64,000 bases of DNA from Hydrogenophaga sp. SL48 (GTDB lineage: Bacteria > Pseudomonadota > Gammaproteobacteria > Burkholderiales > Burkholderiaceae_C), in assembly GCF_021729865.1 (NCBI RefSeq), contig NZ_CP063400.1, positions 2,542,001 through 2,606,000 of the forward strand. Reading direction: 5' to 3'. Of the stretch, positions 1 to 64,000 are shown piece after piece; within the stretch, counting starts at the first letter, position 1; each line of letters begins with the position of its first letter. Under the pieces are notes generated by a model. It had not been told where the DNA came from, made no database searches, and saw only the letters and a list, made by a program, of their open reading frames with translations. Both the position numbers and the translations under genes were made by a program.

Positions 1-560
1 AGCGGCAGCGGGCTGCTGCCCGGCGCCTGGCCCACCGGCAGCGTCTGACCCGCCAGCCGCAGCGCCGGCGCAGCGAGCAGGCCGCGCGCATCGCTCACGC
101 CCATCAGCAGCAGCGGCTGGCCCAGCGCGAGCTGGCCGCCCCGGTGCCGGGGCGTGACCTCGTTCCACACGAAGCGGCCGGTGGTCGCGTGCTGGCTGGT
201 GTAGACCGTGACCGGGAAGATGCCGCGCAACCGCGTCTCGGTGCTGAGCCGGCTCTGGGTGTCCAGCGTCTTGGGGAACTGGATCGACACACGCTCTTCG
301 CTCACCAGCTCTTCGCGCGTCTGGCCCACCTGCCCCTCGACCTTGACGGTGCGCAGAAAGGTCTCGGTGTAGGGCAGCCAGAGCACCGGGCCGGTGATGG
401 TCTGCGCGCCGGCGTGGGCGCGCGCCACGGCCTGGGTGGCATCGTGGCGGTTGGCCGTGCGCTCGGCGATGACGTCGCGCACGAGCGCCAGGGGAATGGC
501 CAGCAGCGCCATCAGGAAACCGATGATCAGCAGCTTGCTCAGCAGGGGGTGTTTGTTCAC
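1..560 (-). CDS. creD: CreD-family inner-membrane protein (3' part outside window)
   Basis: N-terminal ~186 residues of a CreD homologue, running off the left edge. The protein opens with NKHPLLSKLL and a hydrophobic helix (about residues 8-27), followed by the family's V(R)DVIAER segment, a GPVLWLPY stretch and a VSDARG motif matching E. coli CreD (GPLIAIP, VGDARG). The start is taken as GTG at 558-560 because GGAG lies 6-7 nt upstream. CreD is the classic target of CreBC and is linked to envelope stress and beta-lactam tolerance; its biochemical function is not settled. It normally follows creC directly, but here three unrelated genes intervene and it has its own cre-tag. Confidence 0.9.
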   Translation of the reverse strand, partial: MNKHPLLSKLLIIGFLMALLAIPLALVRDVIAERTANRHDATQAVARAHAGAQTITGPVLWLPYTETFLRTVKVEGQVGQTREELVSEERVSIQFPKTLDTQSRLSTETRLRGIFPVTVYTSQHATTGRFVWNEVTPRHRGGQLALGQPLLLMGVSDARGLLAAPALRLAGQTLPVGQAPGSSPLP

Positions 561-626
561 TTCTCGCTCCGTGGTTAAAGACGGAGCGATTCTTGAAAAC
601 GGGCGTGCGGCGCTCGCGCAGGCTGT

Positions 627-642
627 GTGAAGCGGGTGTGAA
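627..642 (-). promoter_or_regulatory. cre-tag (CreB binding site) upstream of creD
   Basis: On the minus strand the sequence is TTCACACCCGCTTCAC, an exact match to the known CreB consensus TTCAC-N6-TTCAC. It lies 67 bp upstream of the creD start and 24 bp after the end of the peroxidase gene, so it very likely drives creD as a separate transcription unit under the CreBC system encoded 4 kb away. Confidence 0.85.
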
Positions 643-666
643 ACCCGCGAGAACGCCGCCCGCTGC

Positions 667-2190
667 TCAGCCCAGGGGATTGATCACGCCCGCCGCGGGG
701 ATGTTGCCCTGGCCCTTCATGCTTTCGACGAATGTGAACAGGTCGGTCATGGTGAAGTGGGCTCCCGCCTTCGGCAGTGCGCGCGGTGTGCCTCCGTTGA
801 GCACGCTTTCCGGGTCGTCCTTGATGAGGCCCACGATCACCTCGGCCACGATGGTGCCCCCGATCGGGCCCAGGTGTTTGCCACCCTCCAGCACCTCGGC
901 TTCTTTCAGGATGTAGAACCACAGCGGCGTCTGATGGGCCAGATGGTGTTTCTTGACCACGTCGCCTGCGGTGCCAGACTCGAGCTGCGCTGCGGTCAGT
1001 GGTGCGATGCCCATGCGTGCGGCCACCGCCTGCCCCGGTGGCAGCTTGTAGTGTTTGGCGCCGCGCACCAAGTTGAGTTGCGCCAGGAACGGTGAGTCGG
1101 CGGCGTTGCCGATGCGCAGGCGGTCGGTGAGCGCGGCGTCGATGGCAAAGGCCCTCTGCGCAGTGGCACCCAGCCCATCGAACATCTGCCGCCAGTCGAG
1201 CAGCCAGTTGGTGGGGTAGCGCGTGCCGCCGAGAAAGCCCCCATCACCCGTGAAGGTGAAGGCCAGCCGGAAGTCCGCGAGCTGGGGTCCGGCGGCAAAG
1301 TTGAACACCTTGTTGAAGTTGTAGGCCGGGCGGACCATGCTGTGACCGAACCGGTAGGCCGCACCCGCAAACTCCAGCGGCATGTAGGGCGAACTGGCCA
1401 GGTAGCCCGGGCCGATCAGGTAGTACTTCAGCTCCTGGAGCGCGTTGGCCACATTCAGGGCGCCCGCCACCGCCGGAAGGTACTCGTGCAGGACGATTTG
1501 CTGGTAGTGGTGCGTCACGACCTTGCGCACATCGGCAAACGAGAGCTCGGGAAACTTCAGGCTGACCGCGTTGTGAAAGTGCAGCATGGTGCGGTGGAGC
1601 TGCGCCACGATGAGGTTCTCGTCGTTGCGCTTGTCACCCAGCACGGCCGTCCTTTCAGACAGCCCGTCGGCCACACGGGGAAGGTCATAGAGCTGGCCGT
1701 CCAGTGCCTGCACCTGGGCATCACCGCCACCGGGTGCGGCAGGGGGAACGGTCTGCGCCGGCCCCACCAGCATCTGCGCCGAGGCCGTAGTGGTCGCGCG
1801 CTGGTACAGGTAGGGTTGGTCACGCGGACCCGAGCCGTACACGCTGTCCAGGTCCAGCGCTGGCGTGCGGAAATTGACGAGGTCGTCCACATCCACCGCG
1901 TTCTCGCCCAGGCTGGTGGGGTCGAACGTCATGTCGTGGTCGACGAACTGCCCGAAGTAGGTGAAGCCGGCGGGAATGACGCCGTCCTTGCGGTCGGCCA
2001 CGTGCATGGCCGCGCCCAGTTCCCGCAGAACCGTGTCGTCCTGGGCCGGGTTGCCGGTGGTCCAGGGCACGGCGGCGAGCTCCGGGAAGAGCAGGCCAAA
2101 GCGGCCCGGCTTTTGCAGATTGCTGCGGGTGGGGTTGGCGTTATCGGTGCTGTACCCGTGGCTGCGGGCGTGGTGCTGGTGGGTCATCAT
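667..2190 (-). CDS. Animal-type haem peroxidase family protein
   Basis: 507-residue member of the animal haem-peroxidase superfamily. The distal motif GQFVDHDMT places the distal His at about residue 85; DKRNDENLIVAQLHRTMLHFHN is the conserved catalytic-Arg/EN...H region; YRFGHSMVRP gives the proximal haem ligand at about His283. All key residues are present, so the enzyme is probably active with H2O2. No signal peptide is evident; the N-terminus is His-rich (MTHQHHARSHG). ATG at 2190 has AAGGAG upstream; the neighbouring ATG at 2187 is possible. It lies 428 bp downstream of the MATE gene and 107 bp before creD. The physiological substrate is unknown. Confidence 0.85.
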   Translation of the reverse strand: MMTHQHHARSHGYSTDNANPTRSNLQKPGRFGLLFPELAAVPWTTGNPAQDDTVLRELGAAMHVADRKDGVIPAGFTYFGQFVDHDMTFDPTSLGENAVDVDDLVNFRTPALDLDSVYGSGPRDQPYLYQRATTTASAQMLVGPAQTVPPAAPGGGDAQVQALDGQLYDLPRVADGLSERTAVLGDKRNDENLIVAQLHRTMLHFHNAVSLKFPELSFADVRKVVTHHYQQIVLHEYLPAVAGALNVANALQELKYYLIGPGYLASSPYMPLEFAGAAYRFGHSMVRPAYNFNKVFNFAAGPQLADFRLAFTFTGDGGFLGGTRYPTNWLLDWRQMFDGLGATAQRAFAIDAALTDRLRIGNAADSPFLAQLNLVRGAKHYKLPPGQAVAARMGIAPLTAAQLESGTAGDVVKKHHLAHQTPLWFYILKEAEVLEGGKHLGPIGGTIVAEVIVGLIKDDPESVLNGGTPRALPKAGAHFTMTDLFTFVESMKGQGNIPAAGVINPLG

Positions 2191-2618
2191 GAAACTCCTT
2201 GGCAGGCGCGGACCTTGTCCGCTCAGACATGGGGTGGCAGATTCACGTGTGCGACTGGCTGCTTCCCAACGACCCGTTCCCGATGCAGTGCTGCTGTCGA
2301 TCGTCCGCCGCTGTGCCGGGAGCGCGCTGTGGCGATGGCTTCCCGGGGCGCGAATGGTATGCCTGTGCCTTGGCCCACGAATCCCCCGTTTGGGGGGCCA
2401 GGGTGGTCCATCCAGATGAGATGGCCTGGACACCGACCGGATCAAGTTCGTGCCATGGCTGTGCGCCTGTGCATCGGCGTCTGGCTCGGTTTTCGTGCAG
2501 ATACAAACGCACACAAAAAGAGCCTGCAGCGGCCGGACCTGTCCCGGGTGGGCCTCGCAGCGGCGTTCGCCTGCGGGCGCCTTGGCGATCCTTTGCCCCG
2601 GCGGATCGTGAGCAGGCT
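2191..2618. other. 428-bp gap between MATE gene and peroxidase gene
   Basis: No convincing gene. Only short open frames without family resemblance occur, and no clear terminator with a T-run follows the MATE stop. The region should hold the peroxidase promoter, but no good -35/-10 pair is obvious. Confidence 0.5.
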
Positions 2619-3980
2619 TCAAGCCCTTTCGACACCCCAGGGCGTGTAGCGCACGAACAGCACCGAGCTGATGCCGTACACCGCCATGCCCGCCGACAGC
2701 AGGGCAAAGATCATCCAGGCCGGCGTCTGCCAGTGGGCCAGCAGCGCGCCACCGGCGGCCACCATCACCAGCCGCAGCGTGCCCGCCAGCACCGGGCCGA
2801 GCGCCTGACCCGCGCCCAGCGAAGAGAAGTACAGCGACAGCCCCAGACCGAACAGCCCGTACGCCGGCCCGGCCCACTGGAAGTAGCTCGCTGCCGAAGC
2901 CAGCACCGCCGGGTCTTGCGTGAACAGGCGCGTCCAGAGGTCGGGCGCCAGCGTCACCACCAGGCCCAGCGCACCCAGGATGCCCGTGGCCAGCGCGGCG
3001 GCGGTCCAGGCGGCGCGGCGGGCGCGGGCGATCTGCCCGGCCCCGATGGCCATGCCCACCAGCGGCACCGAGGCCACGCCCACGGCGAACGCGATCGGCA
3101 CCAGCAGGAACTCCAGCCGCGTGCCGATGCCGTAACCGGCCAGCGCATCGGTGCCGAACTGCGCCACCAGCCGCGTGAGGATCAGGATGGTCAGCACCGT
3201 CTGCAGCGGCGAGATGCAGGCCACCGCGCCCACGCGCAGGATGTCGCCAAACAGCGCGCGCTGCAGCGGCGTGCGGCGGACCTGGAGCGCGATGCGCGAG
3301 CGCCCCGACACCAGGTACAGCCAAAGCCAGGCCGCCCCCACGCCGTAAGCCACCACGCTGCCCGTGGCCACGCCGGCCATGCCCAGCCGGGGAAACGGCC
3401 CCCAGCCCAGGCCGAGCGCGCCGCCCAGCGCCACCTGCAGCAGCGCCACGACCAGCAGCGTCATCGAGGGCACGGCCATGTTGCCCGAGCCACGGATCAC
3501 CGAGGCCAGCGTGTTCACCAGCCAGACAAACACCGAGCCGAGGAACGCCACATTGGCATACGTCATGGCCTGCGCCAGCGCCTCGCCCTGCCCGCCCAGG
3601 CTTGCGAACAGCGCCTCGCCCACGGCCAGCATCACCACCGTGTAGACCGCACCCGCCGCCAGGCCGATCCACAGCGCGTGCACCGCCAGCGCATTGGCCC
3701 GCGCGGTGTCACCCGCGCCCAGCGCGCGGCTCACCGCCGACGACACGCCGCCGCCCATGGCACCGGCCGACAGCATCATCTGGAACATCACGAAGGGAAA
3801 CACCAGCGCCATGCCCGCCAGCGCGGGCGAGCCGAAGTGGCCCACGTAGGCGGTCTCGGCGATGGCTGCCAGCGCGGTCGCCAGCATGGCGCCCATGTTG
3901 GGCAGCGCGAAGCGCAAAAGCTTGGGCAGGATGGGCCCGGTCAGCAGCGCCTGCGGGCTGGTCGCCGCGCGCTCACTCAT
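2619..3980 (-). CDS. MATE-family multidrug/cation antiporter
   Basis: 453-residue integral membrane protein with about 12 hydrophobic segments and the two-fold MATE layout. The N-terminal repeat starts ILPKLLRFALPNMGAMLATALAAIAETAYVG; a related pattern recurs near residue 235 (FGDILRVGAVACISPLQTVL). MATE proteins export cationic drugs using Na+ or H+ gradients. Its start overlaps the last 8 bp of the upstream marR gene, indicating translational coupling and a marR-MATE operon under the repressor's control. Substrate cannot be read from sequence. Confidence 0.9.
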   Translation of the reverse strand: MSERAATSPQALLTGPILPKLLRFALPNMGAMLATALAAIAETAYVGHFGSPALAGMALVFPFVMFQMMLSAGAMGGGVSSAVSRALGAGDTARANALAVHALWIGLAAGAVYTVVMLAVGEALFASLGGQGEALAQAMTYANVAFLGSVFVWLVNTLASVIRGSGNMAVPSMTLLVVALLQVALGGALGLGWGPFPRLGMAGVATGSVVAYGVGAAWLWLYLVSGRSRIALQVRRTPLQRALFGDILRVGAVACISPLQTVLTILILTRLVAQFGTDALAGYGIGTRLEFLLVPIAFAVGVASVPLVGMAIGAGQIARARRAAWTAAALATGILGALGLVVTLAPDLWTRLFTQDPAVLASAASYFQWAGPAYGLFGLGLSLYFSSLGAGQALGPVLAGTLRLVMVAAGGALLAHWQTPAWMIFALLSAGMAVYGISSVLFVRYTPWGVERA

Positions 3981-4437
3981 CGCCGTCCTCCGACGCCGGA
4001 GCCAGCTTCTCCATCGACTGGTCGATCAGCGCGTGCAACGCCAGCACCTGGTCCACCCCCAGCAGGCGGTTGATGCCGTCTTGCGCCACGCGCCAGTGCC
4101 GCCGGGCCTCGGCGCGTTTGGCCCGGCCCGATTCGGTGAGGCTCACCAGGCGGCTGCGCGCGTTGTCACCCGCCGTCACCGTGACCCAGCCCGCCTCGAC
4201 CAGGGGCTTGAGGTTGCGCGTCAGCGTGGAGGCGTCCATCTTCAGCCCGGCCGCGAGATCGCCCGGGCGCAGCGGACCCAGCTTATCCACACAAGAGAGC
4301 AGCGAAAACTGGGTGGTCTTGAGCCCCACCTGGGCCATTTCAAGGTCGTAGTGCTGGTTCATGCGGCGCATGAACTGGCGCAGCTTGAGGTTGGTACAGC
4401 CCTGAGGCAGGGACGTTTCGGGTGGCGCTTTTGGCAT
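3973..4437 (-). CDS. MarR-family transcriptional regulator
   Basis: 154-residue winged-helix regulator. The recognition region is LRPGDLAAGLKMDASTLTRNLKPLVEAGWVTVTAGDNARSRLVSLTESG, with the wing Asp/Arg typical of MarR. ATG at 4437 is preferred because it follows an AT-rich control region with a palindrome; a longer frame upstream is unlikely. The stop overlaps the start of the MATE gene. It is probably an autorepressor of marR-MATE released by a small ligand, as in most marR-efflux pairs. Confidence 0.88.
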   Translation of the reverse strand: MPKAPPETSLPQGCTNLKLRQFMRRMNQHYDLEMAQVGLKTTQFSLLSCVDKLGPLRPGDLAAGLKMDASTLTRNLKPLVEAGWVTVTAGDNARSRLVSLTESGRAKRAEARRHWRVAQDGINRLLGVDQVLALHALIDQSMEKLAPASEDGDE

Positions 4438-4459
4438 TTTTTCATTGTAGTTGCAATAT

Positions 4460-4471
4460 TTGCATATGCAA
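4460..4471. promoter_or_regulatory. Candidate MarR operator
   Basis: Perfect 12-bp palindrome TTGCATATGCAA, 22 bp upstream of the marR start. A further TTGCAA half-site lies at 4451-4456. It is in the only AT-rich stretch of the region, where the marR-MATE promoter must be. Assignment to this MarR protein is inferred from position. Confidence 0.6.
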
Positions 4472-4546
4472 TCAAATGACCACCGCGCAGCCACCTGGGA
4501 GACACCCCGGTTCCCCCGTAGGGTCGGGTGTGCCCGACAGCCCGGG

Positions 4547-5986
<1,440 letters not shown>

Positions 5987-5990
5987 CGGT

Positions 5991-6704
5991 TCAGACCGAC
6001 AGCGTGAGCGAATAGCCCATGTTCCGGTGCGTCTGGATCAGTTCGGCGCTGGCACCCGCTTCGCGCAGCTTGGCGCGAAGCAGCTTCACATGGCTGTCCA
6101 CCGTGCGGTCGGCCGTGTCGGGCGCGTCGGCCCAGACCAGGCTCATCAGCTCGGTGCGCGAGAAGATGCGCTGCGGCCGCTTGAGCAGCGCGGCGAGCAG
6201 CAGGTACTCGTAGCGGGTGAGCGAGAGCAGCTCGCCCCGGCAGCTGATGCGCTGCGCGGCCTCATCGAGCCGCAGCGGCAGGGCACCCGGCGAATCAACG
6301 GTGGCGGCGGGCGCGGCGCCCGATCCGGCCGACAGTCCGTTCGCGTAACGCCGCAAGATGGCACGCACCCGGGCACACACCTCGCGCGGCGAAAACGGCT
6401 TGCTCACGTAGTCGTCCGCGCCCAGCTCCAGGCCCAGCACACGGTCGATCTCCTCGCTGCGCGCGGTCAGAAAGACGATGGGCAGTTCGCTGGTCTTGCG
6501 GATGGCGCGGCACACGTCAAAGCCATTGCCGTCAGGCACGCCCACGTCGAGGATGGCGAGGTCGGGCGCCTGGGCGCGGAAGGCCGCGAGCGCCTCGCTC
6601 GCGAGCCGCACATGCGTCACCTCGAAGCCCTCGTTGCGCAAGGTGTAAAGCAGCGTGTCGGCGATGGCGGGTTCGTCTTCGAGCAGCAGGATGCGTTGCG
6701 CCAT
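5991..6704 (-). CDS. creB: CreB response regulator
   Basis: 237-residue OmpR/PhoB-type regulator. The receiver domain carries acidic residues in LLLEDEPAIAD, phospho-acceptor Asp53 in AILDVGVPDGNG, Thr in VFLTARSEEID and Lys in YVSKPFSPRE. The winged-helix output domain ends TADRTVDSHVKLLRAKLREAGASAELIQTHRNMGYSL. ATG at 6704 gives the canonical MAQRILLLEDE start. The presence of an exact cre-tag before creD supports the CreB assignment over a generic regulator. Confidence 0.92.
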   Translation of the reverse strand: MAQRILLLEDEPAIADTLLYTLRNEGFEVTHVRLASEALAAFRAQAPDLAILDVGVPDGNGFDVCRAIRKTSELPIVFLTARSEEIDRVLGLELGADDYVSKPFSPREVCARVRAILRRYANGLSAGSGAAPAATVDSPGALPLRLDEAAQRISCRGELLSLTRYEYLLLAALLKRPQRIFSRTELMSLVWADAPDTADRTVDSHVKLLRAKLREAGASAELIQTHRNMGYSLTLSV

Positions 6705-6768
6705 GGGGAATCTTGGTGGGTGCGTCAGCCCGCGATCATAGGCGCCGCGTGAAGCCCCCCAACGCGGG

Positions 6769-7131
6769 TCAGGCGCGACGCGCAGCCTCCAGCGCGAGCG
6801 GAATATAGAGCGCCACATGCTGATCAGCGATGTCGTCCACGCTGCCGAGCTTGATGTGCCGGCGCAACTTGCCCGAGCCTTGAAGGACATGGTGCGGGTC
6901 GGGCATGGCGGCGCCGCGGCCGAACTCGAGCGACACGTGGGCGCTGTACACAAACACGCCACAGAACGGCACGCCGCCCGCCGAGAAGAAAAAGCCGCCG
7001 TACTTGACCTCGTCCGTCGCGCCCGGCACGACTTTCTGAATGAGCGCGCGCAGTTGCGAGACCAGCTGGAAGTGGGTCTCGCTGGTGAGGCGGATGTCGC
7101 TGAGCAAATCGTGGATGCGCTGGCTGGTCAT
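6769..7131 (-). CDS. DUF1801 domain protein
   Basis: 120-residue YdhG/DUF1801-like protein. The core is KVVPGATDEVKYGGFFFSAGGVPFCGVFVYSAHVSLEF, followed by HIKLGSVDDI near the C-terminus, both typical of the family. Some homologues resemble frataxin-type iron-binding folds, but the function of this branch is not established. It lies between creB and the GntR regulator as a separate minus-strand unit with a weak ribosome-binding site. Confidence 0.75.
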   Translation of the reverse strand: MTSQRIHDLLSDIRLTSETHFQLVSQLRALIQKVVPGATDEVKYGGFFFSAGGVPFCGVFVYSAHVSLEFGRGAAMPDPHHVLQGSGKLRRHIKLGSVDDIADQHVALYIPLALEAARRA

Positions 7132-7202
7132 GGTGAGCTGTGGTCTGCCGAAGATGCCACCAGCCTACGCGAGCCTGCTGACAACGGGGTGGCAGCAGCC
7201 GC

Positions 7203-7973
7203 TCAGCCAGCCGCCTGCGCGAGCGCTGGCGCAGAGGGAGCGGAGCGCGCTTCCTGCACTCGCACCGGCACCAGCTCGCGCAGGTCTTCTTCGGCGCCGT
7301 CGATCAGGATCAGCGCCGCCCGCTCGGCGGCCTCCGCGTCGCCCTGCTCGATGGCCACGCACACCGCTTCGTGCAGCGGCAGCGAATGCGCCGGGCCACC
7401 GGGCTTGGTGGTGATCACGTCGAAGCTGACCCGCAGCAGCGCGGACATGGCGTCCTGCATCTGGCGCACGAACTGGTTGCCGCAGGCAGAGAGGATGGTG
7501 GTGTGAAAGGCCAGGTCGGCCTTCACGTAGTCGCCTTTGCCGGCGACGGCGCGCGCCATGGCCATGTAGGCCGCGCGCAGGTTGCGACGGTCTTCGTCGC
7601 TGGCGCGCAGCGCGGCCATGCGCACAGCCGCCGGCTCGATGACGCGGCGCATCTCCATCAGGTCGCGAGAGAGGATGGGGTCGAACACGGCGGACTCGGC
7701 GCGCCAGAAGATGATGTCCGGATCAAACAGGTTCCAGCGCGTGGGCTCCAGCACCAGGGTGCCCACCCGGCGCGTCACCTCCAGCAGGCCCTTGGCCGCC
7801 AGCGACTTGATGGCCTCGCGGATGACGATGCGGCTGAAGCCGAAGCGCGCGCACAGATCGGCCTCGGGCGGCAGCAGCTGCCCGGGCCGGATCTGGCCCG
7901 AACAGATTTCCCGGCCCAGCGTGTCCAGGACCTGCTCCTGGAAGGTGGCGCGAGGCGCAGTGCGTGGATTCAT
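7203..7973 (-). CDS. GntR-family regulator, FadR/FCD subfamily
   Basis: 256-residue regulator. The winged helix (about 10-75) contains LLPPEADLCARFGFSRIVIREAIKSLAAKGLLEVTRRVGT; the FCD effector domain (about 95-230) has the metal-binding pattern DLAFHTTILSACGNQFV and LHEAVCVAIEQGD. FCD regulators of this type usually bind a sugar acid and repress the adjacent catabolic operon. The gene is divergent from the sugar-acid operon starting at 8113, with a 139-bp shared control region, so it is the likely local regulator. Confidence 0.88.
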   Translation of the reverse strand: MNPRTAPRATFQEQVLDTLGREICSGQIRPGQLLPPEADLCARFGFSRIVIREAIKSLAAKGLLEVTRRVGTLVLEPTRWNLFDPDIIFWRAESAVFDPILSRDLMEMRRVIEPAAVRMAALRASDEDRRNLRAAYMAMARAVAGKGDYVKADLAFHTTILSACGNQFVRQMQDAMSALLRVSFDVITTKPGGPAHSLPLHEAVCVAIEQGDAEAAERAALILIDGAEEDLRELVPVRVQEARSAPSAPALAQAAG

Positions 7974-8000
7974 GTTTGATTTTGTAGGAGGTATGACATA

Positions 8001-8018
8001 TGAACGCCCAGACGTTCA
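8001..8018. promoter_or_regulatory. Candidate operator in divergent GntR/sugar-acid control region
   Basis: 18-bp inverted repeat with perfect 6-bp arms, TGAACG-N6-CGTTCA, 28 bp upstream of the GntR gene start. A partial copy (GAACGCCTA) recurs at 8055-8063. It is a plausible binding site for the divergent FadR-type regulator; the link is positional only. Confidence 0.45.
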
Positions 8019-8072
8019 GGTCATTACCAGAGTATCAACGACGTTGAAGTGTCCGAACGCCTAGGGTTTTCC

Positions 8073-8100
8073 ATGACGATTCAAACATCATACGTAATAT
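8073..8100 (+). promoter_or_regulatory. Putative promoter of sugar-acid operon
   Basis: ATGACG (-35-like, 8073-8078), 16-bp spacer and TAATAT (-10, 8095-8100). Transcription would start near 8107, only about six bases before the ATG at 8113, and no Shine-Dalgarno sequence precedes that ATG. The first gene could therefore be translated from a very short leader. Confidence 0.4.
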
Positions 8101-8112
8101 ATATTCGCCGCC

Positions 8113-8892
8113 ATGAAATCCACCAGCCCTTCCCTGTTCGACCTCAGCGGTCGCACCGCCCTGATCACCGGATCCTCCCGCGGCATCGGTTTCGCCTTTG
8201 CCCAGGGCCTGGCCGAGGCGGGCGCGAAAGTCATCATCAACAGCCGCCAGGCGGCGGTGGTGGACGAAGCGGTGAAGAAGCTCCAGGCCCTGGGGCTGGA
8301 CGCGGTGGGCGCCGCCTTTGACGTGGCGGACGAGGCCTCGGTCGAAGCGGCCTTCGCCGGTTTTGACGAGCAGGGCCTGGCCGTCGACATCCTGATCAAC
8401 AACGCCGGCATCCAGCACCGCCAGCCCATGGTCGAGCTGTCGCTGGCCGACTGGCAACGCGTGATGGACACCAACCTCACCGCCGCTTTCCTGGTGGGCC
8501 GGGCCGCGGCGCGCCGCATGATCGCGCGCGGCCAGGGCGGCAAGATCATCAACATCGGCTCGCTCACCAGCGAGGCCGCGCGCGCCACGGTGGCGCCCTA
8601 CACGGTGGCCAAGGGTGGCATCAAGCTGCTGTCCAAGGCGATGGCGGCGGAGTGGGCGCAGTTCAACATCCAGGCCAACTCCATCGGCCCCGGCTACATC
8701 CTGACCGATATGAACGAGGCGCTGGTGAACAACCCGAGCTTCGACGCCTGGGTGAAAAGCAGCAACCCGGCGCAGCGCTGGGGCCAACCCGAGGAGCTGG
8801 TGGGCACGGCGGTCTTCCTGTCGTCCGCCGCCTCCAACTACGTCAACGGCCAGATCATCTATGTGGACGGCGGCTGGCTGTCGGTGCTCTGA
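8113..8892 (+). CDS. SDR oxidoreductase, gluconate 5-dehydrogenase-like
   Basis: 259-residue classical short-chain dehydrogenase. Cofactor motif TGSSRGIG, structural NNAG, catalytic Ser in IGSLTSE and the YTVAK active site are all present; SIGPGYILTDM and YVNGQIIYVDGGW are typical of IdnO/gluconate 5-dehydrogenases. The likely reaction is 5-keto-D-gluconate to D-gluconate, or a related fructuronate/mannonate step given the neighbouring dehydratase. It leads a plus-strand operon. The start matches the family (MKSTSPSLFDLSGRTALITG), although no ribosome-binding site is visible. Confidence 0.85.
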   Translation: MKSTSPSLFDLSGRTALITGSSRGIGFAFAQGLAEAGAKVIINSRQAAVVDEAVKKLQALGLDAVGAAFDVADEASVEAAFAGFDEQGLAVDILINNAGIQHRQPMVELSLADWQRVMDTNLTAAFLVGRAAARRMIARGQGGKIINIGSLTSEAARATVAPYTVAKGGIKLLSKAMAAEWAQFNIQANSIGPGYILTDMNEALVNNPSFDAWVKSSNPAQRWGQPEELVGTAVFLSSAASNYVNGQIIYVDGGWLSVL

Positions 8893-8937
8893 GCACCCAC
8901 GCCAACCCAGCTTCCCCATCGCATTTCAAGGCACGAC

Positions 8938-10185
8938 ATGTCCACGCTGATCACGGACGTCAAGGTCATCCTGACCGCCCCCGAGGGCATCAACCTCATG
9001 GTGGTCAAGGTCGAGACCAACCAGCCGGGCCTCTACGGCCTGGGCTGCGCCACCTTCGCCTACCGCCACCTCGCGGTGAAGTGCCTGGTCGAGCAGTACC
9101 TCAAGCCGCTGGTGGTGGGGCGCGATGCGCAGGCCATCGAAGAGCTGTGGCAGCTGATGCACCAGAACGCCTACTGGCGCAACGGCCCGATCGAGAACAA
9201 CGCGATCTCCGGCATCGACATGGCGCTGTGGGACATCAAGGGCAAGCTGGCCCACATGCCGCTGTACCAGCTGTTTGGCGGCAAGGTGCGCGAGGGCGTG
9301 CCGATCTACCGCCACGCCGACGGCGGCTCCCTGAGCGAGCTGTGCGACAACATCCAGAAGTACCGCGAGCAGGGCATCACCCACATCCGCTGCCAGAGCG
9401 GCGGCTACGGTGGCGGTGGCTTCGGCGCCGCGCCCGGCAGCGCGCCCGAGCGCGCACCGGCCGGCGTGTACCTCGACGCGCGAAAGTACATGCGCGACAC
9501 GGTCAGGATGTTTGACCACATCCGCAGCCACGTGGGCTTTGACGTGGAGCTGTGCCACGACGTGCACGAGCGGCTCAAGCCCGTCGACGCGATCCGCTTC
9601 GCTCAGGCGCTGGAGCCTTTCGAGCTGTTCTTCCTCGAAGACGCCATCGCGCTCGAAGAAGGCGAGTGGCTGCGCCAGCTGCGCGACAAGACCAGCATCC
9701 CGCTGGCACAGGGCGAGCTGTTCAACCACCCGTTCGAGTGGCGCGGCCTGATCGCCGAGCGGCTGATCGACTTCATCCGCGTGCACCTGAGCCAGGTGGG
9801 CGGCATCACGCCGGGCCGCAAGCTGCAGCTGTTTGCCGAGCAGTACGGCGTGCGCACCGCGTGGCACGGCCCGGGCGACATGTCGCCGCTGGCGCACGCG
9901 GCCAACATCCACATCGACCTCGCCTCGCGCAACTTCGGCGTGCAGGAGTGGTCGGGCACCGAGCCGCCGAACTTCGTGATCCAGGAACTCAAGGGGCCAC
10001 GCGAAGCGCTGCTGGATGTGTTCCCCGGCCTGCCCGAGTTCCGCCAGGGCTATGTGTACGCCAACGACAAGCCCGGCCTGGGCGTGGACATCAACGAAGC
10101 CGAAGCGGCCAAGTACCCGTGCGATGCCGGCGTGACCACCTGGACGCAGACGCGCCTGATCGACGGCACGCTGCAGACCCCCTGA
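8938..10185 (+). CDS. Enolase-superfamily sugar-acid dehydratase, ManD/RspA type
   Basis: 415-residue member of the mannonate dehydratase (ManD) subgroup. Metal ligands are Asp208, Glu234 and Glu260, each on successive barrel strands (CHDVHER, FLEDAI, QGELFN), with His210 two residues after the Asp as in ManD enzymes; HGPGDMSPLAH forms the last active-site loop. ManD proteins dehydrate D-mannonate and/or D-gluconate to 2-keto-3-deoxygluconate; some RspA-like members have little activity. The KDG kinase in the same operon supports a KDG-forming role. Exact substrate cannot be fixed from sequence. Confidence 0.87.
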   Translation: MSTLITDVKVILTAPEGINLMVVKVETNQPGLYGLGCATFAYRHLAVKCLVEQYLKPLVVGRDAQAIEELWQLMHQNAYWRNGPIENNAISGIDMALWDIKGKLAHMPLYQLFGGKVREGVPIYRHADGGSLSELCDNIQKYREQGITHIRCQSGGYGGGGFGAAPGSAPERAPAGVYLDARKYMRDTVRMFDHIRSHVGFDVELCHDVHERLKPVDAIRFAQALEPFELFFLEDAIALEEGEWLRQLRDKTSIPLAQGELFNHPFEWRGLIAERLIDFIRVHLSQVGGITPGRKLQLFAEQYGVRTAWHGPGDMSPLAHAANIHIDLASRNFGVQEWSGTEPPNFVIQELKGPREALLDVFPGLPEFRQGYVYANDKPGLGVDINEAEAAKYPCDAGVTTWTQTRLIDGTLQTP

Positions 10186-10264
10186 ACCTTCCGTTTTCGC
10201 GGCGACGCAGGTGCTTGGGCCTGCTGCGCCAAATTCCACACCACACCAAGCAGGAGACAACAGC

Positions 10265-11290
10265 ATGACATCCAGAACCTCATCCCATTTCACCCTGCGC
10301 CGCCTGACGCTGATGGTGGGTGCCGCGCTCGCGCTGTGCTCCACCGCCGCGCTGGCCGAAGTCAAGGCCAAGATCGGCCACGCCATGCCCGAGAGCCACC
10401 CGCAGGCGGCGGCGATGAACAAGTTCGCCGAGCTGGCCACCGCCTACACCAAGGGCAATGTGAAGGTGCAGGCCTACCACGGCGGCTCCCTGGGCAGCGA
10501 CGAGAAGCAGCTGCAGGCGGTGCAGTCGGGCACGCAGGAGCTGTACATCGGCACGCTCGCGCCGCTGTCGACCCGCGTGAAGGAAGTGCAGGTCTGGGAC
10601 CTGCCCTTCATGTTCCAGAACGAGAAAGAGGTCTACGCGGTGCTGGACGGCGCCTCGTCCAAGGCGATCTTCCAGAAGATCGAACCCGCCGGCCTGGTGG
10701 GCCTGACCTGGACCGGCATGGGCTTTCGCAACCTCTCCAACAGCAAGCGCAGCGTGAACAAGCTGGAAGACGTCGCCGGCCTGAAGATCCGTGTGATGGC
10801 CAACCCGGTGGCGCTCGACACCTGGAAGACCATCGGCGCCAACGCCGTGCCCATGGCCTTCGCCGAAGTGTTCCCGGCCCTGGAAATCAAGGCGCTGGAC
10901 GGCCAGGAAAACCCGCTGGTGCACATGTACTCCAACAAGATGCAGGAAGTGCAGAAGTTCATCTCGGTGACCAACCACGTGTACACGCCCGTGGCGCTGG
11001 TGGCCTCCAAGAAGTTCTGGGACACGCTGTCGCCGGCCGACCAGGCGGGCATCCAGAAGGCCGCCACCGAGGCCGGCCTGCTGCAGCGCAAGCTGCTGGA
11101 CGAGGGTGACAACGACGTGGTCGCCAAGTTCAAGGCCGCGGGCGTGACCATGAACACCGTGAGCCCGGCCGAACTCGCCCGCATTCAGGAGAAGGTCAAG
11201 CCCGTGGTCGCCAAGTTCGCGCCCATCATCGGCGAGGACTTCGTCAAGGGCTTCTACGCCGAGATCGACAAGGCCCGCGCCGCCAAGTAA
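10265..11290 (+). CDS. dctP: TRAP transporter substrate-binding protein (DctP family)
   Basis: 341-residue periplasmic protein with a signal peptide (about residues 1-34, ending ALAEV). Family features include KIGHAMPESHPQAAAMNKFAEL, the GSLGSDEKQLQAVQSGTQEL segment and LKIRVMANPVALDTWKTIGANAVPMAFAEVFPALE, which holds the carboxylate-binding Arg. ATG at 10265 has AGGAGA upstream. Encoded with its own DctQM pair inside the sugar-acid operon, so the ligand is probably a hexonate such as gluconate, idonate, gulonate or mannonate. Confidence 0.9.
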   Translation: MTSRTSSHFTLRRLTLMVGAALALCSTAALAEVKAKIGHAMPESHPQAAAMNKFAELATAYTKGNVKVQAYHGGSLGSDEKQLQAVQSGTQELYIGTLAPLSTRVKEVQVWDLPFMFQNEKEVYAVLDGASSKAIFQKIEPAGLVGLTWTGMGFRNLSNSKRSVNKLEDVAGLKIRVMANPVALDTWKTIGANAVPMAFAEVFPALEIKALDGQENPLVHMYSNKMQEVQKFISVTNHVYTPVALVASKKFWDTLSPADQAGIQKAATEAGLLQRKLLDEGDNDVVAKFKAAGVTMNTVSPAELARIQEKVKPVVAKFAPIIGEDFVKGFYAEIDKARAAK

Positions 11291-11362
11291 AGCCCGGCGC
11301 GCCGGGTGGGTCGCCGTGCGGCCCACCCGGCTTTCTTCCCTTCATTCAACCCGGGGAATCCC

Positions 11363-11956
11363 ATGGGAAAAACGTTCAAGGCCCTGGCCGACCACCTGAC
11401 GCGCGCGCTTGAGGTCGTGATGGTGCTGTGCCTGGTGGTCATGCTGGTGATGGTGTTCGGCAACGTGATCCTGCGGCTGTTCTTCAACACCGGCATCGAC
11501 CTCTCTGAGGAGATACCGCGTTTCGCGTTTGTCTGGATGACCTTCCTCGGCGCCATCGTCGGCATGCGCCGCCGCGCCCACCTGGGGGTGGACATCCTGG
11601 TGCAGGCCCTGCCCGTGCTCGGACGCCGGATCTGCTGGGGCCTGAGCCAGGCCGTGATGCTGGTGTGCTGCGTGTACATCGTCTACGGCACCTGGCTTCA
11701 ACACGAGATCATCGAAGGCAACGCCTCGCCGGTGGCGCAGCTGAGCATGCTGTGGGTCTTCGGCGTGAGCTACCTGACGGGCTCGGCCATCGGCCTGATC
11801 TGCCTGTCCAACCTCGTGCGGCTCATCGCGGGCAAGGTGTCTGACGATGAACTGATCGACGTGCACGAAGAGGGCATGGTCGATGCCCTCGAAGCCGAAC
11901 GGGAGATGAACGCACAGACCGCCCAGCATGCCTCCGGCAGCGGAGCCAAACCATGA
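11363..11956 (+). CDS. dctQ: TRAP transporter small permease (DctQ)
   Basis: 197-residue membrane protein with four predicted helices and the DctQ pattern around SEEIPRFAFVWMTFLGAIVGMRRRAHLGVD. It ends in a hydrophilic tail (about 160-197). ATG at 11363 follows a GGGG-rich ribosome-binding site. The stop overlaps the dctM start by four bases (ATGA), giving tight coupling of the two permease subunits. Confidence 0.9.
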   Translation: MGKTFKALADHLTRALEVVMVLCLVVMLVMVFGNVILRLFFNTGIDLSEEIPRFAFVWMTFLGAIVGMRRRAHLGVDILVQALPVLGRRICWGLSQAVMLVCCVYIVYGTWLQHEIIEGNASPVAQLSMLWVFGVSYLTGSAIGLICLSNLVRLIAGKVSDDELIDVHEEGMVDALEAEREMNAQTAQHASGSGAKP

Positions 11957-13233
11957 CGATCTTTGTCTTCATCGCTTCCCTGCTCGGCCTGATGGCGCTG
12001 GGCATGCCGGTGGCCTTTGCACTGATCGGCTGCGGCATCGTGATGATGTTCTACATGGGCGTCACCGACCCCCAGATCGTGATCCAGAACATGTGGGACG
12101 GCGCCAACAGCTTCCCGCTGCTGGCCGTGCCCTTCTTCATGCTGGCCGGCGAGTTCATGAACGCCGGCGGCATGACCCGCCGCATCATCATGATGGCGAT
12201 GTCGTGGGTCGGCCACATCCGCGGCGGCCTGGGCTATGTGGCCGTCATGGCGGCCGTGATCATGGCCTCGCTCTCGGGTTCGGCCGTGGCCGACACCGCG
12301 GCGCTGGCCGCCGTGCTGGTGCCCATGATGCGCAACGCCGGCTACAACGTGAACCGCTCCTGCGGCCTGATCGCCTGCGGCGGCATCATCGCGCCGGTGA
12401 TCCCGCCGTCGATCGCGATGATCCTGTACGGCGTGACCGGCGGTGTCTCGATCACCAAGCTCTTCATCGCCGGCATCGTGCCCGGCATCCTGATGGGCGT
12501 GGCGATCATGCTGGCCTGGCGCTGGTCCATCGGCCACGACAAGGTGCAGGCGGAACCGAAACGCAGCACCGCCGAGAGAATCACCGCCACACGCGAGGCG
12601 CTGTGGGCGCTGACGCTGCCCATCGTGATCATCGGCGGCCTGAAGTTCGGCATCTTCACCCCCACCGAGGCGGCCGTGATCGCGGCGGTGTACTCGCTGT
12701 TCGTGGGCACGGTGGTCTACCGCGAGATCAAGCTCAAACAGCTGTTCCACCTGTTCTACCGCGCCGCCGAAACCACGGCGATCATCATGTTCCTGGTGTC
12801 GGCCGCGGGCGTCTCGGCCTGGCTCATCACCACGGCCAACATCCCGCAGCAGCTGGTCGAACTGGTCGAGCCGCTGATGGACAACAAGATGCTGCTGACC
12901 TTCGTGCTGATGCTGCTGGTGCTGGTGGTCGGCACCGCGCTGGACTTCACGCCCACGGTGCTGATCATGACGCCGGTGCTGATGCCGGTGCTGCGCCAGG
13001 CCGGCATCGACCCGGTGTACTTCGGCGTGCTGTTCATCATGAACAACGCCATCGGCCTGGTCACACCGCCGGTGGGCACGGTGCTCAACGTGGTGTGCGG
13101 CGTCGCCAAGATCCCCATGAGCGGCGCGATCAAGGGCGTGTGGCCCTTCATGGTGGCGCAGGCCCTCGTCATGTTCCTGCTCGTGGTGTTCCCGCAGATC
13201 GTCATGTGGCCGCTGCAGATGATGACGCGCTGA
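11953..13233 (+). CDS. dctM: TRAP transporter large permease (DctM)
   Basis: 426-residue permease with about 12 membrane segments. Family signatures include FFMLAGEFMNAGGMTRRIIMMAMSWVGHIRGGLGYVAVMA, SGSAVADTAAL and GIIAPVIPPSIAMILYG, with a matching second half (LGTALDFTPTVLIMTPVLMP, NNAIGLVTPPVGTVLNV). Together with DctPQ it forms a Na+-driven uptake system for the operon's substrate. Confidence 0.92.
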   Translation: MTIFVFIASLLGLMALGMPVAFALIGCGIVMMFYMGVTDPQIVIQNMWDGANSFPLLAVPFFMLAGEFMNAGGMTRRIIMMAMSWVGHIRGGLGYVAVMAAVIMASLSGSAVADTAALAAVLVPMMRNAGYNVNRSCGLIACGGIIAPVIPPSIAMILYGVTGGVSITKLFIAGIVPGILMGVAIMLAWRWSIGHDKVQAEPKRSTAERITATREALWALTLPIVIIGGLKFGIFTPTEAAVIAAVYSLFVGTVVYREIKLKQLFHLFYRAAETTAIIMFLVSAAGVSAWLITTANIPQQLVELVEPLMDNKMLLTFVLMLLVLVVGTALDFTPTVLIMTPVLMPVLRQAGIDPVYFGVLFIMNNAIGLVTPPVGTVLNVVCGVAKIPMSGAIKGVWPFMVAQALVMFLLVVFPQIVMWPLQMMTR

Positions 13234-13272
13234 GCCCCCTCTTCCCCCTCACCCCTACCAAGCCGACCCATC

Positions 13273-14310
13273 ATGGAAGCCCTTGTCATCCACTCCCCCC
13301 TCGACCTGCGGGTCGAAGACCTTCCCACCCCCGCCGTGGGCCCCGGCCAGGTGCGCGTGCGCGTGCGCGCCGGTGGCATTTGCGGCTCCGACCTGCACTA
13401 CTACCAGCACGGTGGTTTCGGCGCCATCCGCATCCAGCAGCCCATGGTGCTGGGCCACGAGGTGGCCGGTGTGCTGGACGAGGTGGCACCCGACGTGAAA
13501 CACCTCGCCGTGGGCGCCCGCATCGCCGTCAACCCCAGCCACGCCTGCGGGCAGTGCCGCTTCTGCCAGCTCGGCCTGCAGAACCACTGCCTGGACATGC
13601 GCTACTTCGGCAGCGCCATGCGCATGCCGCACGTGCAGGGCGCGTTTCGCCAGGAACTGGTGGTCAACGCCGCCCAGGCTTATCCGCTGGCCGATGGCAT
13701 CTCCGACGCCGAAGGCTCGATGGCCGAGCCGCTGGCGGTGGCGCTGCACGCGGTGAACCGCGCCGGCCCGCTGCTGGGCCGCAAGGTGCTGATCACGGGT
13801 TGCGGCCCCATCGGCGGCATGTTGATCATTGCTGCGCGCCGCGCCGGCGCGACCCACATTGTGGTCACCGACGTGGTGCCGCAGCCGCTGCGCAAGGCGC
13901 TCGCCGTGGGCGCGGACCGGGTCATCAACGTGGCCGAGGCGCCCGGTGAATTGGCCGACTACGCCGCTGAAAAAGGCCAGTTCGACGTGCTGTTCGAGGC
14001 CAGCGGCAACGCCGCCGCGCTGCGCGCCGCCTTCGACGTGGTGCGCCCGCGCGGCCTGATCGTGCAGCTCGGCCTCTCGGGCAGCGAGCTGACCCTGCCG
14101 TTCAACACCATCGTGGCCAAGGAGTTCGACGTGCGCGGCGCCTTCCGCTTCCACGAAGAGTTCGGCGTGGCGGTGTCACTGATCAACCAGCGGCTGGTGG
14201 ACCTGAAGCCACTGGTGTCGGCCACCCTGCCCTTCCGCGACGCGGGTCGTGCGTTCGCGCTCGCCGCGGACCGTTCGCAGTCGATGAAGGTCGTGCTGAG
14301 TTTCGAATGA
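13273..14310 (+). CDS. Zinc-dependent L-idonate/gulonate 5-dehydrogenase-like
   Basis: 345-residue medium-chain dehydrogenase. Catalytic zinc ligands are in GGICGSDLHYYQHG and GHEVAG; the structural-zinc cysteines are in CGQCRFCQLGLQNHC; the Rossmann motif is GCGPIGGM. Close in type to IdnD and RspB, which oxidise L-idonate or L-gulonate at C5. With the SDR it would form an idonate to 5-ketogluconate to gluconate route, or with ManD a gulonate to fructuronate to mannonate route. The stop overlaps the kinase start by four bases. Confidence 0.83.
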   Translation: MEALVIHSPLDLRVEDLPTPAVGPGQVRVRVRAGGICGSDLHYYQHGGFGAIRIQQPMVLGHEVAGVLDEVAPDVKHLAVGARIAVNPSHACGQCRFCQLGLQNHCLDMRYFGSAMRMPHVQGAFRQELVVNAAQAYPLADGISDAEGSMAEPLAVALHAVNRAGPLLGRKVLITGCGPIGGMLIIAARRAGATHIVVTDVVPQPLRKALAVGADRVINVAEAPGELADYAAEKGQFDVLFEASGNAAALRAAFDVVRPRGLIVQLGLSGSELTLPFNTIVAKEFDVRGAFRFHEEFGVAVSLINQRLVDLKPLVSATLPFRDAGRAFALAADRSQSMKVVLSFE

Positions 14311-15263
14311 ACACACCGAACCCGGCCCTCGACGTCATCACCATCGGCGAAGCCATGGTGCTGTTCGCGGCCCAGCAGGCGGGCCCGCTGGACGACGCCA
14401 GCTCGTTCACCCGCACCACCGCCGGTGCCGAGCTCAACGTCGCCATCGGCCTGGCCCGCCTGGGCCTGCGCACGGGCTACCTCACCCGCCTGGGGCAGGA
14501 CCTGTTTGGCCGCCACATCGCCGCCGTTCTAGAGCGCGAAGGCATCGACCACCAGCAGGTGGTGATGGACCCGGAGCACCCCACCGGCTTCATGCTGAAG
14601 TCGCGCAGCGACGACGGCAGCGACCCGCAGATCCAGTACTTCCGCAAGGGCTCGGCGGCCAGCCACATGCAGGTCGGCGAGCTCTCCAGTGCCTACGGCA
14701 ACAGCGCCCGGCACCTGCACCTGACCGGCATCTTTGTCGGCGTCACGCCCTCGACCCGCGAGGTGGTGTTCGAGCTGGCGGCGCGTTCGCGCGCGGCGGG
14801 CCTGTCGATCTCGTTCGACCCCAACCTGCGCCCCACCCTGTGGCGCTCGAAGGACGAGATGGTGGCCTGTCTCAACCAGCTCTCGACCTACAGCGACTGG
14901 GTGCTGCCCGGCATCGAAGAAGGCCGGCTGCTCACCGGGCGCGACAGCGTGCAGGGCATCGCCGACTTTTACCTGGAGCGCGGCGCCAAAGGTGTGGTGG
15001 TCAAGCTGGGCCCCGACGGTGCTTTCTGCGCGACACCGACCGAACGGGGTCACGTGCCCGGCGTGCCGGTGCCCCGCGTGGTGGACACCGTGGGCGCCGG
15101 CGATGGGTTTGCGGTGGGTGTGATCTCGGGCCTGCTCGAAGGTCTGAGCCCGGCCGGAGCCACCGCGCGCGGCAATGCCATCGGCGCCCGCGTGGTGCAG
15201 TTCCCGGGCGACGCCGACGGCCTGCCGACGCGCGCCGAACTGAATGCCTTGCTGAAGGCTTGA
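14307..15263 (+). CDS. kdgK: PfkB-family sugar kinase, likely 2-keto-3-deoxygluconate kinase
   Basis: 318-residue ribokinase-fold enzyme. The substrate region is TRTTAGAELNVAIGLARLGLRTGYLTRLGQDLFGR; the anion hole and catalytic base are in DTVGAGDGFAVG (near the C-terminus); FDPNLRPTLW is typical of KDG kinases. It would phosphorylate the KDG made by the ManD-type dehydratase to KDPG for Entner-Doudoroff cleavage. It overlaps the upstream dehydrogenase and is followed after 3 bp by gluconokinase, so translation is coupled. Confidence 0.85.
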   Translation: MNTPNPALDVITIGEAMVLFAAQQAGPLDDASSFTRTTAGAELNVAIGLARLGLRTGYLTRLGQDLFGRHIAAVLEREGIDHQQVVMDPEHPTGFMLKSRSDDGSDPQIQYFRKGSAASHMQVGELSSAYGNSARHLHLTGIFVGVTPSTREVVFELAARSRAAGLSISFDPNLRPTLWRSKDEMVACLNQLSTYSDWVLPGIEEGRLLTGRDSVQGIADFYLERGAKGVVVKLGPDGAFCATPTERGHVPGVPVPRVVDTVGAGDGFAVGVISGLLEGLSPAGATARGNAIGARVVQFPGDADGLPTRAELNALLKA

Positions 15264-15266
15264 AGC

Positions 15267-15773
15267 ATGGGCCCATCGATTGTCATCATGGGGGTCTCGG
15301 GCTGCGGCAAGTCCAGCCTGGGCGCCGCCGTGGCCCAGGCGGAGGGCCTGCCGCTGATCGAGGGCGACGACCACCACAGCGAACAGAGCCGCAACAAGAT
15401 GAGCCAGGGCATCGCCCTCACGGACGAAGACCGCGACGGCTGGCTCACCTTGCTGGGTGAGCACCTGCGCGCCGCGCCCCATGGGGCGGTGCTCACCTGC
15501 TCGGCGCTCAAACACAAGTACCGCGAGCACCTGCGCGCCGCGGCCCCTGGCCTGCGTTTCGTGTTTCTGGACCTCACACGGGAGGAAGCCCAGGCCCGGG
15601 TGTCGTCGCGCTCGGCCCACTTTTTCTCGGCCAGCCTGGTGGACAGCCAGTTCGCGGCGCTGGAGTCGCCGGTGGGGGAACCGGGCGTGCTGCGGGTGGA
15701 CGCGACCCATGCCCCCGCGGTGCTCCTGGCCCAGGTCAGCGCCTGGCTGCGGACGGACCGCAACGCGTCGTAG
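15267..15773 (+). CDS. gntK: Gluconokinase
   Basis: 168-residue P-loop kinase of the GntK/IdnK family. Walker A is GVSGCGKSS; EGDDHHSEQSRNKMSQGIALTDEDRDGWL is the substrate-binding signature; TCSALKHKYREHLR and DSQFAALESP are also conserved. It converts D-gluconate to 6-phosphogluconate. Its presence beside the gluconate 5-dehydrogenase-like SDR and the IdnD-like enzyme favours an idonate/ketogluconate route in addition to the KDG branch. Last gene of the operon. Confidence 0.92.
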   Translation: MGPSIVIMGVSGCGKSSLGAAVAQAEGLPLIEGDDHHSEQSRNKMSQGIALTDEDRDGWLTLLGEHLRAAPHGAVLTCSALKHKYREHLRAAAPGLRFVFLDLTREEAQARVSSRSAHFFSASLVDSQFAALESPVGEPGVLRVDATHAPAVLLAQVSAWLRTDRNAS

Positions 15774-15803
15774 CGGTTCGGCCCATCGACCCCGCCTGGC
15801 GAC

Positions 15804-16658
15804 TCATTCCAGGGACAGCACCCGCTCCAGCTCGCGCCGCATCACGCTGCGGTCCACGTCCACGCCGGTCCAGAGGCGGATGGCGATCGCGCCCTGGTTC
15901 ACCAGCATGCCCAGGCCGTCGAGCACGGTGCAGCCGGCGGCTTCGGCGGTGCGGATCAGGTGGGTGCGCGGCGGGTTGGGAATCGCGTCGGCCACCACCA
16001 TGCCGGGGCGCAGGGTGGCCCAGTCCACATCAAGCTGGTCGTCCACTGCGGGGTACAGGCCGATGGACGTGGCGTTGACCACGATGCCGGTGCCTGGCGG
16101 GATGGGCATGGCCGGGTGCCAGTGCAGGTATTCGGCGCTGGCCTGGGTCTTGGTGGTGATGAGGTCGGCCAGTTCCTGACCGCGCAGGCGGCCGCGGTTG
16201 ACGATGCCGATGTGCGCGGCGCCCGCGAGCGCCAGTTCCACCGCCACGGCGCGCGCGGCGCCACCGGCACCGAACAGCATCACGCGCTGTCCTTCGATCT
16301 CAGCGACCGGTCGCAGCGCTTCGATGAAGCCCTGGCCGTCGGTGTTCTCGCCGATCCACAGGCCATCGCGCATCACGACCGTGTTGACCGCGCCGATGAT
16401 CTCGGCGGAGGGTGCCAGCCCGTCGAGGTGCTCGATCACCGTCACCTTGTGCGGCAGCGAGCAGTTGAAGCCGGCCCAGCCCATGGCGCGCGCGCCACGC
16501 ACCGCGGCGGCCAGGTGCTCGGGCGGCACCTCGCCATTGACGTAACGCCATGCCAGCCCGTGATGCCGGTAGGCGGCTTCGATCATGGCCACGGTCGGGT
16601 TCTCGGCCGCAGGCTGCGCGAAAGAACCGGTGAGCGAGCTGAGGAAGTTCATCGTCAT
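15804..16658 (-). CDS. Shikimate dehydrogenase-family protein, atypical substrate pocket
   Basis: 284-residue AroE-fold oxidoreductase. The catalytic Lys is in SLPHKVTVIEHLD and the catalytic Asp in GENTDGQGF; the nucleotide motif is GAGGAARAVAVEL, followed by NRGRLRG. The N-terminal HSxSP motif, whose two serines bind the shikimate carboxylate, is not present: the equivalent stretch reads LTGSFAQPAAENPT. The enzyme may therefore act on quinate or another compound. ATG at 16658 has a perfect AGGAGG six bases upstream. It converges with gluconokinase and diverges from the polyol operon. Confidence 0.8.
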   Translation of the reverse strand: MTMNFLSSLTGSFAQPAAENPTVAMIEAAYRHHGLAWRYVNGEVPPEHLAAAVRGARAMGWAGFNCSLPHKVTVIEHLDGLAPSAEIIGAVNTVVMRDGLWIGENTDGQGFIEALRPVAEIEGQRVMLFGAGGAARAVAVELALAGAAHIGIVNRGRLRGQELADLITTKTQASAEYLHWHPAMPIPPGTGIVVNATSIGLYPAVDDQLDVDWATLRPGMVVADAIPNPPRTHLIRTAEAAGCTVLDGLGMLVNQGAIAIRLWTGVDVDRSVMRRELERVLSLE

Positions 16659-16789
16659 GGCGGTCCTCCTGTGGGGTGCGACAGTGTGCCGCAAGCGGGT
16701 GTCGAGCGGGAAGCGGGCCCGTGCGCTCACCTCATTTGCCAAACTTTGCGCCACCCCTCAGGGTAAATCCCAGCCTTCGAATGCAAGAT

Positions 16790-16817
16790 CGTACAAGTCT
16801 CGCCCTTTTGCGTACAA
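16790..16817 (+). promoter_or_regulatory. Tandem direct repeat, candidate AraC-type activator site
   Basis: CGTACAA occurs twice (16790-16796 and 16811-16817) at exactly 21-bp spacing, two helical turns, as expected for AraC-family tandem half-sites. The sites lie 87-114 bp upstream of smoE. The likely regulator is the AraC protein encoded at 23490 at the end of this operon. No strong -35/-10 pair follows, consistent with activator dependence. Confidence 0.55.
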
Positions 16818-16903
16818 ACTGCGCGCGGCATCAAACCGAGAATTCCTCCACGGTTCAGCGATGACCGTTGAGCAGACATCCCCATCCCTCCAGGAGACAA
16901 ACC

Positions 16904-18211
16904 GTGAAATTCCGCCTCGCTTCCGTCCTCACCGCCGCGCTCATGAGCGCCGGCATGGCGCACGCCGCCACCGAACTCGTGATCGCGACCGTGAACAACG
17001 GCCACATGATCGAGATGCAGAAACTCGGCAAGAACTTCGAAGCCGCCAACCCCGACATCAAGCTCAAGTGGGTGACGCTGGAAGAAGGCGTGTTGCGCCA
17101 GCGCGTGACGACCGACATCGCCACCAAGGGCGGCCAGTTCGACATCATGACCATCGGCATGTACGAGGCGCCGATCTGGGGCAAGAAGGGCTGGCTGACC
17201 GAGCTCAAGACCGATGCCGCCTACGATGTGGACGACCTGCTGCCCGCCGTGCGCGGCGGCCTCACCGTCGGTGGCAAGCTCTACGCCGCCCCGTTCTACG
17301 GCGAGTCCTCGATGCTGATGTACCGCAAAGACCTGGCCGACAAGGCCGGCGTGCAGGTGCCCGACCGCCCGACCTGGCCGCAGATCGCCGATCTGGCCAA
17401 GAAGATCCACAACCCCAAGGACGGCGTCTACGGCATCTGCCTGCGCGGCAAGCCGGGCTGGGGCGACAACATGGCCTTTCTGACCACGCTGGTCAACACG
17501 CACGGCGGCCAGTGGTTCGACATGAGCTGGAAGCCGCAGCTCGACAGCAAGCCCTGGAAAGACGCGATCACCTTCTACGTGGACCTGCTGAAGAACTACG
17601 GCCCGCCCGGGTCGAGCGCCAACAGCTTCAACGAGATCCTGGCGCTGACCAACTCGGGCAAGTGCGGCATGTGGATCGACGCCACCATCGCTGCCTCGTT
17701 CGTGAGCGACCCCAAGCAGTCGAAGGTGGCCGACCAGATGGCGTTTGCCCAGGCCCCCACCGCCGTGACGCCCAAGGGCGCCAACTGGCTGTGGTCGTGG
17801 AACCTGGCGATCCCCGCCGGTTCGAAGAAGGTCGATGCGGCACAGAAGTTCGTGAGCTGGGCCACCAGCAAGGACTACGTGCAGCTCGTCGCCAAGACCA
17901 ACGGCTGGGCCAATGTGCCGACCGGCACCCGCAAGAGCACCTACGCCAGCGCCGACTTTCAGAAGGCCGCCCGCTTCGCTTCGGCTGAGCTCAAGGCCAT
18001 CGAGTCGGCCAACCCGAACGACTCGACCCTGCCGAAGAGCCCGTATGTGGGCGTGCAGTTCGCGGCGATCCCCGAGTTCCAAGCCATCGGCATCGCGGTG
18101 GGTCAGCAGATGAGCGCCGCGCTCGCCGGCAAGAGCTCGGTGGACGACGCACTGAAGGCCAGCCAGACCGCCGCCGAGCGGGAGATGAAGAAGGCCGGCT
18201 ACTACAAATAA
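16904..18211 (+). CDS. smoE: Polyol ABC transporter substrate-binding protein (SmoE-like)
   Basis: 435-residue extracellular solute-binding protein, family 1, with a signal peptide cleaved near residue 21 (GMAHA-ATEL). Sequences such as VNNGHMIEMQKLGKNFE, TIGMYEAPIWGKKGWL and YAAPFYGESSMLMYRKDL resemble sorbitol/mannitol-binding SmoE/MtlE proteins. The GTG start at 16904 is chosen because AGGAGA lies 8 bp upstream and it gives a clean signal peptide. It is separated from smoF by 189 bp holding two stable hairpins. Confidence 0.9.
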   Translation: MKFRLASVLTAALMSAGMAHAATELVIATVNNGHMIEMQKLGKNFEAANPDIKLKWVTLEEGVLRQRVTTDIATKGGQFDIMTIGMYEAPIWGKKGWLTELKTDAAYDVDDLLPAVRGGLTVGGKLYAAPFYGESSMLMYRKDLADKAGVQVPDRPTWPQIADLAKKIHNPKDGVYGICLRGKPGWGDNMAFLTTLVNTHGGQWFDMSWKPQLDSKPWKDAITFYVDLLKNYGPPGSSANSFNEILALTNSGKCGMWIDATIAASFVSDPKQSKVADQMAFAQAPTAVTPKGANWLWSWNLAIPAGSKKVDAAQKFVSWATSKDYVQLVAKTNGWANVPTGTRKSTYASADFQKAARFASAELKAIESANPNDSTLPKSPYVGVQFAAIPEFQAIGIAVGQQMSAALAGKSSVDDALKASQTAAEREMKKAGYYK

Positions 18212-18258
18212 GCATTCATTCGGCTACTGCGCGACCCGATCTCGCACCTGTGATGCTC

Positions 18259-18276
18259 GCCGTACGAGAGTACGGC
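18259..18276 (+). other. Hairpin between smoE and smoF
   Basis: GCCGTAC-GAGA-GTACGGC, a 7-bp perfect stem with a GAGA tetraloop, nested inside a wider imperfect repeat (TCGCACC upstream, GGTGCGA downstream). There is no T-run, so it is more likely an mRNA-stability or processing element than a terminator. Confidence 0.55.
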
Positions 18277-18330
18277 TGCGCTTCTCGGTGCGACCTCGGC
18301 CCGCTCGCTACGCCGCCTGAACGCTTATTC

Positions 18331-18357
18331 GGCGCCAGTGTTTTCAATGCTGGCGCC
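18331..18357 (+). other. Second hairpin between smoE and smoF
   Basis: GGCGCCAG and CTGGCGCC arms (8 bp, perfect) around an 11-nt loop, ending 43 bp before the smoF start. With the hairpin at 18259 it could keep smoE mRNA more abundant than the permease genes, as known for the malE-malF intergenic region. Confidence 0.5.
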
Positions 18358-18400
18358 CGCCTCCCGGGTTTGCTCCATCACCCCGTCCAGAGACACCCCC

Positions 18401-19261
18401 ATGAACCGCCTGATCCCGCGCCTGCTGCTCACGCCGGCCATCGCCACGCTCTTCCTCTGGATGATCGTGCCGCTGGTGATGACCATCTACTTCAGCGTCA
18501 TCCGCTACAACCTGATGCAGCCCGACCAGACCGGCTTCATCGGACTGGAAAACTTCGAGTACTTCGTCACCGACGCCTCCTTCGGCACGGCGGTGATGAA
18601 CACCCTGCTGCTGCTCGGCAGCGTGATCCTGATCACCGTGATCCTCGGCACGGCCATCGCACTGCTGATCAACGAGCCCTTTGCCGGACGCGGCCTGGTG
18701 CGCGTGCTGCTGATCTCGCCCTTCTTCGTCATGCCCACGGTCAACGCGCTGATGTGGAAGAACATGATGATGAACCCCATCTACGGCGTGCTGGCGCAGG
18801 TGTGGATCTTCTTCGGCATGGAGCCCGTGGACTGGCTGACCGACCTGCCGCTGTTCTCCGTGATCATCATGGTCTCGTGGCAATGGCTGCCGTTTGCCAC
18901 CCTGATCTTCATGACGGCGCTGCAGAGCATGAACCGCGAGCAGCTCGAAGCTGCGCGCATGGACGGCGCCACCTACTGGCAGCAGCTGCGCTACCTCTAC
19001 ATCCCGCACCTGGGCCGCTCTGTCGCGGTGGTGGTGATGATCGAGATGATCTTCTTGCTCAGCGTGTTCGCCGAGATCTACACCACCACCGGCGGTGGCC
19101 CGGGCGACGCCAGCACCAACGTCGCCTTCCTGATCTTCAAGCACGCGCTGCTGAACTTTGACGCGGGTGTCGCTTCGGCCGGTGCGCTGTTCGCCGTGGT
19201 GCTGGCCAACATCGCGGCCATTTTTCTCATCCGCATGGTCGGCAAAAACCTCGACAAATAA
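18401..19261 (+). CDS. smoF: Polyol ABC transporter permease (SmoF-like)
   Basis: 286-residue permease with six predicted helices. The EAA loop EQLEAARMDGATYWQQLRYLYIPHLGRS contacts the ATPase; TGGGPGDASTNVAFLIFKHA is typical of MalF/SmoF-type subunits. ATG at 18401 gives a normal N-terminus. It pairs with SmoG 11 bp downstream. Confidence 0.9.
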   Translation: MNRLIPRLLLTPAIATLFLWMIVPLVMTIYFSVIRYNLMQPDQTGFIGLENFEYFVTDASFGTAVMNTLLLLGSVILITVILGTAIALLINEPFAGRGLVRVLLISPFFVMPTVNALMWKNMMMNPIYGVLAQVWIFFGMEPVDWLTDLPLFSVIIMVSWQWLPFATLIFMTALQSMNREQLEAARMDGATYWQQLRYLYIPHLGRSVAVVVMIEMIFLLSVFAEIYTTTGGGPGDASTNVAFLIFKHALLNFDAGVASAGALFAVVLANIAAIFLIRMVGKNLDK

Positions 19262-19272
19262 GGTACACCACC

Positions 19273-20103
19273 ATGGCACGCCAATCCACCTTCACCCCCG
19301 CGTACGCGGTGCGCACCGTCGCCGCCTGGGCTGTGGCCCTGCTGCTGTTTTTCCCGCTCGGCTGGCTGTTGCTGACCGCGTTCAAGACCGAGCTGCAGGC
19401 CATCGCCATCCCGCCCGAGCTGTTCTTCACGCCCACGCTGGAGAACTTCCACGAGGTGCAGGAGCGCAGCGATTATTTGCACTACGCCTGGAACTCGGTC
19501 GTCACCAGCGTGGTGTCCACCCTGCTCGGCCTGGCGATTGCCGCACCCGCGGCCTACGCCATGGCGTTCTTCAAGGGCAAACACGACAAGGACATCCTGA
19601 TGTGGATGCTCTCCACCAAGATGATGCCGGCCGTGGGCGCGCTGGTGCCGATCTATGTGCTGGCGCAGAAGAGCTCGCTGCTCGACACCCAGCTCGGCCT
19701 GATCATCGTGTTCACGCTGTCCAACCTGCCCATCATGGTGTGGATGCTGTATTCCGGCTTCAAGGAAATCCCCAACGAGATCCTGGAGGCCGCGCGCATG
19801 GACGGTGCCACGCTCTGGCAGGAGGCCACCAAGGTGCTGCTGCCGCTCTCGCTCGGCGGCTTCGCCTCCACCGGCCTGCTGTGCCTGGTGCTGAGCTGGA
19901 ACGAAGCCTTCTGGAGCCTGAACCTCAGCTCCGCGCAAGCCGGCACGCTCGCCACCCTGATCGCCAGCTACTCCAGCCCCGAAGGCCTGTTCTGGGCCAA
20001 GCTCTCCGCCGCCTCGCTGATGGCCATCGCCCCCATCGTGGTGTTCGGCTGGTTCAGCCAGAAACAACTCGTGCAGGGCTTGACCTTCGGCGCTGTGAAA
20101 TGA
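19273..20103 (+). CDS. smoG: Polyol ABC transporter permease (SmoG-like)
   Basis: 276-residue MalG-type permease with six predicted helices and the EAA loop EILEAARMDGATLWQEATKVLLPLSLGG. Near-identical RMDGAT cores in SmoF and SmoG show the usual pseudo-symmetric pair. The stop codon is followed almost at once by a structured repeat copy before smoK. Confidence 0.9.
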   Translation: MARQSTFTPAYAVRTVAAWAVALLLFFPLGWLLLTAFKTELQAIAIPPELFFTPTLENFHEVQERSDYLHYAWNSVVTSVVSTLLGLAIAAPAAYAMAFFKGKHDKDILMWMLSTKMMPAVGALVPIYVLAQKSSLLDTQLGLIIVFTLSNLPIMVWMLYSGFKEIPNEILEAARMDGATLWQEATKVLLPLSLGGFASTGLLCLVLSWNEAFWSLNLSSAQAGTLATLIASYSSPEGLFWAKLSAASLMAIAPIVVFGWFSQKQLVQGLTFGAVK

Positions 20104-20104
20104 G

Positions 20105-20184
20105 TACCCCCCGCATCGCCTTCGGCGCTACCCCCCAGGGGGCGCGACTCGCGGCCCGGCAAAGCCGGTTCCGCGGTCGCCCTG
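20105..20184 (+). repeat. Structured stop-adjacent repeat, copy 1
   Basis: Begins just after the smoG stop. It contains paired ACCCCCC/GGGGG and CCGGCAAAGCCGG hairpins and the GCCCGGC...GGTTCCGC subtype ending. It lies inside the operon between smoG and smoK in the sense orientation. Confidence 0.75.
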
Positions 20185-20242
20185 AACACAAACCCTTCGC
20201 TCGCAGTGCATCTGCGGCATCGAACATCTGAGGAGCATCTCC

Positions 20243-21283
<1,041 letters not shown>

Positions 21284-21287
21284 GCCC

Positions 21288-22022
21288 ATGAGCCCCACAC
21301 ACCCATTGAGCGGGCAGGTGGCCGCCGTCACGGGCGCGGCATCGGGCATCGGCTTTGCCAGCGCCCAGGCCATGGCGGCGGCCGGCGCGCGGGTCGTGCT
21401 GATCGACCGCGACGCCCGGGCCCTGGCGAGGGCCTGCGAAGCGCTGGGCGACGCTGCCCTGCCGCTGGTGCTGGACCTGCTGGACCCCTCGCAGTGCGCT
21501 GCCCTTCCCGAGCGTGTCCTCGCCCTGGGCGGGCGGATCGATGTGTTCCACGCCAACGCCGGCCTGTACGTGGGCGGCGACCTGGTGGACGCCAGCGACG
21601 ACGCCATCGACCGCATGCTCCACCTGAACATCAACGTGGTCATGAAGAACGTGCGCGGCGTGCTGCCGCACATGATCCAACGAGGCTCGGGCGACATCAT
21701 CGTCACCAGCTCGCTGGCCGCCCATTTCCCCACGCCGTGGGAGCCGGTCTACGCCTCCAGCAAGTGGGCCATCAACTGCTTCGTGCAGACCGTGCGCCGG
21801 CAGGTGTTCAAGCACGGCATCCGCGTGGGCGCCATCTCGCCCGGCCCGGTGATCACCTCGCTGCTGGCCGACTGGCCGGCCGAGAAGCTGGCCGAAGCCA
21901 AGGCCAGCGGCAGCCTGATCGAGGCCTCGGAAGTGGCCGACGTGGTGCTGTTCATGCTCACCCGCCCGCGCGGCATGACGATCCGCGACGTCGTGATGAT
22001 GCCCACGAATTTTGATCTCTGA
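21288..22022 (+). CDS. SDR oxidoreductase, polyol dehydrogenase-like
   Basis: 244-residue short-chain dehydrogenase with TGAASGIG cofactor motif, NAG (HANAGLYVGG), catalytic Ser in TSSLAAH and the YASSK active site. The best functional guess from context is a ribitol/sorbitol-type dehydrogenase. The start is uncertain: ATG at 21288 overlaps nothing and gives a normal N-terminus, while ATG at 21273 would overlap smoK by 11 bases. It precedes the long-chain polyol dehydrogenase. Confidence 0.8.
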   Translation: MSPTHPLSGQVAAVTGAASGIGFASAQAMAAAGARVVLIDRDARALARACEALGDAALPLVLDLLDPSQCAALPERVLALGGRIDVFHANAGLYVGGDLVDASDDAIDRMLHLNINVVMKNVRGVLPHMIQRGSGDIIVTSSLAAHFPTPWEPVYASSKWAINCFVQTVRRQVFKHGIRVGAISPGPVITSLLADWPAEKLAEAKASGSLIEASEVADVVLFMLTRPRGMTIRDVVMMPTNFDL

Positions 22023-22043
22023 TCCTGTCTTTCATCACACACC

Positions 22044-23432
22044 ATGAACACCATCCTGCACCTGGGCCTGGGCTCGTTTCACCGCGCCCACCAGGCCGTC
22101 TATGTGCACCAGCTGCGCGAGCTCGGTGACACCCGCTGGGCCATCGCCGGCGGCAACCTGCGCCCCGACATGCTCGACACCATCGCCGCGCTGCAGGCGC
22201 AGGGCGGCGCCTACACGCTGGAGACCGTGACGCCGCAGGGCGAGCGCCGATACACGCGCATCACGTCCATCGAGCGCGTGCTGTCGTACCAGGACGACCT
22301 GGCCCCGCTGGTGGCGGTGGCCACCGATCCGGCCACCCGCATCATCAGCTTCACCGTCACCGAAGCCGGCTATTACCTCGACGCCCGGAACCGCCTGGAC
22401 TGGGCCACGTACCCCGACCTGCGCGCCGATCTGGCGGCCGTGAAAAGCGGACAGGCCGGCCACACGATCTACGGCGGCCTCGTCACCCTGCTGCGCGCGC
22501 GCATGAACGCCAACGCTGGCCCGGTGACGCTGATGAACTGCGACAACCTGCGCCACAACGGCGACCGCTCACGCGGCGGCCTGCTGCAGTTCATCGAGGC
22601 ACTCGGCGACACCGCCCTGCTCACCTGGGTGAACGTCTACACCAGCAGCCCCAACGCCATGGTGGACCGCATCACGCCCCGTCCCACGCCCGACGTGGCA
22701 CAGCGCGTGAAAGCCGCCACCGGCCAGGACGACCCGGCCGCCCTCATGGGCGAGAGCTTCATCCAGTGGGTGATCGAGGACAACTTCATCAACGGCCGCC
22801 CCGAGTGGGACAAGGTCGGCGTGGAAATGGTGCAGTCGGTGCAGGCCCATGAGGAGGCCAAGATCCGCCTGCTCAACGCCACCCACAGCTGCATCGCCTG
22901 GGCCGGCACGTTGGCGGGCTTCCAGTACATCCACGAGGGCACGCACGATGCCGCCATCCGGAAGATGGCGCACGACTATGTGACCGACGACGCGATCCCG
23001 GTTTTGCAGCCCTGCCCGATCAACATGGAGGCCTACCGCGACGTGGTGCTTGACCGCTTCGGCAACCCCGCCATCGCCGACACCAACCAGCGCGTGGCCA
23101 TGGACGGTTTCGCCAAGATCCCCGGCATGATCGCGCCGACCATCCGCGACCGGCTGGCCCGCGGGGGCACCATCCACAGCGTGGCCATGCTGCCCGCCCT
23201 GTTCCTGGCCTACCTGCAGCGCTGGCACGCCGGCCAGATTCCCTACACCTACCAGGACCAGGCCATGGACCCGGCCGCGGCCCACGCCATCTGCGACGCC
23301 GCCGACCCGGTGGCCGCGTTCGCGGCCGACACCACGCTATGGGGCGAGCTGGCCAGCGACCCGCGACTGGTGAGCGCCCTGCGCGACGCCCATGGCCGCG
23401 TGCAGGCCTTCATGAAAGACCACGGCCCTTGA
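22044..23432 (+). CDS. dalD: Long-chain polyol dehydrogenase, D-arabinitol 4-dehydrogenase-like
   Basis: 462-residue mannitol dehydrogenase-family enzyme. The nucleotide-binding start is LHLGLGSFHRAHQAVY; the catalytic signature KIRLLNATHSCIAW has the conserved Lys, Asn and His. Overall it is closer to D-arabinitol 4-dehydrogenase than to mannitol 2-dehydrogenase, as judged by IHEGTHDAAIRKMAHDYVTDDAIPVL. It oxidises an imported polyol to a ketose. No xylulokinase or fructokinase is in the operon, so that step must be encoded elsewhere. Confidence 0.82.
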   Translation: MNTILHLGLGSFHRAHQAVYVHQLRELGDTRWAIAGGNLRPDMLDTIAALQAQGGAYTLETVTPQGERRYTRITSIERVLSYQDDLAPLVAVATDPATRIISFTVTEAGYYLDARNRLDWATYPDLRADLAAVKSGQAGHTIYGGLVTLLRARMNANAGPVTLMNCDNLRHNGDRSRGGLLQFIEALGDTALLTWVNVYTSSPNAMVDRITPRPTPDVAQRVKAATGQDDPAALMGESFIQWVIEDNFINGRPEWDKVGVEMVQSVQAHEEAKIRLLNATHSCIAWAGTLAGFQYIHEGTHDAAIRKMAHDYVTDDAIPVLQPCPINMEAYRDVVLDRFGNPAIADTNQRVAMDGFAKIPGMIAPTIRDRLARGGTIHSVAMLPALFLAYLQRWHAGQIPYTYQDQAMDPAAAHAICDAADPVAAFAADTTLWGELASDPRLVSALRDAHGRVQAFMKDHGP

Positions 23433-23489
23433 CGCTGGGCACTGTCGGTGCCAAGGTCACGCCACCAGCCCGCCGCCCCCCAACCCACC

Positions 23490-24425
23490 ATGCACGCCAA
23501 GCTCAACACCGCCCCCCGCCAGCTCAAGCCCGAGCTGGAGCGCGACTTCAGCCGCTCGCCCGATCTGGGCTACGAGTCGCCGGCCGACGTGGGCTTCGTG
23601 CGCTGCCTGGAACACGGCTACCCCACCCCGCTGGCGCGCTGGCACTGCCACGACGAGTACGAGCTGCACCTGATCACCGCCACCAGCGGCAAGGTGTTCG
23701 TGGGCGACTGGATCGGCCCCTTCCAGCCCGGGCATCTGGTGCTCACCGGCCCGCGCCTGCCGCACAACTGGGTCACGATGGACCTGCCCGAGGGCGGTGT
23801 GCCCCAGCGCGATCTGGTGATCCAGTTCTCACACGAGCCACTGGTGCGCGCCAGCGACACCATCCCCGAGCTGGCCGAGGTGCTGCCGCTGCTGGAGCGC
23901 GCCAAGAACGGCATCGAGTTCTTCGGCATGTCCGAATTGGCCGCCGCCCACTGGCACAAGGTCAAGGGCTCGCGCGGCCTCAAGCGCTTCACCGCCTTCT
24001 GCGACTTCATGAGCGACCTCGCCGCCTGCAACGACTACCGGCTGCTTTCGGCCGTGCAGCTGCAGAGCACCAACGACGACGCCTCGCTCGACCAGATCGA
24101 CGCCGTGGTCAACCGCATCACCGACCACCTGGCCGACGAACACTCCGCCGCCGCGCTCGCCGCCGAGCTGGGCATGAGCGAGAGCAAATTCAGCCGCTTC
24201 TTCCGCAAGGCCACCGGCAACACCTTCACCGATTTCGTCAACCGCGTGCGCATCAGCCGCGCCTGCCAGCTGCTGATGGACAGCGACCAGCAGGTGACCC
24301 ACATCTGTTACGAGGTGGGCTTCAACAACGTCGCCAACTTCAACCGACGCTTCCTCGAGATCAAGGGCATGACACCCACCGAGTTCCGCAAGCAGAGCCT
24401 CACGCGCTTCAAGGGATCAGCCTGA
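23490..24425 (+). CDS. AraC-family transcriptional regulator
   Basis: 311-residue regulator with an N-terminal cupin sensing domain (ARWHCHDEYELHLITATSGKVFVGDWIG...HLVLTGPRLPHNW) and a C-terminal double helix-turn-helix (about 215-311: AAALAAELGMSESKFSRFFRKATGNTFTDFVNRVRI, THICYEVGFNNVANFNRRFLEIKGMTPTEFR). It is the last gene of the polyol operon and the likely activator acting at the tandem repeats upstream of smoE. ATG at 23490 has no good ribosome-binding site; a GTG at 23448 is an alternative. The end overlaps the convergent PBP gene by 9 bp. Confidence 0.87.
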   Translation: MHAKLNTAPRQLKPELERDFSRSPDLGYESPADVGFVRCLEHGYPTPLARWHCHDEYELHLITATSGKVFVGDWIGPFQPGHLVLTGPRLPHNWVTMDLPEGGVPQRDLVIQFSHEPLVRASDTIPELAEVLPLLERAKNGIEFFGMSELAAAHWHKVKGSRGLKRFTAFCDFMSDLAACNDYRLLSAVQLQSTNDDASLDQIDAVVNRITDHLADEHSAAALAAELGMSESKFSRFFRKATGNTFTDFVNRVRISRACQLLMDSDQQVTHICYEVGFNNVANFNRRFLEIKGMTPTEFRKQSLTRFKGSA

Positions 24426-27400
24426 GCGGTCTGCACCGCTCGGCCACGGCGGACACGCCTGGCCCTGGGCACGGTCCAGGTACGGCATCAGGGTCGGACC
24501 CATCGAGGTCAGGATCTGCACCGGCAGGCCGGAGGTGAAGCGGTACTTCGCGGCGTCCGGCCCCACGACATAGGCAGTGACGTTGCCGAAGTAGCGCGGC
24601 CCGAGGTGAAACACGAAGGTGGCCGTGCGGTTGAGCGCCAGCGTGGCCCGCCCGCGCACCACCACGCGGTTGTCGCCGGTGCCCGTCTTGCCGCCCGGTG
24701 ACAGGTCTTCACCGCCCTGGGTCTTGAAACTGCCGGACAGGCGGCGCGCGGTGCCACGCTCCACCACCTCGGACAGGGCCTTGCGCAGCGCATGAGCCAC
24801 TTCGGGCGCCATGACGCGCTCCCCCTCGACCGGTGTGCGCCCCAGCGCGGTGGCCCAGGGTGTGTCGCTGGCCAGGTGCACGCCGGTGATGTGCCGGCTG
24901 GGCAGGCGCACGCCATCGTTGACGATGATGCCCATGAGTTCGGCCAGGGCGGCGGGGCGGTCACCGGAGCTGCCCAGCGCGGTCGCCAGCGAGGGCACGA
25001 GGTGGCCAAAGGGATAGCCCAGCCGGGCCCAGCGGCTGTGGATGTCGAGAAAGGCCTCGACTTCCAGCAGGGTGTGGATGCGGGTGTCCTGCGCGCTCTT
25101 GACCTGGGTGCGGAACAGCCAGCCGTAGACGGCCTGCCGCTCTTCAGCGCTGTCCGTGAGCGCCTGCGCCAGGCTGGCGTCGGGGTGCTTGAGGCGGTAG
25201 GCCACCAGCCAGAGTTCAAGCGGGTGCACCCCGGCCACGTACCCCCGGTCGGGCAGGTCGAGCGCGCCTGGGGCGAAGCGGCTGTGCAGGCGCTCCACAC
25301 GCGTCGCGTCGGGCGCCTTCTCGCCCAGGCGCTCGCGCAGGAAAGCGCCCAGCGCGTCGGCGCTGGCCTCGGGTTCGAGGTAGCGGAACACCGCGGCCAG
25401 CCGCTCGGGCGTGGGGCGCAACCCGTCGAGCAGCAGCTCGCGCAGTTCCGCGGGCTTGCGCTGGTCGGTCTTGCGCCAGAAGCGGCGCAGGAAGGTCTGG
25501 CCCTCGCGATCGGCAAAGCGGGCCAGGTAGGCGCTGCGGCGGGGGTCCTTGTCGTCTTCGAGCAGACGCGCGGTGCTGCCGGGCACCTGGTACATGGTGT
25601 GGCGCACCAATTCGCGCATCACGCGCACGAAAGGCAGGTTGATCGAGGCCTGCAAGGCCTCGCGCACGGTGGGCGAACGCTGATTGTCGTCGGCGTTGAA
25701 GTTGCTGAACGTGTGCAGGCCCCCGCCGGTGAAGAAGCGCTCGCCCGGGGCGGCCGAGAAGCGGCGTTCCAGGGACGCGTCGAGCATGGCCTCCAGGCTG
25801 CGGTCCTGGCTGCTGGTCAGGTGCTGCACGGCCCAGTGGGTGAGCGTGTCCTGCCGGTCGAAGGTGATGGTGCGCAGGGTCTTGGGGTCCTGCGGCGCCA
25901 GACGGGCGTGCAGCTCGGCAACCAGCTCCAGATAGGTCGCAAGCACGCGCAGCTTGGCGGTGGAGCCGAGCTCGAGCTTGCTGCCTTCGTTGATGTCCAG
26001 CGGCTGGTTGGTGGTGTCGGTCTGCACGCGCACCTGGTTGCCCTCCGGGGTGCGCTCCAGCAGGGTGAAGCTGTAGCGCACGGCGCCGAGTGAGGCGGGT
26101 TGCAGCAGGCGCTCGCCGATGAGCCCCTGTGATCGTGCGAACTCCGGGTCACCGAGGCGGCCGAGGTAGCGGCTGACGGCGTCCTGAAGGCCACCATGCA
26201 GGGTGGTGTCGGCGCGGGCATCCAGCCGGTCGAGGGTGTAGAGCGAGGTGCCGAGCCACCCCGCCAGGCGACCGCGCGCGGCGGCGCTGCCTTTGCCCGC
26301 ACTGGCGGGCGCCCGTGGTGGCTGACGGACCATGTCGCGGAACACCAGCCGCTGCTGCAGCGCCGCGTCGCGCAGGCCCGCATTGACGAGGCCCTCGGCG
26401 GCGAGCAGGCGCAGGTAGGCGTCGGTCGTCTGGTCGAGGTCTTCGCGGCCCTGCGCGAGGTACCAGGACGGGCGCCGGTGGGCCACCATCAGGGCCACCA
26501 CCTGGCGCAGCACCTGGGCCCGTTCGGCGGGGTCGGCGGCCAGGTCTCCACCGGGTGTCAGCAGCGCGCGGGCGCGCTCGAAGTCGGTCCCGAACCACAC
26601 CCACAGGCCGTCGCCCAGCCCGTGCACTTCGCCGTGGCGCGGCGCGGCCGACAGCGGCACGGTGTTCAGGTAGTCCAGCAGGATCTGACGGCGCACCGGC
26701 AGCGTGTCGGCCCCTTGCTGGTAGGCGCGCACGGAGGCAGACGCCATCTGACGCAGCTTCTCACGGGCGCTGTGCGTGATGCCCTCGGGCGAGTGGCGGT
26801 ATTTTTCGATCTGCGTGGCCAGGGTGCTGCCGCCGGGTGTGTCGAGTTCGGGGTCGATGCGGCGGCCGATCTGCCCGAGCACGGCGCGGGTGAAGCGCAC
26901 CCAGTCCACCGCGGGGTTCATCTGCGGCCGGTCGGTGTCGAGCAGCTCGCGGTTCTCGATGAACAGCAAGGCCTGCGTCACCAGCGGGGGCACCTGCTCG
27001 AAGCGCTCGAAGGCCCGGTACGGGTAGCGGAAGCTGTAGACCGGCACGCGGCGGCAATCGAGCACGGTCAGCCCGGCCTGGGTTTTTTCGGTGTAGGGGG
27101 CGTTCAGCCCGCGCTCCAGATGGGCCAGCAGCGCCGGGCTCTGGCGCACCTGCTCGGTGATGGCAAAACCGCGGGGCTCCAGCCGGGCCACGAAGCCCGG
27201 GATGCCGGTGTAGCCCAGGCGCTGATCGAACGGGCCGTGCGCCGGGAAGCGCACTTGGTCAGTGGCGCCTGGCTCGGTCTGGTACGTCAGATCGGCGGCG
27301 TAGCGGGTCAGGGCCCGGGCCTGCAGTCGGGAGGTGTGCGCCTCATGCCCCAGCAGCCAGAGGCCACCCGCCACCAGCATGGCCAGCAACAGCAGACCGC

Positions 27401-27500
27401 CCGCGACCCAGCGACGGCTCAGGCGCCATCCACGTCCCGGCTGGGGGACGGGGGGACTGGAGACCGGCTCACCGCTCTCCTTCATGGGTTCTTCTGACAT
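24417..27500 (-). CDS. Atypical class A penicillin-binding protein (transglycosylase-transpeptidase)
   Basis: 1027-residue bifunctional-type PBP with one N-terminal TM helix (about 31-50). The GT51 region has GGSTLATQIEK and ILLDYLNTVPLS, but the first GT51 motif is altered to IENRELLD in place of the usual EDxxFxxHxG. The transpeptidase region has an SxxK-like STAK in LGSTAKLRVL, SIN in ASINLPFV, and KTGTG near the C-terminus. It is longer than usual PBP1 proteins. ATG at 27500 (MSEEPMKES) is chosen for its proximity to the TM segment. Divergent from a canonical PBP1 at 27635. Confidence 0.8.
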   Translation of the reverse strand: MSEEPMKESGEPVSSPPVPQPGRGWRLSRRWVAGGLLLLAMLVAGGLWLLGHEAHTSRLQARALTRYAADLTYQTEPGATDQVRFPAHGPFDQRLGYTGIPGFVARLEPRGFAITEQVRQSPALLAHLERGLNAPYTEKTQAGLTVLDCRRVPVYSFRYPYRAFERFEQVPPLVTQALLFIENRELLDTDRPQMNPAVDWVRFTRAVLGQIGRRIDPELDTPGGSTLATQIEKYRHSPEGITHSAREKLRQMASASVRAYQQGADTLPVRRQILLDYLNTVPLSAAPRHGEVHGLGDGLWVWFGTDFERARALLTPGGDLAADPAERAQVLRQVVALMVAHRRPSWYLAQGREDLDQTTDAYLRLLAAEGLVNAGLRDAALQQRLVFRDMVRQPPRAPASAGKGSAAARGRLAGWLGTSLYTLDRLDARADTTLHGGLQDAVSRYLGRLGDPEFARSQGLIGERLLQPASLGAVRYSFTLLERTPEGNQVRVQTDTTNQPLDINEGSKLELGSTAKLRVLATYLELVAELHARLAPQDPKTLRTITFDRQDTLTHWAVQHLTSSQDRSLEAMLDASLERRFSAAPGERFFTGGGLHTFSNFNADDNQRSPTVREALQASINLPFVRVMRELVRHTMYQVPGSTARLLEDDKDPRRSAYLARFADREGQTFLRRFWRKTDQRKPAELRELLLDGLRPTPERLAAVFRYLEPEASADALGAFLRERLGEKAPDATRVERLHSRFAPGALDLPDRGYVAGVHPLELWLVAYRLKHPDASLAQALTDSAEERQAVYGWLFRTQVKSAQDTRIHTLLEVEAFLDIHSRWARLGYPFGHLVPSLATALGSSGDRPAALAELMGIIVNDGVRLPSRHITGVHLASDTPWATALGRTPVEGERVMAPEVAHALRKALSEVVERGTARRLSGSFKTQGGEDLSPGGKTGTGDNRVVVRGRATLALNRTATFVFHLGPRYFGNVTAYVVGPDAAKYRFTSGLPVQILTSMGPTLMPYLDRAQGQACPPWPSGADRSG

Positions 27501-27617
27501 GGAGGGCTCCCTGTGCTGCACCGCAGCAATTGTGTGCCATCGGACGCAGAACCGGTGCGTCGAAGGCCATGATGGCACATTCGGTTACGCCGGGTTCACC
27601 TTCGGCACACCTGCCAA

Positions 27618-27630
27618 CCGGATAATCCGG
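27618..27630 (+). promoter_or_regulatory. Possible -10/operator overlapping PBP1 start region
   Basis: CCGGATAATCCGG is a perfect odd palindrome four bases before the ATG at 27635 and contains GATAAT, a good -10 hexamer. If used, the mRNA would be leaderless or nearly so; no Shine-Dalgarno sequence is present. The -35 is poor. Confidence 0.3.
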
Positions 27631-27634
27631 GTCC

Positions 27635-29917
27635 ATGTCTTTGTGTTCATCGCGCCGCCTGCTCGTCAGCCTGGTGTTTGTTGCCCCCGCCCCGCTGCTG
27701 CTGACCACCACAGCGGTTCACGCGTCCACGTTCGACCTGCCGCCCATCGACAGGATCGTCCACTACCAGCCCAAGCTGCCGCTGCAGGTGTTCACGGCCG
27801 ACAGCGTGGAGATCGCGCAGTTCGGCGCCGAACGGCGCGAGTACGTGCCGCTGTCGCGAACCCCCAAGCTGCTGCAGGACGCGGTGCTCGCCGTGGAAGA
27901 CGCACGCTTCCGCGAGCATTCGGGCGTCGATCCCAAGGGCATGGCGCGCGCCGCGCTGGCCATGCTGACCGGCGGTCGCAAGCAAGGTGCGAGCACCATC
28001 ACGCAGCAGCTGGTGCGCACCATGCTGCTCACCCGAGAACTCTCGGTGGAGCGAAAGGCCAAAGAGATCCTGCTGGCTTTCAAGGTCGAGGACGCGCTCA
28101 GCAAAGACCGCATCCTGGAGATCTACCTCAACGAAATCTTCCTGGGACAGCGCGCCTATGGCTTTGCCGCCGCGGCGCAAATCTACTTCGGCAAACCGAT
28201 GAACCAGCTCAGCATCGCCGAAACGGCCATGCTCGCCGGCCTGCCGCAAAACCCCTACTACGCCAATCCGGTGGCCAACCTCGAGCGGGCCACGCAGCGC
28301 CAGCGCGTGGTGCTGCAGCGCATGCACGTGGTCGGCGTGATCAACGACGCCCAGCTGGCCGCCGCCCGCGCCGAAAAAATCACCCTGCGCACGCCGGGCC
28401 AGACCAGCGTGGACGCCGCCCACGTGGCGGAGATGGCGCGCCAGGCCGTGGTGGACCGCTTTGGCACCGAGGCCTATTCCAGTGGCATCAAGGTCTACAC
28501 CTCGCTGCGCGCTGCTGAACAGCGCGCTGCCCACGCGGCGGTGCAACGCGGCGTGCTCGCGCAGGACCGGCGCAACCCCTGGCGCGGTCCCGAGGCGCAG
28601 GAAGACCTGCCCAACGGCAATGGGCCCGATATCGAGCGTGCGGCGGCCGAAATCCTGAAAGACCACCGCGACGACGACACCCTGCGCTCGGCCGTGGTGC
28701 TGTCGGCCAGCGCCAAGGCCGTGGATGCGCAACTGGCCACCGGCGAGCGCGTGCGCGTCACCGGCGAAGGCCTGCGTTGGGCGCAGGCGGGTCTGGGCCA
28801 GAAAGCCAAGGCGGCACTCAAGGTGCAGCGTGGTTCTGTGCTGCGCCTCGTGAAGAACGACAAGACCTGGGCCATCTCTCAGTGGCCCGATGCCGAGGCC
28901 GCGCTGGTGGCGCTTGATGCGCGCACCGGGCGCGTGCGCGCGCTGGTGGGTGGTTTTGACTTCACCCGACAGCCCTTCAACCACGTCACCCAGAGCTGGC
29001 GCCAGCCTGGCTCGGCCTTCAAACCCTTGCTGTACTCGGCGGCGCTGGAAGAGCGCGTGATGCCCGCCACGCTGGTGGACGACTCGCCCTTCACCGCGCC
29101 GAACGGCTGGAGCCCTGGCAACTCGAACGGTCAGAGCGGCGGACTCATTTCCGTGCGGCAGGCGCTGGCGCAATCGAGCAACCTGGTGAGCGTGCGCGTC
29201 TTGCAGCACACCGGCACCCAGCGCACCCGAGACTGGGCCGCCCGCTTCGGGCTCGACGCCGCCAAACAGCCCGACAACCTCACGATGGCGCTGGGCACGG
29301 GGCAGGTCACACCCATGCAGATGGCCCGCGCCTATGCCACCCTGGCCAACGGTGGCTGGCGCGTCGAGCCACTGCTGGTGGAGCGCATCACCGACGCCCA
29401 GGGCAAGGTGCTGTTCGAAGCACCGCCACCCGCGCCGCTGACCGAAGACAACCGTGCCATCCCCGCGCGCAACGCCTATGTGATGAGCAGCCTGCTGAAC
29501 GACGTCACACGTGTGGGCACGGCAGCGCGCGCGCAGACCCGGCTCAAACGCAGCGACATCTACGGCAAGACCGGCACCACCAACGAAGTGTTCGACGCCT
29601 GGTTCACGGGCTACCACCCCAGCGTGGCGGCCGTGGTCTGGCTCGGCCACGACAAGCCGCGCAGCCTGGGTGACCACGAATCGGGCGGCCGCCTGGCACT
29701 CCCCATCTGGGCCGACTACATGGCCACCGCGCTCAAGGGCGTGCCGGTCAACCCGCAGGGCGAACCACCGCCAGGCCTGGTGCGCGTGAATGACGACTGG
29801 CTCTACAGCGAGTGGGCCAACGGCGGCGCCGTGGCCACCATCGGCGACACCGCCAACGCCGAATACGCCGGCCCGCCGACGCTGATCGACGCCATCCGCG
29901 AGTTCTTCAAGCCTTGA
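27635..29917 (+). CDS. Class A penicillin-binding protein 1 (PBP1A-type)
   Basis: 760-residue bifunctional peptidoglycan synthase. After an N-terminal signal/anchor (about 1-30) the GT51 domain has VEDARFREHSGVD, GASTITQQLVR, RKAKEILLAFKVE and EIYLNEIFLGQRAYG. The transpeptidase has SAFK (PGSAFKPLLYS), SSN and KTGTTN. It polymerises and cross-links glycan strands in the periplasm. The N-terminus lacks a long membrane helix, so a secreted or weakly anchored form is possible. Divergent partner of the atypical PBP across a 134-bp gap. Confidence 0.92.
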   Translation: MSLCSSRRLLVSLVFVAPAPLLLTTTAVHASTFDLPPIDRIVHYQPKLPLQVFTADSVEIAQFGAERREYVPLSRTPKLLQDAVLAVEDARFREHSGVDPKGMARAALAMLTGGRKQGASTITQQLVRTMLLTRELSVERKAKEILLAFKVEDALSKDRILEIYLNEIFLGQRAYGFAAAAQIYFGKPMNQLSIAETAMLAGLPQNPYYANPVANLERATQRQRVVLQRMHVVGVINDAQLAAARAEKITLRTPGQTSVDAAHVAEMARQAVVDRFGTEAYSSGIKVYTSLRAAEQRAAHAAVQRGVLAQDRRNPWRGPEAQEDLPNGNGPDIERAAAEILKDHRDDDTLRSAVVLSASAKAVDAQLATGERVRVTGEGLRWAQAGLGQKAKAALKVQRGSVLRLVKNDKTWAISQWPDAEAALVALDARTGRVRALVGGFDFTRQPFNHVTQSWRQPGSAFKPLLYSAALEERVMPATLVDDSPFTAPNGWSPGNSNGQSGGLISVRQALAQSSNLVSVRVLQHTGTQRTRDWAARFGLDAAKQPDNLTMALGTGQVTPMQMARAYATLANGGWRVEPLLVERITDAQGKVLFEAPPPAPLTEDNRAIPARNAYVMSSLLNDVTRVGTAARAQTRLKRSDIYGKTGTTNEVFDAWFTGYHPSVAAVVWLGHDKPRSLGDHESGGRLALPIWADYMATALKGVPVNPQGEPPPGLVRVNDDWLYSEWANGGAVATIGDTANAEYAGPPTLIDAIREFFKP

Positions 29918-29923
29918 AGAGAA

Positions 29924-30003
29924 GCACCCCCGCAGCGCTTCGCGCTACCCCCTGAAGGGGGCGGCACTGGCCGTCCGGCAAAGCCGGCCCGGCGGTGCCC
30001 TGG
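29924..30003 (+). repeat. Structured stop-adjacent repeat, copy 2
   Basis: Starts 6 bp after the PBP1 stop. This copy shows the fold most clearly: outer arms GCACC/GGTGC, then AGCGC-TTC-GCGCT, CCCCCT-GA-AGGGGG and CCGGC-AAA-GCCGG, i.e. three hairpins on a closing stem. Subtype ending GCCGGCCCGGCGGTG. Confidence 0.8.
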
Positions 30004-30081
30004 CTGCGCCGCTTCATGCGTCGCGGTTCTCGCTCCGGCGCCATGAAAGACCGGTACCGATGAGCTCTTTCAGCGACCCAC

Positions 30082-30112
30082 AAAAAAGCCGGCCATCGAG
30101 GCCGGCTTTTTT
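30082..30112. terminator. Bidirectional rho-independent terminator
   Basis: AAAAAAGCCGGCC, loop ATCGA, GGCCGGCTTTTTT: a perfect GC stem with A-run before and T-run after. It serves the plus-strand PBP1 gene and the convergent minus-strand nitronate monooxygenase operon. Confidence 0.95.
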
Positions 30113-30127
30113 ATTCGCGTCGAAAGC

Positions 30128-31108
30128 TCAGCCGGCGCAGATGCGCGCCTTGGCCTCGGCGTATTCGCGCTTGAAACGCGCCACCAGATCGGCCGCCGGC
30201 ATCACCTCGCGGATCGCGCCGATGCCCTGGCCGCAACCCCAGATGTCTTTCCAGGCCTTGGCCGCGTTGGCGCCTTCTCCGGTGGAGAAGTTCATCTTGC
30301 TCGGGTCGCTCTCGGGCAAGTGATCCGGGTCCATGCCTGCATTTTTGATGCTGCCCTTGAGGTAGTTGCCGTGGATGCCGGTGTAGAAGTTGCTGTAGAC
30401 GATGTCGTCCGAGTTGCTCTCGGTGATCATCTGTTTGTAGCCCTCCACCGCGCGCGCTTCTTCGGTGGCGATGAAGGCCGAGCCGATGTAGGCGAAGTCG
30501 GCGCCCATGGCCTGGGCGGCCAGGACGGCACCGCCCGAGGCGATGGAACCTGACAGCGCCACGGGGCCGTCGAACCACTCGCGGATCTCCTGCACCATGG
30601 CAAACGGGCTCTTCACGCTGGCGTGCCCGCCGGCACCGGCCGCCACGGGGATCAGGCCGTCGGCGCCCTTTTCAATCGCCTTGTGCGCGAACACGTTGTT
30701 GATCACGTCGTGCAGCACCACGCCGCCCCAGCTGTGCACCGCCTGGTTCACGTCTTCGCGCGCACCCAGGCTGGTGATGATGATCGGCACCTTGTACTTG
30801 GCGCACAAACCCATGTCGTGCTCCAGCCGGTCGTTGCTCTTGTGCACGATCTGGTTGATGGCGAAGGGCGCGGCCTTGTTGTCAGGGTTCGCAGCATCGT
30901 GCGCGGCCAGGGCTTCGGTGATCTCGGCCAACCAGTCTTCCAGCTGCGCGGCCGGGCGCGCGTTGAGCGCGGGCATGGAGCCCACCACGCCGGCCTTGCA
31001 CTGGGCAATGACGAGCTGGGGGTTGCTGATGATGAACAGCGGCGAGCCGATCACCGGGAACTGGATGTTCTTCAGCACCGAGGGCAGGTAGCGTTGGCGG
31101 GTCGTCAT
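30128..31108 (-). CDS. Nitronate monooxygenase (2-nitropropane dioxygenase) family flavoenzyme
   Basis: 326-residue TIM-barrel FMN protein. PVIGSPLFIISNPQLVIAQCKAGVVGSMPALN is the N-terminal signature; VAAGAGGHAS carries the conserved His region; ALSGSIASGGAVLAAQAMGADFAYIGSAFIATEEA binds FMN phosphate. Family members oxidise alkyl nitronates or reduce enoyl-type substrates, and the sequence does not decide which. It follows an acyl-CoA dehydrogenase after 89 bp, which hints at a role in acyl metabolism. ATG at 31108 has GGAGA upstream. Confidence 0.87.
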   Translation of the reverse strand: MTTRQRYLPSVLKNIQFPVIGSPLFIISNPQLVIAQCKAGVVGSMPALNARPAAQLEDWLAEITEALAAHDAANPDNKAAPFAINQIVHKSNDRLEHDMGLCAKYKVPIIITSLGAREDVNQAVHSWGGVVLHDVINNVFAHKAIEKGADGLIPVAAGAGGHASVKSPFAMVQEIREWFDGPVALSGSIASGGAVLAAQAMGADFAYIGSAFIATEEARAVEGYKQMITESNSDDIVYSNFYTGIHGNYLKGSIKNAGMDPDHLPESDPSKMNFSTGEGANAAKAWKDIWGCGQGIGAIREVMPAADLVARFKREYAEAKARICAG

Positions 31109-31197
31109 GGTGTCTCCGTGGTGGATCAAAAAGCTGGCTGGATTCTGGGTCAGCCAGCCCGGGCGCCCTGTCGCCGCAGCAACAAGGCGCGGGTGGG

Positions 31198-32988
31198 TCA
31201 GAAAGCGTCGACCGCCATGGCCGTGACCGCGTCCGCACCTTCGCAGATGCTGTCGCGCACGCCCGGGGCGCGGCTCAGGATGTGGTCGGCATAGAAGCGC
31301 GCGGTGGTGATCTTGGCCTGCATGAACGCCGCGTCGGTGCCGGCGGCCAGCTGGTCTTCGGCCACCAGCAGCGCGCGCGCCAGCTGCCAGCCCGCCACCA
31401 CGTTGCCCGCGAGCATGAGGTAGGGCACGCTGCCGGCGAAGGCGGCGTTGGGGTTGCTGCGGGTGTTGGCGGCAATGAACTCGACCACGTCCACAAAGGC
31501 TTCTCGCGCGGCGGTCAGGCGCTTGGCCACGGCCAGCGCATTGGCGCTGCCGCGCTGCACCAGCTCGGCTTCGGTCTTCTGAATCTGTGCCGCGATGGCC
31601 TTGGCGTTGGTGCCGCCGTCGCGCGAGGTCTTGCGCCCCACGAGGTCGTTGGCCTGGATCGCTGTCGTGCCTTCGTAGATGGTCAGGATCTTGGCGTCAC
31701 GGTAGTACTGGGCCGCGCCGGTTTCTTCGATGAAGCCCATGCCGCCGTGCACCTGCACGCCCAGCGAGGTCACCTCCAGGCTCATCTCGGTGCTGTAGCC
31801 CTTGACCAGCGGCACCAGGTATTCGTAGAAGGCGGCGTTGTCCTTGCGGGCGTCGGCATCGGGGTGGTGGTGGGCCGCGTCGTAGGCGGCAGCGGCCACG
31901 GCGGCCATGGCGCGGCAACCCTCGGTACTGGCGCGCATGGTCATGAGCATGCGCTTCACATCGGGGTGGTGGATGATGGGCGCGGCGGCGCTGAGCGAGC
32001 CATCAACCGGGCGGCTCTGCACGCGGTCTTTGGCGTAACCCACGGCCTTCTGGTAGGCGCGCTCGGCGATCGCGATGCCCTGCACGCCCACGGCGTAACG
32101 CGCCGCGTTCATCATGATGAACATGTATTCGAGGCCACGGTTTTCCTGACCCACGAGGTAACCCACGGCGCCACCATGGTCGCCGTACTGCAGCACGGCG
32201 GTGGGCGAGGCCTTGATGCCCATCTTGTGTTCGATGCTCACGCAGTGCACGTCATTGCGCGCACCGAGCGAGCCGTCTTTGTTCACCATGAACTTGGGCA
32301 CCACGAACAGGCTGATGCCTTTCACGCCTTCGGGTGCGCCGGTCACGCGGGCCAGCACGAGGTGCACGATGTTCTGTGCCATGTCGTGTTCACCGTAGGT
32401 GATGAATATCTTGGTGCCGAACACCTTGTAGCTGCCATCGGGCTGCGGCTCGGCGCGGCTGCGCACGGCGGCCAGATCGCTGCCAGCCTGGGGCTCGGTC
32501 AGGTTCATGGTGCCGGTCCATTCGCCGCTCACCAGCTTCTCCAGGTAGACGGCTTTCAGCTCGTCACTGCCGGCGGTGATGAGCGCTTCGATGGCACCGT
32601 CGGTCAGCAGCGGGCACAGCGCGAAGCTCATGTTGGCGCTGTTAAGCATTTCGGTGCAGGCCGAGCCGATGGTCTTGGGCAGGCCCTGGCCGCCGAAGTC
32701 CACCGGGTGCTGCAGGCCCTGCCAGCCGCCTTCGGCGTACTGCTTGAAGGCGTCCTTGAACCCGGGCGTGGTGGTGACCTGGCCGTCGTGGAACGATGAC
32801 GGGTACTTGTCGCCTTCCCAGTTCAGCGGCGCGATCACGCCCTCGTTGAGCTTGGCGCACTCCTCCAGCACAGCCTGCGCAGTGTCCAGGCCTGCGTCTT
32901 CAAAACCGGGCAACGCAGACACCTGGTGAATGCGCGCCAGGTGTTCGATGTTGAACAGCATGTCTTTGAGGGGTGCGACGTAACTCAT
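31198..32988 (-). CDS. Acyl-CoA dehydrogenase (large, FadE/DmdC-like)
   Basis: 596-residue acyl-CoA dehydrogenase of the longer class with N- and C-terminal extensions. MNLTEPQAGSDLAAVRSRAEP and KVFGTKIFITYGEHDM are FAD/substrate signatures; the catalytic Glu is in LTIYEGTTAIQANDLVGRK. Similar proteins include the 3-methylmercaptopropionyl-CoA dehydrogenase DmdC group and fatty acyl-CoA dehydrogenases. It is directly downstream of etfBA, which supplies its electron acceptor. ATG at 32988 follows GGAGA. Confidence 0.92.
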   Translation of the reverse strand: MSYVAPLKDMLFNIEHLARIHQVSALPGFEDAGLDTAQAVLEECAKLNEGVIAPLNWEGDKYPSSFHDGQVTTTPGFKDAFKQYAEGGWQGLQHPVDFGGQGLPKTIGSACTEMLNSANMSFALCPLLTDGAIEALITAGSDELKAVYLEKLVSGEWTGTMNLTEPQAGSDLAAVRSRAEPQPDGSYKVFGTKIFITYGEHDMAQNIVHLVLARVTGAPEGVKGISLFVVPKFMVNKDGSLGARNDVHCVSIEHKMGIKASPTAVLQYGDHGGAVGYLVGQENRGLEYMFIMMNAARYAVGVQGIAIAERAYQKAVGYAKDRVQSRPVDGSLSAAAPIIHHPDVKRMLMTMRASTEGCRAMAAVAAAAYDAAHHHPDADARKDNAAFYEYLVPLVKGYSTEMSLEVTSLGVQVHGGMGFIEETGAAQYYRDAKILTIYEGTTAIQANDLVGRKTSRDGGTNAKAIAAQIQKTEAELVQRGSANALAVAKRLTAAREAFVDVVEFIAANTRSNPNAAFAGSVPYLMLAGNVVAGWQLARALLVAEDQLAAGTDAAFMQAKITTARFYADHILSRAPGVRDSICEGADAVTAMAVDAF

Positions 32989-33069
32989 TCGAATGTCTCC
33001 AGAGGTTCTTCGGGAAGTACAGATGCAACAAGGGCATCGCGAACGATGCCCTTGCCGGTGGTGCGGTGC

Positions 33070-34002
33070 TTACAGCGCCTTGATCAGCTCAGGCACAGCG
33101 GTGAACAGATCGGCCTCCAGGCCGTAGTCGGCCACCGAGAAGATCGGGGCCTCGGGGTCCTTGTTGATCGCCACGATCACCTTGGAATCCTTCATGCCGG
33201 CCAAGTGCTGGATGGCGCCCGAGATGCCACAGGCCACATACAGCTGCGGCGCCACGATCTTGCCGGTCTGGCCCACCTGCCAGTCGTTGGGCGCGTAGCC
33301 CGCGTCCACCGCGGCGCGGCTCGCGCCCAGCGCGGCGCCCAGCTTGTCGGCCAGCGGCGTCATGACCTCGTTGAACTTCTCGGCGCTGCCCAGCGCGCGG
33401 CCACCGGAGACGATGATCTTGGCGGCGGTCAGTTCGGGGCGGTCGCTCTTGGCGATCTCGCTGCCCAGGAACGTGCTCTTGCCGCTGTCGGCCTGGGCTG
33501 CCTGGGTTTCCACGGCGGCCGAGCCACCGGTGGCAGCGGCCGGATCGAAGCCGGTGGTGCGCACGGTGATCACTTTGGTGGCGTCGGCGCTCTGCACGGT
33601 GGCGATGGCGTTGCCGGCGTAGATCGGACGTTCAAACGTGTCGGCGGCGATCACCTTGGTGATGTCGCTGATCTGGCCCACGTCGAGCTGCGCGGCCACG
33701 CGCGGGGCGATGTTCTTGCCGCTGGCGGTGGCCGGGAACAGGATGTGGCTGTAGGTGCTGGCGATGGCCAGCACCTGGGCGGCCATGTTCTCGGCCAGGC
33801 CGTGGGCCAGGTATTCGGCGTCGGCGTGGATGACTTTGGACACGCCGGCGATCTGGGCGGCTGCGGCGGCCGCACCAGCGGCGTTGTGGCCGGCGATGAG
33901 CACATGCACCTCACCGCCACACTGGGCGGCGGCGGTGACGGTGTTGAGCGTGGCGCCCTTGATGGTGGCGTTGTCGTGTTCGGCAATGACGAGTGCGGTC
34001 AT
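33070..34002 (-). CDS. etfA: Electron transfer flavoprotein alpha subunit
   Basis: 310-residue ETF alpha. The C-terminal FAD domain carries [90 protein letters not shown], all diagnostic. It accepts electrons from acyl-CoA dehydrogenases and passes them to ETF-ubiquinone oxidoreductase. Lies 11 bp after etfB. Confidence 0.97.
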
Positions 34003-34013
34003 GTTGTTGTTCC

Positions 34014-34763
34014 TCAGATGACTTTGGCTTCAAGCTTGAGTTTTTCGACCAAGGTCGCGACGTCCGGCACCTTGATGCCCGCGCCGCGTTTCGGCGGCTC
34101 GCTGACCTTCAGGGTCTTGAGGCGCGGGCTCACGTCCACGCCGAGGTCTTCTGGCTTGACGATGTCCATTTGCTTCTTCTTGGCCTTCATGATGTTGGGC
34201 AGCGTCACATAACGCGGCTCGTTCAGGCGCAGGTCGGTCGTGACGATGGCCGGCAGGCTCAGGCTCAGGGTTTCCAGGCCACCGTCGACTTCGCGGGTGA
34301 CATTGACCTTGCCGTCCACGACTTCGACCTTGGAGGCAAACGTGCCTTGAGGCAGACCCGCCAGCGCGGCCAGCATCTGGCCGGTCTGGTTGCAGTCGTC
34401 GTCGATGGCCTGCTTGCCCAGGATCACGAGACCGGGCTGCTCCTTGTCCATCAGGGCCTTGAGCAGCTTGGCCACGGCCAGGGGCTGCAGTTCTTCAGAC
34501 GTTTCCACCAGGATGGCGCGGTCGGCGCCGATGGCCATGGCGGTGCGCAGGGTTTCCTGGCACTGCGTGACGCCGCAGGAGACGGCGATGACCTCGGTGA
34601 CCACGCCCTTCTCTTTCAGGCGCACGGCTTCTTCGACCGCGATCTCGTCAAACGGGTTCATGCTCATCTTGACGTTGGCCAGGTCCATGCCGGACTGGTC
34701 TGCCTTGACGCGCACCTTGACGTTGTAGTCCACCACGCGTTTGACGGGGACGATGACCTTCAT
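34014..34763 (-). CDS. etfB: Electron transfer flavoprotein beta subunit
   Basis: 249 residues, the standard length. [19 protein letters not shown] opens the protein; [53 protein letters not shown] and the C-terminal MKAKKKQMD are family hallmarks. First gene of an etfB-etfA-acyl-CoA dehydrogenase-nitronate monooxygenase operon. ATG at 34763 preferred; a TTG ten codons upstream is not needed. Confidence 0.97.
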
Positions 34764-34814
34764 ATTCAGTTGCTCCAGATGATGGGGGGACAAACAAAAA
34801 AACGGGTGCCCGAG

Positions 34815-34841
34815 TTGACGTGCACGTCAATTTGGATTGTA
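34815..34841 (-). promoter_or_regulatory. etfB promoter -10 with adjacent repressor palindrome
   Basis: On the minus strand a TACAAT -10 (34836-34841) is followed 5 bp later by the perfect 16-bp palindrome TTGACGTGCACGTCAA (34815-34830), which would cover the transcription start. Operators of similar shape precede etf and acyl-CoA degradation genes in other betaproteobacteria (LiuR- or FadP-like regulons). No matching regulator gene is in the window. Confidence 0.65.
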
Positions 34842-34999
34842 TGTCGGTGCTCGGACGGACGACGATTTTTCGGGCTCAACCACCGGGTTTAAAAAATCGA
34901 ACGGTCGTGCTTTTTTAGCATTATAGAGCAAGGTTCCGGATCATCCGGCATCCTTGGTTTGCCGTCTGCTGCCGGGACGACAAAGCAAGGGATTTCCCT

Positions 35000-35025
35000 A
35001 TTCGCCAACCGTTCGGTCGGCGAAT
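35000..35025. promoter_or_regulatory. Near-perfect 26-bp palindrome, TetR-type operator candidate
   Basis: Arms ATTCGCC and GGCGAAT enclose a core with CCGTTCGG; 24 of 26 positions are symmetric. The half-site recurs inverted as GGCGAA (35042-35047) and TTCGCC (35058-35063). The sites lie 65-127 bp upstream of the TRAP gene at 35127, so a repressor of that operon is the likely ligand. The remainder of the gene-free stretch 34764-35126 holds no open frame of note. Confidence 0.55.
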
Positions 35026-35126
35026 TCGGGTAAGTCTGTAGGGCGAAAACACGGGTATTCGCCTATAGTGAAATCAAGCCTTGTGCTTATATTTTGTAAC
35101 CAAATTCACCCTCCCGGAGACCCTGC

Positions 35127-36143
35127 ATGAAATTCCGCCTCGCCGCTTCGGCAGCCCTTTCAGCCACCCTGCTCATGGGCGCCTCAGCCTCTGCGCAGAC
35201 CGTGTTCTCCGCCTCCAGCTGGGTGCCGCCGACCCACACCCTGAGCGTGGCCCAGAAGGAGTGGTGTGACGCGCTCGAGAAAGAAAGCGCGGGCCGCATG
35301 AAGTGCAACATCCTGCCCAAGGGCGTGGCAGCCGCACCGGGCACCTTTGACGCGGTGCGCGATGGGCTGGCAGACATCTCTTTCACGGTGGACGGTTACA
35401 CGCCAGGGCGCTTCATCAACACACAGGTTGCCGAGTTCCCGTTCCTCGGCGACAACTCCATGGCCACCTCGGTGGCGTACCAGCGCATCTACAGCAAGTA
35501 CTTTGCGCCCCTGGGCGAGCACCGTGGCGTGAAGGTGCTGGGCGTCTTCACGCACGGCCCCGGCATCATCTTCAACAGCAAGAAGCCGGTGCTGACCACG
35601 GCCGACGCCGCCTCCCTCAAGTGGCGCATCGGCGGCGGCAACATCAATGAACTGACCAAGCTCATGGGCTGGAACACCACGCTCAAACCCGCGCCGGAAT
35701 CGTTCGAACTGCTGTCCACCGGCGTGATGGACGGCACCCTGTTTCCCGACGAATCCATCGCGTCTTTCAAGCTGAGCATGATCAAGCATGCCACCACCTT
35801 CCCGGGTGGCCTGTACAACACCAGCTTCGTCTTCATGATGAATCCGGCCAAGTACAGCGCCCTGTCGGCCGAAGACAAGGCGGTGGTCGACAAGCTGTCG
35901 GGTGACTACGTGGCACGCCGCTTCGGTGCAGGCTGGGACAAGGTGGATGACGCTTCTCGCGACGGCGTCCAGAAGACCCAGGGCGTGGCCCGCGTACAGG
36001 CCAGCGAAGCGTTCATCAACGAAGTCAAGGCCAAGCAGGCTGTACTGGAAGACAAGTGGGCTGCCGCTGCGGAGGCCAAGGGTCTGAAGAACCCCAAGGC
36101 GGTGCTGGCCGAATTCCGCGCCGAGATCGCCAAAGCGAAATAA
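35127..36143 (+). CDS. TRAP transporter substrate-binding protein (DctP family), second system
   Basis: 338 residues with a signal peptide cleaved near residue 23 (ASASAQ-TVF). Ligand-binding features include SSWVPPTHTLSVAQKEWCDALEKESAGRMKC, TFDAVRDGLADISF and LKWRIGGGNINELTKLMGWNTTLKPAPESFELLSTGVMDG, where the usual LR/KxR carboxylate-binding Arg is in KWRIGG. ATG follows GGAGA. The ligand is unknown and differs from the first TRAP system, to judge by the weak resemblance. Confidence 0.9.
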   Translation: MKFRLAASAALSATLLMGASASAQTVFSASSWVPPTHTLSVAQKEWCDALEKESAGRMKCNILPKGVAAAPGTFDAVRDGLADISFTVDGYTPGRFINTQVAEFPFLGDNSMATSVAYQRIYSKYFAPLGEHRGVKVLGVFTHGPGIIFNSKKPVLTTADAASLKWRIGGGNINELTKLMGWNTTLKPAPESFELLSTGVMDGTLFPDESIASFKLSMIKHATTFPGGLYNTSFVFMMNPAKYSALSAEDKAVVDKLSGDYVARRFGAGWDKVDDASRDGVQKTQGVARVQASEAFINEVKAKQAVLEDKWAAAAEAKGLKNPKAVLAEFRAEIAKAK

Positions 36144-36164
36144 ACCCGACGCGCCATCCGATCG

Positions 36165-36208
36165 CCGGCGAGGCAGTGGTTCATACTGCCTCGCCGGTTT
36201 CGTTTTTT
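36165..36208 (+). terminator. Hairpin plus T-run between TRAP dctP and dctQ
   Basis: CCGGCGAGGCAGT pairs perfectly with ACTGCCTCGCCGG (13-bp stem, 7-nt loop), followed by TTTCGTTTTTT. It is a strong intrinsic-terminator shape but lies inside the operon, 14 bp before dctQ, so it probably attenuates rather than ends transcription and keeps the binding protein in excess. Confidence 0.8.
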
Positions 36209-36221
36209 GAACCCCACTCCC

Positions 36222-36722
36222 ATGCTCAAGAACCTGGAAAAGCTGTTGCGGTGGTCCACCGGCCTGATGGCCGCCGTGGCGCTGTTCACCATCATGTGGC
36301 TCACGCTCATCGACGTGACAGGCCGAAAATTCTTTGACCATTCGCTCCCTGGCGGACTGGAAATCACCGAAATTCTCATGGTGATCGTGATCTTCGGCGC
36401 GCTGCCACTCGTGTCGTTCGGAGGTGAGCATGTGGTGTTCGACTCGCTCGATCACCTGATTCCCGGCTGGCTAAAGAGCATCCAGAACCGCGCCATCGAA
36501 GCCGTCAACGCCCTCACGTTCGGCGGCCTGGCCTGGCTCATGTCGCAGCGCGCCGAGCGTTTTGCCGAATACGGCGACACCACCGTCTACCTCCAGTTCT
36601 CCATCGCGCCCGTGGCCTGGCTCATGGCGGCCCTGCTCGCATTGACCGCGCTGGTGCACCTGCTGTTCGTGTTCATGCCACCACCCGATCGGGAAGACGC
36701 CACGGCAGGAGCCGCGACATGA
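36222..36722 (+). CDS. TRAP transporter small permease (DctQ), second system
   Basis: 166-residue membrane protein with four predicted helices; LIDVTGRKFFDHSLPGGLEITEILMVIVIFGALPLVSFGGEHVVFD matches the DctQ core. ATG at 36222 lies 14 bp after the intra-operon hairpin; no strong ribosome-binding site is visible. The stop overlaps dctM by four bases. Confidence 0.88.
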   Translation: MLKNLEKLLRWSTGLMAAVALFTIMWLTLIDVTGRKFFDHSLPGGLEITEILMVIVIFGALPLVSFGGEHVVFDSLDHLIPGWLKSIQNRAIEAVNALTFGGLAWLMSQRAERFAEYGDTTVYLQFSIAPVAWLMAALLALTALVHLLFVFMPPPDREDATAGAAT

Positions 36723-38011
36723 CCGAAGCCATTCTGGGTTTTGCCGCTGTCTTCCTGCTGGCGCTGCTGAGGGTGCCGCTGGCCGTGTCCATGTCGCTGG
36801 TGGGCATCGCGGGCCTGGGCTTGCTGCGGGGTTGGCCTGCGGCGTATGCCAGCACCAGCCAGGTCATTTTCGAGACCGGTTTCCAGTACGTGCTGTCGGT
36901 GATTCCACTGTTCGTGCTCATGGGCAACTTTGTCGCCCGCGCCGGCATGGCCAGGGAACTGTTCTCGGCGGCCAACGCCTTCGTGGGCCACAAGCGCGGC
37001 GGCCTGGCCATGGCCAGCGTGATTGCATCGGGTGGCTTCGGCGCCATCTGCGGCTCGTCCATCGCCACCGCAGCCACCATGACGCGCGTGGCGTTCCCGG
37101 AGATGCGGACGCACGGCTACAAGGACTCACTGGCGGCCGGGGCCATCGGCGCCGGCGGCACCCTGGGCATCATGATCCCGCCGTCCACCATCATGGTGAT
37201 CTACGGGATCATCACCGAGACAGACATCGGCAAACTGTTCGTTGCCGGCATCCTGCCGGGCATCGTGGCCATCACCTGCCTTTGCATGGCGGTGGTGTTC
37301 ATCACCTGGCGTGACCCTTCCGCCGGTCCACCGGCCGAGCGCACCAGTTGGGCCCAGCGCTGGGCGGCGATCCGTGGTGTGTGGGGTGTGGTGGTGTTGT
37401 TTGCACTGGTGATCGGCGGCATTTATGGCGGCGTGTTCACAGCCACCGAGGGCGCGGGTGTGGGCGCGGCGGGCGCCTTCATGTTTGCGCTGGCGCGGGG
37501 GGCGCTCACGCCCCGCGTGCTCACCGACATCCTGGTGGAAAGCGCTCGCACCACGGCCATGCTGTTCACGATCCTGATCGCGGCCATGATCTTCAGCAGT
37601 TTTGTGAACTTCACGTCGATGCCCGGCGACTTGCGCGACTTCATCCTGCAGTTCAGCCCCAACCCCATCATGGTCGTGATCATGATGATGGGCATCTACA
37701 TCGTGCTCGGCCTGGCCATGGAAGAGCTGTCGATGGTGCTGCTGACCATCCCGGTGTTTTTCCCGGTGATCACCGCGCTGGGTTTTGACCCAGTGTGGTT
37801 CGGCATCCTGATCGTGACGATCGTGGAGATCGGCATGATCTCGCCGCCGGTGGGCATGAACCTGTTCGTGATCAACAGCCTGTTGCCCGATGTGAAGCTC
37901 AGCACCATCTTCCGGGGGGTGTGGCCTTTCGTGATGGCCGATGTGGTTCGCCTGGGCATCCTGATCGCCTTCCCCGCGATCTCCCTGTGGCTGCCCAGCC
38001 TGATGAAATGA
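36719..38011 (+). CDS. TRAP transporter large permease (DctM), second system
   Basis: 430-residue permease with about 12 helices. Signatures include VIPLFVLMGNFVARAGMARELFSAANAFVGHKRGGLAMASVIASGGFGAICGSSIATAATM and GAGGTLGIMIPPSTIMVIYGIITETDIGKLF. Forms the membrane part of the second TRAP importer. It converges with the MscS gene with an 8-bp gap and no visible terminator. Confidence 0.92.
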   Translation: MTEAILGFAAVFLLALLRVPLAVSMSLVGIAGLGLLRGWPAAYASTSQVIFETGFQYVLSVIPLFVLMGNFVARAGMARELFSAANAFVGHKRGGLAMASVIASGGFGAICGSSIATAATMTRVAFPEMRTHGYKDSLAAGAIGAGGTLGIMIPPSTIMVIYGIITETDIGKLFVAGILPGIVAITCLCMAVVFITWRDPSAGPPAERTSWAQRWAAIRGVWGVVVLFALVIGGIYGGVFTATEGAGVGAAGAFMFALARGALTPRVLTDILVESARTTAMLFTILIAAMIFSSFVNFTSMPGDLRDFILQFSPNPIMVVIMMMGIYIVLGLAMEELSMVLLTIPVFFPVITALGFDPVWFGILIVTIVEIGMISPPVGMNLFVINSLLPDVKLSTIFRGVWPFVMADVVRLGILIAFPAISLWLPSLMK

Positions 38012-38019
38012 CCGCTTGA

Positions 38020-39333
38020 TCAGGCGCGGGGTTCAGGCGCCGGGCCGGGCTTCATGTGCACGATGCGCTGCGGGTACGGGATCTCGATCCCGTTGCCCCG
38101 CAGCGATTTGAGGATCGCCATGTTGATGTCGGAACGCAGGTTGAGCTGCCCGTTTTCCGGGTCGGCAATCCAGTAACCGAGCGTGAACTCCAGGCCGTCG
38201 GCGCCGAAGGCCGAAAGGGCCGCGCTCGGCGCTGGATCGCGCATCACGCGCGGCTGGGCGAGCGCCGCATCGGTGAGCAGGCGCCGCACCAGGTCCACAT
38301 CGCTGTCATAGGCCACCGACACCACGGTGGACTGCCACACCCGCGCATCGGCCAGCGACAGGTTTTCGACCCGGTTGGTGATCAGGATTTCGTTGGGCAC
38401 GATGGACTCGCGCCCGGTGGTGGAGCGGATCAGGGTGTAGCGCGCCTTGATGTCGCTGATTCGCCCCTCGAAGTTGTCCACCTTCACGTTGTCGCCGATG
38501 CGCATGCTGCGCTCGGCCAGAATCACGAAGCCACTCACGTAGTTGGCCGCCAGCTTCTGCAGGCCGAAGCCGATGCCCACACCGATCGCGCCACCGAGCA
38601 CCGACAGCGCGGTCAGGTCGATGCCCACGGTGGTCAGCGCAATGATCAGGCCCAGGAACATGAGCAGTGCGCGCATGGCGTTGCTCACCGCCTTGCGCAG
38701 CGAGAGATCACCACCCACGGCCGATCGCAACAGGCGGCTCTCGATCGCAGCGGACACCCAGAGGCTGAGGATGAGCACGGCACTGGCGGTCAGTGCGCCC
38801 TCGATCAGCGTGCGCAGGCTGAGCACCGAGCCACCGATCTTCCAGGTGATCTGGTCCAGTTCGTTGAGCACCACCGGCAGCAGCCCGCTGACCCACAGCA
38901 CCATGGCGCCCCAGGCCACCCAGGAGATCGTGCGCTCCAGCGGCTTGATCCAGGTGGCCAGGGGAAACGCCACCTGCAACACCTTCACGCCCACACGGAT
39001 CGCCACCAGCGACACCAGCACCGGAATCGCCACCCTGAAAACGGCGAGCGGCAGCTGCTGGGACAACAGGGTGCGCGCGATGTAGGCGAGCGTGAGCAGC
39101 AACAGCGGGAACATCACGCCATCGAACAGGCGGTGGCCAAACAGCACCGAACTCTTCTCATCCTTCATGCCCAGGGCACGCCGCATCACGGCAGTGAGCC
39201 CCCAGGCCAGGATCACGCACGCGGCCAGTGCGGCCAGTTCGGCACCGACCGTGGGTTCGGTGAAGCCGGCGAGCCAGCCCTGAAGGTCGTCAATGGGCGG
39301 CGGGGTGGGGGTGAGAGTCACGGAGGAAGTCAT
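38020..39333 (-). CDS. MscS-family mechanosensitive ion channel
   Basis: 437-residue membrane protein with about six N-terminal helices before the MscS domain. The pore-lining helix is LTALSVLGGAIGVGIGFGLQKLAANYVSGFVILAERSMRIGDNVKV, rich in Gly and Ala; beta-domain motifs include FEGRISDIKARYTLIRSTTGRESIVPNEILITNRVENLS. It is larger than E. coli MscS (286 aa) and resembles the YnaI/YbdG size class. It opens under membrane tension to release osmolytes. Confidence 0.9.
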   Translation of the reverse strand: MTSSVTLTPTPPPIDDLQGWLAGFTEPTVGAELAALAACVILAWGLTAVMRRALGMKDEKSSVLFGHRLFDGVMFPLLLLTLAYIARTLLSQQLPLAVFRVAIPVLVSLVAIRVGVKVLQVAFPLATWIKPLERTISWVAWGAMVLWVSGLLPVVLNELDQITWKIGGSVLSLRTLIEGALTASAVLILSLWVSAAIESRLLRSAVGGDLSLRKAVSNAMRALLMFLGLIIALTTVGIDLTALSVLGGAIGVGIGFGLQKLAANYVSGFVILAERSMRIGDNVKVDNFEGRISDIKARYTLIRSTTGRESIVPNEILITNRVENLSLADARVWQSTVVSVAYDSDVDLVRRLLTDAALAQPRVMRDPAPSAALSAFGADGLEFTLGYWIADPENGQLNLRSDINMAILKSLRGNGIEIPYPQRIVHMKPGPAPEPRA

Positions 39334-39468
39334 TCGATGTCACTGAAAGAAAGGTGCCTTTGAAAGGGGCCGGCTCCCGCCACACCACGGAACGGCCTGC
39401 CGACAGGACGGAGCGCAGGCGTGGTCCCAGGGTGTGCGGCTTCGCGCAGCGAGCCTGCTTCGGCAGGG

Positions 39469-40254
39469 CTACCAATGCGGCGCGCGCTTCTCGATGAAGG
39501 CTTGCACACCTTCTTGCGCCACGTCGTGCACCATGTTGCAGGCCATGGTCTGGCCTGCCAGCTGGTAGGCCGACTCCATGCCGGTCTCGATCTGCCGGTA
39601 GAACAGGGTCTTGCCCATGGCAATGGCGTCGCGTGGCTTGGACAGGATGCGGTCGACGAGGGCGGCCACTTCGGCGTCCAGCGCGTCGGCAGCCACCACC
39701 CGGTTCACCAGCCCTCGAAGCCTGGCCTCGTCGGCGGTGATGAAATCCCCCGTCAACAGCATCTCCATCGCCTGCTTGGACCCCATGTTGCGCGACAGGG
39801 CGACGCTGGGCGTGGCACAAAAGAGGCCGACGTCGATGCCGTTCACACCGAAACTCGCCTCCTGCGCCGCCACCGCCAGATCACATTGCGCCACCAGCTG
39901 GCAACCGGCGGCCGTCGCCAGGCCGTGCACCCGCGCGATCACCGGCACCTCCAGCTTGCGCACGCTCATCATCAGTTTCGAGCAGGTCGCGAACAGCGCC
40001 TGGTAGTACGCCAGCTCGGGGCGCGCCTTCATCTCCTTGAGGTCGTGCCCGGCGCAGAAGGCGCGCCCACTGGCGCCCACCACCACCACGCGGGCGGCCG
40101 GATCGGCCGCGACGGTGTCCAGCGCGCGCTGAAAGGCCGCCATCATGGCCTCGGACAACACGTTGAAACTGCGCGGCGCGTTCAGCGTGATGGTGTGCAC
40201 ACCGCGTTGATCGCGGGTGTGAAGCAGGATGTCGGTGGAACCGTCTGGGGTCAT
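39469..40254 (-). CDS. Enoyl-CoA hydratase/isomerase family protein, ECHDC3-like
   Basis: 261-residue crotonase-fold protein. The CoA/oxyanion motif FCAGHDLKEMKARPE and HGLATAAGCQLVAQCDLAVA closely match mitochondrial ECHDC3 proteins. The first catalytic Glu of true hydratases is replaced by Gln (AGCQL), and the second position reads VGLFCAT without Glu, so hydratase activity is doubtful. Possible roles are another acyl-CoA reaction or a regulatory one. It is a separate minus-strand gene between mscS and a methyltransferase. Confidence 0.85.
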   Translation of the reverse strand: MTPDGSTDILLHTRDQRGVHTITLNAPRSFNVLSEAMMAAFQRALDTVAADPAARVVVVGASGRAFCAGHDLKEMKARPELAYYQALFATCSKLMMSVRKLEVPVIARVHGLATAAGCQLVAQCDLAVAAQEASFGVNGIDVGLFCATPSVALSRNMGSKQAMEMLLTGDFITADEARLRGLVNRVVAADALDAEVAALVDRILSKPRDAIAMGKTLFYRQIETGMESAYQLAGQTMACNMVHDVAQEGVQAFIEKRAPHW

Positions 40255-40294
40255 GCGGGCATGGTCCTTTCTGCGTGCACGGGGCGGTGGATGG

Positions 40295-41164
40295 TCAGGC
40301 TGGCGCGGGGTAGGAACTGCTCACCAGCAGGTCCTCGGCCACATCGCGCCACGAGAACCCGGGCTCGGGCTCCCCCACCTTCTCGACCACGATCTCCGCA
40401 TGGCAATAGAGGTTGTTGACTGGCTGGTCCAGCAGGTAGCCCTGGCTCCCGCGGGCGAAACGGCCAATGATGGGGGTCGACAGCCCGCTGTCGAGCACCC
40501 TGAAGCCCAGGCGCGGATGAAACAGCTGCTCAAGGCCCCGGCTGTTGAACTGGAAGAAATGCCAGGGCGTTTCGTGCTCGGAGAACGAAAAATGCGTCTC
40601 GATGTAGGCCTTGCCCCCCACACGCAGCACCTTGGCAATCTCCTCCGCCACCAGCCAGGGGCAGGTCAGGTGCTCGAACACCGCACAGGACAAGACAAAG
40701 TCGAACTGCCGGCCCGGCAGGTACGTCGCGAGCTTGTGGGCATCCCCCACGACATCGACGTTGGGACCGTCCATGAAATCGAAGCCGGTGTAGTTCACGT
40801 CGGGAAGGTAGTCCTTCCAGAGCGCACGGCTCACGACCAGGCGAGACCCGATCTCCAGCACCTCCAGGCCCGGGCGGTTGATGTGCTCCTTGATCCAGGG
40901 CCACACCACACTGTGCCCGCAAAACGCGGGCGCCCGCTCGGCGGCTTCCGTCAGAAAGGCGTCGTCCAGATCGGAACTCTGGCCACAGAGCTGCAGCGCG
41001 CGCGCGCGCGCTTCGGCGGCGCTCAGGGCGTCGCGCAACCGCGCCATCTCTGCCTGCCCCGCCAGCTCGCGCGCATGGCTTTGTTCCAGGCGAATCCGCA
41101 GGTCGTGCAGCTCGGCGGCAAGCCCGCGCAAGCCCGGCAGGCGTTTCAATACTTGCTTCAACAT
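40295..41164 (-). CDS. Class I SAM-dependent methyltransferase
   Basis: 289 residues. An N-terminal helical, coiled-coil-like segment (about 5-60, rich in Leu/Ala/Glu/Arg) precedes a methyltransferase domain with motif I LEVLEIGSRLVVS, acidic loop GFDFMDGPNVDVVGDAH and post-motif CAVFEHLTCPWLVAEEIAKVLRVGGKAYIETHFSFSEHE. Similar proteins occur in glycan or surface-polymer clusters, but no such genes are adjacent here. ATG at 41164 lies 8 bp after the deacetylase stop, so the two are probably co-transcribed. Confidence 0.75.
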   Translation of the reverse strand: MLKQVLKRLPGLRGLAAELHDLRIRLEQSHARELAGQAEMARLRDALSAAEARARALQLCGQSSDLDDAFLTEAAERAPAFCGHSVVWPWIKEHINRPGLEVLEIGSRLVVSRALWKDYLPDVNYTGFDFMDGPNVDVVGDAHKLATYLPGRQFDFVLSCAVFEHLTCPWLVAEEIAKVLRVGGKAYIETHFSFSEHETPWHFFQFNSRGLEQLFHPRLGFRVLDSGLSTPIIGRFARGSQGYLLDQPVNNLYCHAEIVVEKVGEPEPGFSWRDVAEDLLVSSSYPAPA

Positions 41165-41171
41165 CACCGAT

Positions 41172-42125
41172 TCATACCCCTGCCAGCACCCGCAGATGCA
41201 CCTCCACACTGCGGGCCAGCGCACCCAGGTTGTAGCCACCTTCCAGGACACTCACGATGCGCCCCTGGGCGTGGCGTTTCGCCACTTCCTTGATGCGCTC
41301 GGTGATCCAGGCGTAGTCGTTCTCCACCAGCCCCATCTGCCCCATGTCGTCCTCGCGATGAGCGTCGAAGCCGGCGCTGATGAAGATCATCTGCGGTTTG
41401 TGTGCATGCAGCCGGGGCAGCCACATCATGTCGATCAGTTCGCGCACGTCCATGCCCTTGGTGTAGGCCGGCACCGGCAGGTTCACGAGATTGGCCGCCG
41501 TCGAGTGCTCCCAAGGCGGGTAGAACGGGTGCTGGTAGAAGCTGCACATGAGGATGCGTTCGTCGCCGGCCACGATGTCCTCCGTGCCGTTGCCGTGGTG
41601 CACGTCGAAGTCGATGATCGCGACCCGTTTCAGGCCGTGGCGCTCCAGCGCGTACTTGGCGGCGACCGCCACGTTGTTGACGAAGCAGAAGCCCATGGCC
41701 TGGTGTCGCATCGCGTGGTGACCGGGCGGACGCACCGCGCAGAAGGCGTTGACCATCTCGCCCGCCAGCACCGCGTCGGTGGCATCGATGGCGGCACCGG
41801 CCGCCATCAGGATCGCGTCCCAGGAGTGGATGTTGATGGACGTGTCGGGATCGATCTGCGCATGTGTGGGGCCGCCGGCGGCAATGTCGTCACGAAGACC
41901 GTCGCTCAGGCCCCGGATCGCGGCCAGATGCATGCGACCATGCGCCAGTTCCAGATCGGTCAGCGAAGCGGCGGTGGCTTCGCGCCGCTCCAGCGCGGTG
42001 TCGAGCCCGGTGATCAGCAACCGGTCCTCGATGGCATCGAGCCGGGCCGGGCATTCGGGGTGTCCGTTGCCCATCTCATGTCTCCAGCAATCCTTGTGGG
42101 TGAAATAACCTGTTGCCTGGCTCAT
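41172..42125 (-). CDS. Histone deacetylase-family zinc hydrolase (acetylpolyamine/class II type)
   Basis: 317 residues. The active-site motifs are complete: RPPGHHAMRHQAMGFCFVNNVAVAA, IIDFDVHHGNGTEDI (zinc ligands), ISAGFDAHREDDMG and VLEGGYN. Bacterial members deacetylate acetylpolyamines or other small amides, or proteins. The start is ATG at 42125 or a GTG one codon earlier. Only 26 bp separate this start from the divergent MoxR start. Confidence 0.9.
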   Translation of the reverse strand: MSQATGYFTHKDCWRHEMGNGHPECPARLDAIEDRLLITGLDTALERREATAASLTDLELAHGRMHLAAIRGLSDGLRDDIAAGGPTHAQIDPDTSINIHSWDAILMAAGAAIDATDAVLAGEMVNAFCAVRPPGHHAMRHQAMGFCFVNNVAVAAKYALERHGLKRVAIIDFDVHHGNGTEDIVAGDERILMCSFYQHPFYPPWEHSTAANLVNLPVPAYTKGMDVRELIDMMWLPRLHAHKPQMIFISAGFDAHREDDMGQMGLVENDYAWITERIKEVAKRHAQGRIVSVLEGGYNLGALARSVEVHLRVLAGV

Positions 42126-42151
42126 CACATTTTTACGTTAAGGTTCACGGC

Positions 42152-43072
<921 letters not shown>

Positions 43073-43077
43073 GATGG

Positions 43078-43157
43078 AACACCCCCGCCGCGCTGCGCGC
43101 GCCCCCCTCAAGGGGGCGATGCGAAGTGGCCCGGCAAAGCCGGTTCCACCGCATCCT
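43078..43157 (+). repeat. Structured stop-adjacent repeat, copy 3
   Basis: Starts 5 bp after the moxR stop and fills most of the gap to the DUF58 gene, in sense orientation. Arms GGAAC (upstream) and GGTTCC close CCCCCCTCAAGGGGG and CCGGCAAAGCCGG hairpins. Subtype ending GCCGGTTCC. Confidence 0.75.
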
Positions 43158-43211
43158 GGGTCAGGGCATCTCGCGCCGGAGACCAACCACCCACTCGCTG
43201 GTTTCACGGCC

Positions 43212-44234
43212 ATGAACACCGCAACCTTGCGACCTTCTGTCCTTCCATGGCGCCACCCGCTGCGCGCGCTGCGCAACCGCTTGCAGCGCTGGTTCCACGA
43301 GCGCATGCCGCGCTCGGACACGCTGGTCCTGACCCAGCGCAACGTCTACATCCTGCCGACGCGGGCGGGCCTGATGATGGCGTTCACGCTGCTCCTGCTG
43401 CTGGTCGCCAGCATCAACTACCAGCTCAACATGGGCTACCTGCTGACCTTTCTGCTGGCGGGCAGCGCGGTGGTGGGCATGCACCTGTGCCACGGCAACC
43501 TGCGCGGGCTGACCCTGCACCTGACACAGCCCCTGCCGGTGCACGCCGGCCAGGCCGCCGCGCTCGACATCCGCCTCACCAGCGAGCGCAAGGGCGCGCG
43601 CCACGGCATCGGTCTCGGCGTCACCGATCCCGACCACCCGGGCGACGCCCACCTCGCCTGGACCGATGTGCCGGCGCAGGGCAGCACCCAGCTGCAGGTG
43701 GCCTGGGCCACACCGCGCCGCGGCCTGCACGCCCTGCCGGCGCTCACGGCGGTCACGCTCTTTCCGCTCGGCACGTTCCGGGTCTGGACGGTCTGGCGCC
43801 CGGCCGCGCAGGTGCTGGTCTACCCGGCCCCCGAGGCGCACCCGCCACCGCTGCCCGCGGGCGAGCCGCAGCCCGGGCACGCCAGCAGTGCGCGCCATCA
43901 GTCCACCGGCGAGTTCGATGGCGTGCGCGCCTACCGCCGCGGCGATCCGCAGAAGACCGTGGTCTGGAAAAAGGCCGCGCAGGCCTTTGCGGCAGGCCGG
44001 GACGACCTCGTCAGCCGCGACACCCTGTCCAGCCAGCGCCAGCAGCTCTGGCTGGACCACGCTCACTGCGGCGTCACCGATCTGGAGGCCCGCCTGTCCC
44101 GCCTCACCGCCTGGGTGCTGATGGCCGACCGCCTGGGGCTGGACTACGGGCTGCGCATCCCCGGGCGCGAGATGGCACCCGACCAGGGGCCGTCGCAACG
44201 CTCGCGTTGTCTGGAGGCACTGGCGCTGGTATGA
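43212..44234 (+). CDS. DUF58 domain protein
   Basis: 340 residues. Two close hydrophobic helices (about 55-100) are followed by a beta-rich region and the DUF58 core STGEFDGVRAYRRGDPQKTVVWKKAA, then LWLDHAHCG. DUF58 proteins accompany MoxR ATPases and transglutaminases in envelope-linked operons; their biochemical action is unknown. ATG at 43212 is 139 bp after moxR, the gap being mostly repeat copy 3. Confidence 0.85.
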   Translation: MNTATLRPSVLPWRHPLRALRNRLQRWFHERMPRSDTLVLTQRNVYILPTRAGLMMAFTLLLLLVASINYQLNMGYLLTFLLAGSAVVGMHLCHGNLRGLTLHLTQPLPVHAGQAAALDIRLTSERKGARHGIGLGVTDPDHPGDAHLAWTDVPAQGSTQLQVAWATPRRGLHALPALTAVTLFPLGTFRVWTVWRPAAQVLVYPAPEAHPPPLPAGEPQPGHASSARHQSTGEFDGVRAYRRGDPQKTVVWKKAAQAFAAGRDDLVSRDTLSSQRQQLWLDHAHCGVTDLEARLSRLTAWVLMADRLGLDYGLRIPGREMAPDQGPSQRSRCLEALALV

Positions 44235-44238
44235 GCAT

Positions 44239-44328
44239 GAACACCCCCCGCGTCGACTTCGGCGCCACCCCCCTGGAAGGGGGGCAACACCAGCCGTCCG
44301 GCAAAGCCGGCCCGGCGGTGTTCCCGGC
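44239..44328 (+). repeat. Structured stop-adjacent repeat, copy 4
   Basis: Starts 4-5 bp after the DUF58 stop. Outer arms AACACC and GGTGTT pair, with CCCCCCTGGAAGGGGGG and CCGGCAAAGCCGG hairpins inside. Subtype ending GCCGGCCCGGCGGTG. Within the operon, sense orientation. Confidence 0.8.
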
Positions 44329-44379
44329 TGGACCGCTTCATTCGCCGACAGTTGCGTTGGGCGCGGAGGCGTCCCCGGG

Positions 44380-46425
44380 ATGAAACAACTCCTGCGCCCC
44401 TTCGTGTCGTTTCCCTTTCATCCGGGCTCGTCCCTGCCCCGGGACACGCGCGACACCCTCTTCCTGCTCGCCGTCATCGCCTGGGTGGTGTTCATGCAGA
44501 TCGGCCACATTCCCTGGTGGTGCACGGCGCTCACGGCCGGGGTGCTGGTCTGGCGCGGCGTGCTGACACTGCGCGGGCGGCCGCTACCGGGCTGGCGCTG
44601 GCGCATCGGCCTGCTCGCGCTGACGCTGGTGGCGACCTGGCTCACGCACCGCACCCTGCTCGGGCGAGATGCCGGCGTGACACTGATCGTGGTGCTGCTG
44701 GCGCTCAAGACACTGGAACTGCGCGCGCGGCGCGACGCTTTCGTGGTGTTCTTCCTCGGGTTCTTCACCCTGCTGACCCACTTCTTCTACTCCCAGTCGC
44801 TGCTCACGGCGGCCGGCATCCTGATCGCGCTGCTGGGCCTGCTCACCGCGCTGGTCAACGCCCACATGCCCGTGGGCCGGCCCCCGCTCGCGCAGGCCGC
44901 TCGCATCGCCGCGGGCATGGCCGCCCTGGGCGCGCCCATCATGCTGGTGGCTTTCATGCTGTTCCCCCGCCTGTCACCGCTCTGGGGCGTGCCGGGTGAC
45001 GGCATGGAAGGCCGCAGCGGCCTCTCCGGCAAGATGCGCGTGGGCCAGATCGCCGAGCTGGTGCTGGACGACCGGGTCGCGTTTCGCGTGCGCTTCGATG
45101 GTGCGCCGCCGCCGCAGCGGGACCTGTATTTCAGAGGCCCCGTGCTCACCGATTTCGACGGTGTGGAGTGGAAACCGCTGCGCTCGGCCTTTCCACCCCA
45201 CATGGAGCTGCAGGCCGATCTGGCTGTGAGCGGCGAGCCCATCCGCTACGAAGTCACGATGGAGCCGCACCAGCGACCCTGGGTGTTCCTGCTGGAAGCG
45301 GCGGACAAGCCGCCCGAACTGCCCGGCATGCGCGCCTTCATGACACCCGAGCTGCAGTGGTTCACCCGGCGGCCCATGACCGAGCTGGTGCGCTACCGCG
45401 CCGAGGCCTACACCCGGTTCCGCCACGGGCCACTGGAACCGGCCCTGGCGCTGCAGGACCAGATTCAACTGCCCGCCGGCTTCAATCCGCGCACGCTCGA
45501 GCTGGCGCAGCAGCTGCGGCGCGAACACGGCACCGGCCCGGCATCGTCGGCGGCACTGATCCGGGCCGCCATGGAGCGCCTGCGCACCGGCGGCTACACC
45601 TACACCCTGGACCCGGGGATCTACGGGCAACACACGGCGGACGAGTTCTGGTTCGACCGCCGTGAGGGTTTCTGCGAACACATCGCGTCCAGCTTCGTGA
45701 TCCTGATGCGCGCCCTCGACATCCCCGCGCGCATCGTCACGGGTTACCAGGGCGGCGAGCTCAACGGCGTCGATCGATACTGGACCGTGCGCCAGCGCGA
45801 CGCCCACGCCTGGGCCGAGGTCTGGTTGCAAGGCCAGGGCTGGGTGCGGGTCGACCCGACCTCGGCGGTGGCGCCGGGCCGCACCGGTTCGCTGGACCGG
45901 CTGCGTGCGCCGCAAGGCGCCATTGCCTCCGCCATCGGCGCCATCGACCCGGGCACGGCCCAGCGCCTGCGCGAGGTCTGGGAAGCCATCAACAACGGCT
46001 GGAACCAGTGGGTGCTCAACTACACCCAGGGCAAGCAGCTGGACCTGCTGAAGAACCTCGGCTTCGAGTCGCCCAGCTGGACCGACCTGGCTTATGTGCT
46101 GATCGGGGTGGTGGTGCTGGTGAGCCTCGTCGGTGCCGGCTGGACGCTGTGGGAACGTCAGCAACACGACCCCTGGCTGCGCCTGCTCGCGCGCAGCCGG
46201 CAACGGCTGCAAGGCCTGGGGCTTGATGCCGGCGCCCACCACACCCCCCGCGAACTGGCGCGGTGGGCGCGGGAGCACCTGGGCGACACCGGTTTCACGC
46301 AAACCCTGGGCGCGTGGCTGCTGCGGCTGGAAGCCCAGCGCTACGCCGCGCACAGCCCCGACACCCTCGCCGCCTTGCAGGCCGAGTTCCGGACCATGGC
46401 ATGGCCCAAGAAAGACACACGGTGA
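44380..46425 (+). CDS. tgpA: TgpA-type membrane transglutaminase-like protease
   Basis: 681 residues. About six N-terminal helices (roughly 25-200) are followed by a periplasmic transglutaminase-fold domain with catalytic Cys432 (REGFCEHIASSF), His476 (DAHAWAEVW) and Asp492 (VDPTSA), then a C-terminal TM helix (about 567-590) and a short cytoplasmic tail. This is the layout of Pseudomonas TgpA, an essential envelope protein. The reaction is predicted to be peptide-bond cleavage or transfer on the periplasmic side. Its stop overlaps the mltB start (TGATG). Confidence 0.9.
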   Translation: MKQLLRPFVSFPFHPGSSLPRDTRDTLFLLAVIAWVVFMQIGHIPWWCTALTAGVLVWRGVLTLRGRPLPGWRWRIGLLALTLVATWLTHRTLLGRDAGVTLIVVLLALKTLELRARRDAFVVFFLGFFTLLTHFFYSQSLLTAAGILIALLGLLTALVNAHMPVGRPPLAQAARIAAGMAALGAPIMLVAFMLFPRLSPLWGVPGDGMEGRSGLSGKMRVGQIAELVLDDRVAFRVRFDGAPPPQRDLYFRGPVLTDFDGVEWKPLRSAFPPHMELQADLAVSGEPIRYEVTMEPHQRPWVFLLEAADKPPELPGMRAFMTPELQWFTRRPMTELVRYRAEAYTRFRHGPLEPALALQDQIQLPAGFNPRTLELAQQLRREHGTGPASSAALIRAAMERLRTGGYTYTLDPGIYGQHTADEFWFDRREGFCEHIASSFVILMRALDIPARIVTGYQGGELNGVDRYWTVRQRDAHAWAEVWLQGQGWVRVDPTSAVAPGRTGSLDRLRAPQGAIASAIGAIDPGTAQRLREVWEAINNGWNQWVLNYTQGKQLDLLKNLGFESPSWTDLAYVLIGVVVLVSLVGAGWTLWERQQHDPWLRLLARSRQRLQGLGLDAGAHHTPRELARWAREHLGDTGFTQTLGAWLLRLEAQRYAAHSPDTLAALQAEFRTMAWPKKDTR

Positions 46426-47534
46426 TGACCTTCAACCAAAAAACGCTGGCCTGGCGAACAACCTGTTCTGCACTCGTCAGCGCTGCGGCGTTGCTGAGTG
46501 CGCCCGCTCAAGCCACATCCACCCCCACCGACGGCGCACCACCCGCCCCGATCGTGGTGACCAGCTATGGTGCTTCGCCCGCCGCCATGGCCTTCGCCGA
46601 CGATCTCGCGCTGCGGCGCGGGCTGGATGTGGACTGGGTGCGGCAACAGCTCGGCGCGGCACAACGCCTGCCCAACGTGATCCGCCTGATGACACCGGCC
46701 CCGAGTGGCGCCCACAAGAACTGGGCGGCCTACCGTGCCCGCTTCATCGAGCCCGTCCGCGTGCGCGCCGGCCAGCGCTTCTGGGAAACAAACCGCGAGG
46801 CCCTGGCCCGGGCCGAAACCGAGTACGGCGTGCCCGCGAGCCTGATCGTCGGGGTGATCGGCGTCGAATCGATCTACGGCCAGCACACCGGCAACTTCCG
46901 CGTGATCGACGCACTGGCCACCCTGGCCTTCGACTTCCCCGCCGTGCACCCCCGCGCCGAAGCCCGGACCGAGTTTTTCCGGGGCGAGCTGGAGCAGTTC
47001 CTGAGCCTCACCCAGCGCACCGGCATGGACCCTCAGGCGGTGCGCGGCAGCTACGCCGGCGCCATGGGCTGGCCACAGTTCATGCCCAGCAGCTGGACCA
47101 AGTTCGCCGTTGATTTCGACGGCGACAGCAAGGTCGACCTCTTCAACAGCCCCGCCGACGTGATCGGCTCCGTGGCCAACTACTTCAAGGCCTACGGCTG
47201 GCAGACCGGCCAGCCCACGCACTACCCCGTCGCATTCGATGCGACACGGCTCGACAAGGACGGCCTGCTCGCCCCCGACATCCTGCCCACGTTCGGGGTC
47301 GAGAGCTTCACCGCCAAAGGGGCGGTGCTCGAAGGCCCCGCCCTGCAACACACCGGCAAGCTGGCGCTGATCGAGCTGCAGAACGGCGACCCCGCCAACG
47401 GCGGCGCCCCGGCCACCTACCTCGCGGGCACCGACAACTTCTATGTGATCACGCGCTACAACTGGAGCAGCTACTACGCGCTGGCGGTGATTGAATTGGG
47501 GCAAACCGTGCAGGCCTTGGTGGAACGCCAGTAG
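46425..47534 (+). CDS. mltB: Lytic murein transglycosylase B
   Basis: 369 residues with an N-terminal signal peptide (about 1-30) lacking an obvious lipobox. The catalytic Glu is in LIVGVIGVESIYGQHTGNFRVIDAL; GSYAGAMGWPQFMPSSWTKFAVDFDGDSKVDLFNSPADVIGSVANYF is the MltB signature. It cleaves glycan strands forming 1,6-anhydromuropeptides. Translational coupling to tgpA ties that operon to peptidoglycan turnover. Convergent with the transglutaminase-like gene at 47684. Confidence 0.93.
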   Translation: MTFNQKTLAWRTTCSALVSAAALLSAPAQATSTPTDGAPPAPIVVTSYGASPAAMAFADDLALRRGLDVDWVRQQLGAAQRLPNVIRLMTPAPSGAHKNWAAYRARFIEPVRVRAGQRFWETNREALARAETEYGVPASLIVGVIGVESIYGQHTGNFRVIDALATLAFDFPAVHPRAEARTEFFRGELEQFLSLTQRTGMDPQAVRGSYAGAMGWPQFMPSSWTKFAVDFDGDSKVDLFNSPADVIGSVANYFKAYGWQTGQPTHYPVAFDATRLDKDGLLAPDILPTFGVESFTAKGAVLEGPALQHTGKLALIELQNGDPANGGAPATYLAGTDNFYVITRYNWSSYYALAVIELGQTVQALVERQ

Positions 47535-47597
47535 CGCCTGGAAATGTCAGCCATTCCACGGCTCCTGAGCACCACCTGAGGCATGCAACGGTGCACA

Positions 47598-47680
47598 CCA
47601 GGGCACCGCCGGGCCGGCTTCGCCGGACGGCCAGTGCCGCCCCCTTGAGGGGGTAGCGCGAAGCGCTGCGGGGGTGTTCC
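47598..47680 (-). repeat. Structured stop-adjacent repeat, copy 5
   Basis: On the minus strand it starts a few bases after the stop of the transglutaminase-like gene (47684). AACACCCCC start, AGCGC-TTC-GCGCT, CCCCCTCAAGGGGG and CCGGC-GAA-GCCGG hairpins, ending CGGCGGTG. It fills the gap to the convergent mltB. Confidence 0.8.
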
Positions 47681-47683
47681 AGA

Positions 47684-48520
47684 TCAAGCCCAGGGTCCGA
47701 TCCGGATGTCCACGTCCATGCTTTCTTCGCCCCCGCCGCGGCGCAGCCCCTTGATCGGCAAGCAGGCGGTGTAGTCGGTGGCGGCGGCCAGGCGGGTGTG
47801 GCGCTGATCGGTGGGGCAGCGGTGCGTGACGTCGAGGCTGATCCAGCGGCGCGTGGCCGGGTCCAGGCACACGTCGGCCCAGGCGTGGCTGGCGAGGTCG
47901 GGTTCGTTGGCCGCGTAGAAATAGCCGCTCACGTAACGCGCCGGCAGGCCGATGCTGCGGCACACGGCCACCATCACATGGGCCTGGTCCTGGCACACAC
48001 CGAGCTCCCAGTCGAACGCTTCGAGCGCGGTGGTCTCCACGCCGGTGCTGCCCTTGCGGTACTGCACCTTGTCCGCCACGGCGCTGGCCAGGGCCACGAG
48101 GTCGGCCACGCCGGGCAGCTCACCGCGCGCGCGCGCCGCCATCAGCGAGGGCACGGTCTGCATGGCCCACAGGGCCATGCGCGGGTGCGGCTCAGCCAGC
48201 GGTGTGGAGCGCAGGTAAAACGAGGGGTGCGGCAGTGTCGGCGGGTCGGTGAACTCGGCCACGCCGTGGGTCACCACCGTGCCCATGGCCGAGATGCTGT
48301 TCTCGCGCAGGTTCTGCTCGGGCCGGGCCACGAGGCTGAAGCTGTGCACGCGGTTGCCTTCGGTGTCGGGCTGCGGGTGCAGCGTGCCGGGGGTGCGGAT
48401 CTCCCAGTACTCCACCGTCTGGCAGGCGCTGCTGACGGGCCACAGGTGCAGGGTCTGCACCGTGTAGAGCAGCGGCTGGCTGTAGCGGTAGAGGGTGTTG
48501 TGGTGGATGACCAGTTTCAT
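47684..48520 (-). CDS. Bacterial transglutaminase-like cysteine protease (BTLCP), minus-strand set
   Basis: 278 residues. The N-terminal beta domain of the family (MKLVIHHNTLYRYSQPLLYTVQTLHLWP) precedes a transglutaminase core with Cys176 in LGVCQDQAHVMVAVCRSIGLPARYVSGYF, His in ASHAWADVCL and Asp in ISLDVTHRC. Cytoplasmic by lack of a signal peptide. It lies 198 bp after the alpha-E gene and 560 bp after its ATP-grasp partner's stop-side neighbour, in the same direction, forming the usual three-gene set. Predicted to hydrolyse or transfer the peptide made by the ligase. Confidence 0.85.
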   Translation of the reverse strand: MKLVIHHNTLYRYSQPLLYTVQTLHLWPVSSACQTVEYWEIRTPGTLHPQPDTEGNRVHSFSLVARPEQNLRENSISAMGTVVTHGVAEFTDPPTLPHPSFYLRSTPLAEPHPRMALWAMQTVPSLMAARARGELPGVADLVALASAVADKVQYRKGSTGVETTALEAFDWELGVCQDQAHVMVAVCRSIGLPARYVSGYFYAANEPDLASHAWADVCLDPATRRWISLDVTHRCPTDQRHTRLAAATDYTACLPIKGLRRGGGEESMDVDIRIGPWA

Positions 48521-48637
48521 GGGGTACCGGGATGGCACAAGGGAAAAGCCCCAGGTTGTCCAAGAGCCCCGCATGGTACCTGCCGCCGCCGTCCAGAAGA
48601 CACACAGCGAGCAGGGCAACCCCTGCGCGCCACAGCG

Positions 48638-48718
48638 CGCCCCAGGGCACAGCTGGGCCGGCTTTGCCGGACAGCCCGTGCCGCCCCTTGGGGGTGACGC
48701 GAAGCGGCGCGGGGGGAC
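48638..48718 (-). repeat. Structured stop-adjacent repeat, copy 6
   Basis: On the minus strand it begins immediately after the alpha-E gene stop. CCCCCCGCGCC start, CGCTTCGCG, CCCCCAAGGGG-type and CCGGC-AAA-GCCGG hairpins. Sense orientation relative to the upstream gene. Confidence 0.75.
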
Positions 48719-49681
48719 CTAATGCACCGTCGGCACCAGGAAGTCCTGGCTGATGCGGCCACCCAGCTCGTTCACGCGGTCGAGGAACTGTGTGAGGAAG
48801 GCGTGCAGACCGGTGGACAGGATTTCGTCGATGCGGGCGTACTGCAGGTCGGCCTTGAGCTTGCCGGCGCGGCGCAGCGTTTCACCCGATGTGTCGTTGG
48901 CCACCACGGCCAGGTTGCTCACCACCTCGTTCATGCTGGCAGCGAGGCTGCGCGGCATGTCCGGGCGCAGGATCAGCAGCTCGGCCACGCGCTCGGGCGT
49001 GATCACGTCCCGGTAGACCTTGCGGTAGACCTCGAAGCCGGAGACCGAGCGCAGGATCGCGCTCCAGTGGTAGAAGTCATACTCCTGATCCTGCTCGCTG
49101 GCGGCGCCGAAGAAGTCGCTCTGCACCGCGTGGAACTTCACGTCCAGCAGGCGCGCCGTGTTGTCGGCCCGCTCCAGGAACGAGCCCATGCGGTAGAAGT
49201 GGAAGGCCTCGTCCTGCAGCATGGTGCCCACCGCCACGCCACGCGAGAGGTGCGAACGGTGCTTGACCCATTCGAAGAACGCGCCGGGGTCGCGCTCGAA
49301 CTCCTTGGACTTGAGGTAGCCCGCGAGCTTGAGCCAGGTGGCGTTCTGCGTTTCCCACAGCTCGGTGGTCAGCGCGCCGCGCACGGCACGGGCGTTCTCG
49401 CGGGCGGCCCGCAGGCAGGAACAGATGCTCGACGGGTTGGACTCGTCGCGCACCATGAAGTCCATGACGTTGCGCGGCGTGATGTCCTGGCCGTATTTGG
49501 CGGTGTAGCTCGGCATCAGCTCGCTGATGACCAGCAGGCCTTCCCAGCCCACCTGGGCCACGGCGGCGGACTGCGGCAACAGGGAGGTCTGGTAGTTGAT
49601 GTCGAGCATGCGCGCGGTGTTCTCGGCACGCTCGGTGTAGCGGGACATCCAGAAGAGGTGGTCGGCGGTGCGTGAAAGCAT
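48719..49681 (-). CDS. Alpha-E domain protein, minus-strand set
   Basis: 320 residues, almost entirely helical. The family start MLSRTADHLFWMSRYTERAENTARML is followed by repeated helical motifs (SFLERADNTARLLDVKFH). Alpha-E domains are found beside or fused to circularly permuted ATP-grasp ligases; their role is unknown. ATG at 49681 is 2 bp from the stop of the ATP-grasp gene, so the two are coupled. A paralogous domain is the C-terminal half of the protein at 57536. Confidence 0.88.
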   Translation of the reverse strand: MLSRTADHLFWMSRYTERAENTARMLDINYQTSLLPQSAAVAQVGWEGLLVISELMPSYTAKYGQDITPRNVMDFMVRDESNPSSICSCLRAARENARAVRGALTTELWETQNATWLKLAGYLKSKEFERDPGAFFEWVKHRSHLSRGVAVGTMLQDEAFHFYRMGSFLERADNTARLLDVKFHAVQSDFFGAASEQDQEYDFYHWSAILRSVSGFEVYRKVYRDVITPERVAELLILRPDMPRSLAASMNEVVSNLAVVANDTSGETLRRAGKLKADLQYARIDEILSTGLHAFLTQFLDRVNELGGRISQDFLVPTVH

Positions 49682-49683
49682 GA

Positions 49684-51123
49684 TCAGTCTTCCAGAATCC
49701 AAGTGTCTTTTGTACCGCCGCCCTGTGACGAGTTGACGACGAGCGAACCTTCCTTCAGCGCCACACGGGTGAGGCCCCCGGGCACCATCTGCACCTCCTT
49801 GCCACTCAGCACGAAAGGGCGCAGGTCGATGTGGCGCGGCGCCACGCCGCTCTCCACGTACGTGGGGCAGGTGGACAGGCTGAGCGTGGGCTGCGCAATG
49901 TAGCCCTCGGGCTTGGCCCGCACCACGGCGCGGAATTCGTCCACCTCGGCCTTGGTGGCCGCGGGGCCCACCAGCATGCCGTAGCCGCCGGCGCCGTGCA
50001 CCTCTTTCACCACCAGCTCGGCCATGTGGTCGAGCATGTATTTCAGGTCGTCCGGGTTGCGACCCATGAAGGTCGGCACGTTGTTCAGGATCGGTTTCTG
50101 TCCCAGGTAGAACTCGATCATCTTGGGCACGTAGGGGTAGATCGACTTGTCGTCCGCCACGCCCGTGCCGACGGCATTGCAGATGGTCACGTTGCCGCTG
50201 CGATAGACGCCGAGCAGGCCGGCACAGCCCAGCGTGGACGTGGGTCGGAACACCAGCGGGTCGAGGAAGTCGTCGTCCACGCGGCGGTAGATCACGTCCA
50301 CGCGGCGCGGGCCCTTGGTGGTGCGCATGTAGACGAAGTTGTCTTTCACGAACAGGTCCTGCCCCTCGACCAGCTCGATGCCCATCTGCTGCGCGAGGAA
50401 GGCGTGTTCGAAGTAGGCACTGTTGTACATGCCGGGCGTGAGCACCACCACCGTCGGCTCGGCCGTGGTGGCGGGGCTCACGGCGCGCAAGGTTTCGAGC
50501 AACAGGTCGGGGTAGTGGGCGACCGGGGCCACGCGGTTCTGGCCGAACAGGTCGGGGAACAGCCGCATCATCATCTTGCGGTCTTCCAGCATGTAGCTCA
50601 CCCCGCTGGGCACGCGAAGGTTGTCTTCGAGCACGTAGTACTCGCCCTCGCCCTGGGCGTTGGGCGCACGCACGATGTCGACGCCCGAGATGTGCGAGTA
50701 CACGCCGCCCGGCACGTCCACGCCCATCATCTCGGGGCGGAACTGCGCGTTCTGGAAAATCTGGTCGGCCGGGATGTGGCCGGCCTTGATGATCTCCTGG
50801 TCGTGGTAGACGTCGTGGATGAAGCGGTTGAGCGCGGTCACGCGCTGCACCAGGCCCTGCTCCATGCGCTTCCACTCGTGCGAAGGGATGATGCGCGGGA
50901 TCAGGTCGAAGGGGATCAGGCGCTCGGTGCCGGAGCCGTCCTCGTCCTTGGCGCCGTACACCGCGAAGGTGATGCCGACGCGGCGGAAGATCATTTCCGC
51001 CTCCTCGCGCCGTGCCGCCATCACCTCTGCGGGTTGCTGCGCCAGCCAGTTGGCGTAGGCCTGGTAGTGAGCCCGCACCTCGGAAGGCGAAGCGTTCATC
51101 TCGTCAAACATCGGTCGGCTCAT
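49684..51123 (-). CDS. Circularly permuted ATP-grasp ligase, minus-strand set
   Basis: 479 residues. Diagnostic stretches are LIPFDLIPRIIPSHEWKRMEQGLVQRVTALNRFIHDVYHDQEI, SGVDIVRAPNAQGEGEYYVLEDNLRVPSGVSYMLEDR, TPGMYNSAYFEHAFLAQQMGIELVEGQDLFV and KEVHGAGGYGMLVGP (ATP-binding Lys/Gly loop in permuted position). Members are predicted carboxylate-amine ligases making amide or peptide bonds. First of the ATP-grasp, alpha-E, transglutaminase trio; comEC lies 96 bp upstream in the same direction. Confidence 0.88.
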   Translation of the reverse strand: MSRPMFDEMNASPSEVRAHYQAYANWLAQQPAEVMAARREEAEMIFRRVGITFAVYGAKDEDGSGTERLIPFDLIPRIIPSHEWKRMEQGLVQRVTALNRFIHDVYHDQEIIKAGHIPADQIFQNAQFRPEMMGVDVPGGVYSHISGVDIVRAPNAQGEGEYYVLEDNLRVPSGVSYMLEDRKMMMRLFPDLFGQNRVAPVAHYPDLLLETLRAVSPATTAEPTVVVLTPGMYNSAYFEHAFLAQQMGIELVEGQDLFVKDNFVYMRTTKGPRRVDVIYRRVDDDFLDPLVFRPTSTLGCAGLLGVYRSGNVTICNAVGTGVADDKSIYPYVPKMIEFYLGQKPILNNVPTFMGRNPDDLKYMLDHMAELVVKEVHGAGGYGMLVGPAATKAEVDEFRAVVRAKPEGYIAQPTLSLSTCPTYVESGVAPRHIDLRPFVLSGKEVQMVPGGLTRVALKEGSLVVNSSQGGGTKDTWILED

Positions 51124-51219
51124 GGGCGTTTTTCTCCTGCAGACAGCATAGCAAGGAGTGGGCCAGCGGTGTGAGAGTGGCCCCAAAGCAGTGCGCCTCC
51201 CCGCGAGGGAATGGACCGA

Positions 51220-53685
51220 TCAATCCATGGGTCTGGCGGGTGGAGCATCCGTGTCCGTGTCCGGTTCACCCGGTGGTGAGGGCTCCGGCCCGGTGGGCGC
51301 ATCAAAGTGGTGCCAATAGCGCCGCGCGGCCTGCCGGTGGCAATGCACCGTGTTGGGCTGTTCGCTGCGCCACAGGGCCGCACCGCATTGGGGCGACTCG
51401 ACCCAGGTGAGCCGCCGCGCCCGGTAGCGATCCAGCACCACCGGGGCCGGGTGGGCAAACCGGTTGCGGTAGCCCGACTGGATCAGCACCTGCCGGGGGC
51501 GCAGGGTGTTGAGCAGCACCGGGCTGCTGGAACTGGCGCTGCCGTGGTGCGGCGCCAGCATCAGGCTGGCGCGCAGTTCGGGCCGCGCCATGGCCAGGCG
51601 GGTTTCGCCCTCGGCGTCCAGATCGCCGCTGAGCCAGGCAGCCTCCTTCGCATTGCTCACCCGCAGCACGCAGGACATGGCGTTGGTCGATCGCAGCCCC
51701 TGCCCATCGGGGCCGTACAGCCCGGGCGCCGGGTGCAGCACCTCGAAGTCCACACCGTCCCACGCCCAGCGCTGGCCCGCCACGCAGCGCTCGCCCTCGC
51801 CAAACGACGACAGCCAGCGCGCGCCGGGCCAGGCGGCGCGCACGGCCGCCGTGCCGCCCGAGTGGTCGCTGTCGCGGTGGCTCACCACCACCGTGTCGGG
51901 CGCCTCGCCCAGCGCGCGCAGCAGGGGCACCACCACGCGCTGGCCGGCGTCGCTGTCGCTGCCGTGGCGCGGCCCGGTGTCGTAGAGCAGGCTGTGGTTC
52001 GCGGTGCGCACCAGCACCGCGCTGCCCTGCCCCACGTCGATCGCCATGACCTCGAAGGCGCCCTCGGGCGGGCGCGTCGGCTGCCATGCCAGCACCGGCC
52101 ACAGCAGCACCACGCCCGCCAGGCGCAGCGCCCAGGGCAGGCGCAACACCAGCAGCACACCCCCCACCACCCCGGCCACCGCCAGCGACATGGGCGGGAT
52201 GGCGCGAAACACCGCCGCCCAGGGCCATTGCGCCAGCCAGGCCAGCCACATGCCCAGGCCCTGCACCGCCCACGCCGCTGCGTCCCACAACGGCGACAGC
52301 AGCACGCCCGCGAGCGCCAGCGGCGTGACCACCAGCGTCACCCAGGGGATCGCGAGCAGGTTGGCCACCAGCCCGATCAGAGAGACCTGGCCAAACAGCA
52401 ACAAGGACAGGGGCGCGAGTGCGACGGTGATGGCAGCCTGCTCGCGCAGCATGCCGAGCGCCGACCCGCCCCAGCGCCGCCAGTGGGGCACCGCGTCCAG
52501 CGGATCGTCCCGCTCCCCCCGGGCACCCGAGGCAAACAGGATGCCCACCGCGACGAAGCTCAGCCAGAACCCCGGCTGCATCAGCGCCCAAGGGTCGAGC
52601 AGCAGCACCACCGCCATCACCAGCGTCCACACCGCGGGCCAGGGCCACCGCCGCGCCGACAGTCGCAACGCGACCACCACGGCCAGCATCAGGACCGTGC
52701 GCTGGGCGGGAACGCCCCAGCCCGAGAACAGCGCGTAGGCCGCCGCGAGCGCCAGGCCGCCCCAACCCGCCGCCACCGGGACCGGCAGCACCAGCAAGGC
52801 GCGCGGCCATGCCCGGCCCAACCGCCGCCAGAGCCGCCCCAGCAGCGCCGTGGCCAGCCAGGCAAACAGGGTGACGTGCAGGCCTGAGATGCTCATCAGG
52901 TGGGCCACGCCGGTGCTTCGGAACAGGGTCCAATCGCTGTGGTCGATGGCGCTCTGGTCACCCACCACCAGCGCGGCCAGCACACCGGCGCTGCGCGGAT
53001 CGTCCACCCGCTGGTGGATGCGCTCGCTCACCGCCTGCCTCGCGGCCTCCACGGGGTGCCACCCGCTCGCGCCGAGCCGCGCCGGCCGAGGATCGCGGGG
53101 TCCGTTGCGCACGTAGCCGGTGGCGCCGATGCCGCTCTCCCAGAGCCAGCGCTCGCGGTCGAACCCATGGGGGTTGCTGTTGCCGTGCGGACGGCGCAGG
53201 CGCACGGTCAGGCGCCAGCGGTCGCCGGCGCGCCAGACCGGCCCGGCGCCGACCACACCCCGGCTGTACCAGCCCAGCTGCAGCAAGGCGGGCAGGTGCA
53301 GGGGCTGGCCGTCCCGGGCGGCGGACTCCAGCGCGAACTCGAAACGCACGCCGTCGGCGCTGCGCTGCGGCAGCGAGGCCACGCGCCCCGTGACCTCGAG
53401 GTCGATGCCTTCGAGCGCCGGGGGCAGCGCCTGGGCCGCGAAATGCGCGGCCCGTACCCCCGTCAGTCCCGCGCCCGCCAGGGCGCCCGCGCAGAGGGCG
53501 ATGGCGACACCGGTGGCGTGCCACCCGTTTCCGCGTCGGCCCCAGCGCAGCGCCAGCCCACCCAGGACAGCGGCACCCAGCAGCCCGATCGCGTACACCC
53601 GCATCGGCCACAGCACCGCCTGCTGCAGTTGAAGCGCCACACCCAGCACCCAGCCGGGCAGGACCGCCAGCGCGACCCAGGCCAT
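51220..53685 (-). CDS. comEC: ComEC/Rec2 DNA-uptake channel
   Basis: About 821 residues. N-terminal helices and DUF4131-like beta domain (about 30-200); competence domain with GDQSAIDHSDWTLFRSTGVAHLMSISGLHVTLFAWL and some ten helices (about 230-530); C-terminal metallo-beta-lactamase domain with DVGQGSAVLVR and VVSHRDSDHSGG, and MLAPHHGS. It forms the inner-membrane channel for single-stranded DNA in transformation. The start is ATG at 53685; TTG at 53700 is possible. It shares a 144-bp divergent control region with the transglutaminase-DUF2126 gene. Confidence 0.92.
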   Translation of the reverse strand: MAWVALAVLPGWVLGVALQLQQAVLWPMRVYAIGLLGAAVLGGLALRWGRRGNGWHATGVAIALCAGALAGAGLTGVRAAHFAAQALPPALEGIDLEVTGRVASLPQRSADGVRFEFALESAARDGQPLHLPALLQLGWYSRGVVGAGPVWRAGDRWRLTVRLRRPHGNSNPHGFDRERWLWESGIGATGYVRNGPRDPRPARLGASGWHPVEAARQAVSERIHQRVDDPRSAGVLAALVVGDQSAIDHSDWTLFRSTGVAHLMSISGLHVTLFAWLATALLGRLWRRLGRAWPRALLVLPVPVAAGWGGLALAAAYALFSGWGVPAQRTVLMLAVVVALRLSARRWPWPAVWTLVMAVVLLLDPWALMQPGFWLSFVAVGILFASGARGERDDPLDAVPHWRRWGGSALGMLREQAAITVALAPLSLLLFGQVSLIGLVANLLAIPWVTLVVTPLALAGVLLSPLWDAAAWAVQGLGMWLAWLAQWPWAAVFRAIPPMSLAVAGVVGGVLLVLRLPWALRLAGVVLLWPVLAWQPTRPPEGAFEVMAIDVGQGSAVLVRTANHSLLYDTGPRHGSDSDAGQRVVVPLLRALGEAPDTVVVSHRDSDHSGGTAAVRAAWPGARWLSSFGEGERCVAGQRWAWDGVDFEVLHPAPGLYGPDGQGLRSTNAMSCVLRVSNAKEAAWLSGDLDAEGETRLAMARPELRASLMLAPHHGSASSSSPVLLNTLRPRQVLIQSGYRNRFAHPAPVVLDRYRARRLTWVESPQCGAALWRSEQPNTVHCHRQAARRYWHHFDAPTGPEPSPPGEPDTDTDAPPARPMD

Positions 53686-53829
53686 GTTCAGGTCCGGCAA
53701 GGTGGCGGGCGACCCGCCACCCGTTCATACTGCGATGGCGCGGGACTTGCTAGCCCACGCCTGAGCCCTGCGGGCAGCCATGTCGCCTGCACCACCATTT
53801 TTTGCCTCCCTGTTGAAAGTGATCCCAGC

Positions 53830-56800
53830 ATGGCCATCCACGTTGCCCTGAGCCACATCACCCATTATCGGTACGACCGACTGGTCAAACTCGGTCCCCA
53901 GGTGGTGCGCCTGCGCCCTGCGCCGCACAGCCGCACCAAGGTGCTGTCGTACTCGCAGAAGATCGAACCCGCGGGCCATTTCATCAACTGGCAGCAAGAC
54001 CCGTTCGCCAACTACCAGGCCCGCCTGGTGTTCCCCGAGCCCACCACCGAGTTCAAGGTCACCATCGACCTGGTGGTCGAGATGGCGGTGCACAACCCCT
54101 TCGACTTCTTCCTGGAGCCGCGTGCCGAGGAATACCCCTTCACCTACGAAGCCTCGCAGACCCAGGAGCTCGCGCCCTACCTCGCCACCGCGCCGCTGAC
54201 CGACGAACTCAAGGCCTACCTCGCCCAGGTGGACCTGAAAAAGCGCCGCACCATCGACTTCCTGGTCGACGTGAACCAGATGCTCCAGCGCGACATCTCG
54301 TACACCATCCGCATGGAGCCGGGTGTGCAGACACCCGAACAGACGCTGAAGCTGAAAAGCGGCTCCTGCCGCGACACCGGCTGGCTGCTGGTGCAGATGC
54401 TGCGCCACCTCGGCCTGGCCGCGCGCTTCGTCTCGGGCTACCTGATCCAGCTCGCGCCCGACGTGAAAAGCATCGACGGCCCGAGCGGCCCCGAGAAAGA
54501 TTTCACCGACCTGCACGCCTGGTGCGAGGTCTTCCTGCCGGGCGCCGGCTGGATCGGCCTCGACCCGACCTCCGGCCTGCTGGCCGGTGAAGGCCACATC
54601 CCGCTGGCCTGCACGCCACAGCCCTCCAGCGCCGCGCCGGTGGAAGGCGCCATGGACAAGTGCGAGGTCGAGTTCGAGCACCACATGGGCGTGACCCGCG
54701 TCTACGAATCGCCGCGCGTGACCAAGCCCTACACCGAAGAACAGTGGGCCAGCGTGGTCGCGCTGGGCAAGCAGGTCGACGCCGATCTGGTGAAGCACGA
54801 CGTGCGCCTCACCATGGGCGGCGAGCCGACCTACGTGGCCGTGACCGACCGCGACGCCGCCGAGTGGAACACCGACGCCCTCGGCCCCACCAAACGCGGC
54901 TACGCCACCGAACTGCTGGGCCGCCTGCGCGAGCAGTACGGCCACGGCGGCTTCGTGCACATGGGCCAGGGCAAGTGGTACCCGGGCGAGCAGCTGCCGC
55001 GCTGGGCACTGTCCATCTTCTGGCGCGCCGACGGCCAGCCTTGCTGGCACAACCCGGCCCTGCTGGCCGACGAACGCGACCCGGCGAAGTACGACGCCGA
55101 CGACGCGCGCCGCTTCACGCAGGCGCTCGCGCGCAAGCTCGGCGTGTCCACACAGTACATCACCCCCGGCTACGAGGACACCTGGTACTTCCTCTGGCGC
55201 GAACGCCGCCTGCCGGTGAACGTGGACCCCTTCGACGCCAAGCTCGACGACGAGCTGGAACGCGCGCGCCTGCGCCGTGTGTTCACGCAAGGGCTGGACG
55301 CCACGGTCGGCTACGTGCTGCCGCTGCAGGCCGACGGCGACGGACCACCCTCCCAACACGGCCAGAGCGCCTACCACCGCGTGTCGGGAACGCAGTGGTC
55401 CACCGGCCCCTGGTTCTTCCGCGACGAGCGCATGTACCTCGTGCCCGGCGATTCGCCCATGGGCTACCGCCTGCCGCTGGATTCGCTGCCCTGGGTATCG
55501 GCCGCCGATTACCCGTACCACATCGAGCAGGACCCACACACCGCGCGCGACCCGCTGCCGAGCGGCGCCACCGTGAAACACCAGGTGTCACCGCACCAGG
55601 TGGGCGGAGGTTTTGCCGAAGGCGGCATGGTGTCCCTGCAGGGCACGGACTTCCATGCCAGCGGCGCGTCCGCCGATGGCCAAAGTGCCGGCCCGGGCGC
55701 CGCGCCCGCGCAGGCCCTGTCGTCGAAGTTCCCGCAGCGCAATCAATCGGCCGCCTGGCTCACCCGCACCGCGCTGGTGGTCGAGTCGCGCGACCCGCAC
55801 CGCGCCAACGGACCCAAGGCCGAAAAAGCCGGTGGCGGCAAGACGCAGCACCTGTATGTGTTCATGCCGCCGATGCAGCGGCTCGAAGACTACCTGGACC
55901 TGCTCTCGGCGGTGGAAGACACGGCCGAGAAGCTGGGCATGACCATCGTGCTCGAAGGTTACCCGCCGCCGCGCGACCCGCGCCTGAAGATGCTGCAGGT
56001 CACGCCCGACCCGGGCGTGATCGAAGTGAACATCCACCCCAGCAGCAGCTGGGACGAGCTGGTCGAGCGCACCGAGTTCCTGTACGAGGCCGCGCACCAG
56101 ACGCGCCTGTGCGCCGAGAAGTTCATGACCGACGGCCGCCACACCGGCACTGGCGGCGGCAACCACTTCGTGCTCGGCGGCGCCACGCCGGCCGACTCGC
56201 CCTTCCTGCGCCGGCCCGAGCTGCTGGGCAGCCTGGTCGCCTACTGGCACAACCACCCCTCGCTGTCTTATCTGTTCAGCGGCATGTTCATCGGCCCAAC
56301 CAGCCAGGCCCCGCGCGTGGACGAGGCGCGCAACGACCAGCTGTACGAGCTGGAGATCGCGCTGCAGGAGATCGCCAAACAAAGCAGCCGCTACGGGCAA
56401 GGCCCCACCGCCGGGCCGCCCCAAGGCGGGGCAGCCCCCCCGGGGGGCAGCGGACCACGCGCAGCGGGGGAGCGTGGGGGCGACAGCTTCATGCCGCCCT
56501 GGCTGGTGGACCGCACGCTGCGCAACATCCTGATCGACGCCACCGGCAACACGCACCGCAGCGAGTTCTGCATCGACAAACTCTTCTCGCCCGACTCGCC
56601 CACCGGCCGCCTGGGCCTGCTGGAACTGCGCGCGTTTGAAATGCCTCCGCACGCCCGCATGAGCATCGCCCAGCAGCTGCTGCTGCGCGCCCTGGTCTCG
56701 CGCTTCTGGCAGAAGCCGTTCAGCCAGAAGCTCACGCGCTGGGGCACCGAGCTGCACGACCGCTTCGTGCTGCCGACGTTCATCCGCATGGACTTCGAGG

Positions 56801-57411
56801 ACGTGTTGTCCGACCTCGCCGAATTCGGCTACCCGCTGGACATGGCCTGGTTCGAGCCGCACTTCGAGTTCCGCTTCCCGCTGGTGGGCCAGATCGCCGC
56901 GCGCGGCATCGAGCTGACCTTGCGCAGCGCGCTGGAACCCTGGCACGTGATGGGCGAAGAAGGCGCACCCGGCGGCACCGTGCGTTATGTTGACTCGTCG
57001 CTGGAGCGCATCGAGGTGCGCGTCTCCGGCTACAACGACAGCCGTTACGTCGTCACCTGCAACGGCCGCGCCGTGCCCCTGCAGAGCACCGGCACCGTGG
57101 GCGAATTCGTCTCGGGCGTGCGCTACAAGGCCTGGAGCCCGCCGTCGGCGCTGCACCCGTCGATCCCCTCGCACGCACCGCTGACCTTCGACATCGTGGA
57201 CACCTGGATGAACAAGTCCATGGGCGGCTGCCAGTACCACGTGGCCCACCCCGGCGGCCGCAACTACGACACCTTCCCGATCAACGCCTACGAGGCCGAA
57301 AGCCGGCGCCTGTCGCGCTTCTTCCAGATGGGCCACACCACGGGCAAGATGAATGTGGCCCCGGCCACGCACAGCCGCGAGTTCCCGTTCACGCTCGATC
57401 TCCGGCATTGA
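53830..57411 (+). CDS. Transglutaminase-DUF2126 fusion (predicted GS-like amidoligase)
   Basis: 1193 residues. The N-terminal beta domain (1-85, MAIHVALSHITHYRYDRLVKLGPQVVRLRP) precedes a transglutaminase core with Cys180 (SGSCRDTGW), His229 (DLHAWCEVF) and Asp245 (LDPTSG). From about 300 to the end lies DUF2126, starting VRLTMGGEPTYVAVTD and including IEVNIHPSSSWDELVERTEFLYEAA, DGRHTGTGGGNHFVLGG and ATGNTHRSEFCIDKLFSPD; that domain was predicted to be a permuted glutamine-synthetase-like ligase. Residues 858-884 are a repeat-derived insert. The long open frame upstream of 53830 is antisense to comEC and not part of the gene. Leads the plus-strand set. Confidence 0.9.
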   Translation: MAIHVALSHITHYRYDRLVKLGPQVVRLRPAPHSRTKVLSYSQKIEPAGHFINWQQDPFANYQARLVFPEPTTEFKVTIDLVVEMAVHNPFDFFLEPRAEEYPFTYEASQTQELAPYLATAPLTDELKAYLAQVDLKKRRTIDFLVDVNQMLQRDISYTIRMEPGVQTPEQTLKLKSGSCRDTGWLLVQMLRHLGLAARFVSGYLIQLAPDVKSIDGPSGPEKDFTDLHAWCEVFLPGAGWIGLDPTSGLLAGEGHIPLACTPQPSSAAPVEGAMDKCEVEFEHHMGVTRVYESPRVTKPYTEEQWASVVALGKQVDADLVKHDVRLTMGGEPTYVAVTDRDAAEWNTDALGPTKRGYATELLGRLREQYGHGGFVHMGQGKWYPGEQLPRWALSIFWRADGQPCWHNPALLADERDPAKYDADDARRFTQALARKLGVSTQYITPGYEDTWYFLWRERRLPVNVDPFDAKLDDELERARLRRVFTQGLDATVGYVLPLQADGDGPPSQHGQSAYHRVSGTQWSTGPWFFRDERMYLVPGDSPMGYRLPLDSLPWVSAADYPYHIEQDPHTARDPLPSGATVKHQVSPHQVGGGFAEGGMVSLQGTDFHASGASADGQSAGPGAAPAQALSSKFPQRNQSAAWLTRTALVVESRDPHRANGPKAEKAGGGKTQHLYVFMPPMQRLEDYLDLLSAVEDTAEKLGMTIVLEGYPPPRDPRLKMLQVTPDPGVIEVNIHPSSSWDELVERTEFLYEAAHQTRLCAEKFMTDGRHTGTGGGNHFVLGGATPADSPFLRRPELLGSLVAYWHNHPSLSYLFSGMFIGPTSQAPRVDEARNDQLYELEIALQEIAKQSSRYGQGPTAGPPQGGAAPPGGSGPRAAGERGGDSFMPPWLVDRTLRNILIDATGNTHRSEFCIDKLFSPDSPTGRLGLLELRAFEMPPHARMSIAQQLLLRALVSRFWQKPFSQKLTRWGTELHDRFVLPTFIRMDFEDVLSDLAEFGYPLDMAWFEPHFEFRFPLVGQIAARGIELTLRSALEPWHVMGEEGAPGGTVRYVDSSLERIEVRVSGYNDSRYVVTCNGRAVPLQSTGTVGEFVSGVRYKAWSPPSALHPSIPSHAPLTFDIVDTWMNKSMGGCQYHVAHPGGRNYDTFPINAYEAESRRLSRFFQMGHTTGKMNVAPATHSREFPFTLDLRH
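56401..56481 (+). repeat. In-frame palindromic element inside the DUF2126 domain
   Basis: 81 bp (27 codons, residues 858-884) of GC-rich sequence with CCCCCCGGGGGG, CCACGC...GCGTGG and CCCCAC...GTGGGG pairings, encoding a low-complexity Gly/Pro/Ala stretch (GPPQGGAAPPGG). It resembles intergenic palindromes of Comamonadaceae rather than coding sequence and lies between two conserved blocks. It differs from the stop-adjacent repeat family. Confidence 0.7.
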
Positions 57412-57490
57412 CCCCCTGCGCCGCCCGCGGCGTCACCGCCCCGAGGGGCGCCAGCAGCGGCCCGGCAAAGCCGGTTCCGCGCTGGCCTGG
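57412..57490 (+). repeat. Structured stop-adjacent repeat, copy 7
   Basis: Begins at the base after the DUF2126 gene stop. CCCCCTGCGCC start, GCCGCCCGCGGC, CGCCCCGAGGGGCG and CCGGCAAAGCCGG hairpins, ending GGTTCCGC. In-operon, sense orientation. Confidence 0.75.
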
Positions 57491-57535
57491 TTGAAGACAC
57501 CTCCAGCGCGGCGCCGCTGACAAAAAGATGCTCAC

Positions 57536-60205
57536 GTGAAGGACACCACGGGACAAGGCGATGAAGATGCACCGGTGGCACCACCCGAAGTGCCCGCGCG
57601 GGCATACTCCAAAGCCGTGACCCCAGAAGAATCCAGAGACTCCCTGTTTGACGATCTCAGCCCCGACTCTCCCCGGGACTGGGCGTCGTCGTTCTCCATG
57701 GCGGCCGACGCAGGCCACCGCGACGAGTTGCGTCTGCCTGGCACCGACGACCTGGCACCCACCTGGGCCAGTTTCTTCGACCACGTCGGCACCGACGGCC
57801 TGGCCGACCTGAACCGCCGCAACGACAACCTGCAGCGCCAGATCCGCGACAACGGCGTCACCTACAACGTCTACGCCGACGCCGCCACCGGCCAGCAGCG
57901 CCCGTGGGCGCTGGACCTGTTCCCCATGATCGTGAGCCCGCAGGACTGGGCGAAGATCGAGGCCGGCGTGTTGCAGCGCACGCGCCTGCTCAACGCCATG
58001 ATGGCCGACCTGTACGGGAAGCGCGAGCTGCTCCAGCGCGCCCTGCTGCCGGCGGCCCTGGTGCAAGGCCATCCGGGCTACCTGCGCGCCATGCAGGGGG
58101 TCAAGCCCGTGGGCGGCACCTGGCTGCACATCGTGGCCTTCGATCTGGCGCACGGGCCGGACGGTCGCTGGTGGGTGGTGGGCCAGCGCACGCAGGCACC
58201 CTCGGGCCTGGGCTATTTGCTGGAGAACCGCATCGCCATCGCGCGCCAGTTCCCCAAGGCGTTTGCCGGCATGAAGGTGCAGCGCCTGGCCGCGAGCTAC
58301 CGCGCGCTCATGGACGGCATCAAGGCCATGGCGCCCGAAGGCGAGAACGCGCGCATCGCCCTGCTCACGCCCGGCCCCTACAACGAAACCTATTTCGAAC
58401 ACGCCTACCTGGCGCGCTACCTCGGTCTGACGCTGGTCGAAGGCAACGACCTCACCGTGCGCGACCAGCGCCTCTACCTCAAGACGCTCAGTGGACTGGA
58501 GCCGGTGCACGCGCTGATCAAGCGGCTCGACGACGAGTGGCTGGACCCGCTGGAGCTGCGCACCGACTCGCGCCTGGGCGTGCCCGGCCTGCTGCAGGTG
58601 CTGCGCGCGGGCAACCTGCTGCTGGCCAACGCGCCGGGCTCGGCGCCGCTGGAATCGAGCGCGTTGCTCGGCTTCCTGCCCGCCATCAGCCGCCACCTGC
58701 TGGGCGAAGAACTGCGCCTGCCCTCGCTCGCCACCTGGTGGTGCGGCGAAGACGCCGCGCTGCGCGAGGTGCTGCCGCTGCTCAAGGACAGCGTGATCAA
58801 GCCCACCTACCCGCAGTCGGGCCGCGACACCGCCATGGGCCAGAGCCTGAAAGCGCGCGAGCTCGACGAATGGTCGGGACGCATGGTGCGGCACCCCGAC
58901 GACTACACCGTCCAGGCCTGGCTGCCGCTCTCGCAAACGCCCACCTGGACCGGCGAGCACCTGATCCCGCGCTCGGCCATGCTGCGCGTGTTCGCGCTGG
59001 CCGACGGCCCGCAGAGCTGGCGCATGCTGCCCGGTGGCCTGGTGCGCCTGGCGCCGCGCGGCCAGCTCATGGCCTCGATGCAGCGCGGCGGCAGCAGCGC
59101 CGACTGCTGGGTGCAGACCGAGGGCGCGGTGGACCACACCAGCCTGCTGCAAAGCGCGCCCAGCACCATGGCGCTGGCCCAGCACAAGCGCCCGGTCACC
59201 AGCCGCGCGGCCGAAAACCTGTTCTGGCTCGGGCGCTACACCGAGCGCGCCGAAAACAGCATCCGCCTCGCCCAGATCGTGCTCACCCACCTGGGCGGCG
59301 AAGAGCCCAACTCGAAGCCGCTCATGGCCTGGCTCTCGGCCACCGCCCACGAAAACTCGCTGGTGCTGCCCGACGTGCCCGCCGCCGGACAATCGGCCCG
59401 CGTGTTCGCGCGCTCGCTCATGGCCGGCCTCTCGCCCGAGCCGGGCAGCCCGCTGGCCGGGCAATCGTTCAGCGTGGGATTCAACCTGCGCGCGCTCAAG
59501 GCCTCGGCCGCGCAGGTGCGTGAGCGCCTGTCGCAGGAACACTGGAACCTGATCGAGCGCACCGAAGCCGGCTTTGCGCGCGACTGCGCCGAGATGGCCG
59601 CCGACGCCGAATACGCCAACACCGAGGCCCTCGCCGCGCTGCAGAACGCGAGCGAGCTGCTGGCCGCCATCACCGGCGCACAGACCGACCGCATGGTGCG
59701 CGACAGCGGCTGGCGCCTGCTCTCGGTGGGCCGCCACATCGAACGCCTCATCACCCTCTCGCGCGCGCTCCAGCTCGGCCTCGAACACGGCTGCCTGCAC
59801 GACCAGGCCGGCTTCGAAGCCGTGGTCGCGCTGTTCGACAGCACCATCACCTTTCACGCCCAGTACCAGCAGCGCCGCGACATGGTGGCCCTGATCGACC
59901 TGCTGGTGATGGACCGCGACAACCCGCGCTCGCTGGCCTGGGTGGTGCAGACCCTGCGCTCGCGCCTGGCCAAGCTCTCGCAAAGCGCCACGCCGCAGGA
60001 CGCCGTGCTCGCCCAGGGCCTGCCCGACCCCGACACCTGGGTGCTCGCCGACCTGAGCAACTGGCAGCGCCACCCCGAAGGCGAGCGCCACTGGGGCGAC
60101 CTGGAAACCCTGCTCGAAGATTGCGAAGACGCGGCCGGTGAGCTCTCCGAAGAAATCACCCGCCTGCACTTCAGCCACGCCGACCGCAAAAATCAAAGCG
60201 TATGA
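57536..60205 (+). CDS. Circularly permuted ATP-grasp fused to alpha-E domain
   Basis: 889 residues. Residues about 90-560 are the permuted ATP-grasp (ALDLFPMIVSPQDWAKIEAGVLQRTRLLNAMMADLYG, TPGPYNETYFEHAYLARYLGLTLVEGNDLTV, VIKPTYPQSGRDTAMG); about 570-885 are the alpha-E domain (SRAAENLFWLGRYTERAENSIRLAQIVL). The two halves match the separate proteins at 49684 and 48719. The first ~60 residues are acidic and poorly conserved. The GTG start at 57536 is the longest option; a GTG at 57617 would also keep both domains. Middle gene of the plus-strand set. Confidence 0.88.
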   Translation: MKDTTGQGDEDAPVAPPEVPARAYSKAVTPEESRDSLFDDLSPDSPRDWASSFSMAADAGHRDELRLPGTDDLAPTWASFFDHVGTDGLADLNRRNDNLQRQIRDNGVTYNVYADAATGQQRPWALDLFPMIVSPQDWAKIEAGVLQRTRLLNAMMADLYGKRELLQRALLPAALVQGHPGYLRAMQGVKPVGGTWLHIVAFDLAHGPDGRWWVVGQRTQAPSGLGYLLENRIAIARQFPKAFAGMKVQRLAASYRALMDGIKAMAPEGENARIALLTPGPYNETYFEHAYLARYLGLTLVEGNDLTVRDQRLYLKTLSGLEPVHALIKRLDDEWLDPLELRTDSRLGVPGLLQVLRAGNLLLANAPGSAPLESSALLGFLPAISRHLLGEELRLPSLATWWCGEDAALREVLPLLKDSVIKPTYPQSGRDTAMGQSLKARELDEWSGRMVRHPDDYTVQAWLPLSQTPTWTGEHLIPRSAMLRVFALADGPQSWRMLPGGLVRLAPRGQLMASMQRGGSSADCWVQTEGAVDHTSLLQSAPSTMALAQHKRPVTSRAAENLFWLGRYTERAENSIRLAQIVLTHLGGEEPNSKPLMAWLSATAHENSLVLPDVPAAGQSARVFARSLMAGLSPEPGSPLAGQSFSVGFNLRALKASAAQVRERLSQEHWNLIERTEAGFARDCAEMAADAEYANTEALAALQNASELLAAITGAQTDRMVRDSGWRLLSVGRHIERLITLSRALQLGLEHGCLHDQAGFEAVVALFDSTITFHAQYQQRRDMVALIDLLVMDRDNPRSLAWVVQTLRSRLAKLSQSATPQDAVLAQGLPDPDTWVLADLSNWQRHPEGERHWGDLETLLEDCEDAAGELSEEITRLHFSHADRKNQSV

Positions 60206-60257
60206 ACACCCGCCAACCGGCGCGCGATCTGCCACCCCTGCAGCAGCGCCCCGCCAA

Positions 60258-60341
60258 GAACACCGCGGAACCGGCTTTGCCGGGCCGCTGGTGTTGCCCC
60301 CCGCCGGGGGGTGGCGCCGCAGGCGACGCGGGGGGGTGTTC
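60258..60341 (-). repeat. Structured repeat, copy 8 (start-adjacent, reversed)
   Basis: The same element in the opposite orientation to the flanking genes, ending directly at the ATG at 60342 and supplying its G-rich upstream sequence. Outer AACACC and GGTGTT arms, GGAACCGGCTTTGCCGGGCC and CCCCCCGCCGGGGGG hairpins. It is the only copy not placed after a stop codon. Confidence 0.75.
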
Positions 60342-61310
60342 ATGCTCTTAAGAATCTTGCACACCACCACCTACCGCTACCACGGCAGCGTGGACATGGC
60401 GCAGCACATGGTGCACCTCTCGCCGGTGGACACACCCACGCAGGCGGTGCAGGCCCATGCGCTGCGCGTGAAGCCCGAGCCCGCCGCGCGCAGCCAGACC
60501 ACCGACGTGTTCGGCAACCAGCGCACGTTTTTCTCGTTGCAGGCGCCGCACGAAACGCTGGTGGTGGAGGCCGACAGCCTGGTCGAGACCCATGAGCCCG
60601 GCCCCCTGCCCGACGACGCGGCCTGGACCGCGCTGAGCTGGGAGCGCGCGCGCAACCACTTCCGCTACCGCGCCGGCGCGCCCTACGACCCGGCGAGCGA
60701 ATTCCTGTTCGCTTCGCCCAATGTGCCGCGCGACGACGCCTTCATCGCCTTCGCCCGCCCGGCCTTCAGGCCCGGCCTGCCGCTGCTCTACGCGGTGCAG
60801 GCGCTGATGGAACGCATCCACACCGAAATGGAATACAAGACCGCCAGCACCGAGGTGAACACCCCGGCGCTGCAGGCACTGAAACAGGGCAAAGGCGTGT
60901 GCCAGGACTTCGCCCACATCATGCTCGGCTGCCTGCGCAGCCTGGGCCTGCCCGCGCGCTACGTGAGCGGCTACCTGCTGACCCAGCCGCCGCCCGGCAA
61001 GCCGCGCCTCATTGGCGCAGACGCCTCACACGCCTGGGTCTCGGTCTACGCGCCGCTGCCCGCCAGCACCGACGAGGCCGACGACGGTGAACCCGCCGCG
61101 CCCGAAGGCCTGTGGTTTGACTTCGATCCCACCAACAACCGCAGCGGCCAGGGCAGCCCGGGCGAGGAGTACGTGACCCTCGCCACCGGGCGCGACTTCT
61201 CCGACGTGTCGCCGATGCGGGGCGTCATCCAGGGGGGTGCTCGCCACGCGCTGCACGTCGGCGTGACGGTGGCGCCCCCCGAAGAATTCGGCGCCCTGCA
61301 GGGCGCCTGA
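60342..61310 (+). CDS. Bacterial transglutaminase-like cysteine protease (BTLCP), plus-strand set
   Basis: 322 residues. N-terminal beta domain (MLLRILHTTTYRYHGSVDMAQHMVHLSPVDTPTQ), then a transglutaminase core with Cys187 (GVCQDFAHIMLGCLRSLGLPARYVSGYLL), His230 (ADASHAWVSVY) and Asp262 (FDFDPTNN). No signal peptide. Third gene of the plus-strand amidoligase set and a paralogue of the protein at 47684. The ribosome-binding site appears to be formed by the end of the abutting repeat. Confidence 0.88.
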   Translation: MLLRILHTTTYRYHGSVDMAQHMVHLSPVDTPTQAVQAHALRVKPEPAARSQTTDVFGNQRTFFSLQAPHETLVVEADSLVETHEPGPLPDDAAWTALSWERARNHFRYRAGAPYDPASEFLFASPNVPRDDAFIAFARPAFRPGLPLLYAVQALMERIHTEMEYKTASTEVNTPALQALKQGKGVCQDFAHIMLGCLRSLGLPARYVSGYLLTQPPPGKPRLIGADASHAWVSVYAPLPASTDEADDGEPAAPEGLWFDFDPTNNRSGQGSPGEEYVTLATGRDFSDVSPMRGVIQGGARHALHVGVTVAPPEEFGALQGA

Positions 61311-61313
61311 GGA

Positions 61314-61715
61314 TCACCCCCGGTCAAACACCGGGTCCACCGGCACCTGCAGCGCGGTGGCCAGCTGGTTGGTCTTCGCCGCCAGCGCGATGATGGACAT
61401 CAGCTCCGCGTGTTGCTCGCGCGTCAAGCCCTTGGCCGTGGCGGCGGCCGTGTGCGAGTGCACGCAGTAGCTGCAGCCGTTGATGATGGACGCGGTGATG
61501 TAGACCATCTCTTTGGTCAGCGGGTCCAGCGTCGATGGCGTGGCCATCACCCGCTTGACCTCGGCCCAGGTCTGCTCCAGCAGCGCCGGATCAAACGCCA
61601 GGTAGCGCCACATGTTGTTGATGAATTCGGTCTGGCGCGTGGCGCGGATGTCGTCGAACACGGCCTTGACGCGCAGATCGGCTTCGGGGTTCTCGACGGG
61701 GGCGATGGTGGACAT
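61314..61715 (-). CDS. Carboxymuconolactone decarboxylase/AhpD-like protein
   Basis: 133 residues, all-helical AhpD fold with the redox motif CSYCVHSH (two Cys and His positioned as in AhpD-type peroxidase reductases) after EMVYITASIINGC. Such proteins act in thiol-based peroxide reduction or related reactions; decarboxylase activity is not implied. Convergent with the transglutaminase gene, 3 bp between stops, with no visible terminator. Confidence 0.85.
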   Translation of the reverse strand: MSTIAPVENPEADLRVKAVFDDIRATRQTEFINNMWRYLAFDPALLEQTWAEVKRVMATPSTLDPLTKEMVYITASIINGCSYCVHSHTAAATAKGLTREQHAELMSIIALAAKTNQLATALQVPVDPVFDRG

Positions 61716-61740
61716 GCTTCAACTCCAGTGAAGGTGGATT

Positions 61741-62724
61741 TCAACGCGGCTTGCGCGGTGCTGCGCGCTTGTCCACCTTGGGCTTGCGCTCGGGGCTGAT
61801 GAGGCCCTGTTCTCGCAGCGCCTTCTTGCGCTCGGCGCGGTCGGCGTCGGACTTCAGGCCGGCGCTCATCCAGCGGCCGAACAGCTCGGGGGTTTCCAGC
61901 GTGATGCGCCCGATGTGCAGGTTGCGGAAGTCCGCGATCACGATTTCGGCCGATTTCTGCATGTTGATCTTGCCGCCGCCCGCGAGCGCGCCGCGCTGAC
62001 GGCCGATGGCTTCCAGCAGCTCGTCCTCGGGCGCCTGGGCGTAGGCCTCGGGCGTGCGGCCGAGTTTGTAGCGGGCTTCGAGCAGCGCGGGGTAGTCGGT
62101 CTTCAGCAAGGCCAGCAGCTCGTAGGCCACTTCCTGTTCGTCGTAGGCGTTCTTGCCCACCGCGCCGCTGGCTGCCAGGTTGAAGCCGCTCTCGGGCACC
62201 ACGATGCGCGGCCAGAGCATGCCGGGGGTGTCGTAGAGGTAGAAGTCGTCTGCGAGGGCGATACGCGACTCGGTGCGCGTCACGCCGGCCTCGTCCCCGG
62301 TCTTGGCCGCGCGTTTGCCCTTGAGGGTGTTGATCAGCGTGGACTTGCCCACGTTGGGAATGCCGCAGATCAGCACGCGCATGGGCTTGACCATGCCGCC
62401 ACGCCGGGGCGCGAGCGCGAAGCAGGCCTCGATCAGCGCGCGGGCCGGCGCGGTGTCGCTCGCGTCGAGCGCGATGGCGCGGGTGTTCGGCTGGGCGTTG
62501 TAATGATCCAGCCAGAGCGCGGTGCGCGCGGGGTCGGCCATGTCCTGCTTGTTCAGCACCTTGAGCGTGGGCCGCCCGCTGGTGAGCTCGGCCATGAGCG
62601 GGTTGGCGCTGCTGCCGGGCAGGCGCGCGTCGAGCATCTCGATCACGACGTCGATCTCTTTCACGCGCTCGCCGATGGCCTTGCGCGTGAGGTGCATGTG
62701 CCCGGGAAACCACTGGATGCTCAT
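61741..62724 (-). CDS. ylqF: Circularly permuted ribosome-assembly GTPase (YlqF/RbgA family)
   Basis: 327 residues. Motif order is permuted: G4 LNKQDMADP precedes G1 GIPNVGKSTLINTLKG and G3 LYDTPGML, as in YlqF/RbgA. The N-terminus IQWFPGHMHLTRKAI is a family signature. The basic C-terminal tail (KPKVDKRAAPRKPR) suits rRNA binding. It assists late assembly of the large ribosomal subunit. It lies 25 bp upstream of the AhpD-like gene in the same direction. Confidence 0.93.
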   Translation of the reverse strand: MSIQWFPGHMHLTRKAIGERVKEIDVVIEMLDARLPGSSANPLMAELTSGRPTLKVLNKQDMADPARTALWLDHYNAQPNTRAIALDASDTAPARALIEACFALAPRRGGMVKPMRVLICGIPNVGKSTLINTLKGKRAAKTGDEAGVTRTESRIALADDFYLYDTPGMLWPRIVVPESGFNLAASGAVGKNAYDEQEVAYELLALLKTDYPALLEARYKLGRTPEAYAQAPEDELLEAIGRQRGALAGGGKINMQKSAEIVIADFRNLHIGRITLETPELFGRWMSAGLKSDADRAERKKALREQGLISPERKPKVDKRAAPRKPR

Positions 62725-62839
62725 TGTGTGTTCTTTCGGTCGGAGCGGGGATTGTGCGCTGGGGGAAAGCCTCTATCGACGGGGCGGAACCGCGTGCCAG
62801 AATGGCCCGATCTTTCCACAACGCCCCCAAAGGAGACCC

Positions 62840-63310
62840 ATGAGCATCACCGTCAAGATCGATCTGGGCTACGAGTTCACCGTCAAGGCCAAGGCCGCCG
62901 AGGTGTTCGACCTGCTGTCCGATGTGCCGGCTTCGGTCGCCCATTTTCCCAAAGTCGAGAAGCTCACCGACATGGGTGGTGGTGTCTACCAGTGGGAAAT
63001 GGAGAAAGTCGGCACGGCGCAGGTCAACATCCAGACCATCTACGCCAGCAAATACGTGAGCGACAAGGCCAAGGGCACGGTGAAGTGGACACCGGTCAAG
63101 GGCGTGGGCAACTCGCTGGTGGGTGGCAGCTGGGTCATCGTGGACAACAAGAAGTCCACCAGCATCGCGCTGGCGATCCAGGGCGAGGTGGAGGTGCCCC
63201 TGCCCGGCCTGATGAAGATGGTGGTCGCCCCGATCGTCGAGGGCGAGTTTGAAAAGCTGGTCGAAAAGTACATCGACAACCTGATCAAGCGCTTCGGCGG
63301 CGAGGTCTGA
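62840..63310 (+). CDS. SRPBCC (START-like) domain protein
   Basis: 156 residues. VFDLLSDVPASVAHFPKVEKLTDMGGGVYQWEMEKVG and the C-terminal amphipathic segment (EGEFEKLVEKYIDNLIKRFGGEV) fit the SRPBCC/CoxG-like ligand-binding fold with a hydrophobic cavity. No catalytic residues can be assigned and no function is claimed. AGGAGA lies 4 bp before ATG 62840. Divergent from ylqF, convergent with the next gene. Confidence 0.75.
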   Translation: MSITVKIDLGYEFTVKAKAAEVFDLLSDVPASVAHFPKVEKLTDMGGGVYQWEMEKVGTAQVNIQTIYASKYVSDKAKGTVKWTPVKGVGNSLVGGSWVIVDNKKSTSIALAIQGEVEVPLPGLMKMVVAPIVEGEFEKLVEKYIDNLIKRFGGEV

Positions 63311-63328
63311 GCCGCCGCCCGCAGGGGA

Positions 63329-64000
63329 TCAGCCCCGCTGCAGGTACACCTTCACGAAACTGGTCTTGAGCTGGTCGGCGCGCTGTGGCAGCGCATCGGT
63401 CTGGGCGTCCTGCGCGGCCTTGAGCAGCGCATCCAGGTTCTGGCGGATGGTCTGGATGTCGGCGTCGCTGGCCTCGGCCTCCACCGCTTTCATCTTGTCG
63501 TTCACCTGCGGGTAGAGCGCCTGCAGCTTGGCCGCATCTTTGGCGGTGCCCGCCTCCAGCATCAGCTCCATCGCGTCGTGGAAGTCCACCAGCGTGACCG
63601 AGAGCATGGAGAAGCCGTTGCGCTTGAACACCTCCTGAAACACCGGGCGCACGCCCTCCAGCGCGAGGTGCGCCTGCTGCAGGTCGCCGGTGCGCACCAG
63701 GTCGTTCACCCCCTGAAAAATCCCCGACACCCTGGCCAGGTCCCCAGGGAACTGTGGGTCGCCGCGCAGGGCCAGCGGCTGCCAGGCGGTGTATTTTTTC
63801 TGGAAAGCGGCGTAAGCCGGGAGCAACCGCTCGTATTGGTCGACGGCTTTCTCGCGTTCGGCCTTGCCGGTGAGAAACAGGGTCTGTTTGTAGAAGCCGT
63901 TCATGGCATTGAAGTCTTCGAGGAAGAACTTGCGGCTGAACATCTGGCTCGCCCAGGCCCCCCCCACGGCCACCGCCACCAGCACCGCGCCCGCCAGCAG
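63329..64000 (-). CDS. Periplasmic helical protein of unknown function (5' end outside window)
   Basis: About 224 visible C-terminal residues. The window edge cuts a hydrophobic helix (LLAGAVLVAVAVGGAWA), followed by a mostly alpha-helical, charged domain with no family recognised: FNAMNGFYKQTLFLTGKAEREKAVDQYERLLPAY and KLQALYPQVNDKMKAVEAEASDADIQ. The GTG at 63985 could be read as a start, but the hydrophobic stretch continues upstream, so the true start is probably beyond the window. Likely membrane-anchored or secreted. Confidence 0.55.
   Translation of the reverse strand: MLAGAVLVAVAVGGAWASQMFSRKFFLEDFNAMNGFYKQTLFLTGKAEREKAVDQYERLLPAYAAFQKKYTAWQPLALRGDPQFPGDLARVSGIFQGVNDLVRTGDLQQAHLALEGVRPVFQEVFKRNGFSMLSVTLVDFHDAMELMLEAGTAKDAAKLQALYPQVNDKMKAVEAEASDADIQTIRQNLDALLKAAQDAQTDALPQRADQLKTSFVKVYLQRG

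Follow-up and report, generated by a model that had tools for sequence, protein, structure and literature searches.

The locus raises the question of how two gene sets of overlapping domain content, lying on either side of a single comEC gene, are related to each other, and whether they serve one system or two. The window, a 64,000-nucleotide stretch of the Hydrogenophaga sp. SL48 chromosome, holds set 1 on the minus strand and set 2 on the plus strand (Table 1). On balance we lean towards a single system, which would form amide bonds under nitrogen stress and comprise two operons of ancient origin that live side by side in the genome; set 2 would be an add-on that needs set 1.

Two operons flanking comEC

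The domains named for both sets in the initial annotation were borne out, each scoring above its Pfam cut-off, and the outer coordinates proved correct. Likely starts are at 48520, 49681 and 51123 (minus) and at 53830, 57536 and 60342 (plus). None of the six set 1 and set 2 proteins has a match in NCBIfam. An anti-phage defence system was considered and rejected, with 0/6 proteins matching PADLOC models. The comEC gene is not counted in the system; it also separates both sets in four other loci (L030, L136, L140 and L142).

Table 1. Features of the two operons and the intervening gene (positions in the window)
Feature	Position	Strand	Evidence or remark
Set 1 transglutaminase-like protein	47684..48520	-	Pfam Bact_transglu_N + Transglut_core; start 48520
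Set 1 Alpha-E protein, free-standing	48719..49681	-	Pfam Alpha-E, 335.9 bits
Set 1 circularly permuted ATP-grasp, 479 aa	49684..51123	-	Pfam CP_ATPgrasp_2, 549.8 bits
Sigma-54-type -24/-12 site TGGCCCACTCCTTGCT	51150..51165	-	26 bp before set 1 ATP-grasp start
comEC, between the sets	51220..53700	-	Pfam Competence, 186.2 bits
Sigma-54-type -24/-12 site TGGCGCGGGACTTGCT	53736..53751	+	78 bp before first gene of set 2
Set 2 transglutaminase-DUF2126 (putative amidoligase), 1193 aa	53830..57411	+	Pfam Bact_transglu_N + Transglut_core + DUF2126 (1329.1 bits)
Set 2 fused ATP-grasp - Alpha-E, 889 aa	57536..60205	+	Pfam CP_ATPgrasp_2, 474.5 bits; Alpha-E, 187.9 bits
Set 2 second transglutaminase-like protein	60342..61310	+	Pfam Bact_transglu_N + Transglut_core

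The domain mix is, as first noted, that of the system for which Iyer et al. 2009 predicted a peptide-tagging role (as related in the available text of PMC6376114 and PMC5666114), with two kinds of candidate ligase, ATP-grasp and DUF2126. That role has been a prediction since 2009: a confirmed function is reported in neither of these two papers in the parts available, and no report of the reaction was found in full-text searches of the open literature.

Set 1 and the unlinked Anbu gene

Set 1 is the published trio of the Anbu operon (CP_ATP-grasp, Alpha-E, transglutaminase), and its genes stand in the order of that operon, permuted ATP-grasp, Alpha-E, transglutaminase; in relatives the order runs ATP-grasp, Alpha-E, transglutaminase, Anbu. 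The expected Cys-His-Asp triad is present in the transglutaminase (GVCQDQAH, SHAW, LDVTH), Cys and Asp being conserved in at least 93% of 37 aligned rows and His less so. Both E-R motifs are retained in Alpha-E, and the ATP-grasp has a homologue, 3n6x, in the PDB. The ATP-grasp carries E166, N168, K326 and K373, which from motif order we take to be the ATP-grasp metal/ATP residues; all four are present in each of 61 set 1 ATP-grasps. An ATP-grasp from an Anbu operon frees phosphate from ATP in vitro, as the accessible sections of PMC6376114 describe, which favours the preferred reading.

No Anbu gene was found in the set 1 operon here. The initial annotation had noted this NTN-hydrolase as absent from the window, which is right for the 64 kb, and a genome search then located it, present and unlinked, at 2946462-2947286, about 356 kb from the set 1 Alpha-E gene at 2590737; that Anbu is missing from the genome is thus rejected. 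Among 53 genomes having both genes, Anbu lies within 10 kb of set 1 Alpha-E in 46, and it is unlinked to set 1 in all three sampled genomes of the Hydrogenophaga family. With Met removed, the protein has Thr1, Asp17 and Lys32, residues named in the available part of PMC6376114. Its occurrence does not track that of set 2 (25/44 genomes with set 2 versus 28/40 without; p 0.26).

These data bear on a reading in which the ligases mark proteins with a peptide or an amino acid. The tags would be taken off again, or the tagged proteins degraded, by Anbu, by a zinc peptidase or by the enzymes of transglutaminase fold, and nitrogen would be recovered in this way. Parts of it fit the preferred reading; this genome encodes Peptidase_Mx as well as Anbu, the tagging role is the one ascribed to Iyer et al. 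2009, and PMC5666114, in its available text, favours degradation over peptide synthesis for the Anbu system. In the accessible sections of PMC6376114, neither Anbu peptidase activity nor complexes of the operon's proteins were detected; a tag carrier, an unfoldase and a tagged protein are likewise not known, and Anbu is here neither linked to set 1 nor tied to set 2. We regard this tagging reading as rather unlikely. The negative results of PMC6376114 and the preference of PMC5666114 for degradation weigh against the preferred reading as well.

A set 2 ATP-grasp that has lost its site residues

The locus had been described as two complete copies of the system, which cannot be maintained for the set 2 ATP-grasp. 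In the fusion here G216, R218 and S375 stand in place of E, N and the first K, and only the second K (K422) is retained. The loss is general: among 109 set 2 ATP-grasps (including the fused genes L078 and L111, cut by contig ends, and L145, with a broken frame, which had automatically been labelled split) each has at most one of the four residues, E or N occurs in 0/109, and almost none retains the first Lys or the Gly-rich loop. The initial annotation had named loss of ligase or transglutaminase catalytic residues as a finding that would count against its reading; such a loss is found in the set 2 ATP-grasp, while the transglutaminases and DUF2126 are spared. Judging by these residues, the set 2 ATP-grasp is probably a pseudo-ligase.

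The domain is nevertheless not decaying, since it keeps a signature of its own, W-W-C-G, in 97-106 of 106 rows per column (a tabulation in which L078, L111 and L145 stand as split). Retention of the first Asp (100/109), Gln (99/109), Arg (108/109) and often the second Lys (75/109), represented here by D203, Q460, R484 and K422, leaves some unusual nucleotide chemistry possible. On these grounds set 2 might form a second, independent and active ligase pathway, its ATP-grasp having a remodelled site (R for N, with Mg bound by other acidic residues) and a product different from that of set 1; the strong conservation, the four residues kept and the predicted integrity of the overall fold argue for it, but E and N are missing from every sequence, the first Lys and the loop from nearly all, and set 2 was never seen alone in the genomes searched. 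We regard two active pathways as unlikely and prefer the pseudo-ligase.

Wider kinship gives the same residue order as in set 1. All 13 rows of the glutathionylspermidine-synthetase family show E-x-N, then N-K (12) or S-K (1), then K-P-x3-R-x-G. Neither ATP-grasp type gave a significant profile alignment, whether to E. coli Gss by itself or to the 13-row family, although with the family the path for set 2 was long and colinear; residue equivalence with the Gss family therefore rests on motif order and fold. An AF2 model of the set 2 fusion (pLDDT 85.8, pTM 0.81) returned, in a fold search, 3n6x (E 1.9e-32), glutathione synthetases, YgiC and trypanothione synthetase. Full-text searches of the open literature brought up no mention of the set 2 ATP-grasp as inactive; an earlier description, for example by Iyer et al. 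2009, is possible.

DUF2126 and the set 2 transglutaminases

If the set 2 ATP-grasp is indeed a pseudo-ligase, DUF2126 is the remaining candidate ligase of the set. The protein here has 178 of the 179 near-invariant DUF2126 residues (83 rows), and the C, H, D triad of its transglutaminase domain is present and invariant across 30 rows. In a fold search its AF2 model, with a mean pLDDT of 72.0, reaches glutamine synthetases only at E of about 0.3-0.6, which counts against the role proposed for it, and PDB sequence searches with the DUF2126 protein and with Alpha-E gave nothing significant. The second transglutaminase also has Cys, His and Asp (GVCQDFAH, SHAW, DPTN; 108 rows aligned).

DUF2126 travels with the fusion. 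The two occur together in 41 genomes (41/44 with fused Alpha-E, 41/46 with DUF2126); five genomes have DUF2126 without fused Alpha-E, two of these being cut by contig ends, and three have the reverse.

Old paralogues, and the apparent dependence of set 2 on set 1

The arrangement had been read as a duplication that left one copy fused and the other split. A phylogeny answers this. Only ATP-grasp domains of at least 350 residues and Alpha-E domains of at least 220 were kept, and identity thinning left 82, 109 and 41 rows for three trees; in the 82-row tree the rows of the window were thinned out and L030 was kept instead. In the 41-row ATP-grasp tree, from which L145 was left out, a single branch parts the fused from the split type (support 100/100; 100% of bootstraps), and the 109-row Alpha-E tree gives the same division with the exception of one frame-broken row. 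Fused ATP-grasp - Alpha-E genes occur in loci of at least seven phyla among the best 80 of 594 confirmed loci, a sample drawn with one peptide pattern and favouring set 2 because it was ranked by likeness to the set 2 protein; besides Pseudomonadota, the type is found in Acidobacteriota, Verrucomicrobiota, Bacteroidota and others. Because of that branch and that spread, being fused or split is taken as a constant trait of each of two old types, and by their sequences the two ATP-grasps are old paralogues. Local duplication is rejected on the trees: that both sets flank one comEC gene here would suit a recent, lineage-specific duplication of the kind first proposed, but the deep separation and the seven phyla make such an event very improbable.

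Every genome found to hold set 2 also proved to hold set 1. Alpha-E systems were present in 84 of 150 Pseudomonadota genomes, where an open frame of at least 803 aa was taken as fused; all 44 genomes with fused Alpha-E also had the free-standing protein, which occurred by itself in the other 40. Set 1 was also present in 40/40 further genomes chosen for holding set 2 (picked from the best 80 loci with longer contigs preferred, genome completeness not being given); Azospirillum lipoferum is one species with both types. Set 2 without set 1 was found in none of these 44 and 40 genomes.

Sigma-54-type sites and probable nitrogen control

The new element at this locus is a sigma-54-type site before both operons. 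The two sites of Table 1 are the only ones with at most one mismatch in the window, and one lies directly upstream of each operon. In relatives, the regions before both operons, but not those before control genes, are enriched in sites of this type (loci with fewer than 200 bases upstream left out), and the genome here has a sigma-54 gene. NtrC-type dyads upstream were not enriched over the shuffled-sequence rate (34/60 against 29.9 and 44/81 against 41.9; loci containing N also left out). Neither Anbu nor Peptidase_Mx has a convincing sigma-54 site before it: the only candidate for Anbu lies 252 bp upstream, within a mutS-like ORF, at a position not shared by G019 and G082.

These sites fit the control by NtrC and sigma-54 published for a Burkholderia cluster in PMC5491218. 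According to the available text of that paper, the common sigma-54/NtrC targets include a cluster of Burkholderia cenocepacia that encodes these domains and shares its regulon with genes for urea and amino-acid uptake, and the I35_5080-83 proteins of strain H111 are all lower without NtrC. Both operons are apparently switched by a nitrogen-type promoter, and are likely to be induced when nitrogen is limiting. The initial annotation had named unrelated expression of the two sets as a finding that would count against its reading; the predicted sites point the opposite way.

The regulon that the B. cenocepacia cluster shares with uptake genes suits synthesis of a small molecule or short peptide, for example a gamma-glutamyl or polyamine amide for nitrogen storage or cell protection, which is also compatible with the preferred reading. 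The fold relatives, namely glutathione, glutathionylspermidine-type and trypanothione synthetases, lend it support, but fold kinship does not fix the substrate; it is quite possible, if short of probable.

A proposed order of events

For the two operons as one system, the following steps may be envisaged. Under nitrogen shortage, sigma-54 RNA polymerase would transcribe both operons. The set 1 ATP-grasp, of the glutathione/glutathionylspermidine-synthetase fold, would activate a carboxylate with ATP and join it to an amine, with the helical Alpha-E protein as its partner, and the presumed peptide or amide product would then be trimmed or transferred by the transglutaminase-fold cysteine enzyme and the unlinked Anbu. 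Set 2 would depend on set 1: its ATP-grasp, the ATP/Mg site lost, would serve together with the fused Alpha-E as a scaffold or substrate-binding pseudo-ligase, and ligase chemistry would fall to DUF2126, fused to a transglutaminase-fold domain. A more specific version, that set 2 is built on a conserved pseudo-ATP-grasp, fused to Alpha-E, which partners the active set 1 ligase and passes substrate to the unrelated ligase DUF2126, all under sigma-54, is possible but less likely than not. If true, amide-bond assembly would depend on a pseudo-enzyme as one of its subunits, in a fused protein found in at least seven phyla. If the set 2 ATP-grasp is a pseudo-ligase, assays of it alone would fail. 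The search for function is narrowed by which ATP-grasp looks workable, by the company that set 2 keeps with set 1, and by the likely induction under nitrogen limitation.

Comparison with known systems

Glutathionylspermidine and eukaryotic-type glutathione synthetases share their fold with the model of the set 2 fusion, and set 1 has their motifs in the same order (D..E-x-N..K..K-loop..Q); set 2, in contrast, is without E, N and the Gly-rich loop, and in nearly all cases without the first Lys. Set 2 combines DUF2126 as candidate ligase with the permuted ATP-grasp, Alpha-E and transglutaminases, and so matches the prediction of Iyer et al. 2009, as far as the available accounts describe it, but differs in that its ATP-grasp has neither the E nor the N of the site. 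The Anbu operon, in the available text of PMC5666114 and PMC6376114, shares its ATP-grasp, Alpha-E and transglutaminase, and their order, with set 1; the ATP-grasp residues are shared with set 1 and the Anbu residues with the Anbu protein of this genome, whereas here Anbu lies about 356 kb away and comEC is directly upstream of set 1. Finally, the I35_5080-83 genes of B. cenocepacia H111, as given in the available part of PMC5491218, encode DUF404/407, DUF403, transglutaminase-like and large transglutaminase-like proteins, kinds common to both loci, but they form one cluster, unlike the two divergent operons around comEC with a candidate site for each.

Gene content and types of the two sets

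Pfam confirmed the domains of both peptide-ligase gene sets, which flank comEC as the initial annotation had described them, in a window that spans 2542001-2606000 on one contig of 5.43 Mb. Across the whole genome Alpha-E is matched just twice, once in each set. A TgpA-like protein (TgpA_N and Transglut_core) is a further transglutaminase-fold product encoded near set 1, with an SLT_2 lytic transglycosylase after it; in Polaromonas CF318 a weak transglutaminase match also lies close to the sets (L165 1-2139). Two intergenic stretches carry, by eye, alike G+C-rich pieces round a GCCGG/CCGGC palindrome, perhaps a dispersed repeat.

Features of the two sets and their surroundings (window positions)
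Feature	Position	Strand	Source
Set 1 circularly permuted ATP-grasp, 479 aa	start 51123, reading down	minus	Pfam
Set 1 Alpha-E	after ATP-grasp	minus	Pfam
Set 1 transglutaminase-like protein	last of set 1, after Alpha-E	minus	Pfam
comEC	51220-53700, between set 1 and set 2	minus	Pfam
Set 2 transglutaminase-DUF2126, 1193 aa	start 53830	plus	Pfam
Set 2 fused ATP-grasp-Alpha-E, 889 aa	second gene of set 2	plus	Pfam
Set 2 transglutaminase-like protein	third gene of set 2	plus	Pfam
TgpA-like gene	44380-46425	plus	Pfam
SLT_2 lytic transglycosylase	~46290-47534
G+C-rich intergenic piece	48640-48718
G+C-rich intergenic piece	60250-60340

The pair had been read as a duplication with one copy fused and one split. 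Phylogeny indicates that fused and split sets are two old types, and local duplication as their origin is rejected on the branch that parts them in both trees. The domains (170 ATP-grasp, 166 Alpha-E) came from sampled genomes, named plasmids and 80 named genome loci. In an ATP-grasp tree of 41 rows a single branch separates fused from split (100/100, 100% of bootstraps), and a tree of 82 rows and the Alpha-E tree repeat this parting with one exception, L145, which is a fragmented set 2 gene; the trees lack an outgroup and do not give the relative age of the types. The full set 2 order (transglutaminase-DUF2126, fused protein, transglutaminase) occurs in loci whose titles name Acidobacteriota, Verrucomicrobiota, Bacteroidota and Pseudomonadota, and partial sets, on contigs ending within or near set 2, in Planctomycetota, Poribacteria, Chloroflexota and one 'Deltaproteobacteria' locus.

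The arrangement around comEC recurs in relatives, since comEC also lies between the sets in L030 (same genus, with extra ORFs between comEC and set 1), L136 (Comamonadaceae), L140 (Polaromonas CF318) and L142, adjoins set 2 in L137, and adjoins set 1 in L029 (same family), where DUF2126 was not found. Other layouts were seen: in G019, of the same genus, another ORF stands beside Alpha-E (L030 17334-18428) and no set 1 transglutaminase was detected in the fetched stretch; in G129 a single open frame encodes Alpha-E fused to a transglutaminase-like domain (L166 4259-6322), unlike either type here; and in G124 a set 1 ATP-grasp and Alpha-E lie beside a very divergent fused protein (L016 6341-8776; end branch 2.77), DUF2126 not being found.

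Set 2 occurs with set 1. Fused Alpha-E was present in 44 of 150 genomes, all 44 with free-standing Alpha-E alongside, and free-standing Alpha-E alone in 40; 41 genomes have both fused Alpha-E and DUF2126, three only the former and five only the latter (two at contig ends), and all 46 DUF2126 genomes have Alpha-E. Forty more genomes picked for having set 2 all had free-standing Alpha-E, called there by frame length with two doubtful cases checked. The genomes in both samples are related, and the counts are not independent events.

A probable pseudo-ligase in set 2

When all ATP-grasps were aligned, E166, N168, K326, K373 and the Gly-rich loop were found in 61/61 set 1 proteins. E and N are in none of the 109 set 2 rows, so that the initial reading of two complete copies does not stand; they are replaced mostly by Ala/Ser/Gly and Arg (G216 and R218 in the window fusion), the place of K326 is mostly Pro/Gly/Ala (S375 in the window protein), no row keeps more than one of the four, and the loop is degenerate. 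A similar residue order (D..E-x-N; N-K in 12 rows, S-K in 1; K-P-x3-R-x-G; Q) runs through 13/13 rows of the glutathionylspermidine-synthetase family, and in glutathione synthetase and Gss the E-x-N motif binds magnesium. Aligning the ATP-grasps directly to that family by profile gave no significant result. A model of the fusion (mean pLDDT 85.8, pTM 0.81) best matched 3n6x, a set 1-like protein, followed by eukaryotic-type glutathione synthetases, YgiC and trypanothione synthetase; thus the fold is intact and the kinship holds. The fusion also conserves a W-W-C-G stretch of its own and the Alpha-E E-R motifs. This is how a conserved pseudo-enzyme, rather than a decaying gene, would look, and the set 2 ATP-grasp is probably a pseudo-ligase. 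In Yersinia bercovieri the Anbu-operon ATP-grasp freed phosphate from ATP, in an assay that did not tell hydrolysis from ligation (PMC6376114).

Between them the two sets encode three proteins of transglutaminase fold, all with Cys, His and Asp at the expected places; the His of the set 1 type is <93% conserved over 37 rows. In DUF2126, 179 residues are conserved at >=97% over 83 rows, and the window protein has 178 of them. Its model with the transglutaminase (mean pLDDT 72.0, pTM 0.68) is weaker than that of the fusion; the transglutaminase part matches 3isr, a bacterial putative cysteine protease, and TgpA (6g49), and several glutamine synthetases appear at E ~0.3-0.6, below significance and beside unrelated proteins, so that a GS-like fold is hinted at. 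As late as 2024 a paper found that transglutaminase/DUF2126 proteins had not been studied by experiment (PMC11597610).

Anbu elsewhere in the genome

The Anbu peptidase, initially noted as missing from the window, was found outside it. A proteasome-family search of the genome gave two matches, at 3789056 (a 193-aa, HslV-sized frame) and, weaker, at 2946747, ~356 kb from set 1. The ORF of the latter (L004 1216-2043; 275 aa) has Thr1, Asp17 and Lys32, numbered after Met removal, the candidate catalytic residues of Anbu in PMC6376114, and it has homologues that adjoin Alpha-E operons in other genomes. Set 1 is an Anbu operon with its Anbu gene elsewhere, here between a mutS-like and a hydrolase-like ORF (named by reading sequence). 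Among 150 Pseudomonadota genomes 54 have Anbu, 53 of them with free-standing Alpha-E, at <10 kb in 46/53; in the window's own family Anbu is unlinked in 3/3 sampled members. Among genomes with set 1, Anbu showed no association with set 2 (25/44 with, 28/40 without; p 0.26).

In one family (L036 and L038, from G076 and G036) DUF2126 adjoins Anbu and a set 1-type ATP-grasp/Alpha-E pair without the fused protein, which offers a natural way to ask if DUF2126 can function with set 1 and no fusion. A Peptidase_Mx zinc peptidase is annotated within the cluster of Caballeronia (L066) and next to that of Hymenobacter (L060); the window genome has a homologue away from the sets (G000:C1:5064837-5065583).

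Sigma-54-type sites and possible nitrogen control

A window scan for TGGCAYRNNNNTTGCW gave 19 matches at <=2 mismatches, below the 36 expected, and the only two one-mismatch sites lie upstream of the sets, at 26 bp (set 1) and 78 bp (set 2), each in the right place and on the right strand. In relatives (GG and GC required, within 260 bp upstream, expected counts from dinucleotide shuffles), sites with <=1 mismatch precede 20/61 set 1 ATP-grasps (expected 0.22) and 9/81 set 2 first genes (0.38), loci that are related, 6 of the 9 being the window and comEC-linked kin; allowing <=2 mismatches gives 31 (1.87) and 17 (2.28). Controls gave 0/62 (0.25) for free-standing Alpha-E, 1/107 (0.22) for the fused gene and 0/106 (0.30) for the second transglutaminase at <=1 mismatch, and 1 (1.73), 4 (2.3) and 5 (3.2) at <=2; such sites preceded 0/5 comEC and 1/24 Anbu genes. 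A sigma-54 gene is present in the genome, and NtrC-type dyads were not enriched upstream of the operons.

In published work, the B. cenocepacia cluster I35_5080-83, with the same domains, is among the common sigma-54/NtrC targets with tabulated values of -6.0 to -9.4 (PMC5491218); Anbu is up in Pseudomonas putida under nitrogen limitation (cited in PMC5666114); and in marine metagenomes DUF403/404/407 accompany domains of urea metabolism (PMC3597751). Apart from nitrogen, an association study of nodule competition in Sinorhizobium meliloti had among its hits a regulatory region next to a gene of COG2308 (permuted ATP-grasp) (PMC8407117).

Proposed working and relation to the predicted system

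Under nitrogen limitation both operons would be transcribed, and the set 1 ATP-grasp, with Alpha-E as partner, would form an acyl-phosphate and an amide. The product, which may be a small amide or peptide or a protein tag, would be processed by the transglutaminase-fold enzymes and Anbu, for which PMC5666114 favours degradation over peptide synthesis. Set 2 would contribute DUF2126 as a second ligase candidate, and its pseudo-ATP-grasp-Alpha-E fusion would likely bind the product or partner of set 1.

Both sets belong to a kind of system already predicted in 2009 by Iyer et al., a peptide-tagging system with a permuted ATP-grasp and a GS-like ligase. The present analysis adds, though that prediction may already state part of this, that the set 2 ATP-grasp is probably a pseudo-ligase, that set 2 is tied to set 1, and that the sigma-54 signal extends past the case published for Burkholderia.
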